From Dastarcus helophoroides (lineage: Eukaryota > Arthropoda > Insecta > Coleoptera > Bothrideridae), in NCBI GenBank assembly GCA_028583605.1, contig CM053337.1, positions 14,210,769-14,274,768 on the forward strand: 64,000 nt of DNA. The letters run 5' to 3'. The translations under genes and the position numbers were made by a program. Each line of letters begins with the position of its first letter. The first letter of the stretch is position 1. The notes under the pieces are model-generated. The model was not told the origin of the DNA. It made no database searches and saw nothing but the letters and a program-made list of their open reading frames with translations. Positions 1 to 64,000 of this stretch are shown here, piece by piece.

Positions 1-444
1 TCTTTACGTTTAAACTACTTAATCAATCTTGACGAAATTTGGCAAATAGATTTCCTTAAAGCGAACGCAAGACGCGGTCCACTTTTTATCCGATTTGATA
101 GCTCTTTACGCCTTAACTATAAAATCAATTTCGCCAAAAATTCGCAAGAGGATTTATCCTCTTCCGTCTCTCCGTTCAGGATAAAAAGCAGGGCACTTCT
201 TTGTCACGTTTCAAGGAATCTTCTTGCCAAATTTCTTCGAAATCGGTTCAGTGCTTACGCTGTAATGAAGTAACAAACACACAAACAGGCAACTGTTTGT
301 CACCCCGTCACGCCCTAATTACTAAACCGATTGCGATGAAACTTGGTAAGGAGATGTATTCTTTTTTTCTCTTTCGATTTCATTTCTTTCCATATCTCTC
401 TCTCTCTCCTCTTTCTCTCTCTGTCTCTCTCTTTATCTCTCTCT

Positions 445-513
<69 letters not shown>

Positions 514-514
514 T

Positions 515-552
<38 letters not shown>

Positions 553-1073
553 ACGTTTCAAGGAATCTTCTTGCCAAATTTCTTGGAAATCGGTCTACTA
601 GTTACTTTGTAATGAACTAACAAACACACAAACAATCAACTGTTTGTCACGTCTTCACCTTTAAACTACTTAATCAATCTTGACGAAATTTAGCAAATAT
701 ATTTTTTTTAAACGAACGCAGGACGCGGTCCACTTTTTATCCAGTTTGATAGCTCTTTACGCCTTAACTATAAAACCGAATTCGACAAAAATTCGCAAAA
801 GGATTTATCCTTTTTCGTCTCTCCGTCCAGGACAAAAATCAGGTCACTTCTTTGTCACGTTTCAAGGAATCTTCTTGCCAAATTTCATCGAAATTGGTTC
901 AGTGCTTACGCTGTAATGTAGTAACAAACACACAAACAGGCGACTGTTTGTCACCCCGTCACGCCCTAATTATTAAACCGATTGTGATGAAAATTGGTAT
1001 GGAGATTTATTCATCTTTTCTCTTTCGATTTCATTTATCTTTCTCTCTCTGTCTCTCTCTTTCTTTATCTCTA

Positions 1074-1152
<79 letters not shown>

Positions 1153-1195
1153 GGTGTGTGTGTATGTTTCTCTCCCCCAATGTGTTCTTTAAGAA
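1..1195. repeat. Two copies of a ~653-bp unit with (CT)n tract and palindromic core
   Basis: The text starting at 1 (TTTAAACTACTTAATCAATC) recurs at about 661. Each unit contains a CAATTTTCATCGAAATCGGT...ACAAACAG...ACCGATT palindromic core and a long CT tract (391-549, 1040-1152). The poly-Leu/Ser open frames here are translation of the CT tract. Confidence 0.9.
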
Positions 1196-3100
1196 CTATC
1201 TTTGTCAATTTTCGTAGAAGTTAGTTGGGGCGGTAAAGCTCTCTCTACTTTTTCGAAATTTTGAGAAAAGAAATCGAAACTGTGAATTAAGCAGCATTGG
1301 TGGGTTGTCTTCAGCGCCCCTCTTCTTTTTTTTAATAATTGTATTTATGCATTTCGTCCACCGTACCTAGCATTCTTAAACATGCCAATCTAATAGTTTT
1401 GTAAAAGTCCAAACATGGGTCGAGTTAGTTATTGATCTAATCTGAATTCTTATGGACATTTGTCGTTATGGTAGTAAAACTTCAATTTTTTTTGGCAGTG
1501 AATTAAGTTTCCTTTTCCAGTTTCGATGTTTCGTATCAAAATTTTAAATTCAAAGGCTGGTGAATTAAAATGGTCGAGTCTATTACGAAATAATTTCATA
1601 AACAATTTGGTTCGACTTTCCGTAATTTAAACGTACATCTGAATAATAACGACCGTTATACGAATGCAACATAATGAGCTACCAAATTATGTCAGAACAG
1701 ATTTAAACATCATTTTTAACATGAGGAATTTATGATGTCACAGGCAAAAAGATATTTTCAACTAGATATATATTATAACGGTTCAGTTTACTGAATGAAA
1801 TACCGAAATAATTTGTTGCATCCTAGATTATTTTTAACTAAAGCTCCGCTTCACTCTAATGTCTATCTATAAATCATAATTATCGGGGAATGTATCCACT
1901 TTTCACGGTTTACTCGCTTTCACGTTGTCTAAATTTAAGGTTTCACTACTCATTTGTAATCGTTTGGAATTAGACTTGTAGAAATTGATACGTACTGAAA
2001 TTTGGCTTGTAATCGAACGAAATCATTCACTGTATTCGAAATCTATGGGACCTATACAGGTGAGACAACCCTACCGCTAGGTATTAGCATATAGGAACAC
2101 AGAATTTTCATGATGACAAATCAGCGTGTGGTATAGGCATTCGATAATGATCGTTTCATTGCAAGCATCGTGATTGTAGGTTTACCATTTTAATTTCTTG
2201 TAAACCTCAGTAAAAACAAAAGATTTCAAGGAGGGATCGGCTAGAGCACGATAAAAGTTCAACTTTAATGTATGCAGAATGTAATAACAATAAGTTCTTC
2301 GTTTTGCGCAAATAATAATATTCCCAAGTAATAAATAAAAGCGTTTTGCGCTTTGATGCCATAATCCCTTGACACAGTTGAGTTACGAAGCAGAACTTTA
2401 CTGGTATGAAAAGATAATTTTATAATTTTATAGGCATAGTTGCATTCCACAATACGCCCCTTTGAGTTGGCGCCTGTATATTACTTGCTTGGTACATTCC
2501 TTTAAAAGTAACAGATATAAATATATTTCAATATTAATAGAAGGCATAAAAACAAATCGCGCATTTACGAGTCCTGATGACACATATTAACATAAATAAT
2601 TCGCTTAAACACCTCTGTATTTACGGAAAACGTCATGTATTTTAATGAGAATGGATATGTGCATTCTAGGCTTCCTCGACTTTTAAACGTTAAGACGTAA
2701 TCTCAGTTTTATGCACCATAAAACAGCCAGCAATAAATTACGCAACTTTATTAAATACTTTCCCGATAATGAAGAGCCATCGATTTATCCACTTTCGAGT
2801 GGAAATCTAAAGGAACATTCCTTCCCCGATTCCTAATTAACTCTCACGCTTAATAAAAAAGCTTGGAGTTGTCTGAATCCCGTTTTAAAAGATTTTTTGT
2901 TTGCCCTACATACTTTAGATTTGTAGAGGTCATCAGAATTCAGCCGGGAAAAATCGCTGTCATCAAACATATTTAGGGCCCCGAATCAGTTGAATCATCA
3001 AAGTCGAATTTTTTGAAATTTCGACCTTCTTGGGTTCAATTTTGAAAAGTTACTGAAAATTTCCAGTTTTCTCAAAGCCACTGTCTCATCTCTGTCATCC
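1196..3100. other. AT-rich sequence with no recognised feature
   Basis: I see no coding frame, RNA gene or clear repeat unit. A short open frame at 2265-2450 (-) has no family signature. Confidence 0.6.
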
Positions 3101-3174
3101 AGGGGTCATCTAAACGTCCAAACAACGTGGCGGTTTTGGCAGAGTGCACGTCGGTGATGGTGCACATCACAGAA

Positions 3175-3588
3175 TATATAAGAGGTGCACATTTCTGACA
3201 TTATCTCATCCCGGATTACAAGATAATCGTAAACGGCGCACCGCTGCTGAGCGCACCGAACTCAGGAATGCGAGATTGTGGATGCGTTCCATTTGTCGAT
3301 TAAATTACGGCATTATCTCTGGAAGATTCTGCACGTGCACGACGGCGCGTAGTATTTCTCTTGTTGGAAATGGTCGTGGGCGTTGTGGAATACTTCCATA
3401 AACTTAACGGACACAATTAAAATGGGAAATTGATGGTGCACAACCAACGACATGACATACTCGACAATTATTTGTACACATTCACTTAACAATCACCTTA
3501 TTTCAACTAACTTACGACGGGTTTATTTTTAAACTCGCGATGCACTCGCGCGGATGCACGCCGCTGAAATTCAACAAATATGCATTCG
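3175..3588 (+). promoter_or_regulatory. Candidate TATA box and non-coding first exon upstream of follistatin
   Basis: TATATAAG lies at 3175-3182. It is followed by a stretch richer in GC than its surroundings (about 3220-3400) and, at 3589, a consensus donor (TTCG|GTAAGT). This would supply the non-coding exon that the acceptor at 5183 requires, with a 1.6-kb intron holding the mariner. The open frame at 3144-3401 resembles nothing I know. A TE-derived promoter is an equal possibility. Confidence 0.22.
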
Positions 3589-4017
3589 GTAAGTGGAATC
3601 GTAAACAAATTAGCACTCTCGAAAACACGAATTTTTGCACGATGGAACCGACCCAGTAACATTCGTCGATGAGATTTTTTTAAATCACCAGTAGACGAAT
3701 CAAAAATTACAATCAGGCATCTCTAGGGGGGGGGGGGTTGAAAATCTAACCGATTTTTATTGATAATCTTCAGAATCTAAGCAAGCTGATAAGATAGTTA
3801 AGTTGAGAGGAATGACAGTTCCCCTTGATTAATTGCGAAAATATCGCACTACGCACAATCGCGTCAAGAAAAAATTGGAAAAGTTTTAAGTATTCCCCTA
3901 CTTATGTTAAAACCAAACATTTCTTAAATTAACAGGAAAGGTAGTCACGTCCAACCGTCAGTTGATTCACTGTACAGGCTTAGAGGACGGCTGCATACTG
4001 TCGACGAGGGTAGTCTA

Positions 4018-5054
4018 CGAGGGTAAACCAAATTTGAACCAGAACGTCTGTCATGTCGTCATGAGGATGTTGAAGATATGCACATACTCTTAGACATGTT
4101 AGTTAGGATTATTATGTTACTTCCTGCGCTCAAGCGAATTCCGTTCTCGCCGTTCGTCAGTTATAAATACAATGAGTCAGCAAGAGGTTCATCCGCACGT
4201 TGCGCAACGCATTATTATTAAATTTCTTGCCGTTGAAGGTGTAAAGTTTGCCGAAATTCTTCCCAGACCAGAATCACAGCTTGGGGATACGTGTCTGAAG
4301 GCAACTCAAGTGTAAGAAAGGGGAAAGGTGCACCCGTCAAGGCAAAAACACGCCTCTCAGCTGGAAAGGTTTTTGCGACACTGTTTTGGGATTTTAAAAG
4401 AGCTGCGCACGTCGATACATCGTACGGTTACTGCCAGCTATTGGATGAAGGAAAACGTGCATATCGGTGGAACAGGCGCGAATATTCGGTGGCAGAAATA
4501 TCATTTTGCTTCACGACAATGCTTGCCTCCACTCAACCAGTCTGATACATCAAAAATGCATTGGGCAACATTAGAACAGTCTCCTTATAGTCCCGACTTA
4601 TTACCATGCAATTATCATATTGTTAGATTCTCTTAAAAATATTTAAGCTTGGCGGCTGATCTTTTAATAGAACAGAATTACGCATGAACAGTTTAAGTGG
4701 TTTTACGACATCTAGCTCTTCGTACACGCAGTCGATGCGGAAGAACCACGCATCAGTGACTGGTTGTTCGATGCCCCTATTTGCTTTAATGCGCCAAATT
4801 CAAAATATATATAAAGTTTCTAATATGTTTGGGCCACTGAAAGAAGCTCTAGGTGAGTGATTTCATGATGATGCTGCTGATGCGCAATTGGCTGCAAACA
4901 TGCCTCCGCTCTTTTTATGATGATTCCCAATCCATTGGAAAAAGTGCATAACAAAAATCAGGAGATTAAGTAGAAAAATAGTTAATAACTTTAATGTATC
5001 TTGAACAAATAAATTTTTAAAAACAGATTCCGGTTCATATTTGATTTACCCTCG
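4018..5054 (+). mobile_element. mariner-like element with both TIRs, inactivated
   Basis: TIRs CGAGGGTAAACCAAATTTGA (4018) and, inverted, CGAGGGTAAATCAAATATGA (ending 5054) are flanked by TA on both sides, the Tc1/mariner target duplication. Length 1037 bp is typical of mariners. It lies upstream of the signal-peptide exon of follistatin. Confidence 0.85.
4172..4925 (+). pseudogene. mariner transposase pseudogene
   Basis: Starts MSQQEVHPHVAQRIIIKFLA followed by VEGVKFAEIL, the N-terminal helix-turn-helix of mariner transposases, but stops after 47 codons. Out-of-frame pieces further on include LEQSPYSPDLLPCNYH (the catalytic-core P-Y-S-P-D-L block) and a LKEALGE-like C-terminal piece near 4840. 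Several frameshifts and a missing central part make it dead. Confidence 0.82.
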
Positions 5055-5183
5055 TATTAGTAATGAAACTAAAGTTATCTCACTACAGTGACCTTCGTAA
5101 GCTTACTTGCATCGTAAATCTTGGTTGCAAATCACCTACAGATATATGTTAGTGTCAATAATTAACTCTCAATCTTTTTACAG

Positions 5184-5344
5184 GTCGAACAGCAAGCTGG
5201 GAAGCATGTGAAAGCGGTGATCGGGCCTTCGGCCCAAAAACTGCGCCCGGTTGTGTCCCATGGTCGCAATGAATGCTGCATTAGCCGACAAACTACGATT
5301 GCTGCTCGTGCTGCATGTGTTGTCTAAATTTCATTTAGCTATAG
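5184..5344 (+). CDS. Fs: Follistatin exon with start codon and signal peptide (coding 5260-5344)
   Basis: The exon is bounded by acceptor ctttttacag (AG 5182-5183) and donor GTAAGT at 5345. It has a 5'UTR part, an in-frame TGA at 5218, ATG at 5260 (CCCATGG) and a second ATG at 5269, which has the better purine at -3. The peptide is hydrophobic (LRLLLVLHVLSKFHLAI), a typical signal peptide. It ends in phase 1, and its last G completes the Ala codon that begins exon 2. The acceptor implies at least one upstream non-coding exon. Confidence 0.82.
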
Positions 5345-8300
5345 GTAAGTGCTACCATCTACTTGTCGCTTCAACTACAACGCACCGTCGCGAGAAATCA
5401 CACAAAAATTTACCCCAGGCGGGATTTCGCAAAATCCGCTCAGAATTTCGCATGGAAATCCGCCGAGAATTCGCATAAAGATCCGCCCGGAATTCGTATA
5501 AAAATCCACCCCCAATTCGCATAAAAATCCACCTGCGATTCGCATAAAAATCCACCCGCAATTCGCATAAAAATCCGCCCGGAATTCGCATTAAAATCCG
5601 CCCGGAATTCGCATAAAAATCCACCGCAATTCACATAAAAATCCGCCCGAAATTAGCATAAAAATCCGCCCGCAATTCGCATAGAAATCCGCCCGGAATT
5701 CGCATAAAAATCCGCCCGGAATCCGCATAAAAATCCACCCGCGATTCGCATAAAAATCCACCTGTGATTCGCATAAAAAATTCATCCCCGATTCGCATAA
5801 AAATCCGCCCGCAATTCGCATAAAAATCCGCCCGCAATTCGCATAAAAATCCACCCGCAATTCGCATAAAAATCCGCCCGGAATTCGCATAAAAATCCAC
5901 CCGCAATTCGCATTAAAAACCGCCCGGAATTCGCATAAAAATCCGCCCGAGACATTGCATAAAAATCCGCTCGGAATTTCGCATAATAATCCGGCTGTGG
6001 ATCACTCCAAAAACCGACATTTTCAATGAACGTTCAATTCGCGCTTGAAGTAGATAGACTATGGGGATTCTGGCGCAGAAAACACTTTAGGATCGACCTT
6101 GAGCATACTTTTTTGGGGCTTCTGGCGCCGATAATACTTTAAGAACGATCGCATAATTATCCGCTTGTGAATCCCCCCAAAAACCAACATTTTCAATGTT
6201 GCGCTTTCGTGTAAAAACTAACATTTTCAATGAACGTGATTGGCAGATAAACTATGGGGCTTTTGGTGTAGAAAACCCTTTAGGGTCGATCTTGAGCGTG
6301 GTCTTTTTTGGGGCTTCTGGCGCAAATAATACCTTAGGAGCGGTCACATAATTATTCGCCTGTGGATCCCTCCAAAAGTCAACATTTTCAATGTTGCGCT
6401 TTCGTGTAGGACCAGATAAAATATGGGGCTTCTGGCGTAAAAAACCTTTTAGGATCGACCTTAAACGTGGTCTTTTTGGGGCTTCCGCCGCAGAAAACAC
6501 TTTAGGATCGACCTTAAGCGTGGTCTTTTGCGGCTTCTGGCGTAGAAAACACTTTAGGGTCGATCGCATAACGATCCACCTGCGGATCACTCCAAAAACT
6601 AACATTTTCAATTAATGTGATAAGTAGATAAACTATGGGGCTTCTGGTGCAAAAAACACTATAGGTTTGACCTTGAACGTGGTCTTTTTGGGGCTTCTGG
6701 CGCAGAAAACACTTTAGGGTCGATCGCATAATGATCCACCAAAAACTAACATTTTCAATGAACGTGATAAGTAGATAAACTATGGGGCTTCTGGTGCAGA
6801 AAACACTTTAGGGTCGACCTTGAGCGTGGTCTTTCGGGGGCCTCTGGCGCAGATAATACTTTAGGAACGATCGCATAATTATACGCCTATGGATTCCCCC
6901 AACAACCAACATTTTCAATGTTGCGCTTTCGTGTAGGACTAGATAAACTATGGGGCTTCTGGCGCAGAAAACGTTTTAGGCTCGACCTTAAACGTGGTCT
7001 TTTTTGGGGCTTCCGCCACAGAAAACACTTTAGGATCGATCTTAAGCGTGGTCCTTTGCGGCTTCTGGCGTAGAAAACACTTTGGGGTCGATCACATAAC
7101 GATCCACCTGCGGATCACTCCAAAAACCAACATTTTCAATGAACGTGATAAGTAGATAAACTATGGGGCTTCTGGTGCAGAAAAAACTTTAGGTTTGACC
7201 TTGAGCGTGGTCTTTTTGGGGCTTCTGGCGCAGAAAACCCTTTAGCGTCGATCGCATAATGATCCACCAAAAACTAACATTTTCAATGAACGTGATAAGT
7301 AGATAAACTATGGGGCTTCTGGTGCAGAAAACACTTTAGGGTCGACCTTAAGCGTGGTCTTTCGGGGGCTTCTGGCGCAGATAATATTTTAGGAACGATC
7401 GCATAATTATACGCCTGTGGATCCCTCCAAAAACCAACATTTTCAATGTTGCGCTTTTGCGAAGGAGTAGATAAACTATGGGGCTTCTGGCACAGAAAAC
7501 GTTTTAGCATCGATCTTAAACGTGGTCTTTTTTGGGAATCCACCTGCGGATCACTCCAAAAACCAACATTTTCAATGAACGTGATAAATAGATAAACTAT
7601 GAGGCTTCTGGTTTAGGATCGACCTTGAGCGTGGTCTTTCGGGGGCAGATAGTACTTTAGGAACGATTGCATAATTATACGCCTGTGGATCCCCCCAACA
7701 ACAGACATTTTCAATGTTGCGCTTTCGCATAGGAGTAGATAAACTATGGGGCTTCTGGCGCAGAAAACTCTTTATGATCGACGTGGGACGTGGTCTTCTT
7801 AGAGCTTCTGGCGCAGAAAATACTTTAGGATCGACCTTAAGCGTGGTATTTTTTGAGTTTCTGGCGCAAAAAACACTTCAATATTGACCTTGAGCGTGTC
7901 CTCTTTTGGGGCTTCTGGCGCAGAAAACATTTAAGGATTGATCGCATAATGATCCGCCCGTGGATCACTTCAAAGACCAGCATTTTGAATGAATGCGCAT
8001 TTGCGCTTTTGTGTAGGAGTAGGTAAACTGCGTGGCTTCTGGCGCAGAAAACACTTTAGGTTCGACCTTGAGCGTGGTCTTTTTAGGGCTTTTGGTACAG
8101 AATACACTTTGGGATCGATCACATAATAATCCGCCTGCGGATCCCCCAAAAACCAACATTTTCAATGTTGTGCTTTCGCGTAGGAGTAGATAAACTATGG
8201 GGCTTCTGGCCCAAAAAAAACTTTAGGATCGACGTGGAGCGTGGTGCATGGGGCTTTTGGTGCAGAAAAGACTTTAGGGTCGACCTTGAGCGTAGTCTTT

Positions 8301-11300
8301 TTTGGGGCTTCTGGCGCAGAAAACACTTTAGGATCGTTCGCATAATGATCCGCCTGTGGATCCCCCCAACAACCAACATTTTCAATATTGCGCTTTCGCG
8401 TAGGACTAGATAAACTATGGGGCTTCTGGCGCAGAAAACGTTTTAGAATCGACCTTAAACATGTTCTTTTTGGGGCTTAGGGCGCGGAAAACACTTTAGG
8501 ATCGACCTTAAGTGTGGTCTTTTTGGAGCTTCTGGCGCAGAAAACACTTTAGGGTCGATGGCATAACAATTTACCTGCGGATCACTCCAAAAACTAACAT
8601 TTTTAATGAACGTGATAAGTAGATAAACTATGGGGCTTCTGGTGCAGAAAACACTTGAGGGTCGATCTTGAGCGTGGTCTTTTTTTGGGGCTTCCGACGC
8701 AGATAATACTTTAGGAACGGTCGCATAATTATCCGCCTGTGGATCCCCCAAAACCCAACATTTTCAATGTTGCGCTTTCGCGTAGGACTAGATAAACTAT
8801 GGGGCTTCTGGAACAAAAAAACACTTTAGGTTCGACCTTGAGCGTGGTCTTTTTGGGACTTTTGGTGCAGAAAACGGATCACTCCAAAAACCAACATTTT
8901 CAATGAACGTGATAAATAGATAAACTATGAGGCTTCTGGTTTAGGATCGACCTTGAGCGTGTTCCAGGTGGGATTTCGCATAATCCGCTCAGAATTTTGC
9001 ATGGAAATCCGCATAAAGATCCGCCCGGGATTCGCATAAAAATTCACCCCCAATTCGCATAAAAATCCACCCGCGATTCGCATAAAAATCCACTCGCGGT
9101 TCGCATAAAAATCCACCCGCAATTCGCATAAAAATCCACCCGCAATTCGCATAAAAATCCACCCGGAATTCGCCTAAAAATCCGCCCGGAATTTGCATAA
9201 AAATCCCCCCGGAATTCGCATAAAAATCCGCCCGCAATTCGCATAAAAATCCGCCCGAAATTCGCATAAAAATTCACCCGAGATATTGCAAAAAAATCCG
9301 CTAAAAATTTCGCATAATGATTCGGCTGCGGATCACTCAAAACACCGACATTTTCAACGAACGTTCAATTCGCGCTTTCCCGTAGAAGTAGATAGACTAT
9401 GGGCGTTCTGGCACAGAAAAAACTTTATGGTCGACCTTTAGCCTGGTCTTTCGGGGGCTTTTGGCGCAAATAATACTTTAGGATCGATCACATAATGATC
9501 CGCCTGCGGATCCCTCCAAAACCCAACATTATCAATGTTGCGCTTTGGCGTAGAAGTAGATAAACCATGGGTCTTCTGGCGCAGAAAACACTTCAGGATG
9601 AAGTTGGGCGCGGTCTTTTTAGAGCTTCTCGCGCAGAAAACACTTTAGGATTAACCTTAAGCGTGGTGTTTTTGGGGCTTCTGGTGCAGAAAACACTTTA
9701 GGATCGACCTTGAGCGTAGTGTTTTTGGGGCTTCTGACGCAGAAAACACTTTAGGTTCGATCGCATAATGATCCGCCTGCGGATCCCTCCAAAAACCAAC
9801 AAATTCGATGGAGCAGATATTTTCAATGGAGCAGATAAACCATGGGGCTTCTGACACACTTCAGGATGACGTTGAACCTGGTCTTTTTAGAGCTTCTGGC
9901 GCAGAAAACACTTTAGGATCGACCTTAAGCGTGGTCTTTTTGGGGCTTCTGGCGCAGAAAACACTTTACGATTAACCTTGAGCGTAAGATCGATCGCATA
10001 CTGATCCGACTGCGGATCACTACAAAAACCAACATTTTCAATGAACGTGCATTTGCGCTTTCGTGCAAAAGTATATAGGCTATGGGGCTTCTGGCGCAGA
10101 AAACAGTTTAGGATCGACCTTAAGCTGGCTTTTTAATGCTTCTAGCACAGGAAACACTTTAGGGTCGACTATGAGCGTAGTTTTTTTTTGATACTCTGAA
10201 GCATGTGCTTTGCGTAGAAAGGGCTAATTTAACGAAGTTTTTGTACAAATCTTGGTCACATAAATTCGGTCATTCCTCGTTGAGCATAAAAGTAGATACG
10301 CCGTCTAGTACAAAATACGTCTGCAACGTCATATGGTAATACGCCCGCGATGTTGCATAGAAATGCGCCTGTGATTCCTCACAGAAATGTATCTGCGATT
10401 CGCACAAAAATCAGTTTGCATAAAAATCCGTCCGCGGGTTTGCATAAAAATCCGTCCGCGGGTTTCCATAAAAATCCGTCCGCGGATTTGCATAGAAATC
10501 CGTCCGCGGGTTTGCATAGAAATCCGTGCGCCTGTGATTCCTTACAGAAATGTATCTGTGATTCGCACAGAAATCAGTTTGCATAAAAATCCGTCCGCGG
10601 ATTTGCATAGAAATCCGTCCGCGGGTTTGCATAGAAATCCGTGCCCCTGTGATTCCTCACAGAAATGTATCTGCGATTTGCACAGAAATCAGTTTGCATA
10701 AATATCCGTCCGCGGGTTTGCATAAAAATCCGCGGGTTTGCATAAAAATCCGTCCGCGGGTTTGCATAAAAATCGCGGGTTTGCATAGAAATCCGTCAGC
10801 GGGTTTGCATAGAAATCCGTCCGCGCGTTTGCATAGAAATCCGTCCGCGGGTTTGCATAGAAATCCGTCCGCGGGTTTGCATAGAAATCCGTCCGAGCGT
10901 TTGCATAGAAATCCGTCCGCGGGTTTGCATAGAAATCCGTCCGCGGGTTTGCATAAAGTCCGTCCGCGAATTGGGAAGCTGCGTAAAAATCCGTCCGCTT
11001 ACGCGCGGCCAGCGTCTAACACTAATGAGGTATATTAAAATGTTCATGTCTGGATTGTTCGACCGACCTTAAGGTCATACATTAACATACATAGTTAGCT
11101 GTTCAATAGAAAATGAAGTGTGAACGGTAATTTTATTGCGTTTGCCTCTCACTTGTTTAATTTGCAATTATGCATCACGGTGCACTAAAATTATATAGCA
11201 CCATAGCACCAGCTATTCATTACTGTTCTGACCATTAAAATCTATAAAGAGAACGCTCTTGGTAATTAACCTGAAATGGTTCTAACACGATTGGTTATGA

Positions 11301-14300
11301 AAATTTAATAGTTTATTAAGCAACAAATATGGTGAGAGGAGCTTACGGGTCGTAGGTCGTAGGTACATGCAATTTCAATCATTTTTTTTCTTTTGGAAGT
11401 CATCAGGCCTAATTACCTAAACAACACTTTGTTTATTAAACGTCATCATTATTTCTGTGGATGATTTGTTACAGTTTTTTAGGTAGCGTCATGATATCAT
11501 TTCTAATGATTATCAATACTATATTCAAGAGCATTTTCAGCTTATTATTGTTACTTTGCAAAAATAAAATAAACAATTCGGACTACATGAAAGATTCGCC
11601 AGCTCGCCCCAATCAAGCTTTTCCTAGCAAGTGTGGTGGCTGTCGGGTCTTAGGTCTGCTTGCGATTTTGCATAAAAATCCGTACAGTTTCGCACAAAAG
11701 TCAATAAACTGTGTGGCATAAATATCCGTCCGCATAAATATCCGTCCGCATAAACATCCGTCCGCATAAACATCCGTCCGCATAAACATCCGTCCGCATA
11801 AACATCCGTCCGCATAAACATCCGTCCGCATAAACATCCGTCCGCATAAACATCCGTCCGCATAAAAATACGTCCGCGATTCGACATAAAAATCCGCCCT
11901 CGCAAGACAACATCATAAACATCTAGTGATTATGCATAAAAATCCGCCTTATTTTCAAAAAAATGCCTGTAAACGAAATAAATCTGAAGAATTATGAGGG
12001 GATACTACCAAAAAGTTGTACCAAAAACCAAATATGAAAAATCTCAATAGTTTCCCAAAGTTGGTACCAAAATGAAACATGTCACACGAGAATCGAAAAT
12101 TTAACGCAAATTCATTTAAGAAACTTTCTAAAAGTTGTGCCAAATTGGTTTGTAGAATTTTTATAAAATTCCAACGAATCTAACTGAAAAGATGAACCTT
12201 TCTAATAAAATGATCAAATATAAAAACTTTCACATCGATGGTGGTTTGTGGCTCTCGGTGGCTAGGAAAATTGTCAAGCTGTGACGTAACCGGCATGATA
12301 AAGCCGGTGGAAATAAAGACAGTGTTTTGTGTGGATAAAGACCGTGGAAATATTTCCACGTTTCTTGCACCGTAGAAAGGGAACGCTCTCTCATCTGTGG
12401 CGTACGCAGACTTCTCAGAAGGTTCAGCAATAAAAATTTATTTTGTTTGCCGTCCCATTACCGCCGAGCAATTTATTTTCGTGTTAATTGATCATAAGGT
12501 GAATATCTGTATATAATAAATTCTTCATTTCAATCTTGACCCGTTCTCTTATTGAGATTATTAGCAAAATATAACCATATAGATAAATAACAAAATTCCT
12601 ACGTCTAGACGTTGACAAATACTTCGACTGTGTTTGGATTTTAACGCTTTATAATTGAATTAAATAATGATTAATTTTAAATCTGCGGTTTTGTTGGGCA
12701 ACCACTTTTAACGAACTTAATAATCTACCTCTTGAATATCTATCATTCAATCAGTTCATTGTGAATAAATCCTTGAAATTATCACCTCGTTTGGTTCTGA
12801 GAGACAATAAGGAATACCTGCTGATTAACTCGTGGAAATTTCGCGGTTGCGAAAGCGAAAATTTTTAAATTGATATTTAAGTAACGCAGTGTTTTATAAA
12901 GTGTGGTGCGCGCATCCTCAAAGGCACGTAAAGCATTTGGTGGGGGTATGCGCTGCCCCCTAGATTCAGATGACTCACAAATTAAAAATTGTTTGGATAA
13001 ACGTAACAAAACCTAACTGAATCATCTTGCACAACGTTAAAGAGTTCTTGCAGATTAGAGAATGATGTTTTGTTCAAATTCATTGATACTGTAACGTGCG
13101 TTATCGGTTCGAATTGATTATTAACACGTGAATTGAATAATACCCACTTTATTTACAAATTCAACTGGGAACACTACAACTGACTTATTTACTTCTAACT
13201 ACTAAATCACTAATTACACTGACTGACTCTAACTGACTCGAGGGAAAGGCGACCGCTTTATATAGTTTTCTGGTTCGGCTTCTAGAAGTTTTCGGCAGAT
13301 AAGGCTTATCGTATGCCGAAGTATCTGGAACGATTATCTGCGGTTTGCTTCGTTATCGCGGCCGCGTTCTCCTTATCAGATCTTTCTAGAAACTTTTCTT
13401 ACGTACTAAATTCTACAATTTACATTTCGTTACAATACGTTCAGCAGACAAACAGACTAACACACTCCCTCTAGTGTCTTTGTCTCTCCAGCTCACTTAT
13501 ATATTAATTAGGATGCAATTTTTTAATGAGGGCACTCTATGTCATGGAAAGGGTACACAGATGTTAAAAGTTTGGGAAACGCTGAAGTAGCGGAATACAT
13601 ATTCTACCTCCAATAAAGTGCTAAAGTCTTACAAAATAGTACACTTGCCAGTTAAACTGTGGCATTATCTTTAAATAGAACTTATTAATAAATTTTGTTT
13701 TGAAGTTCTACAGCAAAGATAGATGCATCGTCGAAAACATTATGCAATTATAAATAACTCGGCTTCCGAAAGGAATAATAAATACAACAGAGGTATTCTA
13801 AATATTAGGATAAAGATTGATTTCCTGCATTAACTGCTTCATTAAATTTCATATCTAACTAAAGCGGCTTTCCTAGTAGCGAACTGACCTGATGGATAGA
13901 GTACGCGAAAAAGTCGACATTCCCGGAAAAGTCTAGCGAAAACAACTGGCAATGCACCAAACCACCTGTTCGTGGAACTTGCATCATTTTTACATTTTTA
14001 CTCAGGGATACGTCCAGCTTTCATTACTAAAAGAATTACCAGTAACTTTTATTAGTGGCAATTAAACAAACAAACGAATGAAGGAAGGAACGAAAGAACG
14101 AACGAAGGAACGAATCAAGGAACGAACGACGGAAGGAAGGAACGAACGAAGGAATGAAAAACGAAGGCACGAAAGAAGGAACGAACGAAGGCAGGAACTA
14201 ACGACGGAAGGAATGAACGAAGGAAGAAACGAACGAACGAAGGAACGAACGAAGGAAAAACGAAGGCACGAAAGAAGGAACGAACGAAGGCAGGAACTAA

Positions 14301-17300
14301 CGAAGGAAGGAATGAACGAAGGAACGAATCAAGGAACGAACGACGGAAGAACGGAGGAAGGAAGCAACGAACGACGGAAGAACAGAGGAAGGAAGCAACG
14401 AACGAAGGAATAAAAAACGAAGGCACGAAAGAAGGAACGAACGAAGGCAGGAACTAACGAATCAAGGAACGAACGACGGAAGAACGGAGGAAGGAAGCAA
14501 CGAACGAAGGAACGAACGACGGAAGAACGGAGGAAGGAAGCAACGAACGAAGAAATGAAAAACGAAGGCACGAAAGAAGGAACGAACGAAGGCAGGAACT
14601 AACGACGAAAGGAATGAACGAAGGAAGAAACGAACGAACGAAGGAACGAACAAAGGAAAAACGAAGGCACGAAAGAAGGAACGAACGAAGGCAGGAACTA
14701 GCGAAGGACGGAATGAACGAAGGAACGAATCAAGGAACGAACGACGGAAGAACGGAGGAAGGAAGGAACGAATCAAGGAACGAACGACGGAAGAACGGAG
14801 GAAGGAAGCAACGAACGAAGGAATGAAAAACGAAGGCACGAAAGAAGGAACGAACGAAGGCAGGAACTAACAAAGGAAGGAATGACCGAAGGAAAAAACG
14901 AACGAACGAACGAAGGAAAAACGAAGGCACGAAAGAAGGAACCAACGAGGGCAGGAAGGAATGAACAAAGGAAGAAACGAATGAACGAAGGAAAGAACGA
15001 ACGAACGAATTAAGTGCCTGACCCATTTAATAATTCTAAATTCCATAAATTACTTTATATCGATAGAATGGAAGGATTATTAACAAACTGTAGTGAGTAT
15101 GAAGGCTATTCGTCATAGCTCATCTCGGGCTGAACACGATGGCGGACGACAGCCTCGTATAAATTCAAAGGAAGTCTGGAAAAAATGGAGAAAAAAGTCC
15201 TAAAGGAAACGCAGGCAGATGCATTTGCAATCGAGTGCGTGGCGTAGTAGTATTGCGACAGCCAGCCGGCTGTTTGCTGGTCGTCGTCTTCGAACGGTGT
15301 ACATATTTTTATGGATGATGAGAGAGAGTCAGCGGAGTCAGATCCGGTCGAGTGGTAAGATGTTGGTAGACAAACACGCTTCTTGCAGACGGCAAAGGAG
15401 ACGAGACTCGGCTCGAGCTCGCAGAGGTAATAACCTCTAAAGGCCGTAGCGGCGTGCGGGTTGTTATATAAGTGGCTAGAAGACGCTGATGCTGATTCCA
15501 CATCATCGTCTTCCAGCTCTTTCCTCGCATTCCGAGAAATGTCGACGGCGATATCTCATACCGCGGCGATCAGCTGGAAAACGGTTCCTAGAACGAAGCA
15601 CTCGCGATTTTTCTCGACGGATTTCCAGAAACCGCTCACACCAGAACCATCCCGACTCCACTATTAGGTTTCCTCTTCTCGTACACGATTAAGACCGTTT
15701 ATTTTATATTAAACGAAACAAAATTAGATTATTATTACTATTATCATTATTATTACTAAAGAAGAGTGAGAGAAGAGACAGAGGGGGCCAGTAAGACCAA
15801 AGCAAAATAAATCCCCTTACCAATTTTCATAGAAATCGGTCCAGTGGTTAAGACGTGAAGATGTAACAAACAGTTGTCGATATGTTCGTTTGTTTGTTAC
15901 CTCTTCAAGGATAACAAAAGCTGACTTACTTTTTACCCTTGATTATTACAAGATAAACGGGATAATAAATAGACCGTATCCTTTGTTGGATTTCAGGAAA
16001 TCCATGTGCCAATTTTCGCCGAGATCTATTAACTAGTTAAAACGTGAAGAGATGACAAACAGTTGTCTGTCTGTTTGTTACCTCGCCGCGGCCTTACAAC
16101 TGAACCGATTTTGACGAAAATTGGTAAGGAGAATCCTTGAATTCTAAGCTAACAAAGAACTAACCTACTTTTTATCTTGTATAAACAGTGAAAGAACAAA
16201 TCATTTTGTCAATTCCAGTCGAAATTGGTTGTATGATTAAGGTGAAAAGAGGTGGCAAACCGGATACAAAAACAAAACTATCTGCTTTGTTCGAGTTCAG
16301 GAAACCTCTTTACCAATTTTCGTCTAGATCGGTTAAATAGTTAAAACGTAAAGAGATGACAAACAGTTGTCTACCTGTTTGTCACCTCGTCACGGCCTTG
16401 CAACTGAACCGATTTTGACGAAAATTGGTAAGGAGAATCCTTGAATTCTAAGCTAACAAAGAACTAACCTACTTTTTATCTTGTATAAACAGTGAAAGAA
16501 CAAATCATTTTGTCAATTTCAGTCGAAATTGGTTGTATGATTAAGGTGAAAAGAGGTGGCAAACCGGATACAAAAACAAAACTATCTGCTTTGTTCGAGT
16601 TCAGGAAACCTCTTTACCAATTTTCGTCTAGATCGGTTAAATAGTTAAAACGTAAAGAGATGACAAACAGTTGTCTACCTGTTTGTCACCTCGTCACGGC
16701 CTTGCAACTGAACCGATTTTGACGAAAATTGGTAAGGAGAATCCTTGAATTCTAAGCTAACAAAGAACTAACCTACTTTTTATCTCGTATAAACAGCGAA
16801 AGAACAAATCATTTTGTCAATTCCGGTCGAAATTGGTTGTGTGGTTAAGGCGAAAAGAAGTAGCAAACCGGATAAAACAATAAAACCATCTGCTTCGTTC
16901 GAGTTCAGGAAACCTCTTTACCAATTTTCGTCTAGATCGGTTAAATAGTTAAAACGTAAAGAGATGACAAACAGTTGTCTGTCTGTTTGTCACCTCGTCA
17001 CGGCCTTGCAACTGAACCGATTTTTACGAAAATTGGTAAGGAAAATCCTTGAATTCTAAGCTAACAAAGAACTAACCTACTTTTTATCTCGTATAAACAG
17101 CGAAAGAACAAATCATTTTGTCAATTCCGGTCGAAATTGGTTGTGTGGTTAAGGCGAAAAGAAGGTAGCAAACCGGATAAAACAATAAAACCATCTGCTT
17201 TCGTTCGAGTTCAGGAAACCTCTTTACCAATTTTCGTCTAAGATCGGTTAAATAGTTAAAACGTGAAGAGATGACAAACAGTTGTCTGTCTGTTTGTCAC

Positions 17301-20300
17301 CTCGTCACGGCCTTGCAACTGAACCGATTTTGACGAAAATTGGTAAGGAGAATCCTTGAATTCTAAGCTAACAAAGAACTAACCTACTTTTTATCTCGTA
17401 TAAACAGCGAAAGAACAAATCATTTTGTCAATTCCGGTCGAAATTGGTTGTGTGGTTAAGGCGAAAAGAGGTAGCAAACCGGATAAAAAAATAAAACCAT
17501 CTCCTTCGTTCGAGTTCAGGAAACCTCTTTACCAATTTTCGTCAAGATCGGTTAAATAGTTAAAACGTGAAGAGATGACAAACAGTTGTCTGTCTGTTTG
17601 TCACTTCGTCACGGCCTTGCAACTGAACCGATTTTGACGAAAATTGGTAAGGAGAATCCTTGAATTCTAAGCTAACAAAGAACTAACCTACTTTTTGTCT
17701 CGTATAAACAGCGAAAGAACAAATCATTTTGTCAATTCCAGTCGAAATTGGTTGTGTGGTTAAGGCGAAAAGAGGTGGCAAACCAGATAAAAAATAAAAC
17801 TCATCTGCTTTGTTCGAGTTCAGGAAACCTCTTTACCAATTTTCGTCAAGATCGGTTAAATAGTTAAAACGTGAAGAGATGACAAACAGTTGTCTAGTCT
17901 GTTTGTCACCTCGTCACGGCCTTGCAACTGAACCGATTTTGACGAAAATTGGTAAGGAGAATCCTTGAATTCTAAGCTAACAAAGAACTAACCTACTTTT
18001 TATCTCGTATAAACAGCGAAAGAACAAATCACTTTGTCAATTCCGGTCGAAATTGGTTGTGTGGTTAAGGCGAAAAGAGGTAGCAAATCGGATAAAAAAA
18101 TAAAACCATCTGCTTTGTTCGAGTTCAGGAAACCTCTTTACCAATTTTCGTCAAGATCGGTTAAATAGTTAAAACGTGAAGAGATGACAAACAGTTGTCT
18201 GTCTGTTTGTTACCTCGCCGCGGCCTTGCAACTGAACCGATTTTGACGAAAATTGGTAAGGAGAATCCTTGAATTCTAAGCTAACAAAGAACTAACCTAC
18301 TTTTTATCTCGTATAAACAGCGAAAGAACAAATCATTTTGTCAATTCCAGTCGAAATTGGTTGTGTGGTTAAGGCGAAAAGAGGTGGCAAACCGGATAAA
18401 AAATAAAACCATCTGCTTTGTTCGAGTTCAGGAAACCTCTTTACCAATTTTCGTCAAGATCGGTTAAATAGTTAAAACGTGAAGAGATGACAAACAGTTG
18501 TCTGTCTGTTTGTCACCTCGTCACGGCCTTGCAACTGAACCGATTTTGACGAAAATTGGTAAGGAGAATCCTTGAATTCTAAGCTAACAAAGAACTAACC
18601 TACTTTTTATCTCGTATAAACAGCGAAAGAACAAATCACTTTGTCAATTCCGGTCGAAATTGGTTGTGTGGTTAAGGCGAAAAGAGGTAGGCAAATCGGA
18701 TAAAAAAATAAAACCATCTGCTTTGTTCGAGTTCAGGAAACCTCTTTACCAATTTTCGTCTAGATCGGTTAAATAGTTAAAACGTAAAGAGATGACAAAC
18801 AGTTGTCTGTCTGTTTGTTACCTCGTCACGGCCTTACAACTGAACCGATTTTGACGAAAATTGGTAAGGAGAATCCTTGAATTCTAAGCTAACAAAGAAC
18901 TAACCTACTTTTTATCTCATATAACCAGCAAAAGAACAAATCATTTTGTCAATTCCAGTCGAAATTGGTTGTGTGGTTAAGGCGAAAAGAGGTGGCAAAC
19001 CGGATACAAAAATAAAACCATCTGCTTTGTTCGAGTTCAGGAAACCTCTTTAACAATTTTCGTCACGATCGGTTAAATAGTTAAAACGTGAAGAGATGAC
19101 AAACAGTTGTCTGTCTGTTTGTTACCTCGCCGCGGCCTTACAACTGAACCGATTTTGACGAAAATTGGTAAGGAGAATCCTTGAATTCTAAGCTAACAAA
19201 GAACTAACCTACTTTTTGTCTCGTATAAACAGCGAAAGGACAAATCATTTTGTCAATTCCAGTCGAAATTGGTTGTGTGGTTAAGGCGAAAAGAGGTGGC
19301 AAACCGGATAAAAAAATAAAACCATCTGCTTTGTTTGAGTTCAGGAAACCTCTTTACCAATTTTCGTCACGATCGGTTAAATAGTTAAAACGTGAAGAGA
19401 TGACAAACAGTTGTCTGTCTGTTTGTCACCTCGTCACGGCCTTGCAACTGAACCGATTTTGACGAAAATTGGTAAGGAGAATCCTTGAATTCTAAGCTAA
19501 CAAAGAACTAACCTACTTTTTGTCTCGTATAAACAGCGAAAGAACAAATCATTTTGTCAATTCCAGTCGAAATTGGTTGTGTGGTTAAGGCGAAAAGAAC
19601 CGGCAAACCGGATAAAAAAATAAAACCATCTGCTTTGTTCGAGTTCAGGAAACCTCTTTACCAATTTTCGTCACGATCGGTTAAATAGTTAAAACGTGAA
19701 GAGATGACAAACAGTTGTCTGTCTGTTTGTTACTTCGTCACAGCCTTGCAACCGAACCGATTTTGACGAAAATTGAAGTCATATTTTGGACACATACCGT
19801 TTTTGCCCAGTACACGAATCGGGGTACCTACCTGGGAGCAACACTGCCTTCTGCAGTGATACCGTCCGCAAATTGCGTTGTAAACTTTTTTTTTAATTTC
19901 GTCGTTTCTGTTGTCGTTGATCCCAGCGAGGGGGAAGGCGAATCGCGCTATCAAGATCTGTGCAAACAAACGATGCGATGCGAGTTGTTTTCAATTTGGC
20001 TCCTTTAAACGGGCTGTGTTTTTATTTGGAGGTTATTTACCTTGGACGGACTACCGTAGAATTAACTGCAAGTCAAAATTGAATTTATGTGATTTCGTAT
20101 TTGCATATGTATGATATTGTGACATTGTATTTTAATACAGCTATTTTTAGCACCGATAAACTGGTTTTTGGTTCAAAAAGGAATTCACATTTATTTAGAA
20201 ATGCCAGACAGGTCGATGTCAAGACCATATCCAGGAATGTATAACACTTGCGGTGTCTGCAATCGTTTCAGTACTCGTTACTCGGAAAATTAATTAGTAA

Positions 20301-23300
20301 ATCGTGTCATCGGGATCTGGAAATTTTTTTTACAATATTAGTAATCTTGCGAATGTTAGTTGCGGAGCCCCGAAAGGATAATTACTTTTATTTATAGAAT
20401 TTCGTAGGATGCCAAACAATAAAATATATTTTAAGTTTAAAACCAGATTGATTATGTGTCATATGCACCAGTGAACTAATTAGGCAAAGAAACAAAAATG
20501 TATGACGTAAACTCCATATTAAAATATTTCTGATTTTTCAATTTGTCATTTTCTCGGAAAACTAATTATAAATCATTACAGAATCACATAATATTCGTAT
20601 AGTTTTTGAACTTCAAATGATTTCTTCGTTCATCTCATCTTGACTTAGAAAGGAGGGGGTTCCGGAAAAAAACGTTACAAGGAAGACTTTCTGTATAGAA
20701 TTCTTTCGCACTTATTAATTAACACCTTGCATAACTAGTTTCGAGAAGTTATGAAGAAGATCAAAGAATATTTGAAAAGTGTTCCGCTCCATTCGATAAT
20801 TGGGGCGTGTGGGTGTTGGCGCCCGGCTATTATTCATAAAAACGCAATTTTGTCATTATCACGTCCGAATTACAAATATGAATATTTTTGTCGCTATGTT
20901 TATGTCAACAAGACATTTATTTATGTCCGAAAACAATTCTCATCGTTAAAAAATAATTCGATACGCTTTCTTCACCCACTTAAGTCGAAAAATAAATGTC
21001 ATTGTACCAAAAATACGTTACATTTTTATTAGCGACTGGAATAAACACATTTTTTATCGAGAGCTTGAAATTCTTTCATCAATTTTGTCCTCATCCCATT
21101 CCAGCCCTTGAAAATCTGCAAAAAAACGAATCTATAATGACACTCTGGAAAAAGATTGAATCATGAAAGTCAAAATTATGGAAAAATTGATATTGTTACG
21201 GGCTTATCGGTTTCGAATAGATTACCACGTGTGAATTACACCACTTTATTCCCAAACTAAACTTGGATCACCACAATTGAACAATTAACTCTTTTATTAT
21301 TGACTCTACTAACTCACTAATTACACTGACTGTAACTGACTGACTCGAGGGAAAGCTGACCGCCTTTTATAGTTTTGGCTCCCGGCTTCTAGAACTTTTC
21401 GGCAGATAATAAGGCTTATCGTTTGCCGAAATTTCTGGAACGCTTATCTGCCGTTTGTTTCGTTATCGCGGCTGCTTTCCCCTTATCAGATCCTTCTAGA
21501 AACTGTTTTTTATTTACTAAATCTACTTTTTACTAATTTAATAATTTAATAATAATTTACTAATTCTATTCTAAATCCTATTTCATCTATTTACATTGCG
21601 TTACAATATTTAGTTGAAAAAACAATCCTTAAAAAGTAATTGTAATTTCTGGAAATTCTTATAAGATCTAACTTACAGACGACTGGCGCCTACTTATATG
21701 CGTCCTATCCCAGAATATTCGACTTCTAGAGAAGTCTGGAAGGCCCACCGCATACGAATCACTCCGTCCAGCCGACGGCGAACGGTTGCCGTTCCCCTAA
21801 AAACCTCAAAACGTCTTCCTATGTCTGGTTCCAGAAGATTTCTAGAGACTGACGTTTCTTAAAGGAAGCCCATACCCAGTTACTAATACGTAACTAATTC
21901 AACCTTACAATATGAATAAATGTAGAGATTGATTTTCGATCAACATTTCCGGAGTACTTTATGCAGAGGAACAATAATGAATGTAAACTAGACCAGAACG
22001 CTTCGTAATAACGTGAAATTATCCAGATTGGAGTCCATTAAAATATAAAAAGTTCAAAAGCCTGGTGGATAGTTAGATGAAGAAATGGCACGAAAAAATA
22101 ATTGTCTGTCTGTCTGTAAGAGTAAGAGCCATTGTTCATTATCATAAAAGTAATCGCTTAGACTGGAAACCATTCGCCATTTAACGTATTACACAATGTC
22201 ATTCAGCACCTGAGTCGAGGTTAAAAACGCGACTATGTCTATAATACCTTTTTAGACGTTTTGCATTGTCTGCAATTAAAGATTGCATTATATCTAGGTT
22301 ATATCGTACAATTAAGAACAATGTAATGTTATGAAAGGAAAACTACTTTGTACTACAAATATATCGCATTTTTATCATAGCGTTCGTGCTGGTGAAATAA
22401 AAAAAAGTTGAATTTTTCATCTCCGTTTATTTTATATATCCGAAGGCGTAGCAAAATGTCGAGTTGAAGAAAATACTTGATTGCATATTTTTTTGCACTC
22501 CGGTTAACATAGGAAACGGAAATACGCCATTAAATGGTTGCACTCAACAGGTGAATCGTAAAACGCGTCTACGTATTATATCTCTGAATAACACTTTTAT
22601 TACTCGGCTTTTTATACACCTTTTAATTACCGCCCTTTATTTCACCTTATTTGCCCAAGTCGATGATTTACTATGTTTTTATGGTGCGCCTTTCCAATTT
22701 AGATCGCTTATCGCTCCGCGCTTCTGACTATATGTGTACAAGCAATTTCGAGAGACCTGCGGAAACACGTCTCGAAAATTTAGTTTACTGGTTTCGCCGA
22801 ATTTATTGCATTCCTCGACCGATAAGTAATTACGCGATGGCGAGGTTTATTCCGAACGAAAAAGAAAACGAATTGTTTATGGTCGACAAAGAACCACTTT
22901 CTCCCCTCCTCCCTGCTGGTGCGACATCCCGATAAATCTTGAAAGAAAGAGAGAAACATAGATGGGGGGGGGGAAGAGAGAGAGAGAAAGAGAAAACACA
23001 GATAGGTAGAGAAGACCTTAAGAAGTCTGCCTGTCAATTTTCATTGAAATCGGTCGAGTGGTAAAGTCGCAATAAAGTAACAAACAGACACACTACTGTT
23101 TGTCACCTTATCACAGCTTTACTATTTATCCAATTTTGATGAAAATTGACAAGGACAGTCCTTGAACCTCGATAAAGGATATGAATGGATGGAAGAGAAA
23201 GGGAGAGAGAAAGAGAGAGAGAGAGAGGGGGGGGGGGGGAGGAAGGGAGGGGGGAGAAAACACATACAGGTAGAGAAGGCCTTAAGAAGTCTGCTTATCA

Positions 23301-23475
23301 ATTTTCATTGAAATCGGTCGAGTGGTAAAGCCGTAATAAAGTAACAAACAGACACACTACTGTTTGTCACCTTATCACGGCTTTACTATTTATCCAATTT
23401 CGACGAAAATTGACAAGGACAGTCCTTGAACCTCGATAAAAGATATGAATGGATGACAGAGAAAAAGAGAGAAAC

Positions 23476-23506
<31 letters not shown>

Positions 23507-23746
23507 AGGAAGGGAAGGGGGAGAAAACACATACAGGTAGAGAAGGCCTTAAGAAGTCTGCTTATCAATTTTCATTGAAATCGGTCGAGTGGTAAAGCCG
23601 TAATAAAGTAACAAACAGACACACTACTGTTTGTCACCTTATCACGGCTTTACTATTTATCCAATTTCGACGAAAATTGACAAGGACAGTCCTTGAACCT
23701 CGATAAAAGATATGAATGGATGACAGAAAAAGAGAGAAACAGAGAG

Positions 23747-23784
<38 letters not shown>

Positions 23785-23979
23785 CACACAGACAGATACA
23801 GAAGACCTTAAGAAGTCTGCCTGTCAAATTTTATTGAAATCTGTCGAGTGGTAAAGCCGCAATAAAGTAACAAACAGTTTAACTACTGTTTGTCACCTCA
23901 TCACGGCTTTACTATTTATCCAATTTCGACGAAAATTGACAAGGACAGTCCTTAAACCTCAATAAAGGATATGAATGGA

Positions 23980-24050
<71 letters not shown>

Positions 24051-24898
24051 GACCGAGACCGACTACAACGAAAATTGACAAGATGGGTCCTTTAGTCTTG
24101 ATAAAATGTATGGCCATTTTTTATCTCGGACAAGGGAGAGAGAGAGGGAGAGAGAGGGGGAAGAGGCAGACAGACAGACAGACAGGAAGAGGAGGAAGGT
24201 AGCAATCTATCTGTCAATTTTTACTGAAATCGATGCACTGGTTAAGGCGTGAAGGTGTAACAAACAGAAGTTTGTCTGTTTGTTACCTTATTACGGCCCC
24301 ATCACTTGGTCGATTTCTACGAAAATTGACAAGAAAAATCCTCGAACCCTGATAAAGTATGTGGGTTATTTTTATCCCGGACGAAGGGGACAAAGAGAGA
24401 GGGGGGGCGGAGGAGAGAGAAGCAAGCAGACAGACACAGAGAGAAGGAAGATAGCAATCTATTTGTCAATTTTCACCGAAATCGGTACACTGGTTAAGGC
24501 GTAACAAGGTAACAAACAGAAGTTCGTCTGTTTGTGACCTCACTACGACCTCACCATTTGACCGATTACAACGAAAATTGACAGGAAGAGTCCTTGAGTC
24601 TTGACAAAGTGTATGGCCATTTTTTATCTCGGACAAGAGAGAAAGAGAGGGGGGTAGAGGGAGTGGAGGGGAGGGAGGCAGACGGGCAGACAGACAGGAT
24701 GAGGAGGAAGGTAGCAATATATCTGTCAATTTTTACTGAAATCGATGCACTGGTTAAGGCGTGAGGGTGTAACAAACAGAAGTTTGTCTGTTTGTTACCT
24801 TATTACGACCTCATCACTTGGCCGATTTCTACGAAAATTGACAAGAAAAATTCTCGAACCTTGACAAAATATGTGGGTTATTTTTATCCCAGACGAAG

Positions 24899-24950
<52 letters not shown>

Positions 24951-25256
24951 AGAGAAAGAGAGAAGAAGAGATTGTGAGGCGGGGGAGCGAGAAGCAAGCA
25001 GACAGACACAGAGAGAAGGAAAAGAGCAATCTATTTGTCAATTTTCATCGGAATCGGTGCACTGGTTAAGGCGTGAGAAGGTAACAAACAGAAGTTTGAC
25101 TGTTTGTGACCATACTGCGACCTCACTATTTGACCGATTACAACGAAAATTGGCAAGAAGAGTCCTTGAATCTTGACAAAGTGTATGGCCAGAGAGACAG
25201 AGAAAGAAATAAAAGAGGAGAGAAGAGAAATAGAGAGGGAGAGAGGAGAAAAGGAG

Positions 25257-25342
<86 letters not shown>

Positions 25343-25363
25343 GAGAGAGAGAGAGAGAGAGAC

Positions 25364-25431
<68 letters not shown>

Positions 25432-25576
25432 AGAGAGGAGAGATGAGAGGTGAGATGATGGAAAGAGAAGAGAGAGGAGGAGAGAGAGGAGAGAGAGAGA
25501 GAGATGAGAGAGAGGAGAGAGAGAGAGAGAGACGAGAGAGAGAAGAGACAGTGAGGCGGGGGAGCGAGAAGCAAGC

Positions 25577-25645
<69 letters not shown>

Positions 25646-28600
25646 GAGGATTAATAGGGAACGGAGAGACAAAGGCAGGAGAAAGATGGAAATTACTTTG
25701 TCTGTAATTAAAACGTGATTAGTTAACAAACAAATGTCGGTCTGTTCGTCAAAAATCGATTTTTCAATTAAAGCGTGAAGAGGTGACAAACGGGATACAG
25801 CGCGTTTGTCTTGCTCAATTTCGGCAAATCTATTTACCAATTTTCGTTGAGATCGCATAAGTAAAAGTATAATTAAAACGTGAAGAGATGACAAACAAAT
25901 GTCTGTCTGTTTGTTACCTCTTTGCGGCCTAACAACTGAACCGATTTTGACGAAAATTGATAAAGGTTGCCCTTGAAGCTTAGCAGGCTATTCTTTATTC
26001 TAGACGAGAAAGAGAGAAAAGACCAAAAACTTATTTTAATTTCACTTCCCTCAACAAAAAAGAAATGATTTCTTTGGAAAATGTGACGTCGCTTGTGAGA
26101 AAATTTCGAATATCTACATTGGGTAGAGCAGTTAGAGATAAACATATCATTTTTAATAAAATTCGTCACTCATTATTGCGTCATAATTTGGAGAAATTAA
26201 AGAAATGATGAGTGACGTAACGTCTACTGTAGAACGCAAATAAGAATAAAAAATATACATGAAAGGTAAGAGAGCGCTTTGAGAAAAATTCCAGAAATAG
26301 GCTCCAAAAGTGTGTGAAAATATTATTTTTTTGAAAATTTGTCAACGCGCACATGCCGGATATTCGAACTCTCAAATCTTGTTTTCCATTTCTGCGGTTT
26401 GCCCAATAAACCTGTCAGTGGAACAAAAATAAATCTTGGCTTACTAATGAACGTGTTCGCTGCTTAGAGCTGGTGTAAATTTCGACTAGATGCAACTATA
26501 ATTAGTTACGCTTGAAAGCATCATTCAAAAAATTTAACACACTCAAGTTAACGAGTTCCTATTTTAGTTTTTTCAGTTTATTTTTCTTATTTATTTTCCA
26601 CAAAAATTCTATTCTTCTTGTAGAGAATCTAGAGTTGTTACGAAAAGTCTTCAGCTTTTACAAACTGCTGATGTTGAATAACAGTTTCTAGTCTAATTGG
26701 TCATCGACCGTCTAGCGAAGTTGCAAGACGGAAATAATTTAACACAATATTATTATGACATCATAGAGCTGGAAACATATCTTCACGGACTTTTTTTCTC
26801 AGTAAATTGCTGCATTGAATACCTAATGGCCCCGATGGTGCAGACGGGAACATTTGAGCAATTAGCGACGCTAAAAAACTCGACTGCTTTTCTCAAAGTC
26901 ATTCGAATTTCGTCTTGGAATAAAAGAAAGATGATTAATAAGAATGTTAGCGGGTGTTTGGTATATTAGCGGACTTCATAGAAGGATCCAAGGCCGCCCA
27001 TTTCGGTTATGTAATCCGCATTCTTTGCATCGCTTTTTTTTTGCAGTCTAGCGTTGCTAAGGGATTGCAACTGATGACTCAATAGAACTGAAGCGCTTTG
27101 GTAACATTTCGAATTTGTACACAGAATTCTGGCAGGTTCGCTATTTTTTAAAACTCGTTCCAGAATTCCAGGATAATTCGTTGGTAAAAGTTCAGTTTGC
27201 GTGATCTACTTATCTCAGATTCACAAAACTTGAAATGTCGCGAGCGGAAAGTATATCTTGTGTGTTAGCGCTTGCATTCATTGCTTTTCGAAATATTCCA
27301 TACTGTTCGCGATTTTACATTAACTGTATTCTGTAACTAGGGAGTTCGCTTTCGTCGTCGGGTGGAATTTGTGGAAGTATAGTGTAACGCAATGTAAATA
27401 GATGGAATAGAATTTATAATAGAATTGTAGAATTTAGTACATAAGAAAAGTTTCTAGAATGATCTGATAAGGGGAAAGCGACCGCGATAACGAAGCAAAC
27501 GGCAGATAAGCGTTCCCGAAATTTCGGCAAACGATAACCCTTATCTGCCGGATTGTTCTAGAAGCTGGATGCCAAAACTATATAAGGCGGTCAGCTGTCC
27601 CTCGAGTAAGTCAGTTAGAGTTAGTGTAATTAGTGAGTTAGTAGAAGTCAATAATAAGTGAGTTAATTGTTCAATTGTGGTGATCCAAGTTTAGTTTAGT
27701 AATAAAGTGGGTATTATTTTCAATTCACGAATCAATTCGAACCCATAAAGCCCGTAACAATAGGTTCGGATAAGCAGTATTAATTTTGTTCCATACTCAA
27801 TTTCCAAACGCCACTTCAACCCTTTTTTATTCCCTTAGGCTTTTGGTAACCAGAATGTCACTTTTTATTACTCACCTGTATCACGATAAAGATTGCTGTC
27901 CAAATTTCGTGTTTCCGACTTCGGTAGTTTCGTTGCGTTGATGATTAGGTTTGTCGTCGAACAAGAATTCGCTCTTTATAATATTGTAGCAAAATATAAT
28001 TATAAAATTTAGTTGGGAATTTTCTAGAAAATTTGATAAAGGGAAGCGGCCGCGATAATGAATCAAACGGCAGATAAGCGTTCCCGAAATTTCGACAAAC
28101 GATGTCTTATCTGCTTGTTTCTTCTAGAACCCGAAGCGGGACCTATATAAGGCGGTCGGCTTTCCCTCAGTTAGTCAATGAATACGTTAGTTAATTAAAC
28201 AGTGTTAAGTGAATTAGAATTGTAGTGTTCCGAGATCAGTTTGGAAATGAATTCACGGTGTATTAATCTTCGAACCGATAACGCGCAACAATATATATTA
28301 GTGTAGTAATTGTTATCGGCGGATTTTCATGCAAAAAACTGGATCATGCAAAGATTTTTTGGGGCTCTCGTGCCGAAAGTTTTACTTAATGATTCGAGTG
28401 TTTTCATCTTTTAATCATTTGTTTCTCACGATTGCAAATTAAGACGCGACTGTCGCATTATCTAGCGCTTGGAGTCTACCTCTACTCTTAAAATTAATGA
28501 TAGAATTGAAACACCCTGTATATTTAAAGATTCCACTCTGGAAATGTATTGATTCATTATTTAGTATTTAAAATGATAAAAAAGTGGAATAGGCAACTTA

Positions 28601-31600
28601 AGCTTAAAAAAAATACTACATACAAGGTGTGATTATATTATTCGTATTCAACAGGTGCATTAAATATCCACGCCGATATGAGACCCCATAAAAACTAGTT
28701 TATCCGTATTTGTAATAATTATACGTCTTCTGTCATTCCGCCTTGTTGTTAAATTGCAATAAAGCTTAGTTACTGATTCATAAACTGACCAGGTGGACAA
28801 TTTAAATACATATTACGCGTCAAGGTTTCCTATACCTTTGATTAGTAATTCGAGTAAATTACTTCTATGCAGCCAGCTGTTGCGAGACAACGCAATACAA
28901 AATTGCACATGGAATTTGGTAATGACAGATTCCGAGAACTAAGAAAATTTAGAACGGCGGCATGCAAACCGAAAATATTACAGCGTAATTAGACAATAAT
29001 ACGCTGGAGATTTCAAGCACTTTTATTTAATACAGGGAACCTTATTACTATATCGTCAGCTTGAAACTTAAGGGTGACTCGTAGACCACACGTCAGATGT
29101 TCCAGAATATTCGACTTCTAGAGAGGTCGACACTTGAGAATAGGTCGTTCCACTAACGTCGGATAAAGTCCAGAATAATATCATGTAAAGTGATCTATTA
29201 CTAATAACTAATTCAACATTACAATTTATTAAAATACATAAAAAAAAATTAGGCAGTCTTGGAGACTGCCGACAGAAGTGAAAACTTAAAACTAGGGAAT
29301 AACAGTTTCTATGCAATGTAATTATCTATACTCGTAAACAAGTCAGAATATTGGAAATATTTTAAAATAAACGCTGTCAAACTGACCTAACGTCGGGTAA
29401 TTCCATAATAACATTATTTAAAGTAGTCCATACACGTTACTATTACTAATAACTAATTCTAATTACATGGTTTGTTAAAATGGGTAACAAAATATTAAGC
29501 AGTCTTTTAGACTGCTGACAAAAGTGAAAGCTTAAAACTAGGAAATTTGTAGTGTTGCATTTCGAACCCACACTAGTAAATAAGTCAGAATGTTGGAAAT
29601 ATTTTAAAATAAATACTGTCAAACTGACCTACCAGTGGTTGGTGAATGCTTCTTCGTGTAGAAACGAATCTAATAGTTATTGGTAATAAAATACACTTAT
29701 AAAAATTAAACTCTTTTTATTTATTGCATGTAATGTTCAATAACTTTTTAGTACTACCATCTACCATCTCTGGAGCACAAGAGACAAAATACGCAATAGT
29801 CAAGGACCGCATAGTTTAGTTAGGGATGCATCTTGACTCGCTTGAGAGGTCGCACGTTCAAACCCGGGTGCCGATCATACATTTTTAAAACTCAATACTT
29901 CTTAGGCGCCTTGAGCTTTTTTTAATAGAAGGCGAACTTACTGGTTTCGCATCGCCATAACGCTAATTGCGTAACCATAAGTTTTATCTCTATCCAAAAA
30001 TCGCCCAACCCGTCCTAAAGAAGTTTTACCTTCCAAAAAACCAGATGATGTGTTAACATTGAATATTCTGGGCCTTCGTAAGTATATAAAAATGTTAATG
30101 ACAACAATCGTAACGTCTCTGAACGGGAATACGTGAAAATCCTGGGCTCTGATCTAAAATGCACCTGAAAATAAAAGAAGTCGGTTGCGGAAGTGACTAC
30201 GTCTAAGTTATTAGCACAGGATGGGCGATTATGTAAATAAATGTGAACTCCTCTCGACGGCTGGCCAAAGTAAAACAGTCTCCACGTTCCACGTCCGTTC
30301 CTCGATTTGCAATATGTTTATGTATGTGCATTAGCAGTCGATGGTTGTCTTGCTTCTTTACTATGGAAAAAATACGCCCGTCGGAGTAGAGGAGACTACA
30401 GACTATGCACAACAGTAGTAGAGAGGCTGATTAATGCAGCAATTCACTGTTCTACAAGGTTAACAGGTTGGGGCTTTTCATTCACTGTTCCTTGATTACA
30501 ATTTATTATTCACCAGAAATGGCGGTTTTTTTTTTTCGCCCCTTTTTCTAACCGCAACCACCGCTCGTGAAACGCTCCCATTTTGACAGATACTTACAAA
30601 GTGGTCAAGTTTGTTTCTCATCCCATCCGTTCACTGTAACTCACTGACGAAATCAGTTGGCAGGGCTAAAATGATATCATTTCTGTTTTATTTAAATTAA
30701 TAAACTGAATCCGTAATTAAATAAATAGGTGAAAGAAAAAAATATCGACTGCGAGGAATCGAATCCTCGCCTCCCACGTGTAATGTCTACTTATGTAATG
30801 ACAACGTTTTTAAACCTCCATTTTAAATTTCAGAAATATTTTATATATAAAAATTCTGTTTTTGGTTTTTCATTTTTTTATAATGTAAATTTCTTTTTCA
30901 ATTTTATAACATTGCGACTTTATCTGCTGAACTAAATGAATAATTTACAACGTAACGCGAAATCTGTCCACAATTAAAGATAGCTTTTAAATTGCGTTTT
31001 AATTTACCTTTGGTTGTTTTAATGAAGAACCAGACTAGCAGACTGCTGTAAAATAGCCAGAGATTGTCGTGTTGATCAAACATATTTAAAAAATTGATTT
31101 GGATAAACCTAATAAAACTAACGATCAGCTATGCGTAATTTTATAGAGTTCGTGCTGGTTGCAGAATGTTGTTTTGTTCAAATTCGTTGATACGATCATA
31201 TTTATGTTTGGCTGCTTCGCAGCGTTATATTGGGTAACAAAATTGCGCCCTACCGCGTAAGATGACGCTATCAGACCATTATATTAAAAGAATCCTAGTT
31301 ACTTATTCTTGTGGTTCCGGCATCTGGGTACGCGTAGGTCTAGATAGTGGAGCGAATTTATTTTGACACGTAAGGCTTTAAATCTGCGAGAATCGAAACA
31401 ATGGGTCTAATTACGCGGAAGTGCCAACTGGAACATACACATAGATAATTGTTATCGAGCAGCAAAATCTCGAAGGAATTTTTCACTTAACCTTAGCGTT
31501 TCTATTTAACTAAATATTTATGCAATCCTTTCTCAAACACCTGCTATCAATTATCTCTATTTACGTTTTGTTCCATTCTCGGTTTCACTTCAACAACACC

Positions 31601-34600
31601 ACGCCACGTTGAAATTGCCAGTCAACAATAACAGGTGCGCTCTGGCTGGCAGAGAAAAATAATCTCGACAAATCTATCGCCGTAATTATCTTCTTCGCCG
31701 TGTTTGTCTTGATATCTGGCTCGCCAGACAAAATAAAATGTTTTCCTGCTAGCTCAACACGAGATAAGAAAAATAAGCGATACGGCGACTGGGTTTGCGC
31801 ATCAATGAATCCGCTTTTTCACATCGTCCACCAAACGTCTATCCACACTTCATGCACAAGAGGTTTCTCGGAAAAAAGTCGTCTATTTCACGTCGAGTTT
31901 ACTCGCTTTGTTTTAAATAAAGTCAAGGGGAATATTCCGCTCGCCGTTCACAATGAAAAATCACCAAATATGCACTGATTTTGGCAAAATAGTCGAAATT
32001 ATCGATTTTAGAGAAGTAGAGTTCAGACGGATTCTGGTCCGGAAGTTGCGATGTCAAGCCTTTTACTTAAAGTTAATTTATATATTTTGAGCGAAGGTTC
32101 AGGGGTGGGAGCGAGAAAGCTGAAAGAGGTTTAGGGAAAGATAGAGTTAGGGGGGAGAGGAAGAGAGGGGAGGAAGAGGGAGAGAACAAAAAGCGAGAAA
32201 TCTATTTGCCAATTTTCGTCGTCAGACGTGAAGAGATAACAAACAGATGCCCGTCTGTTTGTCACCTCTTCCCGGCCTAACAACTGAAACGATTTCGATG
32301 AAAATTGGCGAGGAGAGTCCTTGATGTCTGCTATCGGCCTTGGACTAATTTTTATCCTGAAAAGAGAGAGAGAAAGAGACAATGAGCTATCTTTTTTTGG
32401 GATATTTAATATTAAATAATACTTGCTTGAATTTTCATTGACGGTCTTAATCTGGAACAAAAAATAGGAATTATTAAAATATAAATAAAAGCTAACAAAA
32501 TTAAGAAAAAATGTATTTTAACATGCGACTAATGTGACATTTAAAAAATTCCTTAAACGTTACCTCGCGACAAATAAAATACCTACAAGGCTAAGTTTTT
32601 CTCTATAAAAATGAAATAATAGGGAACTAAAAAAACAGGATCCTGTAAATGTTAATGAAAAACTTAAGTAACTTATATCTTTCGGTGTTTCAGCTGGTAC
32701 TTGTTGGTCCGCCATGATGCGTAATGGTCGATGCACAGAAGTCCTCTACGAAAGGAGCAGCAAAGAAGAATGTTGTGCCAAGCGATCGGTCACCACGGCG
32801 TGGTCGTCCGACGACTTGGACTCGGGCACGCTGTTTTTTTGGAGGGTGTTAGGCGGCGGCGTACCCTGCGTGCCCTGCAGAGGTAATTCCGGATCGATTG
32901 TCGACCCTCTAATACCCTTAGTATCAGTCGATTTTTATGATGCAGATTCCTGCAAAGACGTCGAGTGCGACAAAGACAAATCGTGCGTCGTAAGAAAGGG
33001 GATTCCCAAGTGCATCTGTTCGTCGCGATGCAAGGAGGGCAAGCTCAAGCCGAGAGGTCCGGTGTGCGGGACCGACGGGCGAAGCTACAAGAACATCTGC
33101 AGGCTGAGGAAGCGGGCGTGCCGGCACAGAACACCCTCGCTGACAGTCGCCTATACCGGCATTTGTCAAAGTAGGTTCACTATATTTTGGGCCTTTTTTT
33201 GCAAAATCTTGCCGATTTTTCTCCCTAATTTTACGTTTAAATCCTTTTTCGCGTTAATTTTACGTTTAAATCCTTTCTAGGCTCGGACATAGGCCTGTAC
33301 GCATCCCCAAAGTAATTCTACGATTGCTTATCGATGTGCGTTTTTAATGCTTTGTAGTGCTGTCTTATGGAGTAAAACGCTAACATCTAATAGCGCATAA
33401 AGAAAGATTAGGTTACTTCAATAGTAATAATGCAAGTACCTCAAAGATTTACTGAGAGGGTCATAAAAAAATGTTTATTTTCTGTAAAATCGAGTTTTTT
33501 CAGGAGCGACACCTACATGGATAAACTTATAAAGCAAAACCTTATTCAAATATAAAGTTTCATCCAAATCGTTAGAGCCGTTCCCGAGATACCCGAGATA
33601 TACATATTTATATAAATACGAGTATTGCTTGCTTAAATACATAAGATAGCACTCCAATGTAATTACAGGAAAATCTACGTGAAAATACGTCGAGAATTGC
33701 TCAGTAGTAGCTAATTTTTTGCCACTAAAAGCAGACAGATAGATGATGAGAGTTCTGGAGCAAAAGTGGGAACTTCTTAAAAACGTATTTATCAGAAGGT
33801 CTGAAGCTGAAAATCGACGTGACAACGTATCGAGTACTGCTTTTTTGCAGCTATGTCCATTTTGACATTGGAAGTGGTGATGAGAGTTCTGGAGCAAAAG
33901 TGGCGTCTTGGAAAAGTATTTATTAGAGGGATTGAATGTCGGCTATTCCCCCAAGTTGGATATGAAATGAAACGTCGTGAAGTGTAGAAGTCGGACGAGT
34001 GCCAAAAAGGCATTATTTTAAAACCATATTGTTATCAGTGAAAGCAGGCATTACTTAATTATTTATAACTAAACGCAACCATTAGGGACAATTTTTTATC
34101 CTGTACCATATTTGTAATAAATCAACTCAAATTTAAATTATCCCGCTTTTTTTATTCTTGTCGAAATATGGCCAATACGTGAACGATTTTTAATATAAAT
34201 GTTATTAGCTGAACAAAAATTGTCATGTCTACGTCACTTTGGAAGAAAAAGTCCCGTCTCATCCACCATCTAATTCTCAAATTTTCCTTTTTTTTAGGTT
34301 CCTGTGATAAAATAAAGTGTCCGACAGGTAAACATTGCCTTCTAGACCAGAACCTGAGCCCGCACTGCGTCCAGTGCAACAAAAAATGCCCGTCGGTTCC
34401 GAAACGTCGTCAGGTTTGCGGCGCCGACGGTATCACCTATCCAAGCGCGTGCCACCTGAGGGAGAAAGCCTGCCGAAAAGGCAAAGCCATACCGTTGGCT
34501 TATAAGGGACCTTGCCGAGGTTAGTCTTTGAATTGGCTGCGTATCACCGTTGATATTTCTATTTGTATTCTATTGATATTCTACGGTGTGTCACAGACCT

Positions 34601-35177
34601 GACATCTATCATTTAGTCAAGAGTTTGCGTTTTAATTTGTTTTGTCTGACGACCCACACAGTGAAAATCCTACCATTTGAACCATGCATAAATTTCAAAA
34701 TAATTATCTTGATAAAATCGAAAAATCACAACAGAAAAGAAATCGAGCTAAATGCGACAATTTTTCTCTCACTTGGCAACACTCTGATCTGAATGGACTT
34801 ATTTCCTTTGTAGATGGTGCGACGTGCCTCAAGGTGCGCTGCAGAGACAGACAGACCTGCTTGACGGATCTCAGCAACGGAAAACCTCGATGTATGAGCT
34901 GCACCTTCAGCTGCAGACCAAGGCACATGCACGGGCCGATTTGCGGCACCAACAACAGTACTTATCACTCGTGGTGTCACATGATGCAAGATTCTTGCGT
35001 CAAAGGTTACATCATAGACACGAAACATTCTGGAAAATGCGTAAGTAAAGGGTAATTCGTCCGAATTGATGTTACCTGATCGATTTTTCAGGACAGGAAC
35101 ACGATCACTTGATCTTCGAACTGTTTAAATTAGTAGACGAATTCAAACCAAAGAAAAAGCAATACAGACAGTTTTAG
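5260..35177 (+). CDS. Fs: Follistatin, secreted TGF-beta/activin-binding glycoprotein (spliced, 5-6 exons)
   Basis: Follistatins are secreted antagonists that bind activin/BMP-type ligands outside the cell. Coding exons are 5260-5344, 32694-32882, 32946-33170, 34298-34519 and 34814-35055, giving 320 aa. Splicing of exon 5 at 35040 to 35097-35177 would give 342 aa. Order: signal peptide (aa 1-28), TB/FSN domain (29-91), FS1 (92-166), FS2 (167-240), FS3 (241-320). All introns are phase 1, so domains are symmetric exon modules, as in vertebrate FST. The exons join in frame with GT/AG sites throughout. An in-frame TGA at 5218 limits the start to ATG 5260 or 5269. The family call rests on the Cys pattern, the TB signature (NGRC, SKEECC, PCVPC) and three CG(T/A)(D/N)-type Kazal cores. 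Agrin-like or FSTL proteins are unlikely because TB plus exactly three FS modules is diagnostic. The 27.3-kb first coding intron is unusually repeat-laden. Confidence 0.93.
5400..5995. repeat. 23-bp minisatellite, about 25 copies (array 1)
   Basis: The unit is ATTCGCATAAAAATCCGCCC plus GGA or GCA; the length, not a multiple of 3, rotates the reading frame and gives spurious FYANCGRIFMRI open frames on the - strand. It begins 56 bp inside the first coding intron of follistatin. Confidence 0.93.
5996..8984. repeat. Complex satellite of ~54-bp and ~79-bp modules
   Basis: Alternates a ~54-bp module (GGGGCTTCTGGCGCAGAAAA, CACTTTAGGATCGACCTTGA, GCGTGGTC) with a ~79-bp module containing CGCATAATGATCCGCCTGCG and CCAACATTTTCAATG. 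Module order varies along the array. Its CGCATAAtgATCCGCC segment resembles the minisatellite unit on both sides. Confidence 0.9.
8985..9320. repeat. 23-bp minisatellite (array 2)
   Basis: Same CATAAAAATCC(G/A)CCCG unit as array 1. Its left edge (GGGATTTCGCATAATCCGCTCAGAATTTTGC) repeats the left edge of array 1 near 5422, so array edges were copied too. Confidence 0.92.
9321..10200. repeat. Complex satellite, second block
   Basis: Same modules as 5996-8984, more degenerate towards the right. The edge GATCACTC...CCGACATTTTCAA at about 9331 parallels the one at about 6000, so array plus satellite moved as one unit. Confidence 0.88.
10330..11010. repeat. 24-bp minisatellite
   Basis: The unit CATAGAAATCCGTCCGCGGG plus TTTG is 24 bp, a multiple of 3, so both strands stay open (for example 10649-11038). 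It is interspersed with three copies of a longer GTGATTCC(T)CACAGAAATGT module at about 10370, 10535 and 10650. Confidence 0.92.
11011..11715. other. Single-copy-like AT-rich spacer
   Basis: I see no coding frame or repeat. It separates two related minisatellites. Confidence 0.5.
11716..11950. repeat. 16-bp minisatellite CATAAACATCCGTCCG, about 10 copies
   Basis: A shortened form of the same core (CATAAAnATCCGtCCG) in tandem, then degenerate copies to 11950. MRTDVYADGCLCG-type frames are translation of the repeat. Confidence 0.93.
11951..13089. other. Spacer; right end holds a repeat fragment
   Basis: No gene seen. 13000-13089 (TTGTTTGGATAAACGTAACA to TTTGTTCAAATTCATTGATA) recurs at about 31090-31195 and 49635-49745. 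Confidence 0.5.
13090..13434 (-). mobile_element. Solo LTR, copy 1 (4-bp TSD ATAC)
   Basis: Bounded by TGTAACGTGCG and TTTCGTTACA, with ATAC at 13086-13089 and 13435-13438. Read on the - strand it has TATATAAAGCGGTCGCC and, near its 3' end, AATAAA. No internal region, so a recombined LTR. Confidence 0.82.
14070..15010. repeat. GAAN tetranucleotide-derived array
   Basis: Degenerate GAAG/GAAC repeats organised in a higher-order unit (AACGAAGGCACGAAAGAAGG, then GGCAGGAACTAACGA) that recurs at least six times. Open frames such as KEGTKERTKER are translation artefacts. Confidence 0.92.
15085..15720. other. GC-richer island with TATA-like box, possibly an LTR fragment
   Basis: Base composition differs from both flanks. 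TTATATAAG at about 15464 and a TGTAGTG start at 15089 suggest an LTR of a Gypsy-like element, but I find no matching end or TSD. Overlapping open frames on both strands (131 aa on -) show no family motif. Confidence 0.25.
15830..19775. repeat. 304-bp satellite, 12 full copies plus partial ends
   Basis: ATTCTAAGCTAACAAAGAAC recurs at 16141, 16445, 16749, 17053, 17360, 17664, 17969, 18273, 18576, 18881, 19185 and 19489. Copies are more than about 95% alike by eye. Each unit contains a ~120-bp imperfect palindrome centred on ACAAACAGTTGTCTGTCTGT. Confidence 0.95.
19776..21193. other. Spacer with no supported gene
   Basis: Open frames at 19715-20008 and 20751-21032 lack recognisable motifs. AT-rich from 20100 on. 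Confidence 0.5.
21194..21605 (-). mobile_element. Solo LTR, copy 2 (TSD ATAT)
   Basis: TGTTACGGGCTTATCGG to TTTACATTGCGTTACA, flanked by ATAT at 21190-21193 and 21606-21609. Same family as 13090. Followed by a fragment (CCAGAATATTCGACTTCTAG, 21710) that recurs at 29100. Confidence 0.85.
21610..22930. other. Spacer with dispersed-repeat fragment
   Basis: 21700-21910 shares CCAGAATATTCGACTTCTAG and ACTAATTCAACCTTACAAT with 29100-29225; probably another LTR family fragment. Otherwise no gene. Confidence 0.45.
22935..25130. repeat. (GA)n-linked tandem array sharing the palindromic core, units ~230-280 bp
   Basis: At least eight units. Each has a TGTCAATTTTCA(T/C)TGAAATCGG left arm, an ACAAACAG turn, a GACGAAAATTGACAAG right arm and a GA tract of 20-90 bp. 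22935-24050 is the AAAGATATGAATGGATG subtype; 24060-25130 alternates two further subtypes. Confidence 0.9.
25180..25690. repeat. Long (GA)n microsatellite
   Basis: About 500 bp of nearly pure GA with AGAAGAG and GAGGAG interruptions. Poly-RE/poly-SL open frames on both strands are artefacts. Confidence 0.97.
25690..26000. repeat. Isolated copy of the palindromic core
   Basis: CCAATTTTCGTTGAGATCG (about 25838) to CCGATTTTGACGAAAATTGA (about 25941) around ACAAACAAATGTCTGTCTG; no tandem partner on the right. Confidence 0.8.
26001..27382. other. Spacer with no supported gene
   Basis: A 90-codon open frame at 26697-26969 (+) has no motif I recognise and no flanking splice signals of note. Confidence 0.5.
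27383..27759 (+). mobile_element. Solo LTR, copy 3 (TSD ATAG)
   Basis: TGTAACGCAATGTAAATAG to AAAGCCCGTAACA, flanked by ATAG (27379-27382, 27760-27763). TATA box CTATATAAGG near 27579 and AATAAA at 27701, the order expected within an LTR (promoter, then poly(A) signal). Confidence 0.86.
27985..28290 (+). mobile_element. Solo LTR, copy 4, variant subfamily (TSD ATAT)
   Basis: TGTAGCAAAATATAATTAT to ACCGATAACGCGCAACA, flanked by ATAT (27981-27984, 28291-28294). It shares the CGGCAGATAAGCGTTCCCGA and TATATAAGGCGGTC blocks with copy 3 but has distinct ends, matching copy 5. Confidence 0.84.
28295..29085. other. AT-rich spacer
   Basis: Nothing recognised. Confidence 0.5.
29145..29635. repeat. 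~244-bp tandem duplication
   Basis: Copy 1 (about 29150-29388) and copy 2 (about 29390-29632) both end GTCAAACTGACCTA. Each has an inverted AAGCAGTCT(T)nAGACTGC hairpin. A degenerate third piece is at about 36185-36275. Confidence 0.85.
29808..29885 (+). repeat. tRNA-like SINE head (candidate)
   Basis: A-box-like TAGTTTAGTTAGGG, a 5-bp anticodon-like stem (TCTTG/TGAGA) and a B-box-like CACGTTCAAACCCGGGTG, then a T-run. The loop lacks U33, so it is not a functional tRNA. Confidence 0.35.
29886..32130. other. Spacer with few features
   Basis: 30745-30800 holds, on the - strand, GAGGATTCGATTCCTC, a T-arm-like hairpin before a T-run; it may be another SINE fragment. 31090-31195 is a copy of the 13000 repeat. 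No gene seen. Confidence 0.4.
32130..32360. repeat. Isolated palindromic-core copy next to follistatin TB exon
   Basis: GCCAATTTTCGTCGTCAGAC to GATTTCGATGAAAATTGGC around AACAAACAGATGCCCGTCTG, with GA-rich flanks on both sides. It lies 330 bp before the TB exon. Confidence 0.8.
32694..32882 (+). CDS. Fs: Follistatin exon: TB/FSN N-terminal domain
   Basis: The acceptor is tcggtgtttcag and the donor is AGAG|GTAATT. It encodes about 63 residues starting GTCWSAMMRNGRC, then SKEECCAKR, TLFFWRVLGGG and PCVPC. Cysteine and Trp spacing match the N-terminal TGF-beta-binding-like domain of follistatins, which packs against the ligand. Phase 1 in and out. Confidence 0.93.
32946..33170 (+). CDS. Fs: Follistatin exon: FS1 follistatin/Kazal module
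   Basis: This exon begins after a 63-nt intron (32883-32945) and ends at the donor GTAGGT. It starts with an EGF-like half (DSCKDVECDKDKSC), followed by the Kazal half with core CGTDGRSYKNIC and end YTGIC. The region matching the basic heparin-binding stretch of vertebrate FS1 is only mildly basic here (VVRKGIPKC). Phase 1 in and out. Confidence 0.93.
34298..34519 (+). CDS. Fs: Follistatin exon: FS2 follistatin/Kazal module
   Basis: The acceptor is ttttttttag and the donor is CGAG|GTTAGT. Its EGF-like half is SCDKIKCPTGKHC and the Kazal core is CGADGITYPSAC, ending LAYKGPC. In vertebrate follistatin FS2 is a main activin-contact module. Phase 1 in and out. The intron before it (33171-34297) holds a short duplicated motif (GATGAGAGTTCTGGAGCAAA at about 33744 and 33880) and no other recognisable element. 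Confidence 0.93.
34814..35055 (+). CDS. Fs: Follistatin exon: FS3 module with read-through stop
   Basis: The acceptor is cctttgtag. It encodes TCLKVRCRDRQTC and the Kazal core CGTNNSTYHSWC (with an N-glycosylation sequon), then KHSGKC. After that final Cys the frame reads VSKG and stops at TAA 35053-35055. The GTA AGT codons right after the Cys are also a perfect donor (35041), so this end may be an intron-retention form. Confidence 0.9.
35097..35177 (+). CDS. Fs: Possible alternative last exon of follistatin (26-aa charged tail)
   Basis: If donor 35041 is used, the polypyrimidine acceptor gatcgatttttcag ends at 35091, with a second AG at 35095-35096. From 35097 the phase-0 frame stays open for 26 codons (EHDHLIFELFKLVDEF, then a basic KPKKK stretch) to TAG 35175-35177. 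From 35092 it stops after six codons. A tail exon after FS3 parallels vertebrate FST, where alternative splicing at this point gives the long and short forms. This is inference from splice signals and open frame. Confidence 0.45.
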   Translation, partial: EHDHLIFELFKLVDEFKPKKKQYRQF

Positions 35178-35179
35178 AC

Positions 35180-37165
35180 AAATTCCAAGTAAATTTAAGA
35201 CGACGGGGGACTAAGAGAGGAATCTTTCGGTCAATTCGTTCACGTATAGCCAATGGAAAATTCCTCTCTTGAATTATTTGTAAATAAAATTTGGTTGGCT
35301 TCGAATTCGAAACAAATAACTCTTTTCTAACATTAACTCTCGGTTTTGGGGACTCCAACACCTTAAGCATTAAGTTGCTTCGAGTAAAGAGACACTTTTC
35401 AGTTGTTTTTAACTCTAGATAACTAACTCTGTATCTAACTAATGGGTTATTATTTTGATAATAATCAAAATAACTGCCGCAGAAACTCAAAAGCAAAACA
35501 AGTAAATCTAGAAGTTTGTGACTCTCAGCAATTATTTCCAGACGTTTGTAGTTCAAAGGAACTACCTTCAGTTGTTTGTGTCACCAAATAACGACGTTTG
35601 AGATCAAAACGACTAAGTTAATTCAAAAGAACTACTTGTAAGCATTCGGAAGTCTAATAAGCTACTGACAGTTGTTTTGAATTACAACTAGGACTCAAAC
35701 CAGCTAGAAGTAGACGTGTCAGACTCGAAAGGGCTACTTGCTAACCCCTAGATGTTCCACATTAATTATTTTTGGCTATATCAAACCCTGACAACCCCAA
35801 AACAATGTAACTTAACTTTGAGGAAGGCATGTTGAATATTTCGAATTCGAAGAACCAAATTCTGGTCGTTAACCGCTTCCCCCGGTTAATCGGTCTTGCT
35901 AGATGTAACATTTCACCTAAATAAGACAAAAATATTTATCTTAGGTAGTTTTTCGAAACGTTTTAATACCTGGTGAAGGTTTCCTGTTAAATTTAATGAA
36001 AAGGAAGCCAAAGCTCAGTCTCGACGAAACAGAGTGAGTATACGTATCAGCGAACTTCGCAAATTAAATTTTGCTTTATATAGTTGGAAGGAATCAAGGA
36101 CTGGACACTTTATTTTCCAATCAACGTTGCAGCGTTGTCCAAATTAAGAGATACAAAAACTCCTTTTGAAAAACGAATACGTAGAAGACTGAAAACTTAA
36201 ACCAGGAAATATGTAGATTTGGAGTTCGAACCCACCCTGGTAAACAACTCAGTCAATATTGGAAATCTTTTAAACAAGCGATTACATTGATCACTTCCGA
36301 TTTTTGATCCGTTATTTGATCCTGAGATTCGTTTGAAAATAAAGCGTCTGAGTAGTTCGAAAGTCATCTAAAGTAGTTACGTAGTCGCGCAAAGTAGTTA
36401 AAATGTTGTGCTCACTCTGAATCGTCGATGGGCGACATAAAACGTATCAGCTTTACTCAAATCGTGTGGGAATTTCAATATAACGATAATAATCAGTATT
36501 TAAAATTATTTATACTAGCTCGTAGTAGAAAAATTAAAATTATTTTTGTTAGATAATTTTATTTTGTTATATCTTTTGTTGACAAATTCTAGTCGATCGT
36601 AGAGACTTAAACACAAACATTTTATACTGGATAGTTTATTTTTTTCTCCTCCTTTTTGTCTTAAGTCGAATTCTTGTGCACTTGCAGAATGTATGTATAT
36701 AATATTTATTATGTACTCGAGATGCGAAGCGTCATTTGCATACGTTTAGATTTTAAATATCTGCCTACAAAACAAACAACCGGCCGTGATGAGTCCGATG
36801 AAACGTGTCCATTTGCACAAATGGCCTATTTAAATAATTTATGTTGAGAGCTTCACGAAATTATCATAAAATTTCATCGCTCGCGGTGATAAATGGAGAA
36901 AAACACCGGAGCGACCCGAAAGCTGAATTTTTATTTATTTGCATTTGTATGCCTCACAATCGGTGCTTTAAAAATACAGGGTAAAACCACTAAACCATTA
37001 AAGGTTTTTTATAAGAGATTAAAACTTTCTTTCCAAATTAGCTAACTTTATACGAACAGCAATCCAAATGGGAAATCAACGGGGATACGGGGAATTTTAA
37101 ACCTACTGATTTTAAATCACATAAAAACAGCATCGTGCTCCATTTATGTAAATTAAGCGATGTAT
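35180..37165. other. Follistatin 3' flank and intergenic spacer
   Basis: 35300-35720 shows loosely repeated AACTA/GTTGTTTG(A/T) motifs. The 137-aa - strand open frame at 35143-35556 lies across this and has no motif. No gene seen. Confidence 0.5.
35283..35288 (+). terminator. Candidate poly(A) signal AATAAA of follistatin
   Basis: This is the first canonical AATAAA downstream of both candidate follistatin stops. It is chosen only by position. Confidence 0.3.
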
Positions 37166-40100
37166 TAGATTATTTTAAATGGCGCCTAAGCGTATAGTAG
37201 TTCGAGTGTTTAGTAGGAAATTTCACCGAGTCCATGTTGAAGACTCATCGTAAGTTGGTTGAAATTTTCACCAAAATAATTTAATAATTCACCACCTACC
37301 TGTTTCAAACGTGCCACCGTCAGAAGTTAATTCAGACGGAATTCATCGTACCAGAACGCCACTTTTGAACACTACAAAGCATTAAAACACAATCATTTTA
37401 AGATTAGTTTTAATTTGCCGCACGTCGCGATCACTTCAAACTCCAGAAATAACTTGAACACCAGAGAGCGTCAAAACACAGTCACTTTAAGAACACGAAA
37501 TAGTTTAACAAATAATTAAGCACAAAATCCTTATTGTGGCAGAATCTGCAGCATTTTAACGAAAACTTAAACAAAATAATTTGAAACTGTCAATTTGGCG
37601 ATTTTGTTCGAGCGTCATTGCGTTAGCGCCCTCTACTGTATTCTATCGCGAGTTGGCGCTTATTTCAAATTCAAATCTATTTGCAAATATTTTAAATTTG
37701 AAATAAGCGTATTAGTAGAAAAAAAATGATAAGTTTGTTAGGAAATGTCAAGTAATTAATCGAACAATACAAGATTATGAACTATTTTGTTGGGAACAAG
37801 AACAAGATCGTTCGAAACTGTCAAAAATTTGTCGACTTCGGTCGAAGTTGTTGGCGTCTTCGGCTGCCTCCGTAAAATCGCTAATTGGCGCTTATTTCAA
37901 ATTCAAATTTTTAAAATTTTAACGTTAGCCGCAAATTTCAAATAAAAATCGAGCAGAGTAGAACATTTTGCCGAAAACAAAACCAAAATGATTTAAAACT
38001 ATTAAAAATTTACCAGTTTTAGTAAAAATCCTGCTGTTGGCGTCTTCGGCTTTCTTCGTAAAATCCAGAGACTAGTAACATCGCTAATTGGCGCTTGTTT
38101 CAAATTCAAATTTTTAACATTTTAATGTTGGCGGCAAATTTTAAGTAAAAATCGAGCAGAGTAGAGCATTTTGACGAGAACAAAACTAAAATGATTTAAA
38201 ACAATCAAAAATTTGGCAATGCTGTTGGCGTCTTCGGCTTTCTCCGTAAAATCGCTAATTGGCGTTTGTTTCAAATTCAAATTTTAAATGAATGTTAGCG
38301 AGAAATTTTAAGTAAAAATCGAGTAATTGATTGTAGAGCATTTTGCTGACAACAAAACCCAAATGATTTGAAGCTATCATAACTTTGGCCACTTTACGAA
38401 AATGGTCAAATTTCTTAATAGGAAACAGGTAAAAAATCGAAGGATCCAAGAATAGCGGCGATTTTATCCGAACGCCCTGCTGTTAATACTCGGCTGTATT
38501 CGGCAAATTGACGCTTATTTTAAAATCGAATTAAAAAAAAATGGCACATTAGCAGGAAATTTAAGGTAAACAATCGAATAATTAAAGATAATAACATTTT
38601 GCCGAAAATAAGCGCTGTACTTACGATTGTGATTTATGCTCCTAAGCGTGTAGAAGTTCAAGCGTCTAGTAGACCATTTTATCAACACCATGTTCAAGAT
38701 GAATTTATAAGCTACCACTTACCTTTCTTAAATGTGTGGCTTTAGCAGGATGGTTAATCGAAGGCAGAATTTGGCCCACTACATGCTACAGGAACACTTC
38801 AAGAAATAACTCGAACACCACAACACAATCAGTTTAAGAACACAGAATAGTTTATCGTACCACACGATCACTTCAGAAATAACAAACCGTACAAAATATC
38901 GAAACACGATTACTTTAAAAGCACAAAGTTTAAGAAATAACTTTAATTTAGCTCAAGATACGTAATTCTGGGGCATTTTGCCGCGTTTTATCGTGATTTT
39001 ACCGAGCGCGAAAACAAGTCGATTTACATAGATTAAATACGAGGTTTAAAACTGTCAAAAATTCGGCGATTTTGGTCGAGGGTTTGTTGTCCGCCTTCGG
39101 CTGTATTCGCCAAATGGCTAATTGACGCTTATTTCAAAAATCGTATTCAAAACAATTTGAACGTTAGCAGGAATTTAAAGCAACAAAAACAAATATTTAA
39201 GGATAGTAACATTTTGCCGAAAACAAGCGCTGTACTTATGTTTATGATTTATGCTCCTAAGTGTGCAGAAGTTCACGCGTCTAGTAGACCATTTGACCAA
39301 CACCATGTTCAAGATATTTTATAAGCTACCACTTACCATTTTCAAATTTGGCGCATTAGGAAAGTTAATCCAGAATTTGGCCCACTAAATGCCACAGGAA
39401 CACTTCAAGAAATAACTCAAACATCCACAAAACACGATCAGTTTAAGAACACAGAATAGTTAATCGTACCACACGATCACTTCAGAAATAATAAGTCGTG
39501 CAAAACATCGAAACACGATTACTTTAAAAGCACAAAGTTTAAGAAGTAACTTTAATTAGGCTCAAGATACGTAATTCTGGGGAATTTTGCCGCGTTTTAT
39601 CGTGATTTTACCGAACGCGAAATCAGGATGATTTACGTACATTAAATAGGCGGTTTAAAACTGTCAAAAATTCGCCGATTTTGGTCGAGTGTGTTGTTAG
39701 CGCTTTCGGCTGTATTCGTCAAATGGCTAATTGACGCTTATTCAAAAATCGTATTCAAAACAATTTGAACGTTAGCAGGAAATTTAAAGTAAAAATATCG
39801 AATAATTAAAGATAGTAACATTTTTCCGAAAACAACCGCTGTACTTATGATTCTGATTAATGCTCCTAAGTGTGCAGAAGTTCACGCGACTAGTAGACCA
39901 TTTGACCAACACCTAGTTCAAGATATTTTATAAGCTACCACATACCATTTTCAAATTTGGCGCATTAGGAAAGTTAATCCAGAATTTGGCCCACTAAATG
40001 CTACAGGAACACTTCAAGAAATAACTCAAACACCACAAAACACGATCAGTTTAAGAACACAGAATAGTTAATCGTACCACACGATCACTTCAGAAATAAC

Positions 40101-40340
40101 AAACCGTACAAAACATCGAAACACGATTACTTTAAAAGCACAAGTTTTAAGAAATAACTAATTAAGTTCAAGATACATAATTCTGGAGCATTTTGCCGCG
40201 GTCTATCGTGATTTTACCGAACGCGAAATTAGGATGATTTACATAGATTAAATACGTTGTTTAAACCTGTCAAAAACTCGGCGATTTTGGTCGAGGGTCT
40301 GCTGTTAACGCCCTCGGCTATAGTCGTAAAGTCGCCATGG
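37165..40340. repeat. Nested tandem array: ~611-bp unit and ~186-bp sub-unit
   Basis: GCTCCTAAG(T/C)GTG(C/T)AGAAGTTCA recurs at 38638, 39248 and 39859 (about 611 bp), with a degenerate copy near 37180. GCGTCTTCGGC with GCTAATTGGCG recurs at about 37855, 38040 and 38228 (about 186 bp). No coding frame. Confidence 0.88.
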
Positions 40341-40559
40341 CGCTTCTTTCAAATTCAAATTATTTTGAAAAATCTAGTTTTAGTAGAAATTTGAAGCAAA
40401 AAATTAAAATTTGACATTTAAAATAGAAACTAAACGTAAGTAACATGTTGGGGTTAATGTCCTTTTGAGATAAATACTTACAATTTTTAATAATTCTAGT
40501 TTTTAATTAAACAAGCGAAAAAATGTGTAATTTGCGTATTTAAACTTGTAATTCTTAGA

Positions 40560-41330
40560 AAAATGTCGCCCTATTGCTTAAAATTTCGACCTTTTGCTTA
40601 AAATTTCGATCTTTTGCTTAAAATTTTTACATTTTGCCCAAATTTTCGACCTTTATAAGTCGAAACTCGAATCAACTCGAAATTTTTCAATGTCTTTCAC
40701 AAGATTTCGATTCTAACCTCAAATTTTTTTAGAACATCGACATTTCGAGATCCCATGAAATGTCTACCTTTTTGTCCTAAAATGTCAACGCCAATCCAGG
40801 ATTTTCGACGCATTTTGGTGAAATTTCGATTTTGATTTTTTGAAATCTAACCAATTGTTTTAAAATCGTAATTTCTATCTCGAAATTTTGAGTTTTTTGC
40901 AACTACTTACGTTTTCTTAAAATTTCGACTCCAGCCTCGAAATTTCGATTTCACGAAATTACGATTTCACGAAATTACGATTTCACGAAATTACGATTTC
41001 ACGAAATTACGATTTCAACACCGAATCTTCCACTTTTTTCTAATAATATTCACCATAAATGTATTAATATTTTTTCCAGAATTTCAATCCGGAAATTTCC
41101 CTATTTTCTGCTTAAAATTTCTATTTGTCACTACTCTCTACTCCAAGCGATTTCCCAAAATTTCCGTATATTTAAAATATTTACCCTTAATTCAAATTTC
41201 GACTTTGGGCGCGAAATTTAAACGTTTTTCTCAAAATTTGAATTCGAACGTTGAATTTTTCAATTTTTTCAAAAATATCCAACTCAAGCGAGGAAGTTTA
41301 GTTTTTTTCCAAAATTGCGATGTTTTTAAA
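40560..41330. repeat. Degenerate AAATTTCGA simple repeat, block 1
   Basis: Dense AAATTTCGA(C/T)TTT words, with four perfect tandem copies of ACGATTTCACGAAATT at about 40950-41010. Same word family as 46640-46800, 47270-48700 and 55900-63000. Confidence 0.8.
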
Positions 41331-41415
41331 CGTTATCTGTGACATCACCGTAAAACGTCACCTGTGACGTCATCGTAAAACATCACCTGTGACGTCATCC
41401 TAAAACGTCATCTGT
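41330..41415. repeat. 28-bp tandem repeat carrying TGACGTCA (CRE) motifs
   Basis: CGTAAAA(C/A)(G/A)TCACCTGTGACGTCAT repeats about three times. Two copies hold the exact CREB/ATF palindrome TGACGTCA. Any regulatory role is speculative. Confidence 0.75.
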
Positions 41416-43005
41416 CAAATTTCGACTTTTTTACCGAAAATGTCGTCAAGGTTAAGGCGAGTTCCGATAAAGTGAGCAACAGACGTGAACATTCCAAAAA
41501 AAATTGACATCAACACAGCGTTGCCAGATCTCCTGTCTTTTCCGGGTTTTCCCGTATTTTGATCTAAGAAATGCCGTCTCCCATGATTCCGTATGTGAAA
41601 ATAGATCTTCTGTATTTTGAAAGAGCAAAGTGAAGATTTTTTTTTAGCCATCAATTTACGTACGTCCGCAAACGGTAATCAAAATAAGACATATGAAGAC
41701 CACTTTTTTTATCATCATAAACGAACAAATTCCACTTTTAATAATCTCCCGTAAAATAATGCCAAACTCTTATTTTATATACCAAATGTACCAATATTTC
41801 GTAACTAGAACTTAAAAAAACATATAAAAAATCCGACGATTACGAGTGGAAACCCTAAAAACTCTTTTTACGCTTCAAATCAATTAAAAGGTTTAGTTAT
41901 TAACTTAGTATCGAATCCTTATTCATTTTATTTAACATTAGTAGCGAATGGTGATATAATAACTTCAGTAATCACAGTTATATTTGAGTTATATTCTATA
42001 CGGTTCTATATTTTCATTGAAATTGGTGGTTTGCATCAGCATCTGGCAACGCTGTTTACATTCTGTGGTTGTATGGCCTCTGTGATCGGAAACACAGAGT
42101 AAGCAGAATCGTTGACAGTTCCGTGTTCGTTGTACTTTCAAGTGGTGTTCTGTTTGTGTGCTCTGTGCCGAATAACACAAAATACAACGCAAGAATCGCT
42201 CCTAATAGACAAAAACTTGTTGGCACTCTGTACAGTGGTGTTTTCCACTTAATATCCCAACAAAACCAGCAGTAACTAGTGAAATTGTAGCAATTTGACG
42301 TTTTACCGCAATTTAAAATTGAAGATGGCTGCGCCTGCGCTTCCTTTTCCTTGTACCGACGCCCGAGTAACATAATGGCGTCAAAAGTTTGAATTCGCGT
42401 CTTAATTTGGAAATTATTTGGTTTTTAACCCGTAATCCAGTGGGAAATGTGTCGGGTAATTAAATTAAACGTATAAACCACCGTGACGTGTAGTTCGGAA
42501 AGTCGCCCGGTTTAATTGAAACGTGTAACATGGTCTACGGAACGAAGCTGATGTTCGCTCGCTGAAAATAAGGTAGGATTTCTTTTTGGTGTTCTTTTAA
42601 CTGCGGGAATTCGTTCTATATTGCTAAGGCGATTGTATTCAGCGTTCTTCGTGGTAAATTTATTTGCGTTCGTACACTAAATTCAAATAGTGGAATCGGA
42701 AGGTATTCTGTGAATTGAACCTGTACGTATAGGGGTAAATTGCCAAGTTTCTGGCCGATACGTAATCATAGACCGTTGATTGAGTGCACACTAGATGAAA
42801 ATGTTTTATTTTTCACCAGATTGACATCAGAGTTAGAATCATAATCAACTTGATGATAAAATACGTGTATTGTTTACTTATTAATTTTTAGTAATATTAA
42901 CGTTCAGTGCGCAAACACTGGGGCCACATACGCCTCTTTGCAGGTATTTGGTTTTCAAGGTTTAAAAACGAAATTTTAGGAAAAAAATTCAGAAAAACGA
43001 ATTCT
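41415..43005. other. Spacer; one decayed Cys-rich frame inside
   Basis: See the - strand feature at 41989-42300. Otherwise no coding or repeat signal. Confidence 0.4.
41989..42300 (-). pseudogene. Cys/His-rich zinc-finger-like fragment, one in-frame stop
   Basis: On the - strand one frame reads HHCTECQQVF, a TAG, then RCILCYSAQSTQ, NCQRFCLLC and HRGHTTTEC. Paired CxxC motifs with His suggest zinc binding. I cannot place it in a family; a transposase tail or gag-like protein is possible. Confidence 0.3.
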
Positions 43006-43009
43006 AGCT

Positions 43010-43520
43010 TTAATTGGTATTTTATAACACGAAATTCGGCGTAACCAATATATGAAATAAATAAGTAGATATACTTGGAGAGTTCTGGATCAGGCGCCAT
43101 CTTCCGAAGGCCAGGCCTCCGAAAGCGACGTGGTTTGTATTTTATAACTTTATAACACGTGCAACAATGGAAATCATAATAAATAGTAATAGTATAAATA
43201 TAACAAATAGTGAAATAAATAAGTAGATATGCTAGGGGAGTTCTGGATCAGGCGCCATCTTCGGCCTCCAAAAGCGACGTGGTTTGTATTTTATAACTTC
43301 GTACTAATTCTCTAACATGTGTAACAATGGAAATCACATCAAATAATAATAATAAATATAACGACTGGTGAAATAAAATAAGTAGATATGCTAGAGGAGT
43401 TCTGGATCATGCGTCAGTCTTCGGATGGCGTAAGATGTACCAGGGTCTCCTAAAGGAACGTGGTTCGTATTTCATAATTTCCTGCTATTTTTTAGCATGT
43501 TTGAAATCAATAATGAATAT
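43010..43520. repeat. ~160-bp tandem repeat, three copies
   Basis: AAGTAGATAT(A/G)CT followed by GAGTTCTGGATCA(G/T)GCG recurs at about 43063, 43222 and 43381. Confidence 0.85.
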
Positions 43521-44115
43521 AACGAATGGTAAAACTTATGAGCGAAAACTTAGCCTTTTTGTTAACATCGTTTTGCTGTTTTGTTTTTAACATTGACTAT
43601 ACGACATACTTTGACATAGAAGTTTTGTGAACATCATGATGATGTTTTACGAATACGATTGATGGCTCATCCGGTTGTTTCGTTTTGTAGGTTGTCAATT
43701 CTTAGCACCTAAACAAATTAAATTTGTTGTGGTAAAGGCTAATACCAAAAACTAACTAAATTAATTTAGATTAGTTAAGTAACAGTTATTTTTAACCCTC
43801 TTAATTTATAGAATACGGTAGCTTTAATAGAGGTACAGAACAAGAAACTTTTTTTTGAATTTATTCTTCCCTTCGTTGTTGATTATTTCTTATTGTAGTT
43901 ATTTTTTTATTGTTGTCTCTTGTACAGTATTTTATTAATATTGAACTATTTTTGTATTGTTATAATTAAGAAATTTTTTGGTGAACTATGTAATACCTAC
44001 TCAGTAGACTGGAATAACTTATTCAACATTAATTTATTGTAGAATAGAAAATAAACATTTACACTTACACGAATTTTATTTCGTTTTATATTTCGACGAA
44101 TTCTAACAAATGTAT

Positions 44116-44121
44116 TTTATT
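44116..44121 (-). terminator. Poly(A) signal AATAAA of the nAChR-like gene
   Basis: Canonical AATAAA on the - strand, 25-30 nt after the TAA stop, implying a very short 3'UTR. Confidence 0.45.
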
Positions 44122-44146
44122 ACAATAAAGTGTAACATAATGAAAA

Positions 44147-44317
44147 TTAGGGGGTAAAAGCGATGAGCATTATTATATAAATGATGCAGTAAATGATAAA
44201 ACAAAGTCTGTCGATCACTTTGGCGAAGATTAACCAGTCTTGATTTTCCTCGGTGTTACTCTGCGTGTTAGCCACTATTGTTGATCCATCTTCTTCACCT
44301 TTAGCTGACGCAACACC
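44147..44317 (-). CDS. nAChR-like shared membrane module exon 8: TM4 and stop
   Basis: Acceptor cttcgtgcag. An acidic linker leads to NQDWLIFAKVIDRLCFIIY and the rest of TM4, with stop TAA at 44149-44147. The W-x-x-x-A-x-V-x-D-R-L entry to TM4 is the classic nAChR C-terminal signature. Confidence 0.92.
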   Translation of the reverse strand, partial: GVASAKGEEDGSTIVANTQSNTEENQDWLIFAKVIDRLCFIIYCIIYIIMLIAFTP

Positions 44318-47300
44318 CTGCACGAAGAAAACATGAAACATTAATCACTTTTTTTTGTATATCACAGAATCACCTTCAAGGAGTAATCGTTCAGTAAGAT
44401 AATTTGACCCGGCCTGCAACCTATCAAAAAAGAAACGAACGAAGAAACCCATGATGGAGCTTGATTCTTTGTACATATCAGGTTTTTCAAAATCACCGTT
44501 AAAACGATCGTAAAGGTGCATAAAAGCAAGGAGTCTCTCGAATAGGAAACTGAAAAATAATAACAAATCAGGTAAGTCGTTCTCGCATTGTAACTATAAT
44601 TGATTAATGAAAAAATTCTCACCCAATTTAGGAACGTTGTCACCTTTAATTGGAATGGAGTAAGAAATGTACTGAAGATGCATAAACTGGCTGACGAAGT
44701 TAACGTAACAGAGGGTTAAACGGTCCTTATTTGTGGGAGATATCCACAACGAGGTTAAAGTTGTTATGAATATAACTGGAAGTGAATAACTTTATTGGAG
44801 CAATGTCACGCATGAATACATCGTTAATTTTCAGAAATAAATAAACCCCCTACGCTTACATAAAAAGTGGGGTAACAAATCAAGAGCAAACAATATAAAA
44901 ACGATGGCATCCAGACTTAATCCAGTTTTAAATTAACAGATTTAATAAAATTGAGTCGAAGCTTTAGGAAGCCAAACTATGACATTCAGACCCAATCCAG
45001 TTTTAAGTTAACATATTTAATAAAATACAATTAAGTCAAGTCAAAGCCTTAGAAACTGATGACATTCAGACTTAATCGAATTTTAAATTAGCAGATTTAA
45101 TAAAATTGAGTCGAAGCATTAAGAAGCCAAACGATGGCATTCAGATTGAAGCCAGTTTTAAGTTAACAGATTTAATAAAATAAAATTAAGTCAAGTAGAA
45201 GCCTTAGAAGCCAAACGATGGCATTCAGACTTAATCAAGTTTTAAATTAATAGATTTAATAAAATTGAGTCGAAGCATTAAGAAGCCAAACGATGGCATT
45301 CAAACTTAATCCAGTTTTACATTCGCAGATTTAATAAAATTAAGCAGAAGCCTTAAGAAGCCAAACGATGGCATTCAGATTTAATAAAATTTTAAATTAA
45401 CAGATTGTATAAAGTTAAGTCTAAGTCTTAAGAAGCCAAACGATGACATTCAAACCTAATCCAGTTTTAAGTTAACAGATTTAATAAAATTAAGTCGAAA
45501 GGGAAACTGACTAGATATCTAAGTCGAAGCCTTAAGAGGCTAAACGATCCCTTCAGTCTACAAGCCAAAGCCAATTCAGTTTCCTTCAATTTTTCTAGCT
45601 GGAACATTTTGATAGTTCGAAGGGCTTCTGCCAGAACCAATGCAGCGTGTTTAAAAATGATTTCATCACACCACACTTTTACCTAAAGAAGGCCCAAAAT
45701 ACATAGCCCCGTGGCCCGAGTGCAACCTCTTTATCTCGAAACACAAAGCGCAAATAAGCGGTAGTGTTACTGGGGTACGATTTGAGGCGCGAGGGCATAG
45801 CGAATGCTTCAGCTTTGATGATCTTCCAATCGCTGCTTCCCCGTATCAAGTCGAGACTCAGCGAAGGTTTTGATAAAGTAAAATTCACTTGTAGCCCGTT
45901 GTAAACCGATGATCCAAAATATAACGTGCACATGTTCATGTCGAAGGGGAAATTTGTCAAATCGGTGATGCAACCTGCTGTGAAGTGCAACGGAGGCGTG
46001 CATTTCACCAAACCGTTGTAGTATAAGACGCAGTGGGATGCCTTCTCGAGAACGAAGGGGCTGTCGCCGAAGTTTTCCCTTAAATTGATGAATTTAGTAT
46101 GAGTTTGGGGGGAGGTTACCTAGGGGAATCACCTGTTGTACATTGCTAGGTCTGGTGTCCAAATGCGCTGTTCTCTGAGTGGTACGCTGCTCATTCCGCC
46201 GTATCGTTGTGGGTCCCACTTCAAATGATCATCGTACCATTGCTATAAGATTAAAAGGATTTTGCTCAATAATGCCCAGATAGTAAAAAGCAACATAAAT
46301 CATCAAAATAATCTCCGAATTAAGAGGGGGATTTGGAGGCTGCAATTTGCGGAACCGGGAGGGACCATGACTCAATCAAAGTGCTTCCCTTTTGTTACGT
46401 TGTTAACGGATATTTAATTAGTAACTCGATTAGTAAAACCCAGATAGTAGAGCAACATAAATCATCAAAATAAACAGAATTTCCGAATTAAGAGGGGGAT
46501 TTGGGAACTCTAATTTACGGACCCCGGAGGGACCATGACTCAATCAAGAATGCTTCCCTATTCGTTATGTTGGCAATGGATATTTAATTAGGGACAAAAT
46601 ACATCGGCACCTCGGAAAAATAACATACAACACATCAACCCAACTATTTTCGAACTTTTTTTTCAAATTTTTTACTTTTTTTAATTTCGTATTTTTTGAA
46701 ATTTCTTAGAATTCCATTCCATAAAAATTTCGACTTTTTTTTCTTTTCTAATTCGTCGTTCTAAAATGTCGACTTGTTTCTTCAAATTCGACATTTTCTG
46801 AAAATTTCGACTTTAAAACCCGTATGCAAGTAGAATGCAACCTAGACTACAAATTCATGCAGCCCTCCAGGCGGCGTGTATAGTGAATCATAGGTAGCTG
46901 AACTACCAACAGTTGAAACACTGCCACCTAGCGAAGCGGTTGCTCTCTAGGAAAGTTCCCAGAAGGACAAGCCTGGAGGGCTGCATGAATTTGTAGTCTA
47001 GGTTGCATTCTACTTGCATACGACATTGTTGGCGATGGCCATAGTTTCTCTATGGACCAATAGGTGGTAGTACTAAGAGTCACTCGCTTGACGCCTGTGA
47101 ATGTTTTAGTACTTGTCGAACATTTGTTAGCATTCGAAGTTGGATATCCCAAACTGACGAGATCTAACAAGATCGAAACCGGTATTTGGTTTTCAACCTT
47201 CGAATCTAATAAATGTTCAAACCTATTGGTCTGTGCATATTAGGATTTAAAATCCGGTTTTCTGAAAATTCCGCCTCGTCTTATTTTCGAATATTCTACT

Positions 47301-50300
47301 TTTGTCTAAAAATTCGATCATTTGAGTTCTCGAATTTTCGACTTTTTTTCGAAATTCGTTTTTTAGTCAAAATTAGGAAGAAATTTTGATGAGAATGTCA
47401 AAATTTGGCGAAAAACTGTCTCTTCAAATTTATCCCCAAATTTCAAGTGGGTAAAAATTTCGAGAAAACTTCGATTTTTTCCCCAAAAAAGTGTTATTTT
47501 TCAAATATACTTTAAATAATAAACCATTTCGAAAAACAATATTTGTTTCGAAATTTTAAGAAAGATATTTCTTCAAAAAACTTTCAAATTTTAAGTCAAT
47601 GTCAAAATTAAATACAAAAATAAAAATTACAAGAAAATCACTTTAAAAATTTCGACTTTTTTGGAAATTCGATTTTTTCTTTAAATTTAATTATTGTTTA
47701 CCAAATTCCACATTTTTTTTAAATACTGTTGCGCGTTATCGGTTCGAATGATTAACACGTGAATTGTAACCACTTTATTTCTAAACTGAACTCGGTACAC
47801 TACAATTGCAATTCACTAACACTGTTTAATTAACCAACTTATTCATTGAATTCTAACTAACTACCTGACTAACTAACTGCCCCTAAGGGAAAGTCGACCG
47901 CCTTATATAAGTCCCGCCTCGGAATTTTATAAGAATTCAGCAGATAAGGCTTATCGTTTGCCGAAATTTCTCGAGGGCTTATCTGCCGTTTGATTTATTA
48001 TCGCGGCCACTCCCTTTTATCAAATTTTCTAGAAAATTCCCAACTAAACTTTATAATTGTTTTTTGTTACACTACTTATTCAAAATTCGGTCGTTTTTTC
48101 TTAAAATTTCGAAAAACATTCTTCATATTTTTAGAGAAATCCTTCGAGTTTTCAGAGTAGGATTATTTTCTTTTGAATTTAAAAGGTAATTTTTGTAATT
48201 TATTGCTAAGTCGAACTTCAGAGAAAAAAATCAAACTTTTAGTTCAAGAAAAATTGTTTGTTAAGAAATTGTAACTTATAACTAACTGGGTGGTGGTTAG
48301 CGTAGATTTTTGGGGTTTTCAGAATGAACAGAGAAAACTACGGTATTCGCGATTTTATTCTTCTAGGTTAGGTTACAAACAACGCACATGTATCTATCTT
48401 ATGACATGCCGAACTCGAACTCCTCATTTCCCTTCGGAATCACGCGATCTCTCTGCCGTGTCAAGTGGCAGGGTCGGCGTTCCGTTATTTTACGCGTTAC
48501 AAAGTTTTTTTTTTAACCTACTTCAGTTGGGAATTTCAGGTTTAAGCTCGCTTGCCTCGTAATTTCAATTTTAAAATCGAAATTCAATGAAAAAAATCGA
48601 AACTAAGAGAACAAATAAATAAATAAAAATTTGGAAACCATTCAAGTTTGAAGTCGAATTTTTTGAAATTAAATTCTGAATTAATAACTTCTTTGGTGCG
48701 AAATTATAACATCGTTTCCACAATATCACACAGTCTACAGACAAAGGCATAAGAGTTTGAAGTGAGAGTTTTTTTGTTTCTTAAATGTTGCTTTTTAATA
48801 CTTAAGCAACTTTCTATTTGTTTATGTACTTCCACCTAAAAAGAGTTCTCTATTGAAAGTTAATTAGAGACTTACCATTGTGACCCAACTATCAACTTCG
48901 AAAGTACGCGTTACGTCATTCTGAAAAGTGAATCTTTAAATATTCTGAAAAATTGATTTAAATGTTTTTTAAAAACTTACATACTCAAATCCCATAACGC
49001 TCATGCCAACCTTCACTTGAACGGAGTTCTTATAATTTAAAACTGGCCTCGTATCCGGATTATAATTACAAAATAGGGTATCTTTTAACTGAATTTCGGG
49101 AATATAATTTTTTGGCTCACATCGAGCAAATGAGGTATCTTAAATAATTATTGGTTAGCGAAAGATTTGATTACGTTTTAAATAAAAGTGAATCTTACCG
49201 ATGATGGTAAACATAAGAACTAGGGACCATCTGATCGACACCATTTCATTAATAACACTGACACAACTGCACCACTGGTGGATTTTTTTGTTGTTGTTGC
49301 ATAATTAGTAATATAATATTTTTTTTTAGGTTTACGCCCCAGCAGATCAAAGGGATCATTTAAGATGCAATTAACGTATCGTCTGCATTCGACTGATAAG
49401 AATTTTTAGATAATATCAGCTGCAACTTTAGACGACTTTATGTTCCATAGTTCCCCATTAATTATCCTGTAAGCTTTAGGAAGAAAAAGAACAGCTTTAT
49501 TAGAACACTTAGGGCGGTGTGAGTCGGGGACACTTTGGGCAGTGCTTCCCAAAATCTGGTCCGCGTATCCCCAGGGTTACGAGAAGAATTTGGTGGACGG
49601 TGCGCGCTGCACCGAGCGGCTTCAGACTACTCAAAAATTACAAATAAATTGTCTGGAGAGACATAACAAAACTGAATTAGGTTGTACAGCTTTGAAGAGT
49701 TCGTGCAGATTGCAGAATGATGTTTTGTTCAAATTCGTTCGAATATTCAACGTCACGAAAAATTATGGAAAAGTATACAGATTTCGAAAGTTTAAGAAAC
49801 GCCGACTTTGGGGATTAAGTCTGTCCATTCTGTCGGTCTGTCTGTCTGACTGGGGTAGTTGAACTAAACTATTTGTACGATGGTGGTACTTCTTTCGAAA
49901 ATATATGTCAACTTTGTTATCCATATTAATAAAATCGAAGCGTCTCTCTGTCCGTCGACTGATATTTTGTCCGGGCTAATCTCGGAAACTGTTGAATCGA
50001 TTTTGATAATTTTGTTCCTAAAATGTAGAGTATTTTTAGGGTTACCTTTTAGGTTATATTTATTCCAGAAAAACTTAACCTTTCACTTTTAATTTAACTT
50101 ATAACAACTTAATTTGATGTTATAACACCGGACGTATAAGAAAAACCAATCCGCGGGCAATATCGTAATAATGTAATATTATGCGCCACCTACAGGTGCA
50201 ATGGGTACTAGAATTTGCTTTGAATGTATTATTCTGTTAAAATCGAATGAGAAATTATTTTATTTTAAAATTGATGTTATTAGACATTTACGCAAAGCCG

Positions 50301-53300
50301 TGGGGCTCAGCTAGTCGTCACTAAAATTAGAAAGGATAGATTGCAAATTGTTATAGTCAAGTTTTAAAAGAATTCTCAAAACTTCGACATTAATACGAAG
50401 TCGCAACGGTCAATTGAAATATTTGGATTTTTCTCGGTATCTTAATATTTAATCTGAAAGTTCAAAACTTTCAAGAAAAAAGTTAAAATTTTGAAATTAC
50501 GAAAAATACTTTCAATTTCCTTTTTAGGGATTCGACCTTTTTTGTCAAGTAGCACTAAACGTCTTTTATTTATACTTCGCTCTGAATTAACACTGAATGC
50601 CAACGTAGAAACCTAGAAGATTAAAAAATTCAATCACTTACCTACGGAAGGGATGATAACGGTGGCCGAATGGCTCGAGTACAACCTTTTTATTTTAAAA
50701 CTAAAGTGTAACGAGGGGTAGGTATTATTGGGCATACTCTTGTACACTCCTGGGAATCTGAATGCGTTACTTTTGACAATTTCCCAGTCGCCATTCGATT
50801 CGATATCGTCCAAAAGTATCGCTGGATCCGACAATGTAAAATTGATCTCTTCTCCAGCGTGCACCCATGAGCCGAACCTCAAGCTGCAGTTTTGCTCATC
50901 GAATGGAAACTTTGTCAAATCTGCCACACAGAGAGCCGTGTGGTGCGTCGGAGGCACGCAAACTACGATGCCGGTGCTCGCTACGATGCAGTGGGCGCCT
51001 TCGACAGCCGCCGGGGATCCCCCTTGATTAGCCCTGAAAAATTTCAATCACCGTCACCTACTGTCCACATTAAGACCCTGGCACCCTTTCCTTTACGGTT
51101 CTTTCACACGGAGCACTCGCGAGCGCAAGCTTTTTCCGCCCCTACGTTCCAGTGTAAAGGCCCGTGCGTCCCGTGTGAAAGCTCCATTGTACTCATTACA
51201 TTTCAATCTTGGGAGTTGTCCGCTCGCTCGCGAGCGCGAGTCTTACGGCTCTCCGTGTGAAAGAGCCGTTAGGTTTAGCGCGCGCCGTTCCAATCGCTCG
51301 CGAAAGAAATGTCAGTCTAAATGTAAATAGGTCACTTGGGACAAAATCGTGGAGAATTGATTCGAGGTAAAAGACCGTGCGCGGATGGAACGTTGCATTC
51401 CTAGTTACAAACGTCTGGAACAGCACGTTTCTTTACGCGCGACTGACGTACGTACCGCTTGGAACGCGCGACTGGCGCGTCCTGACCAGGGCGCGCGACT
51501 GGCGCGTTCTGACAAGAACGCGCGAGTGACGCGTCCTGACCAGAGCGCGCGACTGGCGCATTCTGACAAGAGCGCGCGACTGGCGCGTTCTGACCAGAGC
51601 GCGCGAAAAGTCTGTCAGTGTAAAGGCATCTAACTAGATCCAAAGACGAGTTAATAAATGTTCTCGAAGTGAAAATAGCTTACGTTGACTAGAAAATTTG
51701 AAATTGTAAACAGAACATTTTCGTAATTTTTAGGTTTATGGGTGGTGGAATTTCATTCTGGTCACCCTAACCCAACGAAGTGGGTAAGTTTACGTTTAGA
51801 CAGGATTTCACGCTTTCAGCCGTACAAAGCTCCCGAGAAAGCTAACGCCTCTAAATGAAACGCTTCTTGCTACTAACAAACGAACGCTCTGGCGAAACTG
51901 GGTTTACTAATTTTGAGATTAATTTCGAATAGTTAGACCTTTATATAATTACATTATCTAAAGGCGCGTACTGACTTGAATGTGCATGCTTTTAGTCCAA
52001 GCGCTTACACATACATACGCATGTGTACCAACTCAGAACATTTGTAGATATTTATTGCCTCGCACGCATGTGTGTTGTTTCACTCCTTTCCGGTCATTCG
52101 TGCATGTCTTCTCAAAAATAATAGTTATTTTTTGTTTTACTTGTTTTACATTATTTACCTACCGATTTAACTTATCGGTCATTTCATCCCAGGCATCTAC
52201 CTTTTTATTTTTAGAGGAGTGGAAGGAATTTTTTGCATCCTCCAAAATGGGATGTTGTTCGTACAAATCAATTAATTGTAAGCATTCTTCATTAGACTAC
52301 TCCATTCTGTCTTTATTAAAACCGTTATTTGGCAAAAACTCTTTACAGTAAGGAACACTTAATTCTGGTGCATGCATTAGACTACTGCAGATTTGCAGAT
52401 TAACAAAAATCCGTCCATACTGAGCGCACATGCACGATATATTTCTTTTGAGAGGAGCCAGAGACCGACAGCCGTCGGCTCAGGCCATGCGCGTTCGCGG
52501 TCGCTCGCGAGAAGTTAAACATGCTCCGAGTCATTGTGAATGGCACGTCCAGATTTGAATGCGAATGTGCGTTTGCTTCGACTCAGCGCATGCACATTCA
52601 AATCAGTACGCGCCTTAAGAGTTACAAACTTCTGGAACACCACGTTTCTTTACGCGCGACTGACGGATTCTGACGAGCGCGCGCGAAGAGACTGTAAGTG
52701 TAAAGGCCTCTAACTAGATCCAAGACGAGTTAATAAGGTTCTCAAAGTGAAAATAGCTTACGTTGACTAGAAAATTTGAAATTGTAAACAGAACATTTTC
52801 CCAATTTCTAGGTTTATGGGTGGTGGAATTTCGTTCTGGTCACCCTAATCCAACGAGGTGAGTAAGTTTACGTTTAGACAGGATTTCACGCTTTCAGCCG
52901 AACAAAGCTCCCGAGAAAGCGAACGCCTCTAAATGAAATGTTTCTTGCTGCTAACAAACGAACGCTCTGGCGAAACTGGGTCTACTAATTTTGAGGTTAA
53001 TTTCGACTAGTTAAACCTTTATATAATTACATTATCTAAGAGTTACAAACTTCTGGAACACCACGTTTCTTTACGCGCGACTGATGCGTTCTGAGGAGCG
53101 CGCGCGAAGAGACTGTAAGTGTAAAGGCCCCTAACTAGATCCAAGACGAGTTAATAAGGTTCTCAAAATGAAAATAGTTTAGGTTGACTAGAAAATTTGA
53201 AATTGTAAACAGAACATTTTCGCAATTTCTGGGTTTATGGGTGGTGGAATTTAGTTCTGGTCACCCTAACCCAATGAGGTGGGTAAGTTTACGTTTAGAC

Positions 53301-55032
53301 AGGATTTCGCGCTTTCAGCCGAACAAAGCTCGCGAGAAAGCGAACGCCTCTAAATGAAACGCTTCTTGCTGCTAACAAACGAACGCTCTGGCGAAACTGC
53401 GTCTACTAATTTTGAGATTAATTTCGAATAGTTAAACCTTTATATAATTACATTAATCTAAGAGTTACAAACTTGTGGAACACCACGTTTCTTTACGCGC
53501 GACCGGCGCGTTCTGACGAGCGCGCGCGAAGAGACTGTAAGTGTAAAGGCCCCTAACTAGATCCAAGACGAGTTAATAAGGTTCTCAAAATGAAAATAGT
53601 TTAGGTTGACTAGAAAATTTGAAATTGTAAACAGAACATTTTCGCAATTTCTGGGTTTATGGGTGGTGGAATTTCGTTCTTGTCACCCTAACCCAACGAG
53701 GTGGGTAAGTTTACGTTTAGATAGGATTTCGCGCTTTCAGCCGAACAAAGCTCGCGAGAAAGCGAACGCCTCTAAATGAAACGCTTCTTGCTGCTAACAA
53801 ACGAACGCTCTGGCGAAACTAGGTTTACTAATTTTGAGGTTAATTTCGAATAGTTAGACTTTTATATAATTACATTATCTAAGAGTTAGAATATGAATTC
53901 CTATATCTACTTCATTATGCGGACTCGCTAAATAACATCCCCAAACAAATTAAGGCTAGCCTTCTATTTTGACCTGCCGTCGTCGTCGACGGTCCACCGA
54001 TAGTCCTTCAGAGGAGATAGCTCCTTAAACTTTCGACATCACGTAACACGCCAGAGCATTTTCTCTTTGGAATATGTAGTACACGGCGTGCTGCTTAATA
54101 TAAATTTAAGCTTTTGAAAGCACGAAGTAGTGAACTGAGAATTCGCTGGCACGAAGCAATGAACTGAGAATTCGCTGGGACGAAGCAGTGAATTGAGAAT
54201 TCTCTAGCACGATCTTGATGGTACCCGTTATTGACTAATATTTAGTAGAATCCCACATTGCTTTGGTTTTTGAGTTAATTTAGCACGAGGCTTGAGGACT
54301 TGATGGACTTATGGATTCCCTTTTGGCAGTTGCGCCAAGAAATCGACATTTTCAAAAACAGAATTTTTTAAAACTTGCATAAAAGTCCACGTTTAGATTT
54401 TAAACTCAAAAATTATTCCGAAGTGGCTCAAATTTCTAATGAAATTTCCCTGGAGCTCTACAGGATCAATTTAGGGCATTTTTATGGCTACAAATTGAGT
54501 GTTTAAAAAGTTGAAAACATACCTGTTGTAAATGGAAATGTCGGGCATCCAAATTTCCGAGTCCTTGAGTGTTATTGATTCGATCCCATCGTACTTCTTG
54601 GGGTCCCACGTTAGATGCTCATCTTTCCAATGCTGCAAATAGATCTCACAATTATTTGTAAATGATGGGGAATGTGAACTTACCATCGACATCCAACTGT
54701 CTACTTCCAAAGAACTGGATAATTCATCCTGAAACACAACGTTGGAGTAGTCAAAATCACAATTCGATCAACTCACATAAGTGAAATATTTCAGGATCAT
54801 TCTTATAGTAACTTTGGTGGTATTTTGGTGGTTTCTGACCGGTCTGATGTCAGGATAGTAGTTGCAAAATAGATTATTCTTTAGATTGATAGCTGGGATA
54901 GTATCCTTGCCATCGCACGTATCGTCCTCGTAAGATGAAGCTGAAAATCACTCGGTGGCGTTAACGTTTTAAGAGTTAGAAATTCTTCTTACCGATAGTC
55001 GCTAATAAGACGAGTAGAAGTCCTGCAGACAT
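44147..55032 (-). CDS. Divergent nicotinic acetylcholine receptor-like (Cys-loop) subunit: cassette B plus shared membrane module
   Basis: Predicted pentameric ligand-gated channel subunit in the plasma membrane. The in-frame model joins exons 55032-54993, 54940-54777, 54728-54684, 54632-54523, 51033-50642, 44775-44623, 44549-44374 and 44317-44147: 1251 nt, 416 aa. Order: signal peptide, N-terminal helix region, W-x-P-D loop A, a canonical 13-residue Cys-loop (CVADLTKFPFDEQNC), TM1 across the 50642/44775 junction (SATVIIPSV + VIFITTLTSLW), TM2, TM3, a short cytoplasmic loop and TM4. There is no vicinal Cys pair in loop C, so it is a non-alpha subunit. It fits the fast-evolving insect subunits of the beta3 kind; I do not assign an orthologue. 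The final intron join skips cassette A (5.9 kb) and is inferred from matching phases and the absence of any other membrane exons for cassette B. Confidence 0.6.
44374..44549 (-). CDS. nAChR-like shared membrane module exon 7: TM3 and short cytoplasmic loop
   Basis: Acceptor ttatttttcag, donor TTGAAG|GTGATT, phase 0 out. It encodes SRDSLLLCTFTIVLTVILKN (TM3), then KNQAPSWVSSFVSFLIG, matching the family's post-TM3 P-x-W-V-r-x-x-F helix. The TM3-TM4 loop is very short compared with typical nAChRs. Confidence 0.85.
44623..44775 (-). CDS. nAChR-like shared membrane module exon 6: TM1 end, TM2
   Basis: Acceptor cacttccag, donor TTGG|GTGAGA, phase 1 both ends. It encodes VIFITTLTSLWISPTNKDR, then a divergent TM2 (LTLCYVNFVSQFMHLQY) and SIPIKGDNVPKL. 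By hand alignment on RLTL versus KVTL, the usual 9' Leu is Val, and polar residues (Asn, Gln, His) line positions that are normally hydrophobic. Confidence 0.85.
44885..45480. repeat. ~77-bp tandem repeat, about eight copies, in the intron before TM2 exon
   Basis: AAGCCAAACGATGGCATTCA plus a TTTAATAAAATT(G/A)AGTC block recurs roughly every 77 bp from about 44903 to 45445. It lies between cassette A exon 5 and the membrane module. Confidence 0.88.
45683..46078 (-). CDS. nAChR-like cassette A exon 5: Cys-loop, with one-base frameshift
   Basis: Encodes ASHCVLYYNGLVKCTPP, Cys-loop CITDLTNFPFDMNMC, FGSSVYNGLQVNFTLS and LRFVF, then leaves the family frame at CGAGATAAAG. The homologous bases in cassette B lack one base, and the alternate frame reads KRLHSGHGAMYFGPSL, matching cassette B's KRLYSSHSATVIIPSV. 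Acceptor caatttaag, donor TTTAG|GTAAAA. Confidence 0.85.
46133..46242 (-). CDS. nAChR-like cassette A exon 4: loop A
   Basis: A 110-nt exon encoding QWYDDHLKWDPQRYGG and WTPDLAMYN. Acceptor aatcttatag, donor AACAG|GTGATT, phase 2 out. Confidence 0.92.
46262..46600. repeat. ~177-bp direct duplication in cassette A intron 3
   Basis: CCCAGATAGTA...GCAACATAAATCATCAAAAT to GATATTTAATTAG is present twice (about 46270 and 46438). Confidence 0.88.
46821..47022. mobile_element. Foldback/MITE-like element with perfect 51-bp inverted repeats
   Basis: 46821-46871 (starting CGTATGCAAGTAGAATGCAA) and 46972-47022 are exact reverse complements with a 100-bp spacer. No obvious TSD immediately outside. A transcript crossing it would form a long hairpin. 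Confidence 0.85.
47045..47245. repeat. Imperfect inverted repeat with hammerhead-like core
   Basis: GGACCAATAGGT (left) and ACCTATTGGTC (right), and GAACATTTGTTAG with TCTAATAAATGTTC, pair around CTGACGA-GATCT-aaca-AGATC-GAAAC (47154-47179), which fits the CUGANGA/stem II/GAAA pattern of hammerhead ribozymes. Confidence 0.4.
47270..48700. repeat. Degenerate AAATTTCGA simple repeat, block 2, with a solo LTR inside
   Basis: AATTTCGA/TTTTTTC words as at 40560; interrupted by the LTR at 47727. 48290-48560 is less repetitive, with an unremarkable open frame. Confidence 0.7.
47727..48071 (-). mobile_element. Solo LTR, copy 5 (degenerate TSD ATAC/CTAC)
   Basis: TGTTGCGCGTTATCGG to TTTTTGTTACA; matches copy 4's ends. 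It lies in the 2.6-kb intron of cassette A, sense to the receptor transcript. Confidence 0.8.
48876..48920 (-). CDS. nAChR-like cassette A exon 3: 45-nt exon
   Basis: Encodes 15 residues ending FEVDSWVTM. Acceptor acttttcag, donor ATG|GTAAGT. The 2.6-kb intron after it holds a solo LTR, a perfect inverted repeat and a 177-bp duplication. Confidence 0.9.
48981..49138 (-). CDS. nAChR-like cassette A exon 2
   Basis: Encodes FARCEPKN, LFCNYNPDTRPVLN and VQVKVGMSVMGFEY. Acceptor ttatttaag, donor TAT|GTAAGT, phase 0 out. It carries the same two Cys as cassette B exon 2. Confidence 0.88.
49199..49244 (-). CDS. nAChR-like cassette A exon 1: signal peptide
   Basis: ATG at 49244, hydrophobic leader ending TII, donor ATCG|GTAAGA in phase 1. 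The last 7 bases plus donor are near-identical to cassette B exon 1, supporting duplication. Confidence 0.72.
49540..49750. mobile_element. hAT-like terminal fragment (candidate)
   Basis: Begins CAGTGCTTCCCAAAATCTGG, resembling hAT TIRs (CAGTGGTTCTCAA type). The inner part recurs at 13000 and 31090. No second TIR or 8-bp TSD found. Confidence 0.3.
49885..50314 (+). mobile_element. Helitron-like non-autonomous element (candidate)
   Basis: Ends with a small hairpin (AGCCgtggGGCT, 50296-50307) just before CTAG (50311-50314), followed by T, the 3' pattern of Helitrons. The 5' limit is uncertain. It sits between the two receptor cassettes. Confidence 0.33.
50642..51033 (-). CDS. nAChR-like cassette B exon 5: Cys-loop, loop C, start of TM1
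   Basis: Acceptor aaatttttcag, donor GTAG|GTAAGT. It encodes GAHCIVASTGIVVCVPP (V-x-C-x-PP in place of the usual W-x-PP), Cys-loop CVADLTKFPFDEQNC, FGSWVHAGEEINFTLS (sequon NFT) and FKIKRLYSSHSATVIIPSV at the start of TM1. No loop-C CC. It ends in phase 1. The 1.4 kb between here and cassette A holds no exon that continues TM1; the first downstream acceptor (about 50612) gives eight codons and a stop. Confidence 0.92.
51096..51268. mobile_element. PIF/Harbinger-like MITE (TSD TTA)
   Basis: TIRs CGGTTCTTTCACACGGAG and, inverted, CGGCTCTTTCACACGGAG, with TTA at 51093-51095 and 51269-51271. 173 bp; interior rich in CGCGAGCG palindromes. It lies in cassette B intron 4. Confidence 0.75.
51457..51606. 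repeat. 27-bp GC-rich minisatellite (GCGCGACTGGCGCGTTCTGA)
   Basis: About five copies of a 27-bp unit alternating Tn(A/C)(A/C)(A/G)AG spacers; being 3n, it gives ARLARSDQS-like open frames on both strands that I regard as spurious. Confidence 0.88.
51962..52615. mobile_element. PIF/Harbinger-like MITE (TSD TAA), 654 bp
   Basis: TIRs AGGCGCGTACTGACTTGAAT and, inverted, AGGCGCGTACTGATTTGAAT, with TAA at 51959-51961 and 52616-52618. The other tandem copies show the uninterrupted site (ATCTAAGAG), which confirms a 3-bp TSD. No transposase seen inside. Confidence 0.9.
53886..54522. other. Intron sequence of cassette B
   Basis: A short direct repeat (CACGAAGCA(A/G)TGAA(C/T)TGAGAATTC, about 54120-54205, three copies); otherwise nothing seen. 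Confidence 0.5.
54523..54632 (-). CDS. nAChR-like cassette B exon 4: loop A
   Basis: A 110-nt exon, acceptor ctatttgcag, donor AACAG|GTATGT. It encodes HWKDEHLTWDPKKYDG and WMPDISIYN, which is the W-x-P-D loop A of the agonist site. Phase 2 out, as in cassette A. Confidence 0.92.
54684..54728 (-). CDS. nAChR-like cassette B exon 3: 45-nt exon
   Basis: Acceptor tgtgtttcag and donor ATG|GTAAGT. It encodes 15 residues ending LEVDSWMSM, the conserved W-containing strand. Exactly the length and phase of cassette A exon 3; this 45-nt exon is a hallmark of nAChR genes. Confidence 0.9.
54777..54940 (-). CDS. nAChR-like cassette B exon 2: N-terminal extracellular region
   Basis: Acceptor gattttcag and donor TAT|GTGAGT. 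It encodes DTCDGKD and NLFCNYYPDIRPVRN, the family's N-terminal Y-x-P-x-x-RPV block. Two cysteines (DTC and LFC) match two in cassette A and could form an extra disulfide. Phase 0 out. Confidence 0.88.
54993..55032 (-). CDS. nAChR-like cassette B exon 1: signal peptide
   Basis: ATG at 55032 begins MSAGLLLVLLATI, and donor ATCG|GTAAGA follows. Phase 1 out. It is a short hydrophobic leader that continues into exon 2 (Ala-Ser-Ser). The equivalent exon in cassette A has the same position and phase. Confidence 0.75.
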
Positions 55033-58000
55033 AATTACCGAATCTAAAACACTGCGACTGGACGTTGGGTTTCCAATTCCACCGGTAACATAATATTTTG
55101 CCGCCCTCCGCCCTAAATAGATAAACATGTAACCAGTCACATAAAGATGCAAATAATTCAACGATATCAGTTTCTGATGTGTGATCAATTTTCGGTTGCA
55201 ACAGTCTATCTGCTACAACATAATATTGTAATTATTTTGTGCTTCCGGTGAGCTGATTCTAAAATATAGAGGTCGATTAATAATTATAAATTTGAACGAC
55301 CCTGACGGTTTAATAAACGATTGATGTGAACGTGTTTTACTGTATTTTTTTAAGATTCTAAGAAAAATAAAATTTTACGATATTGCTTTCGTTGGGGAAT
55401 GCCAAACAGAGACGTATTAGACGTTTGTCGAGAGCGCCATTAGAAACGTTTTATGGATTTCTCTGGTTAAATTACGTTTATTTGTAACGATTCCTTTGCT
55501 TTTGTTTCTAACCAATGTTAAATTAAAAATGTTTAACGAAGGTGGCCACAATCCTGATAAAGAGCGAGGTAATAAAATGTTCCATTGACTGAAAATAAAC
55601 AATCCACTATTTTCGATTAAAGCAAAGGTTGTGCATAAACATATTTTTGTAATAACTGAAGGACAAATGCAGATGCGTTTAATTCTGAACAAATTTACTT
55701 TAAAACAGCGTCCCCGAAACCATTTTCTGTAAAAAAAAATATTGACGGTTTTTCCTTTAATTTAGAATCTTAAATATAAAGTCAAAAAATTCGAAAAAAA
55801 TCTTAAAAACTATCAAAATTTTGAGATTGTTTGTTCAAGAGAAAGTGACAATTTAAAAAAATGGTTTAGTATAATTCTTTTTTTCTCAAAACTTAAACAA
55901 TCTACAAAATTAAAATTTCAATAAAAGATTCTCTGGGAAACGTTCGAATATTTATCAAAACTTAATTCGCGCAATTTCGATCTTTTTTTTCGAAATTTCG
56001 GTCGTTTTATTGAAATTGTTGTCTCGAATTTTCAAACTAATTCGTTTTGTCTCTGGAAAGTTCAATTACTTTTCTCGAAATTCGTCTTTTTCTCGAAATT
56101 TCAATCATCTCGAAGTTTCGAACTTTTTTCAAAATTCGATTTCTGGAAATTTCGATATTTTTTTTGAAATTTGTTTTCCCTCGATATTTTTCTCAAAAGT
56201 CATATTTTTTTTTTAATTTTGAATACTAAGAAATTCGATCTTTTATTTTCTGACAAATGCAACTTTTTCCTTGAAATTGGTCTTTTTCGAAAAATTTCAA
56301 TTTTTACAAAATTCGTCCTTTCCCTAAACGACTTTCCTCAAAATTTGACCTTCTGCGCGAAATTTCTATTTTTGTTCTCCAAATTTCGTCTTTTTCTCGA
56401 AATTTGTCTTTTTCCAGAAATTTCTACCATTTTCTTCAAAATTCGTCCTCTTTAGAAATGTCGACACTATTTTTTGGAAAAACTTTGAATTTTTATTAAA
56501 TTTATATTTTTTCTCGAAATTTAGATCTTTTTTTTCGAAATTCGTCTTTTTCTTGAAATTTCGATCATTGACCTTTTTTTAAAATTCGTTTTGTTTGTAA
56601 AAATGTTATTTTCCTCGAAATTCATCTTTTCTCGAAATTTGTCTTTCTCGAAATTATATCAATTTTATTCAAAATTCGTCCTCTTTAGAAATTTCAACAA
56701 AAGACTCTTTAGAAAATGTTTCAATTTCATTAAATTTCGACTTCTCCGCGAAATTTCGATCTTTTTCTCGAAGTTCTTTATTTCGAAATTTCGAACTTTT
56801 TTCAAAATTCGTTTCGCTTCTGAAAATTTTGATATTTTTTCTTGAAATTCGTCTTTTCCTCGATATTTTTCTCACAATCAGCATTTTTTTTTTTGAAATT
56901 TTAACTTTGATCACGAAATTCTATTCTTTATCTTCCTGAATATCTCAACTTTTTTCTCGAAATTTTTGGAAATTCGTCTTCGAAATATTTCGATTTTTTT
57001 CAACATTTTTTCCTAAACGAGTTTTCTCAAATTGCACGAAATTTCTATTTTTTGGTTCTCGAAATTTCGTCTTTTTCTTGAAGCTGATCTTTTTTCTCGA
57101 AATTTCGACCATTTTCTTCAAAATTCGTCCTCTTTAGAAACTTCGACGCTCTTTTTGGAAAATTTTTGGATTTTTATTAATTTCGATTTTTTCCTCGAAA
57201 TTTCGGTCTCTTTTTCGAAATTTGCCTTTTTCTCGAAATTTCGATAATCTCAAAGTTTCGAACTTTTTTCAAAATTCGTTTTGTTTCTGAAATATAATGA
57301 TATTTTCTCTAGAAATTCGTCTTTTTCTCGATATTTTTCTCAAATTCGTCTGTTTTCTTTAGTTTTGACTTTGCCACGAAATTCGATCCTTTATCTTCCT
57401 GAAAATCTCAACTTTTTGTTCGACATTTTTTGAAGTTCATTTTTATCGAAAATTTTCGATTTTTTTTAAAATTTGTCGTTTTCCTAAACGACTTTTCTCA
57501 AAATTTGACTTTCTGCACGAAATTTCTAATTTTTTGTTCTCGAAATTTCGTCTTTTTCTCGAAAATGGTCTTTTTCTCTCGAAATTGGTCTCTTTTTCTC
57601 GAAATTCGTGTTTTTCTCGAAATTTCTACCATTTTATTCGAAATTCGTCCTCTTTAGAAACTTCGACGCTCTTTTTGGAAAATGTTTGGATTTTTATTGA
57701 TTTCAATTTTTTCCTCGAAATTTTGATCTCTTTTTCGAAATTTGCCTTTTTCTCGAAATTTCGATAATCTCGACGTTTCGAACTTTTTTCAAAATTAGTT
57801 TTGTTTCTGAAAAGTTTGATATTTTTTCTCGAAATTCGTCTTTTTCTTGATATTTTTCTCAAATCCGTTTTTTTTTTAATTTTGAGTTTACCACGACATT
57901 CGATCCTTTATCTTCCTGAAAATCTCAACTTTTTGCTCGAAATGTTTTAAAGTTCGTCTTTTTCGAAAAATTTCGATTTTTTTTTAAATTCGACGTTTTC

Positions 58001-60344
58001 CTTAACGACTTTTCTCAAAATTTGACTTTCTGCGCGAAATTTCTATTTTTTTGTTCCCGAAATTTCGTCTTTTCTCGAAATTCGTCTTTTTCCTCGAAAT
58101 TCGTCTTTTTTCTTGAAATTTTTTTCTTGAAATTATCTCGAAATTCGTCTTTTTTCTTGAAGTTTTCTCGAAATTCGCCTTTTTTCTCGATTATTTCGAT
58201 TATTTTTTTCAAAGTTCATCTTTTTTAGAAATCTCGACAAAAAAATCTTTTTAGGAAATTCGAATTTATATTAAATTTCGATTTTTTATTCGAAATTTCG
58301 TTCTTTTTCTCGAAATTTTAATCGTCTCGAAATTTCGAACATTTTTTGAAGATAATTCATTTTGTTTCTGAAAATTTGAATTTTTTTTAATTGAAATTCT
58401 TTTTTTTGTCGAAATTTTTTTCAAAATTGGTCCTTAAAAATTGACAAAAAGATCATTTTGAGAAATGTTCGATTTTTTTCGACTCTTTTCTTGAAATTTC
58501 GATCTTTTACACGAAGTTTAGATCTTTTATTCGAAATTTTGATTTTTTCTCGTAATTTCTATCTTCTCAAAGTGTCGAACTTATTTCAAAATTCGTTTTG
58601 TTTCCGGAAACTTCGATTTTTTCTTGAAATTCGTCTTTTTCTCGATATTTTTTCAAACGTCTTTTTTTGAAATTTTGATGTTACTACAACATTCAATCCT
58701 TTATGTTCCTGAAAATCTCAACTTTTTCTTCGAAATTTTTTTGAACTCGTCTTTTTCTAAACGATTTTTCTCAAAATTTGGCTTTATCAGCAAAATTTCT
58801 ATATTTTTGATCTCAAAATTTCGTCTACTCGAAATTCGTCTCTTTTTCTCGAAATTCGTCTCTTTTTCTCGAAATTCGTCTCTTTTTCTCGAAATTCGTC
58901 TTTTGTCTCGAAATTCGTATTTTTTCTTGACATATTTTTCTCGAAACTCATCTTTTTTCTCGGAATTCGTTTATTTTTTAGGAATTTCGACTCTTTTTTT
59001 CAAAATTCGTCTTTTTTAGAAATGTCGACAAAAAAAGGTTTTTAGGAAATTCGAATTTATATTAAATTTTGATTTTTTATTCGAAAGATCGTTAATTTTC
59101 TCAAACATTTTTTTGAAAATAATTCATTTTGTTTCTGGAAATTTGGATTTTGTTTAATTGAAATTCGTTTTTTTGTCGATTTTTTTTTAAATTGGTCCTT
59201 AAAAATTGACAAAAAGATCATTTTGAGAAATGTTCGATTTTTTTCGACTCCTTTTTTGAAATTTTGATTTTTTCTCGTAATTTCTATCTTCTCAAAGTTT
59301 CGAACTTATTTCAAAATTCGTTTTGTTTCCGGAAATTTCGAACCTATTTCAAAATTCGTTTTGTTTCCGGAAATTTCGATATTTTTTCGAAATTCGCCCT
59401 TTTCTCGATATTTATTTCATACGTCGTATTTTTTTTGAAATCTACTATTTCTACTACAAAATTCGGTTCTTTATGTTTCTGAAAATCTTAACTTTTTCTT
59501 TGAAATGTTTTTAAATTCGTCTTTTCCTAAACGACTGTTCTTAAAATTTGACTTTCTCAGCAAAATTTCTATTTTTTTGTTCTCAAAATTTCGTCTTCTC
59601 GAAATTCGCCTTTTTTTCTCGAAATTCGCCTTTCTTCTCGAAATTTGACTTTTGTCTCGAAATTTGTCGTTTTGGAAATTTCGACAAAAAAATCTTTTTA
59701 GGAAATATTGAAATTTGTGTTAAATATCGACTTTTTGTCCGAAATTTCGTCTCGAAGTTTCAATCGTCTTGAAATCTCAAACGTTTTTTCAAAATAATTT
59801 ATTTTTTTTCTGAAAATGTCGATTTTTCTGCTCGAAATTGGTCTCTTCGAAATTTTAACTTACCTCAAAATTCGATCTTTTATGTTTCTGAAAATCTCAA
59901 TTTTTTCCTCGTAATTCTTTGAAATTAGGTCTTTTTGGAATTTTTTTTTAATTGGTCTTCATTCTAAACAACTAAAAATTTGACTTTCGGCGCCAAATTT
60001 CTATTTTTTTTTTGTTCCTGAACGTGCTTTCAAAATTCGTCTGTTTTTCTCGAAATTGGTCTTTTTCTTGGAATTTCGACTGTTTTTTTAAAGTTGCTCT
60101 ATATTTAGTAATCTCAACAAAAAAAGCTTTCAAGGAAATGTTCGAATTTATGTTAAAATCCGATTTTTATTCGAAATTTCGATTTTTCTCGAAATTGGAT
60201 CGTCTCGAAATTTCGAACTTTTTTTCAAAATAATTCGTTTTGTTTCTGGAAATTTCGATTTTATTAAAATTCGTCTTTTTTTTTGGAATTTCGACTATTT
60301 TATTAAAATTGGTCTTTAAAAATTTCGACTAAAGTCTTTTTTTG

Positions 60345-60475
60345 GTGGAACAGACTGGTCCTTGGTTTTCAAAAATTGAAATACAAATCTTGTCCCTTGA
60401 AACCATGAAAGATTAAAAAACACAACAAAGCTTGCTCTAACGCGTTTCGACAGCCAAGCTATCATCTTTAGTGAG
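60345..60475 (-). mobile_element. Penelope-like 3' tail with hammerhead-like motif (candidate)
   Basis: Unlike its flanks. On the - strand CTAAAGA, then stem GATAGC-TTG-GCTGTC, then GAAACGCG, fits a hammerhead core except CUGA to CUAA. Such motifs are known in Penelope-like element termini. Confidence 0.4.
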
Positions 60476-61959
60476 TTACTGGGTCTTTTTCTCGAAAGTT
60501 CGATATTTTACTCAAAGGTGGTCTTTTTTTGGAAATTTTCACTTTATGTCAAAATTCAAATCTTTATGTTTCCGAAAATCTCAACTTTTTCTTCGAAATT
60601 CGTCTTTTTCGAAATTATTCCTATTCATTTTTCAAAATTCGTCTTTTTCAAAAATATTCCGATTAATTTTTCAAAATTCGTCTTTTTCAAAAATATTTCG
60701 ATTCATTTTTCAAAATTCGTCTATTTTGAAAATATTCCGATTCATTTTTCAACAGTCGTCTTTTTCTTAAACGAATTAACTCAAAATTTGACTTTCTAAG
60801 CAAAATTTAAATTTTTTGTTTCCGAAATGTCCTCTTTTTCAAGAAATTCGTCTTTTTTTCTCGAAATTCGTATTTTTCTCGGAGTTTCGACTACTTTTTC
60901 AAAATTGATATATAAGAATTTTAACAAAACTTCTTTTTGGGAAATATTCGAATTTTTATTCAATTTCGACTTTCTTCTCCAGAATGCAATCTTTTGCTCG
61001 AAATTTTTGATTCTTTTTTCGAAATTTCTATCCTCTCGGAGTTTCGAAGCCGTCAGATGTCCTCTTTTTCTCGAAATTCGTCTTCGTCGGAGTTTCGACT
61101 ACTTTTTCAAAATTGGTCTTTAAAAATTTCAACAAAAGTTTTTTTGGGAAATATTCGAATTTTTATTCAATTTCGACTTTTTTCTCCAGAATGCAATCTT
61201 TTGCTCAAAATTTTGATTTTTATTTTTCGAAATTTTTATCGTCTCGGAATTTCGAAGCCATCAAATGTCCTCTTTTTTCGAAATTCGTTTTTTTTTCTCG
61301 AAATTCGTCTTTTTCTCGGAGTTTCGGCTGCTTTTTCAAAATTGGCCTATAAAAAGTTCAAGAAATTTTTTTTTGAAATATTCCAATTTTTATTCAATTT
61401 CGACTTTCTTCTCCAGAATTCAATCTTTTGCTCGAAATTTTTGATTCTTTTTTCGAAATTTCTATCCTCTCGGAGTTTCGAAGCCGTCAGATGTCCTCTT
61501 TTTCTCAAAATTCGTCTTTTTCTCGGAGTTTGGCTTACTTTTCCAAAATTGGTCTTTAAAATTTTCAACAAAAAAGCCTTTTTGGGAAATGTTCGAATTT
61601 TTACTAAATTTCGACTTTTTTCCAGAATGCGATTTTTTGTTCGAAATTTTGATTTTTTTTCAAAATTTCTATCGTCTCGAAGTTTTGAATTCGTTTTGTT
61701 TCTTTTCGATTTTTTTCTCGAAATTAGTCTCGATTTTTTTCTCAAAAGCAGTCTTTTTTTAGTTTTTACTTTGCCACCAAATTCTATTCTTTGAAATTCG
61801 TCTTTTTCCTAAACAACTTTTCCCAAAATTTCACTTCCTATGCGAAATTTTAATTTTTTTGCAGCCATTCCTTTTTTTTTTTAAATTCGTTCTTTCCTCG
61901 GAATTTCGACTAATTTTCGCAAATTTGGTCATTTTCCAAAATTCGTCTTTATCCAAAAT

Positions 61960-62960
61960 TTCGATTATTTGAAATTCGTCTTTTTCCTAAACAACTTTTC
62001 CAAAATTTCACTTCATGCGCGAAATTTTAATTTTTTTGCGGACATTTCTTCTTTTTTTCGAAATTCGTCTTTCCCTCGGAATTTCAACTAATTTTTGCCA
62101 AATTGGTCTTTTTCCAAAACTCGTCGTTTTCCAAAATTCTTCTTTTTCCAAAATTCGTCTTTTTCCAACATTCGTCTTTTTCCACAATTCGTCTTTACCC
62201 AAAATTTCGATTATTTAAAATTCGTCTTTTTCCTAAACAACTTTTCCCAAAATTTCACTTTATGCGCGAAATTTTAATTTTTTTGCGGACATTTCTTTCT
62301 TTTTTTCGAAATTCGTCTTTCCCTCGCAATTTCGAATAATTTTTGCAAAATTGATCTTTTTCCAAAATTCGTCTTTTTCCAAAATTCTTCTTTTTCCAAA
62401 ATTCGTCTTTTTCCAACATTCGTCTTTTTCCACAATTCGTCTTTATCCAAAATTTCGATTATTTAAAATTCGTCTTTTTCCTAAACAACTTTTCCCAAAA
62501 TTTCACTTTATGCGCGAAATTTTAATTTTTTTGCGGACATTTCTTTCTTTTTTTCGAAATTCGTCTTTCCCTCGCAATTTCGAATAATTTTTGCAAAATT
62601 GATCTTTTTCCAAAATTCGTCTTTTTCCAAAATTCTTCTTTTTCCAAAATTCGTCTTTTTCCAACATTCGTCTTTTTCCACAATTCGTCTTTATCCAAAA
62701 TTTCGATTATTTAAAATTCGTCTTTTTCCTAAACAACTTTTCCCAAAATTTCACTTCATGCGCGAAATTTTAATTTTTTTGCGGACATTTCTTTCTTTTT
62801 TACGAAATTCGTTTTTCCCTCGCAATTTCGAATAATTTTTGCAAAATTGATCTTTTTCCAAAATTCGTCTTTTTCCAAAATTCTTCTTTTATCAAAATTC
62901 GTCTTTTTCCAACATTCGTCTTTTTTTACAATTCGTCTTTATCCATTTAGATTTTTTAAA
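61960..62960. repeat. 248-bp tandem repeat, about four copies
   Basis: Identical open frames starting at 62103, 62351 and 62599 show an exact 248-bp period with few differences, so it is much younger than the surrounding array. Confidence 0.93.
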
Positions 62961-63289
62961 ATTCGTTTTTGTCATAAAAGATTATGCTGAAAAGCTGACT
63001 GTACGAAATTTCGAAAAACAAACGATTTATTTTTAAAAAATCTGACTTTTACACCTAATTTTAAGGAGAAACATTTTGAGTTTTAGGTCGAAATTAACAA
63101 ACGTGAACAACTAACCAAAAATATCGAAATTGATAATATTTTATTGAAAATAAAATTCAAATTGAAGTCGCCATTATAGGAAGACAAAATTTAAAAAAGA
63201 ATTACAAAAATCCCACTAGAAATTTAAGATAAAACTGTTGGTTTCTTCACAAAGTTTTAAATTTAATCTAGGACTTTTGCTAAAGCACT

Positions 63290-63504
63290 GAACTAAACAC
63301 TGTGGCTTGTGATTAAGTCCAAAGAAGGTTTCACCCCTTTACCACATCGGCAATTAAATAAATAATTACGCGATACGTATTTCGCCAGCAGAACTGGCAT
63401 TTTCAAGCGCACTAATCTTAAAAGATTAGCAAAAGATGCATCGACGTCATCTGCATTGAGATTCAAATCGATACTGGCGGTCTTTTGCTTTTTTTTTCCT
63501 ATTT
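63290..63504 (-). mobile_element. Penelope-like element 3' untranslated region
   Basis: Follows the GIY-YIG stop. On the - strand GCCAG-ttct-GCTGGC-GAAATACG (63376-63404) resembles stem II plus GAAA of a hammerhead, with a degenerate CTTGAAAA where CUGANGA is expected. Confidence 0.45.
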
Positions 63505-63840
63505 CTAATTGTTTAACACATCTGGTGCATGCAATTTTGACCTGCCACAAATAGCCTTCAATAAACTGGAGGCCGCCAATGGTCCCTTATCTCCGTTAAG
63601 GGTAACTGGCCTCTGATTAATATAAATTGTTTCGTATGCATCAAGTTCTCTGCTATTTGTGACCGATCTTAACAATTTTAAATTTTCAATGTTAATTTTG
63701 TGTCCTGTATTTATCATATGTAGGGCGACACTTGATTTTTCTTCTCTATTGTATCTGAAATGAGCGATATGTTCTTTAAATCTGGTTTTAATGGATCTCT
63801 TGGTCTGTCCAACATATGATAAACCGGAATTTACGAAATA
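63505..63840 (-). pseudogene. Penelope-like element: C-terminal GIY-YIG endonuclease fragment
   Basis: The - strand frame ending at TAG 63507-63505 reads LSYVGQTKRSIKTRFKEH, HMINTGHKINIENLKLL and RELDAYETIYINQ: the Y-V-G-Q-T, R-x-x-x-H and E motifs of the GIY-YIG nuclease that follows reverse transcriptase in Penelope-like elements. The frame is cut off upstream: the first GIY motif is missing and simple repeat takes over near 63850. Nothing of the reverse transcriptase is in the window. 5'-truncated, dead. Confidence 0.85.
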
Positions 63841-64000
63841 AGCTGTAACAATTGTAATTTCGAATCTAAGCTTAGAACGTAAGATTCTTTAATTTCGGAT
63901 GTTTTTAACCCGAGGAAAGTCCAAATTTCGACTTCTCTGAAATTTTGGAATCAACTTCAACAAATCGACTTCTCTGAAATTTTGGGATCAAAATTTGGAG

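Follow-up and report, generated by a model that had tools for sequence, protein, structure and literature searches.

The window, i.e. the whole 64-kb stretch of DNA that was analysed, carries on its minus strand the thirteen exons of a Cys-loop receptor gene between positions 55032 and 44147. These exons follow each other in the order B1-B5, A1-A5 and T1-T3, where B and A are two ligand-binding cassettes and T denotes the transmembrane (TM) exons. The features are as follows:

54993..55032, minus strand: cassette B exon 1, 40 nt; start ATG, hydrophobic start
54777..54940, minus strand: cassette B exon 2, 164 nt; orthologue profile E 5.2e-14
54684..54728, minus strand: cassette B exon 3, 45 nt
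54523..54632, minus strand: cassette B exon 4, 110 nt; orthologue profile E 2e-16
50642..51033, minus strand: cassette B exon 5, 392 nt, phase 1 at end; Cys-loop, loops B and C; profile E 2.4e-56
49199..49244, minus strand: cassette A exon 1, 46 nt; start ATG, hydrophobic start
48981..49138, minus strand: cassette A exon 2, 158 nt; acceptor AAG; profile E 2.6e-8
48876..48920, minus strand: cassette A exon 3, 45 nt; weak profile match, E 1.6
46133..46242, minus strand: cassette A exon 4, 110 nt; profile E 7.9e-13
45683..46078, minus strand: cassette A exon 5, 396 nt, phase 2 at end; profile E 6e-24
44776..44791, minus strand: second possible acceptor for TM exon 1, lying 14 nt upstream of the usual one (AG at 44791-44790)
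44623..44775, minus strand: shared TM exon 1, 153 nt; TM1, KDR motif, TM2; profile E 3.2e-25
44374..44549, minus strand: shared TM exon 2, 176 nt; TM3 and start of a short loop; profile match
44147..44317, minus strand: shared TM exon 3, 171 nt including the stop; loop end, TM4; profile E 2.1e-27

The initial annotation had described two five-exon cassettes in front of one TM module, and its coordinates proved to be correct, with GT-AG at every intron of B, A and the TM exons. It had also given each cassette its own signal peptide; both A and B open with an ATG and a hydrophobic stretch, which would fit such a peptide. The further claim of matching exon lengths and phases is incorrect. Exons 3 and 4 are identical in length (45 and 110 nt), and exons 1 and 2 keep their phase despite differing lengths (40/164 nt in B, 46/158 nt in A). 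Exon 5, by contrast, measures 396 nt in A and 392 nt in B, so that A ends in phase 2 and B in phase 1 (exon sums of 755 and 751 nt, respectively).

This difference matters at the junction to the TM exons. As had been proposed, B joins the exon starting at 44775 in frame, and the 50642/44775 junction yields an open frame of 1251 nt and 416 amino acids; the intron between them spans 5.9 kb and contains cassette A. The corresponding junction of A (45683/44775) is out of frame and runs into a stop 16 residues past the junction. Relative to B, exon 5 of A carries a net +1 nt within 45726-45747, a stretch with no long homopolymer. This shift rests on one assembly.

A single TM set, with none between the cassettes, had been part of the initial annotation, and searches of the 64-kb window by tblastn and with orthologue TM profiles found no second one. 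The tblastn search for another set gave weak matches only (best E 0.37); those lying between the cassettes were two in number, both on the opposite strand, with E of 0.67 and 5.1. Profiles of the TM regions built from orthologues matched all three TM exons, and for hidden TM exons the four TM profiles, run in six frames, gave otherwise nothing better than E 0.34 among the first 10 matches per profile. Separate TM exons for cassette B were consequently rejected, as tblastn together with the four TM and two ligand-binding profiles in six frames showed nothing convincing beyond the known exons.

The introns also harbor repeats. Intron 4 of B contains three copies of a 421-bp unit (52616-53888, 95% matches). 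The intron between A and the TM exons has a 75/155-bp array at 44899-45499. The long intron 4 of B additionally holds an element of about 654 bp (51962-52615), which is flanked by TAA and interrupts a satellite unit. Its inverted ends form 46-nt arms (51957-52002 and 52575-52620, flanks included) that are 87% complementary, and we take it to resemble a small Harbinger-type insertion. Elsewhere in the window, follistatin-like coding stretches lie on the plus strand at 32672-33280 (follistatin N-terminal domain, 85.6 bits, and a Kazal domain) and at 34681-35055 (Kazal domain). On the minus strand, the open stretch 63505-63888 matches GIY-YIG weakly (E 0.003; at 18.2 bits it stays under the cut-off of 22.6) and is possibly the end of a Penelope-like retroelement. 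In the region 56001-64000, where GC and AT skew are negative, the G+C content drops to 27-31%; long low-complexity open stretches rich in Phe and Ser lie on its plus strand.

Concerning the identity of the gene, the ligand-binding domain PF02931 was matched with 164.4 bits by the protein joined from B and the TM exons (B+TM) and with 135.5 bits by A, at a cut-off of 26, and these matches are not due to chance. The channel domain PF02932 reached 25.9 bits on B+TM against a cut-off of 28.1, with the TM4 part alone aligned; the PF02932 mark was also absent in 20 of the sequences P0001-P0026. The top protein match came from Harmonia axyridis (54%; 36 hits); next came other beetles, among them Tribolium and Leptinotarsa ‘alpha9’. 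A near-identical protein was found in neither of the protein searches, in which 54% was the best value and of which the alignment-based one scored 7995 candidates sharing most words. Both in the ligand-binding tree (23 rows) and in the TM tree (24 rows), the window gene grouped with alpha9 orthologues, Tcas-alpha9 of Tribolium castaneum and its orthologues being the known genes most like B+TM. In both trees it stood beside ladybird rows and P0004, with supports of 85/90 and 93/93 that were not starred. Its end branch in the TM tree (0.23) was under the median of 0.30. The TM exon encodes NKDRLTL, in which KDR replaces GEK before TM2. The same replacement is described for Aethina alpha9 (PMC7017565), and Tribolium alpha9 is likewise described as being without GEK (PMC2064938). 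Judged by its sequence, the window gene is a member of the divergent beetle nAChR group called “alpha9”.

Two features set it apart from other beetle alpha9 genes, namely a second ligand-binding cassette in the intron before TM1 and the lack of the loop-C Cys pair. While the Cys-loop pair (C155/C169) is present in both A and B, the adjacent cysteines of loop C are replaced by Ser-Met in B and by Ser-Tyr in A. This pair is found in 24 of the 26 orthologue rows, P0005 having Phe-His and P0024 a gap at this position. Because the pair is absent from both cassettes, which share Ser at the first position, its loss probably predates the A-B duplication. Two further observations were made among the relatives. 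In Leptinotarsa (P0009/P0021), the predicted alpha9 isoform X3 is 51 residues shorter and misses the part matching the 153-nt TM1-TM2 exon, so that the boundary of this exon is probably common to both species. In Zophobas morio, the alpha9-like P0003 and P0038 (213/412 identical) each have their own TM part and come from contigs of the same length (6515531), possibly reflecting a separate full tandem duplication.

To describe the relation between the two cassettes, trees and pairwise identities were used. The claim that A and B are duplicates is borne out, as they are sister copies in the tree (100/98). Their end branches in the ligand-binding tree differ strongly, with 0.07 changes per column for B and 1.19 for A, i.e. 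about 17 times as long, and the tree tool flags A as a long end branch of unsure placement. The closeness of A and B nevertheless shows independently of the tree: the identity between them is 47% (45% in another alignment), compared to at most 35% between A and any orthologue (28-35% for A and 41-52% for B against the 26 orthologue rows). Synonymous sites between A and B are saturated (pS of 0.78 over 229 codons), at a pN of 0.36.

Despite this distance, there is no stop in the 236 codons of A. In 2000 neutral simulations, A remained stop-free in 0.55% of cases at 20% drift and in 5.6% at 10% drift. Of 43 conserved columns, defined on 19 reference rows after omission of seven of the 26 as partial or duplicate, B retains 41 and A 30. 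Among the columns in which B carries the majority residue, 30 of 41 conserved ones are retained in A vs 36 of 77 others (p 0.007). Since the 236 codons are free of stops and 30 of the 43 conserved columns are kept, the sequence of A argues that this cassette was maintained for a long time. A pseudogene that has long been drifting is unlikely, given the open frame and the preferential retention of conserved columns.

Relatives of the A type were sought as well. A search with A alone retained 0 of 63 candidates at E 0.001, but with an exact-word method that missed even known orthologues, so that this result carries little weight. A search with an alignment including A gave 33 hits at E 1e-20 and added P0037-P0040, none of which is close to A (47/220 to 69/225 identical). 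Between the A and B regions, a blastn comparison for shared intron or promoter sequence gave short, weak matches only.

At the residue level, the losses in A touch the binding site. The loop-B Trp, kept in B, is Ser in A, which is also without the two Tyr positions of loop C and the Cys pair but retains the Tyr of loop A and the Trp of loop D. The roles of these loop residues in the agonist site are known from nAChR structures. Within loop B (174-183) and loop C (213-228), A has lost nine of 13 conserved columns, compared to four of 30 elsewhere (p 0.0006, or 0.003 without the Cys columns), with loop bounds that were chosen after the losses were known. A simple split at residue 170 separates these losses just as well (10/15 vs 3/28, p 0.0003), so that relaxation of the last third of the domain, and not a targeting of the agonist site, may explain them equally well; the case for a targeted loss of the agonist loops was therefore dropped. 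Such a concentrated loss could still reflect a changed job instead of decay. The initial annotation had expected two different agonist sites on one pore. As assembled, the sequence does not support this: A has lost the loop-B Trp, the two loop-C Tyr and the Cys pair, the Cys pair is missing in B too, and A does not reach the TM exons in frame through 45683/44775.

The frame break of A can be dated only loosely. Past the +1 shift, 10 of 19 residues in the former frame of A still match B, hence the break is probably young relative to the A-B split, or else an assembly error or polymorphism. In the same tail, codon positions 1, 2 and 3 differ 8, 4 and 8 times in 18 codons. As third positions show no excess of change, constraint on the former frame in this tail is not evident, and the break may date back further than supposed.

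Possible ways around the break were scanned among the GTs in 45760-45600 and the AGs in 44900-44700. Among the alternative donors, none up to 45682 gives the phase for the normal acceptor. The AG at 44850 would fit in phase but leads into a stop, and this acceptor was dismissed. The AG at 44790 (exon start 44789) puts A, but not B, in frame, and A+TM becomes an open frame of 422 amino acids. Its first membrane segment scores 1.51 vs 1.52 for B over 24 residues and 1.61 vs 2.03 over 19 residues. For 27% of 3392 minus-strand AGs, an open upstream AG in the right phase lies no more than 20 nt away, and for 38% no more than 40 nt. The AG at 44790 is thus no rarer than chance and is no evidence for its use. 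One could imagine a shared TM exon with two acceptors 14 nt apart, each fitting one cassette, whose choice would act as proofreading; the locus would then make two subunits, the A form being an accessory subunit with its fold kept and no principal agonist face. We consider this very unlikely. A gene with alternative 5' cassettes on shared 3' exons would need both of them to enter those exons in frame; B does so, and A solely through this chance-level AG.

Altogether, the reading we favor, at a probability of roughly 60%, is that B+TM is the working gene, with cassette A as an old partial copy left behind in its intron that has lost its link to the pore. B would be transcribed from upstream of 55032 and spliced from 50642 to 44775 over the 5.9-kb intron. 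A would duplicate the ligand-binding half (exons 1-5, including a start of its own) and lie in the fifth intron of B, which is its only known sister. It would have been under selection for long, presumably also on the single TM module; then agonist-site residues would have been lost, and more recently the net +1 nt near its end would have severed A from the pore, so that A could no longer serve as a receptor subunit. Conservation of B extends to its last codons and the sole TM set lies downstream of A, therefore B transcripts would have to skip A. A exon 1 is without an acceptor, whereas A2-A5 have acceptors, and A2 is the first one met by B exon 5. The B5-A2 splice is in phase and open, so the skipping of A would need to be enforced. 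A2 and A5 have acceptors ending in AAG, as opposed to CAG in B, which fits a weaker use of the former without proving it. The two-subunit model of the initial annotation is thereby upheld in its architecture, i.e. two homologous cassettes before one TM module and a conserved, complete B+TM frame, and fails at the entry of A into the TM exons through 45683/44775. In the past the locus may plausibly have had two outputs, because A long maintained an intact frame and most of the conserved columns.

If both cassettes made subunits today on one TM module, two promoters would be needed, and the +1 nt would have to reflect an assembly error or a single allele, unless A uses 44789. GT-AG sites, the hydrophobic start, the 30 of 43 conserved columns and the lack of an internal stop in A are consistent with this, as is the 422-residue frame, whose first membrane segment is near that of B over 24 residues and lower over 19. 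Nevertheless, we regard it as unlikely. The plain A-TM junction is out of frame as assembled, the upstream AG performs no better than chance (27% and 38%, see above), the extra nucleotide lies outside any long homopolymer, and A combines an end branch about 17 times that of B with the loss of its agonist residues. Loss of the TM link, with the hydrophobic start and Cys-loop pair kept, would alternatively agree with A being a secreted, pore-less ligand-binding domain, acting as a decoy or modifier in the manner of acetylcholine-binding protein. Translation past its last donor reaches a TAA immediately, giving 252 amino acids, and the related P0025, a joined ligand-binding half, continues for 17 residues past apparently the same exon 5 boundary and then stops, which would fit retention of intron 5 in the RNA. 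Truncated insect nAChR transcripts have been proposed to serve as an acetylcholine sponge (PMC2045683). This explanation appears rather improbable, as A does not match the aromatic agonist box of acetylcholine-binding protein: the box is mostly lost, and usual acetylcholine binding is not expected. The tail of A is still B-like in the former frame, which would make a soluble form new, and poly(A) motifs are so common in the AT-rich sequence here that they prove nothing.

Another origin of this layout would be a full tandem gene duplication of which one TM set was deleted or misassembled, so that B or A would have a TM set of its own that the assembled order does not include. Tandem or adjacent nAChR genes are described in other beetles, namely Tribolium alpha8/alpha11 within 8 kb (PMC2064938) and Aethina alpha5/alpha12 (PMC7017565). 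Zophobas P0003 and P0038, with a TM part each and contigs of equal length, point in the same direction, and the tandem arrays at 52616-53888 and 44899-45499 could disturb assembly. Yet the exon order is continuous, and no TM relic was found on this strand in the 1.4 kb between the cassettes or elsewhere in the 64 kb, which makes such an event highly improbable.

The reading of A as a stranded duplicate can be compared to known systems. Like the window locus, human CHRFAM7A is a partial nAChR gene duplicate with a frameshift, in its case in one allele carrying a 2 bp deletion; it consists of CHRNA7 exons 5-10 fused to part of FAM7A (PMC11176066). At the window locus, by contrast, the 5' half was doubled in place and the 3' half is single. 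How a two-subunit model would work is illustrated by beetle gustatory receptor genes, in which several 5' units precede one 3' unit: alternative N-terminal exons are combined with common C-terminal exons, in forms annotated as putative splice variants (PMC6720082). In those genes the alternative unit is one N-terminal exon, unlike the two five-exon units found here, one of which is out of frame. Similarly, the alternative exons of insect nAChRs (alpha4 exon 4, alpha6 exons 3 and 8), thought to be tandem exon duplications (PMC2064938), are swaps of a single exon, while at the window locus an entire ligand-binding half, start codon included, has been doubled. Among the titles and abstract openings listed from the open-access literature, none described a whole ligand-binding half duplicated before one TM set.

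In conclusion, if A is a remnant, the locus would capture a partial receptor-gene duplicate late in its decay, in which frame and fold residues were long kept, agonist residues were lost and the link to the pore was then broken. Annotation could easily misread such a locus as two genes or as one fused gene. If both cassettes are live, nAChR diversity would extend beyond the single-exon swaps described in insects, in a family of insecticide targets.
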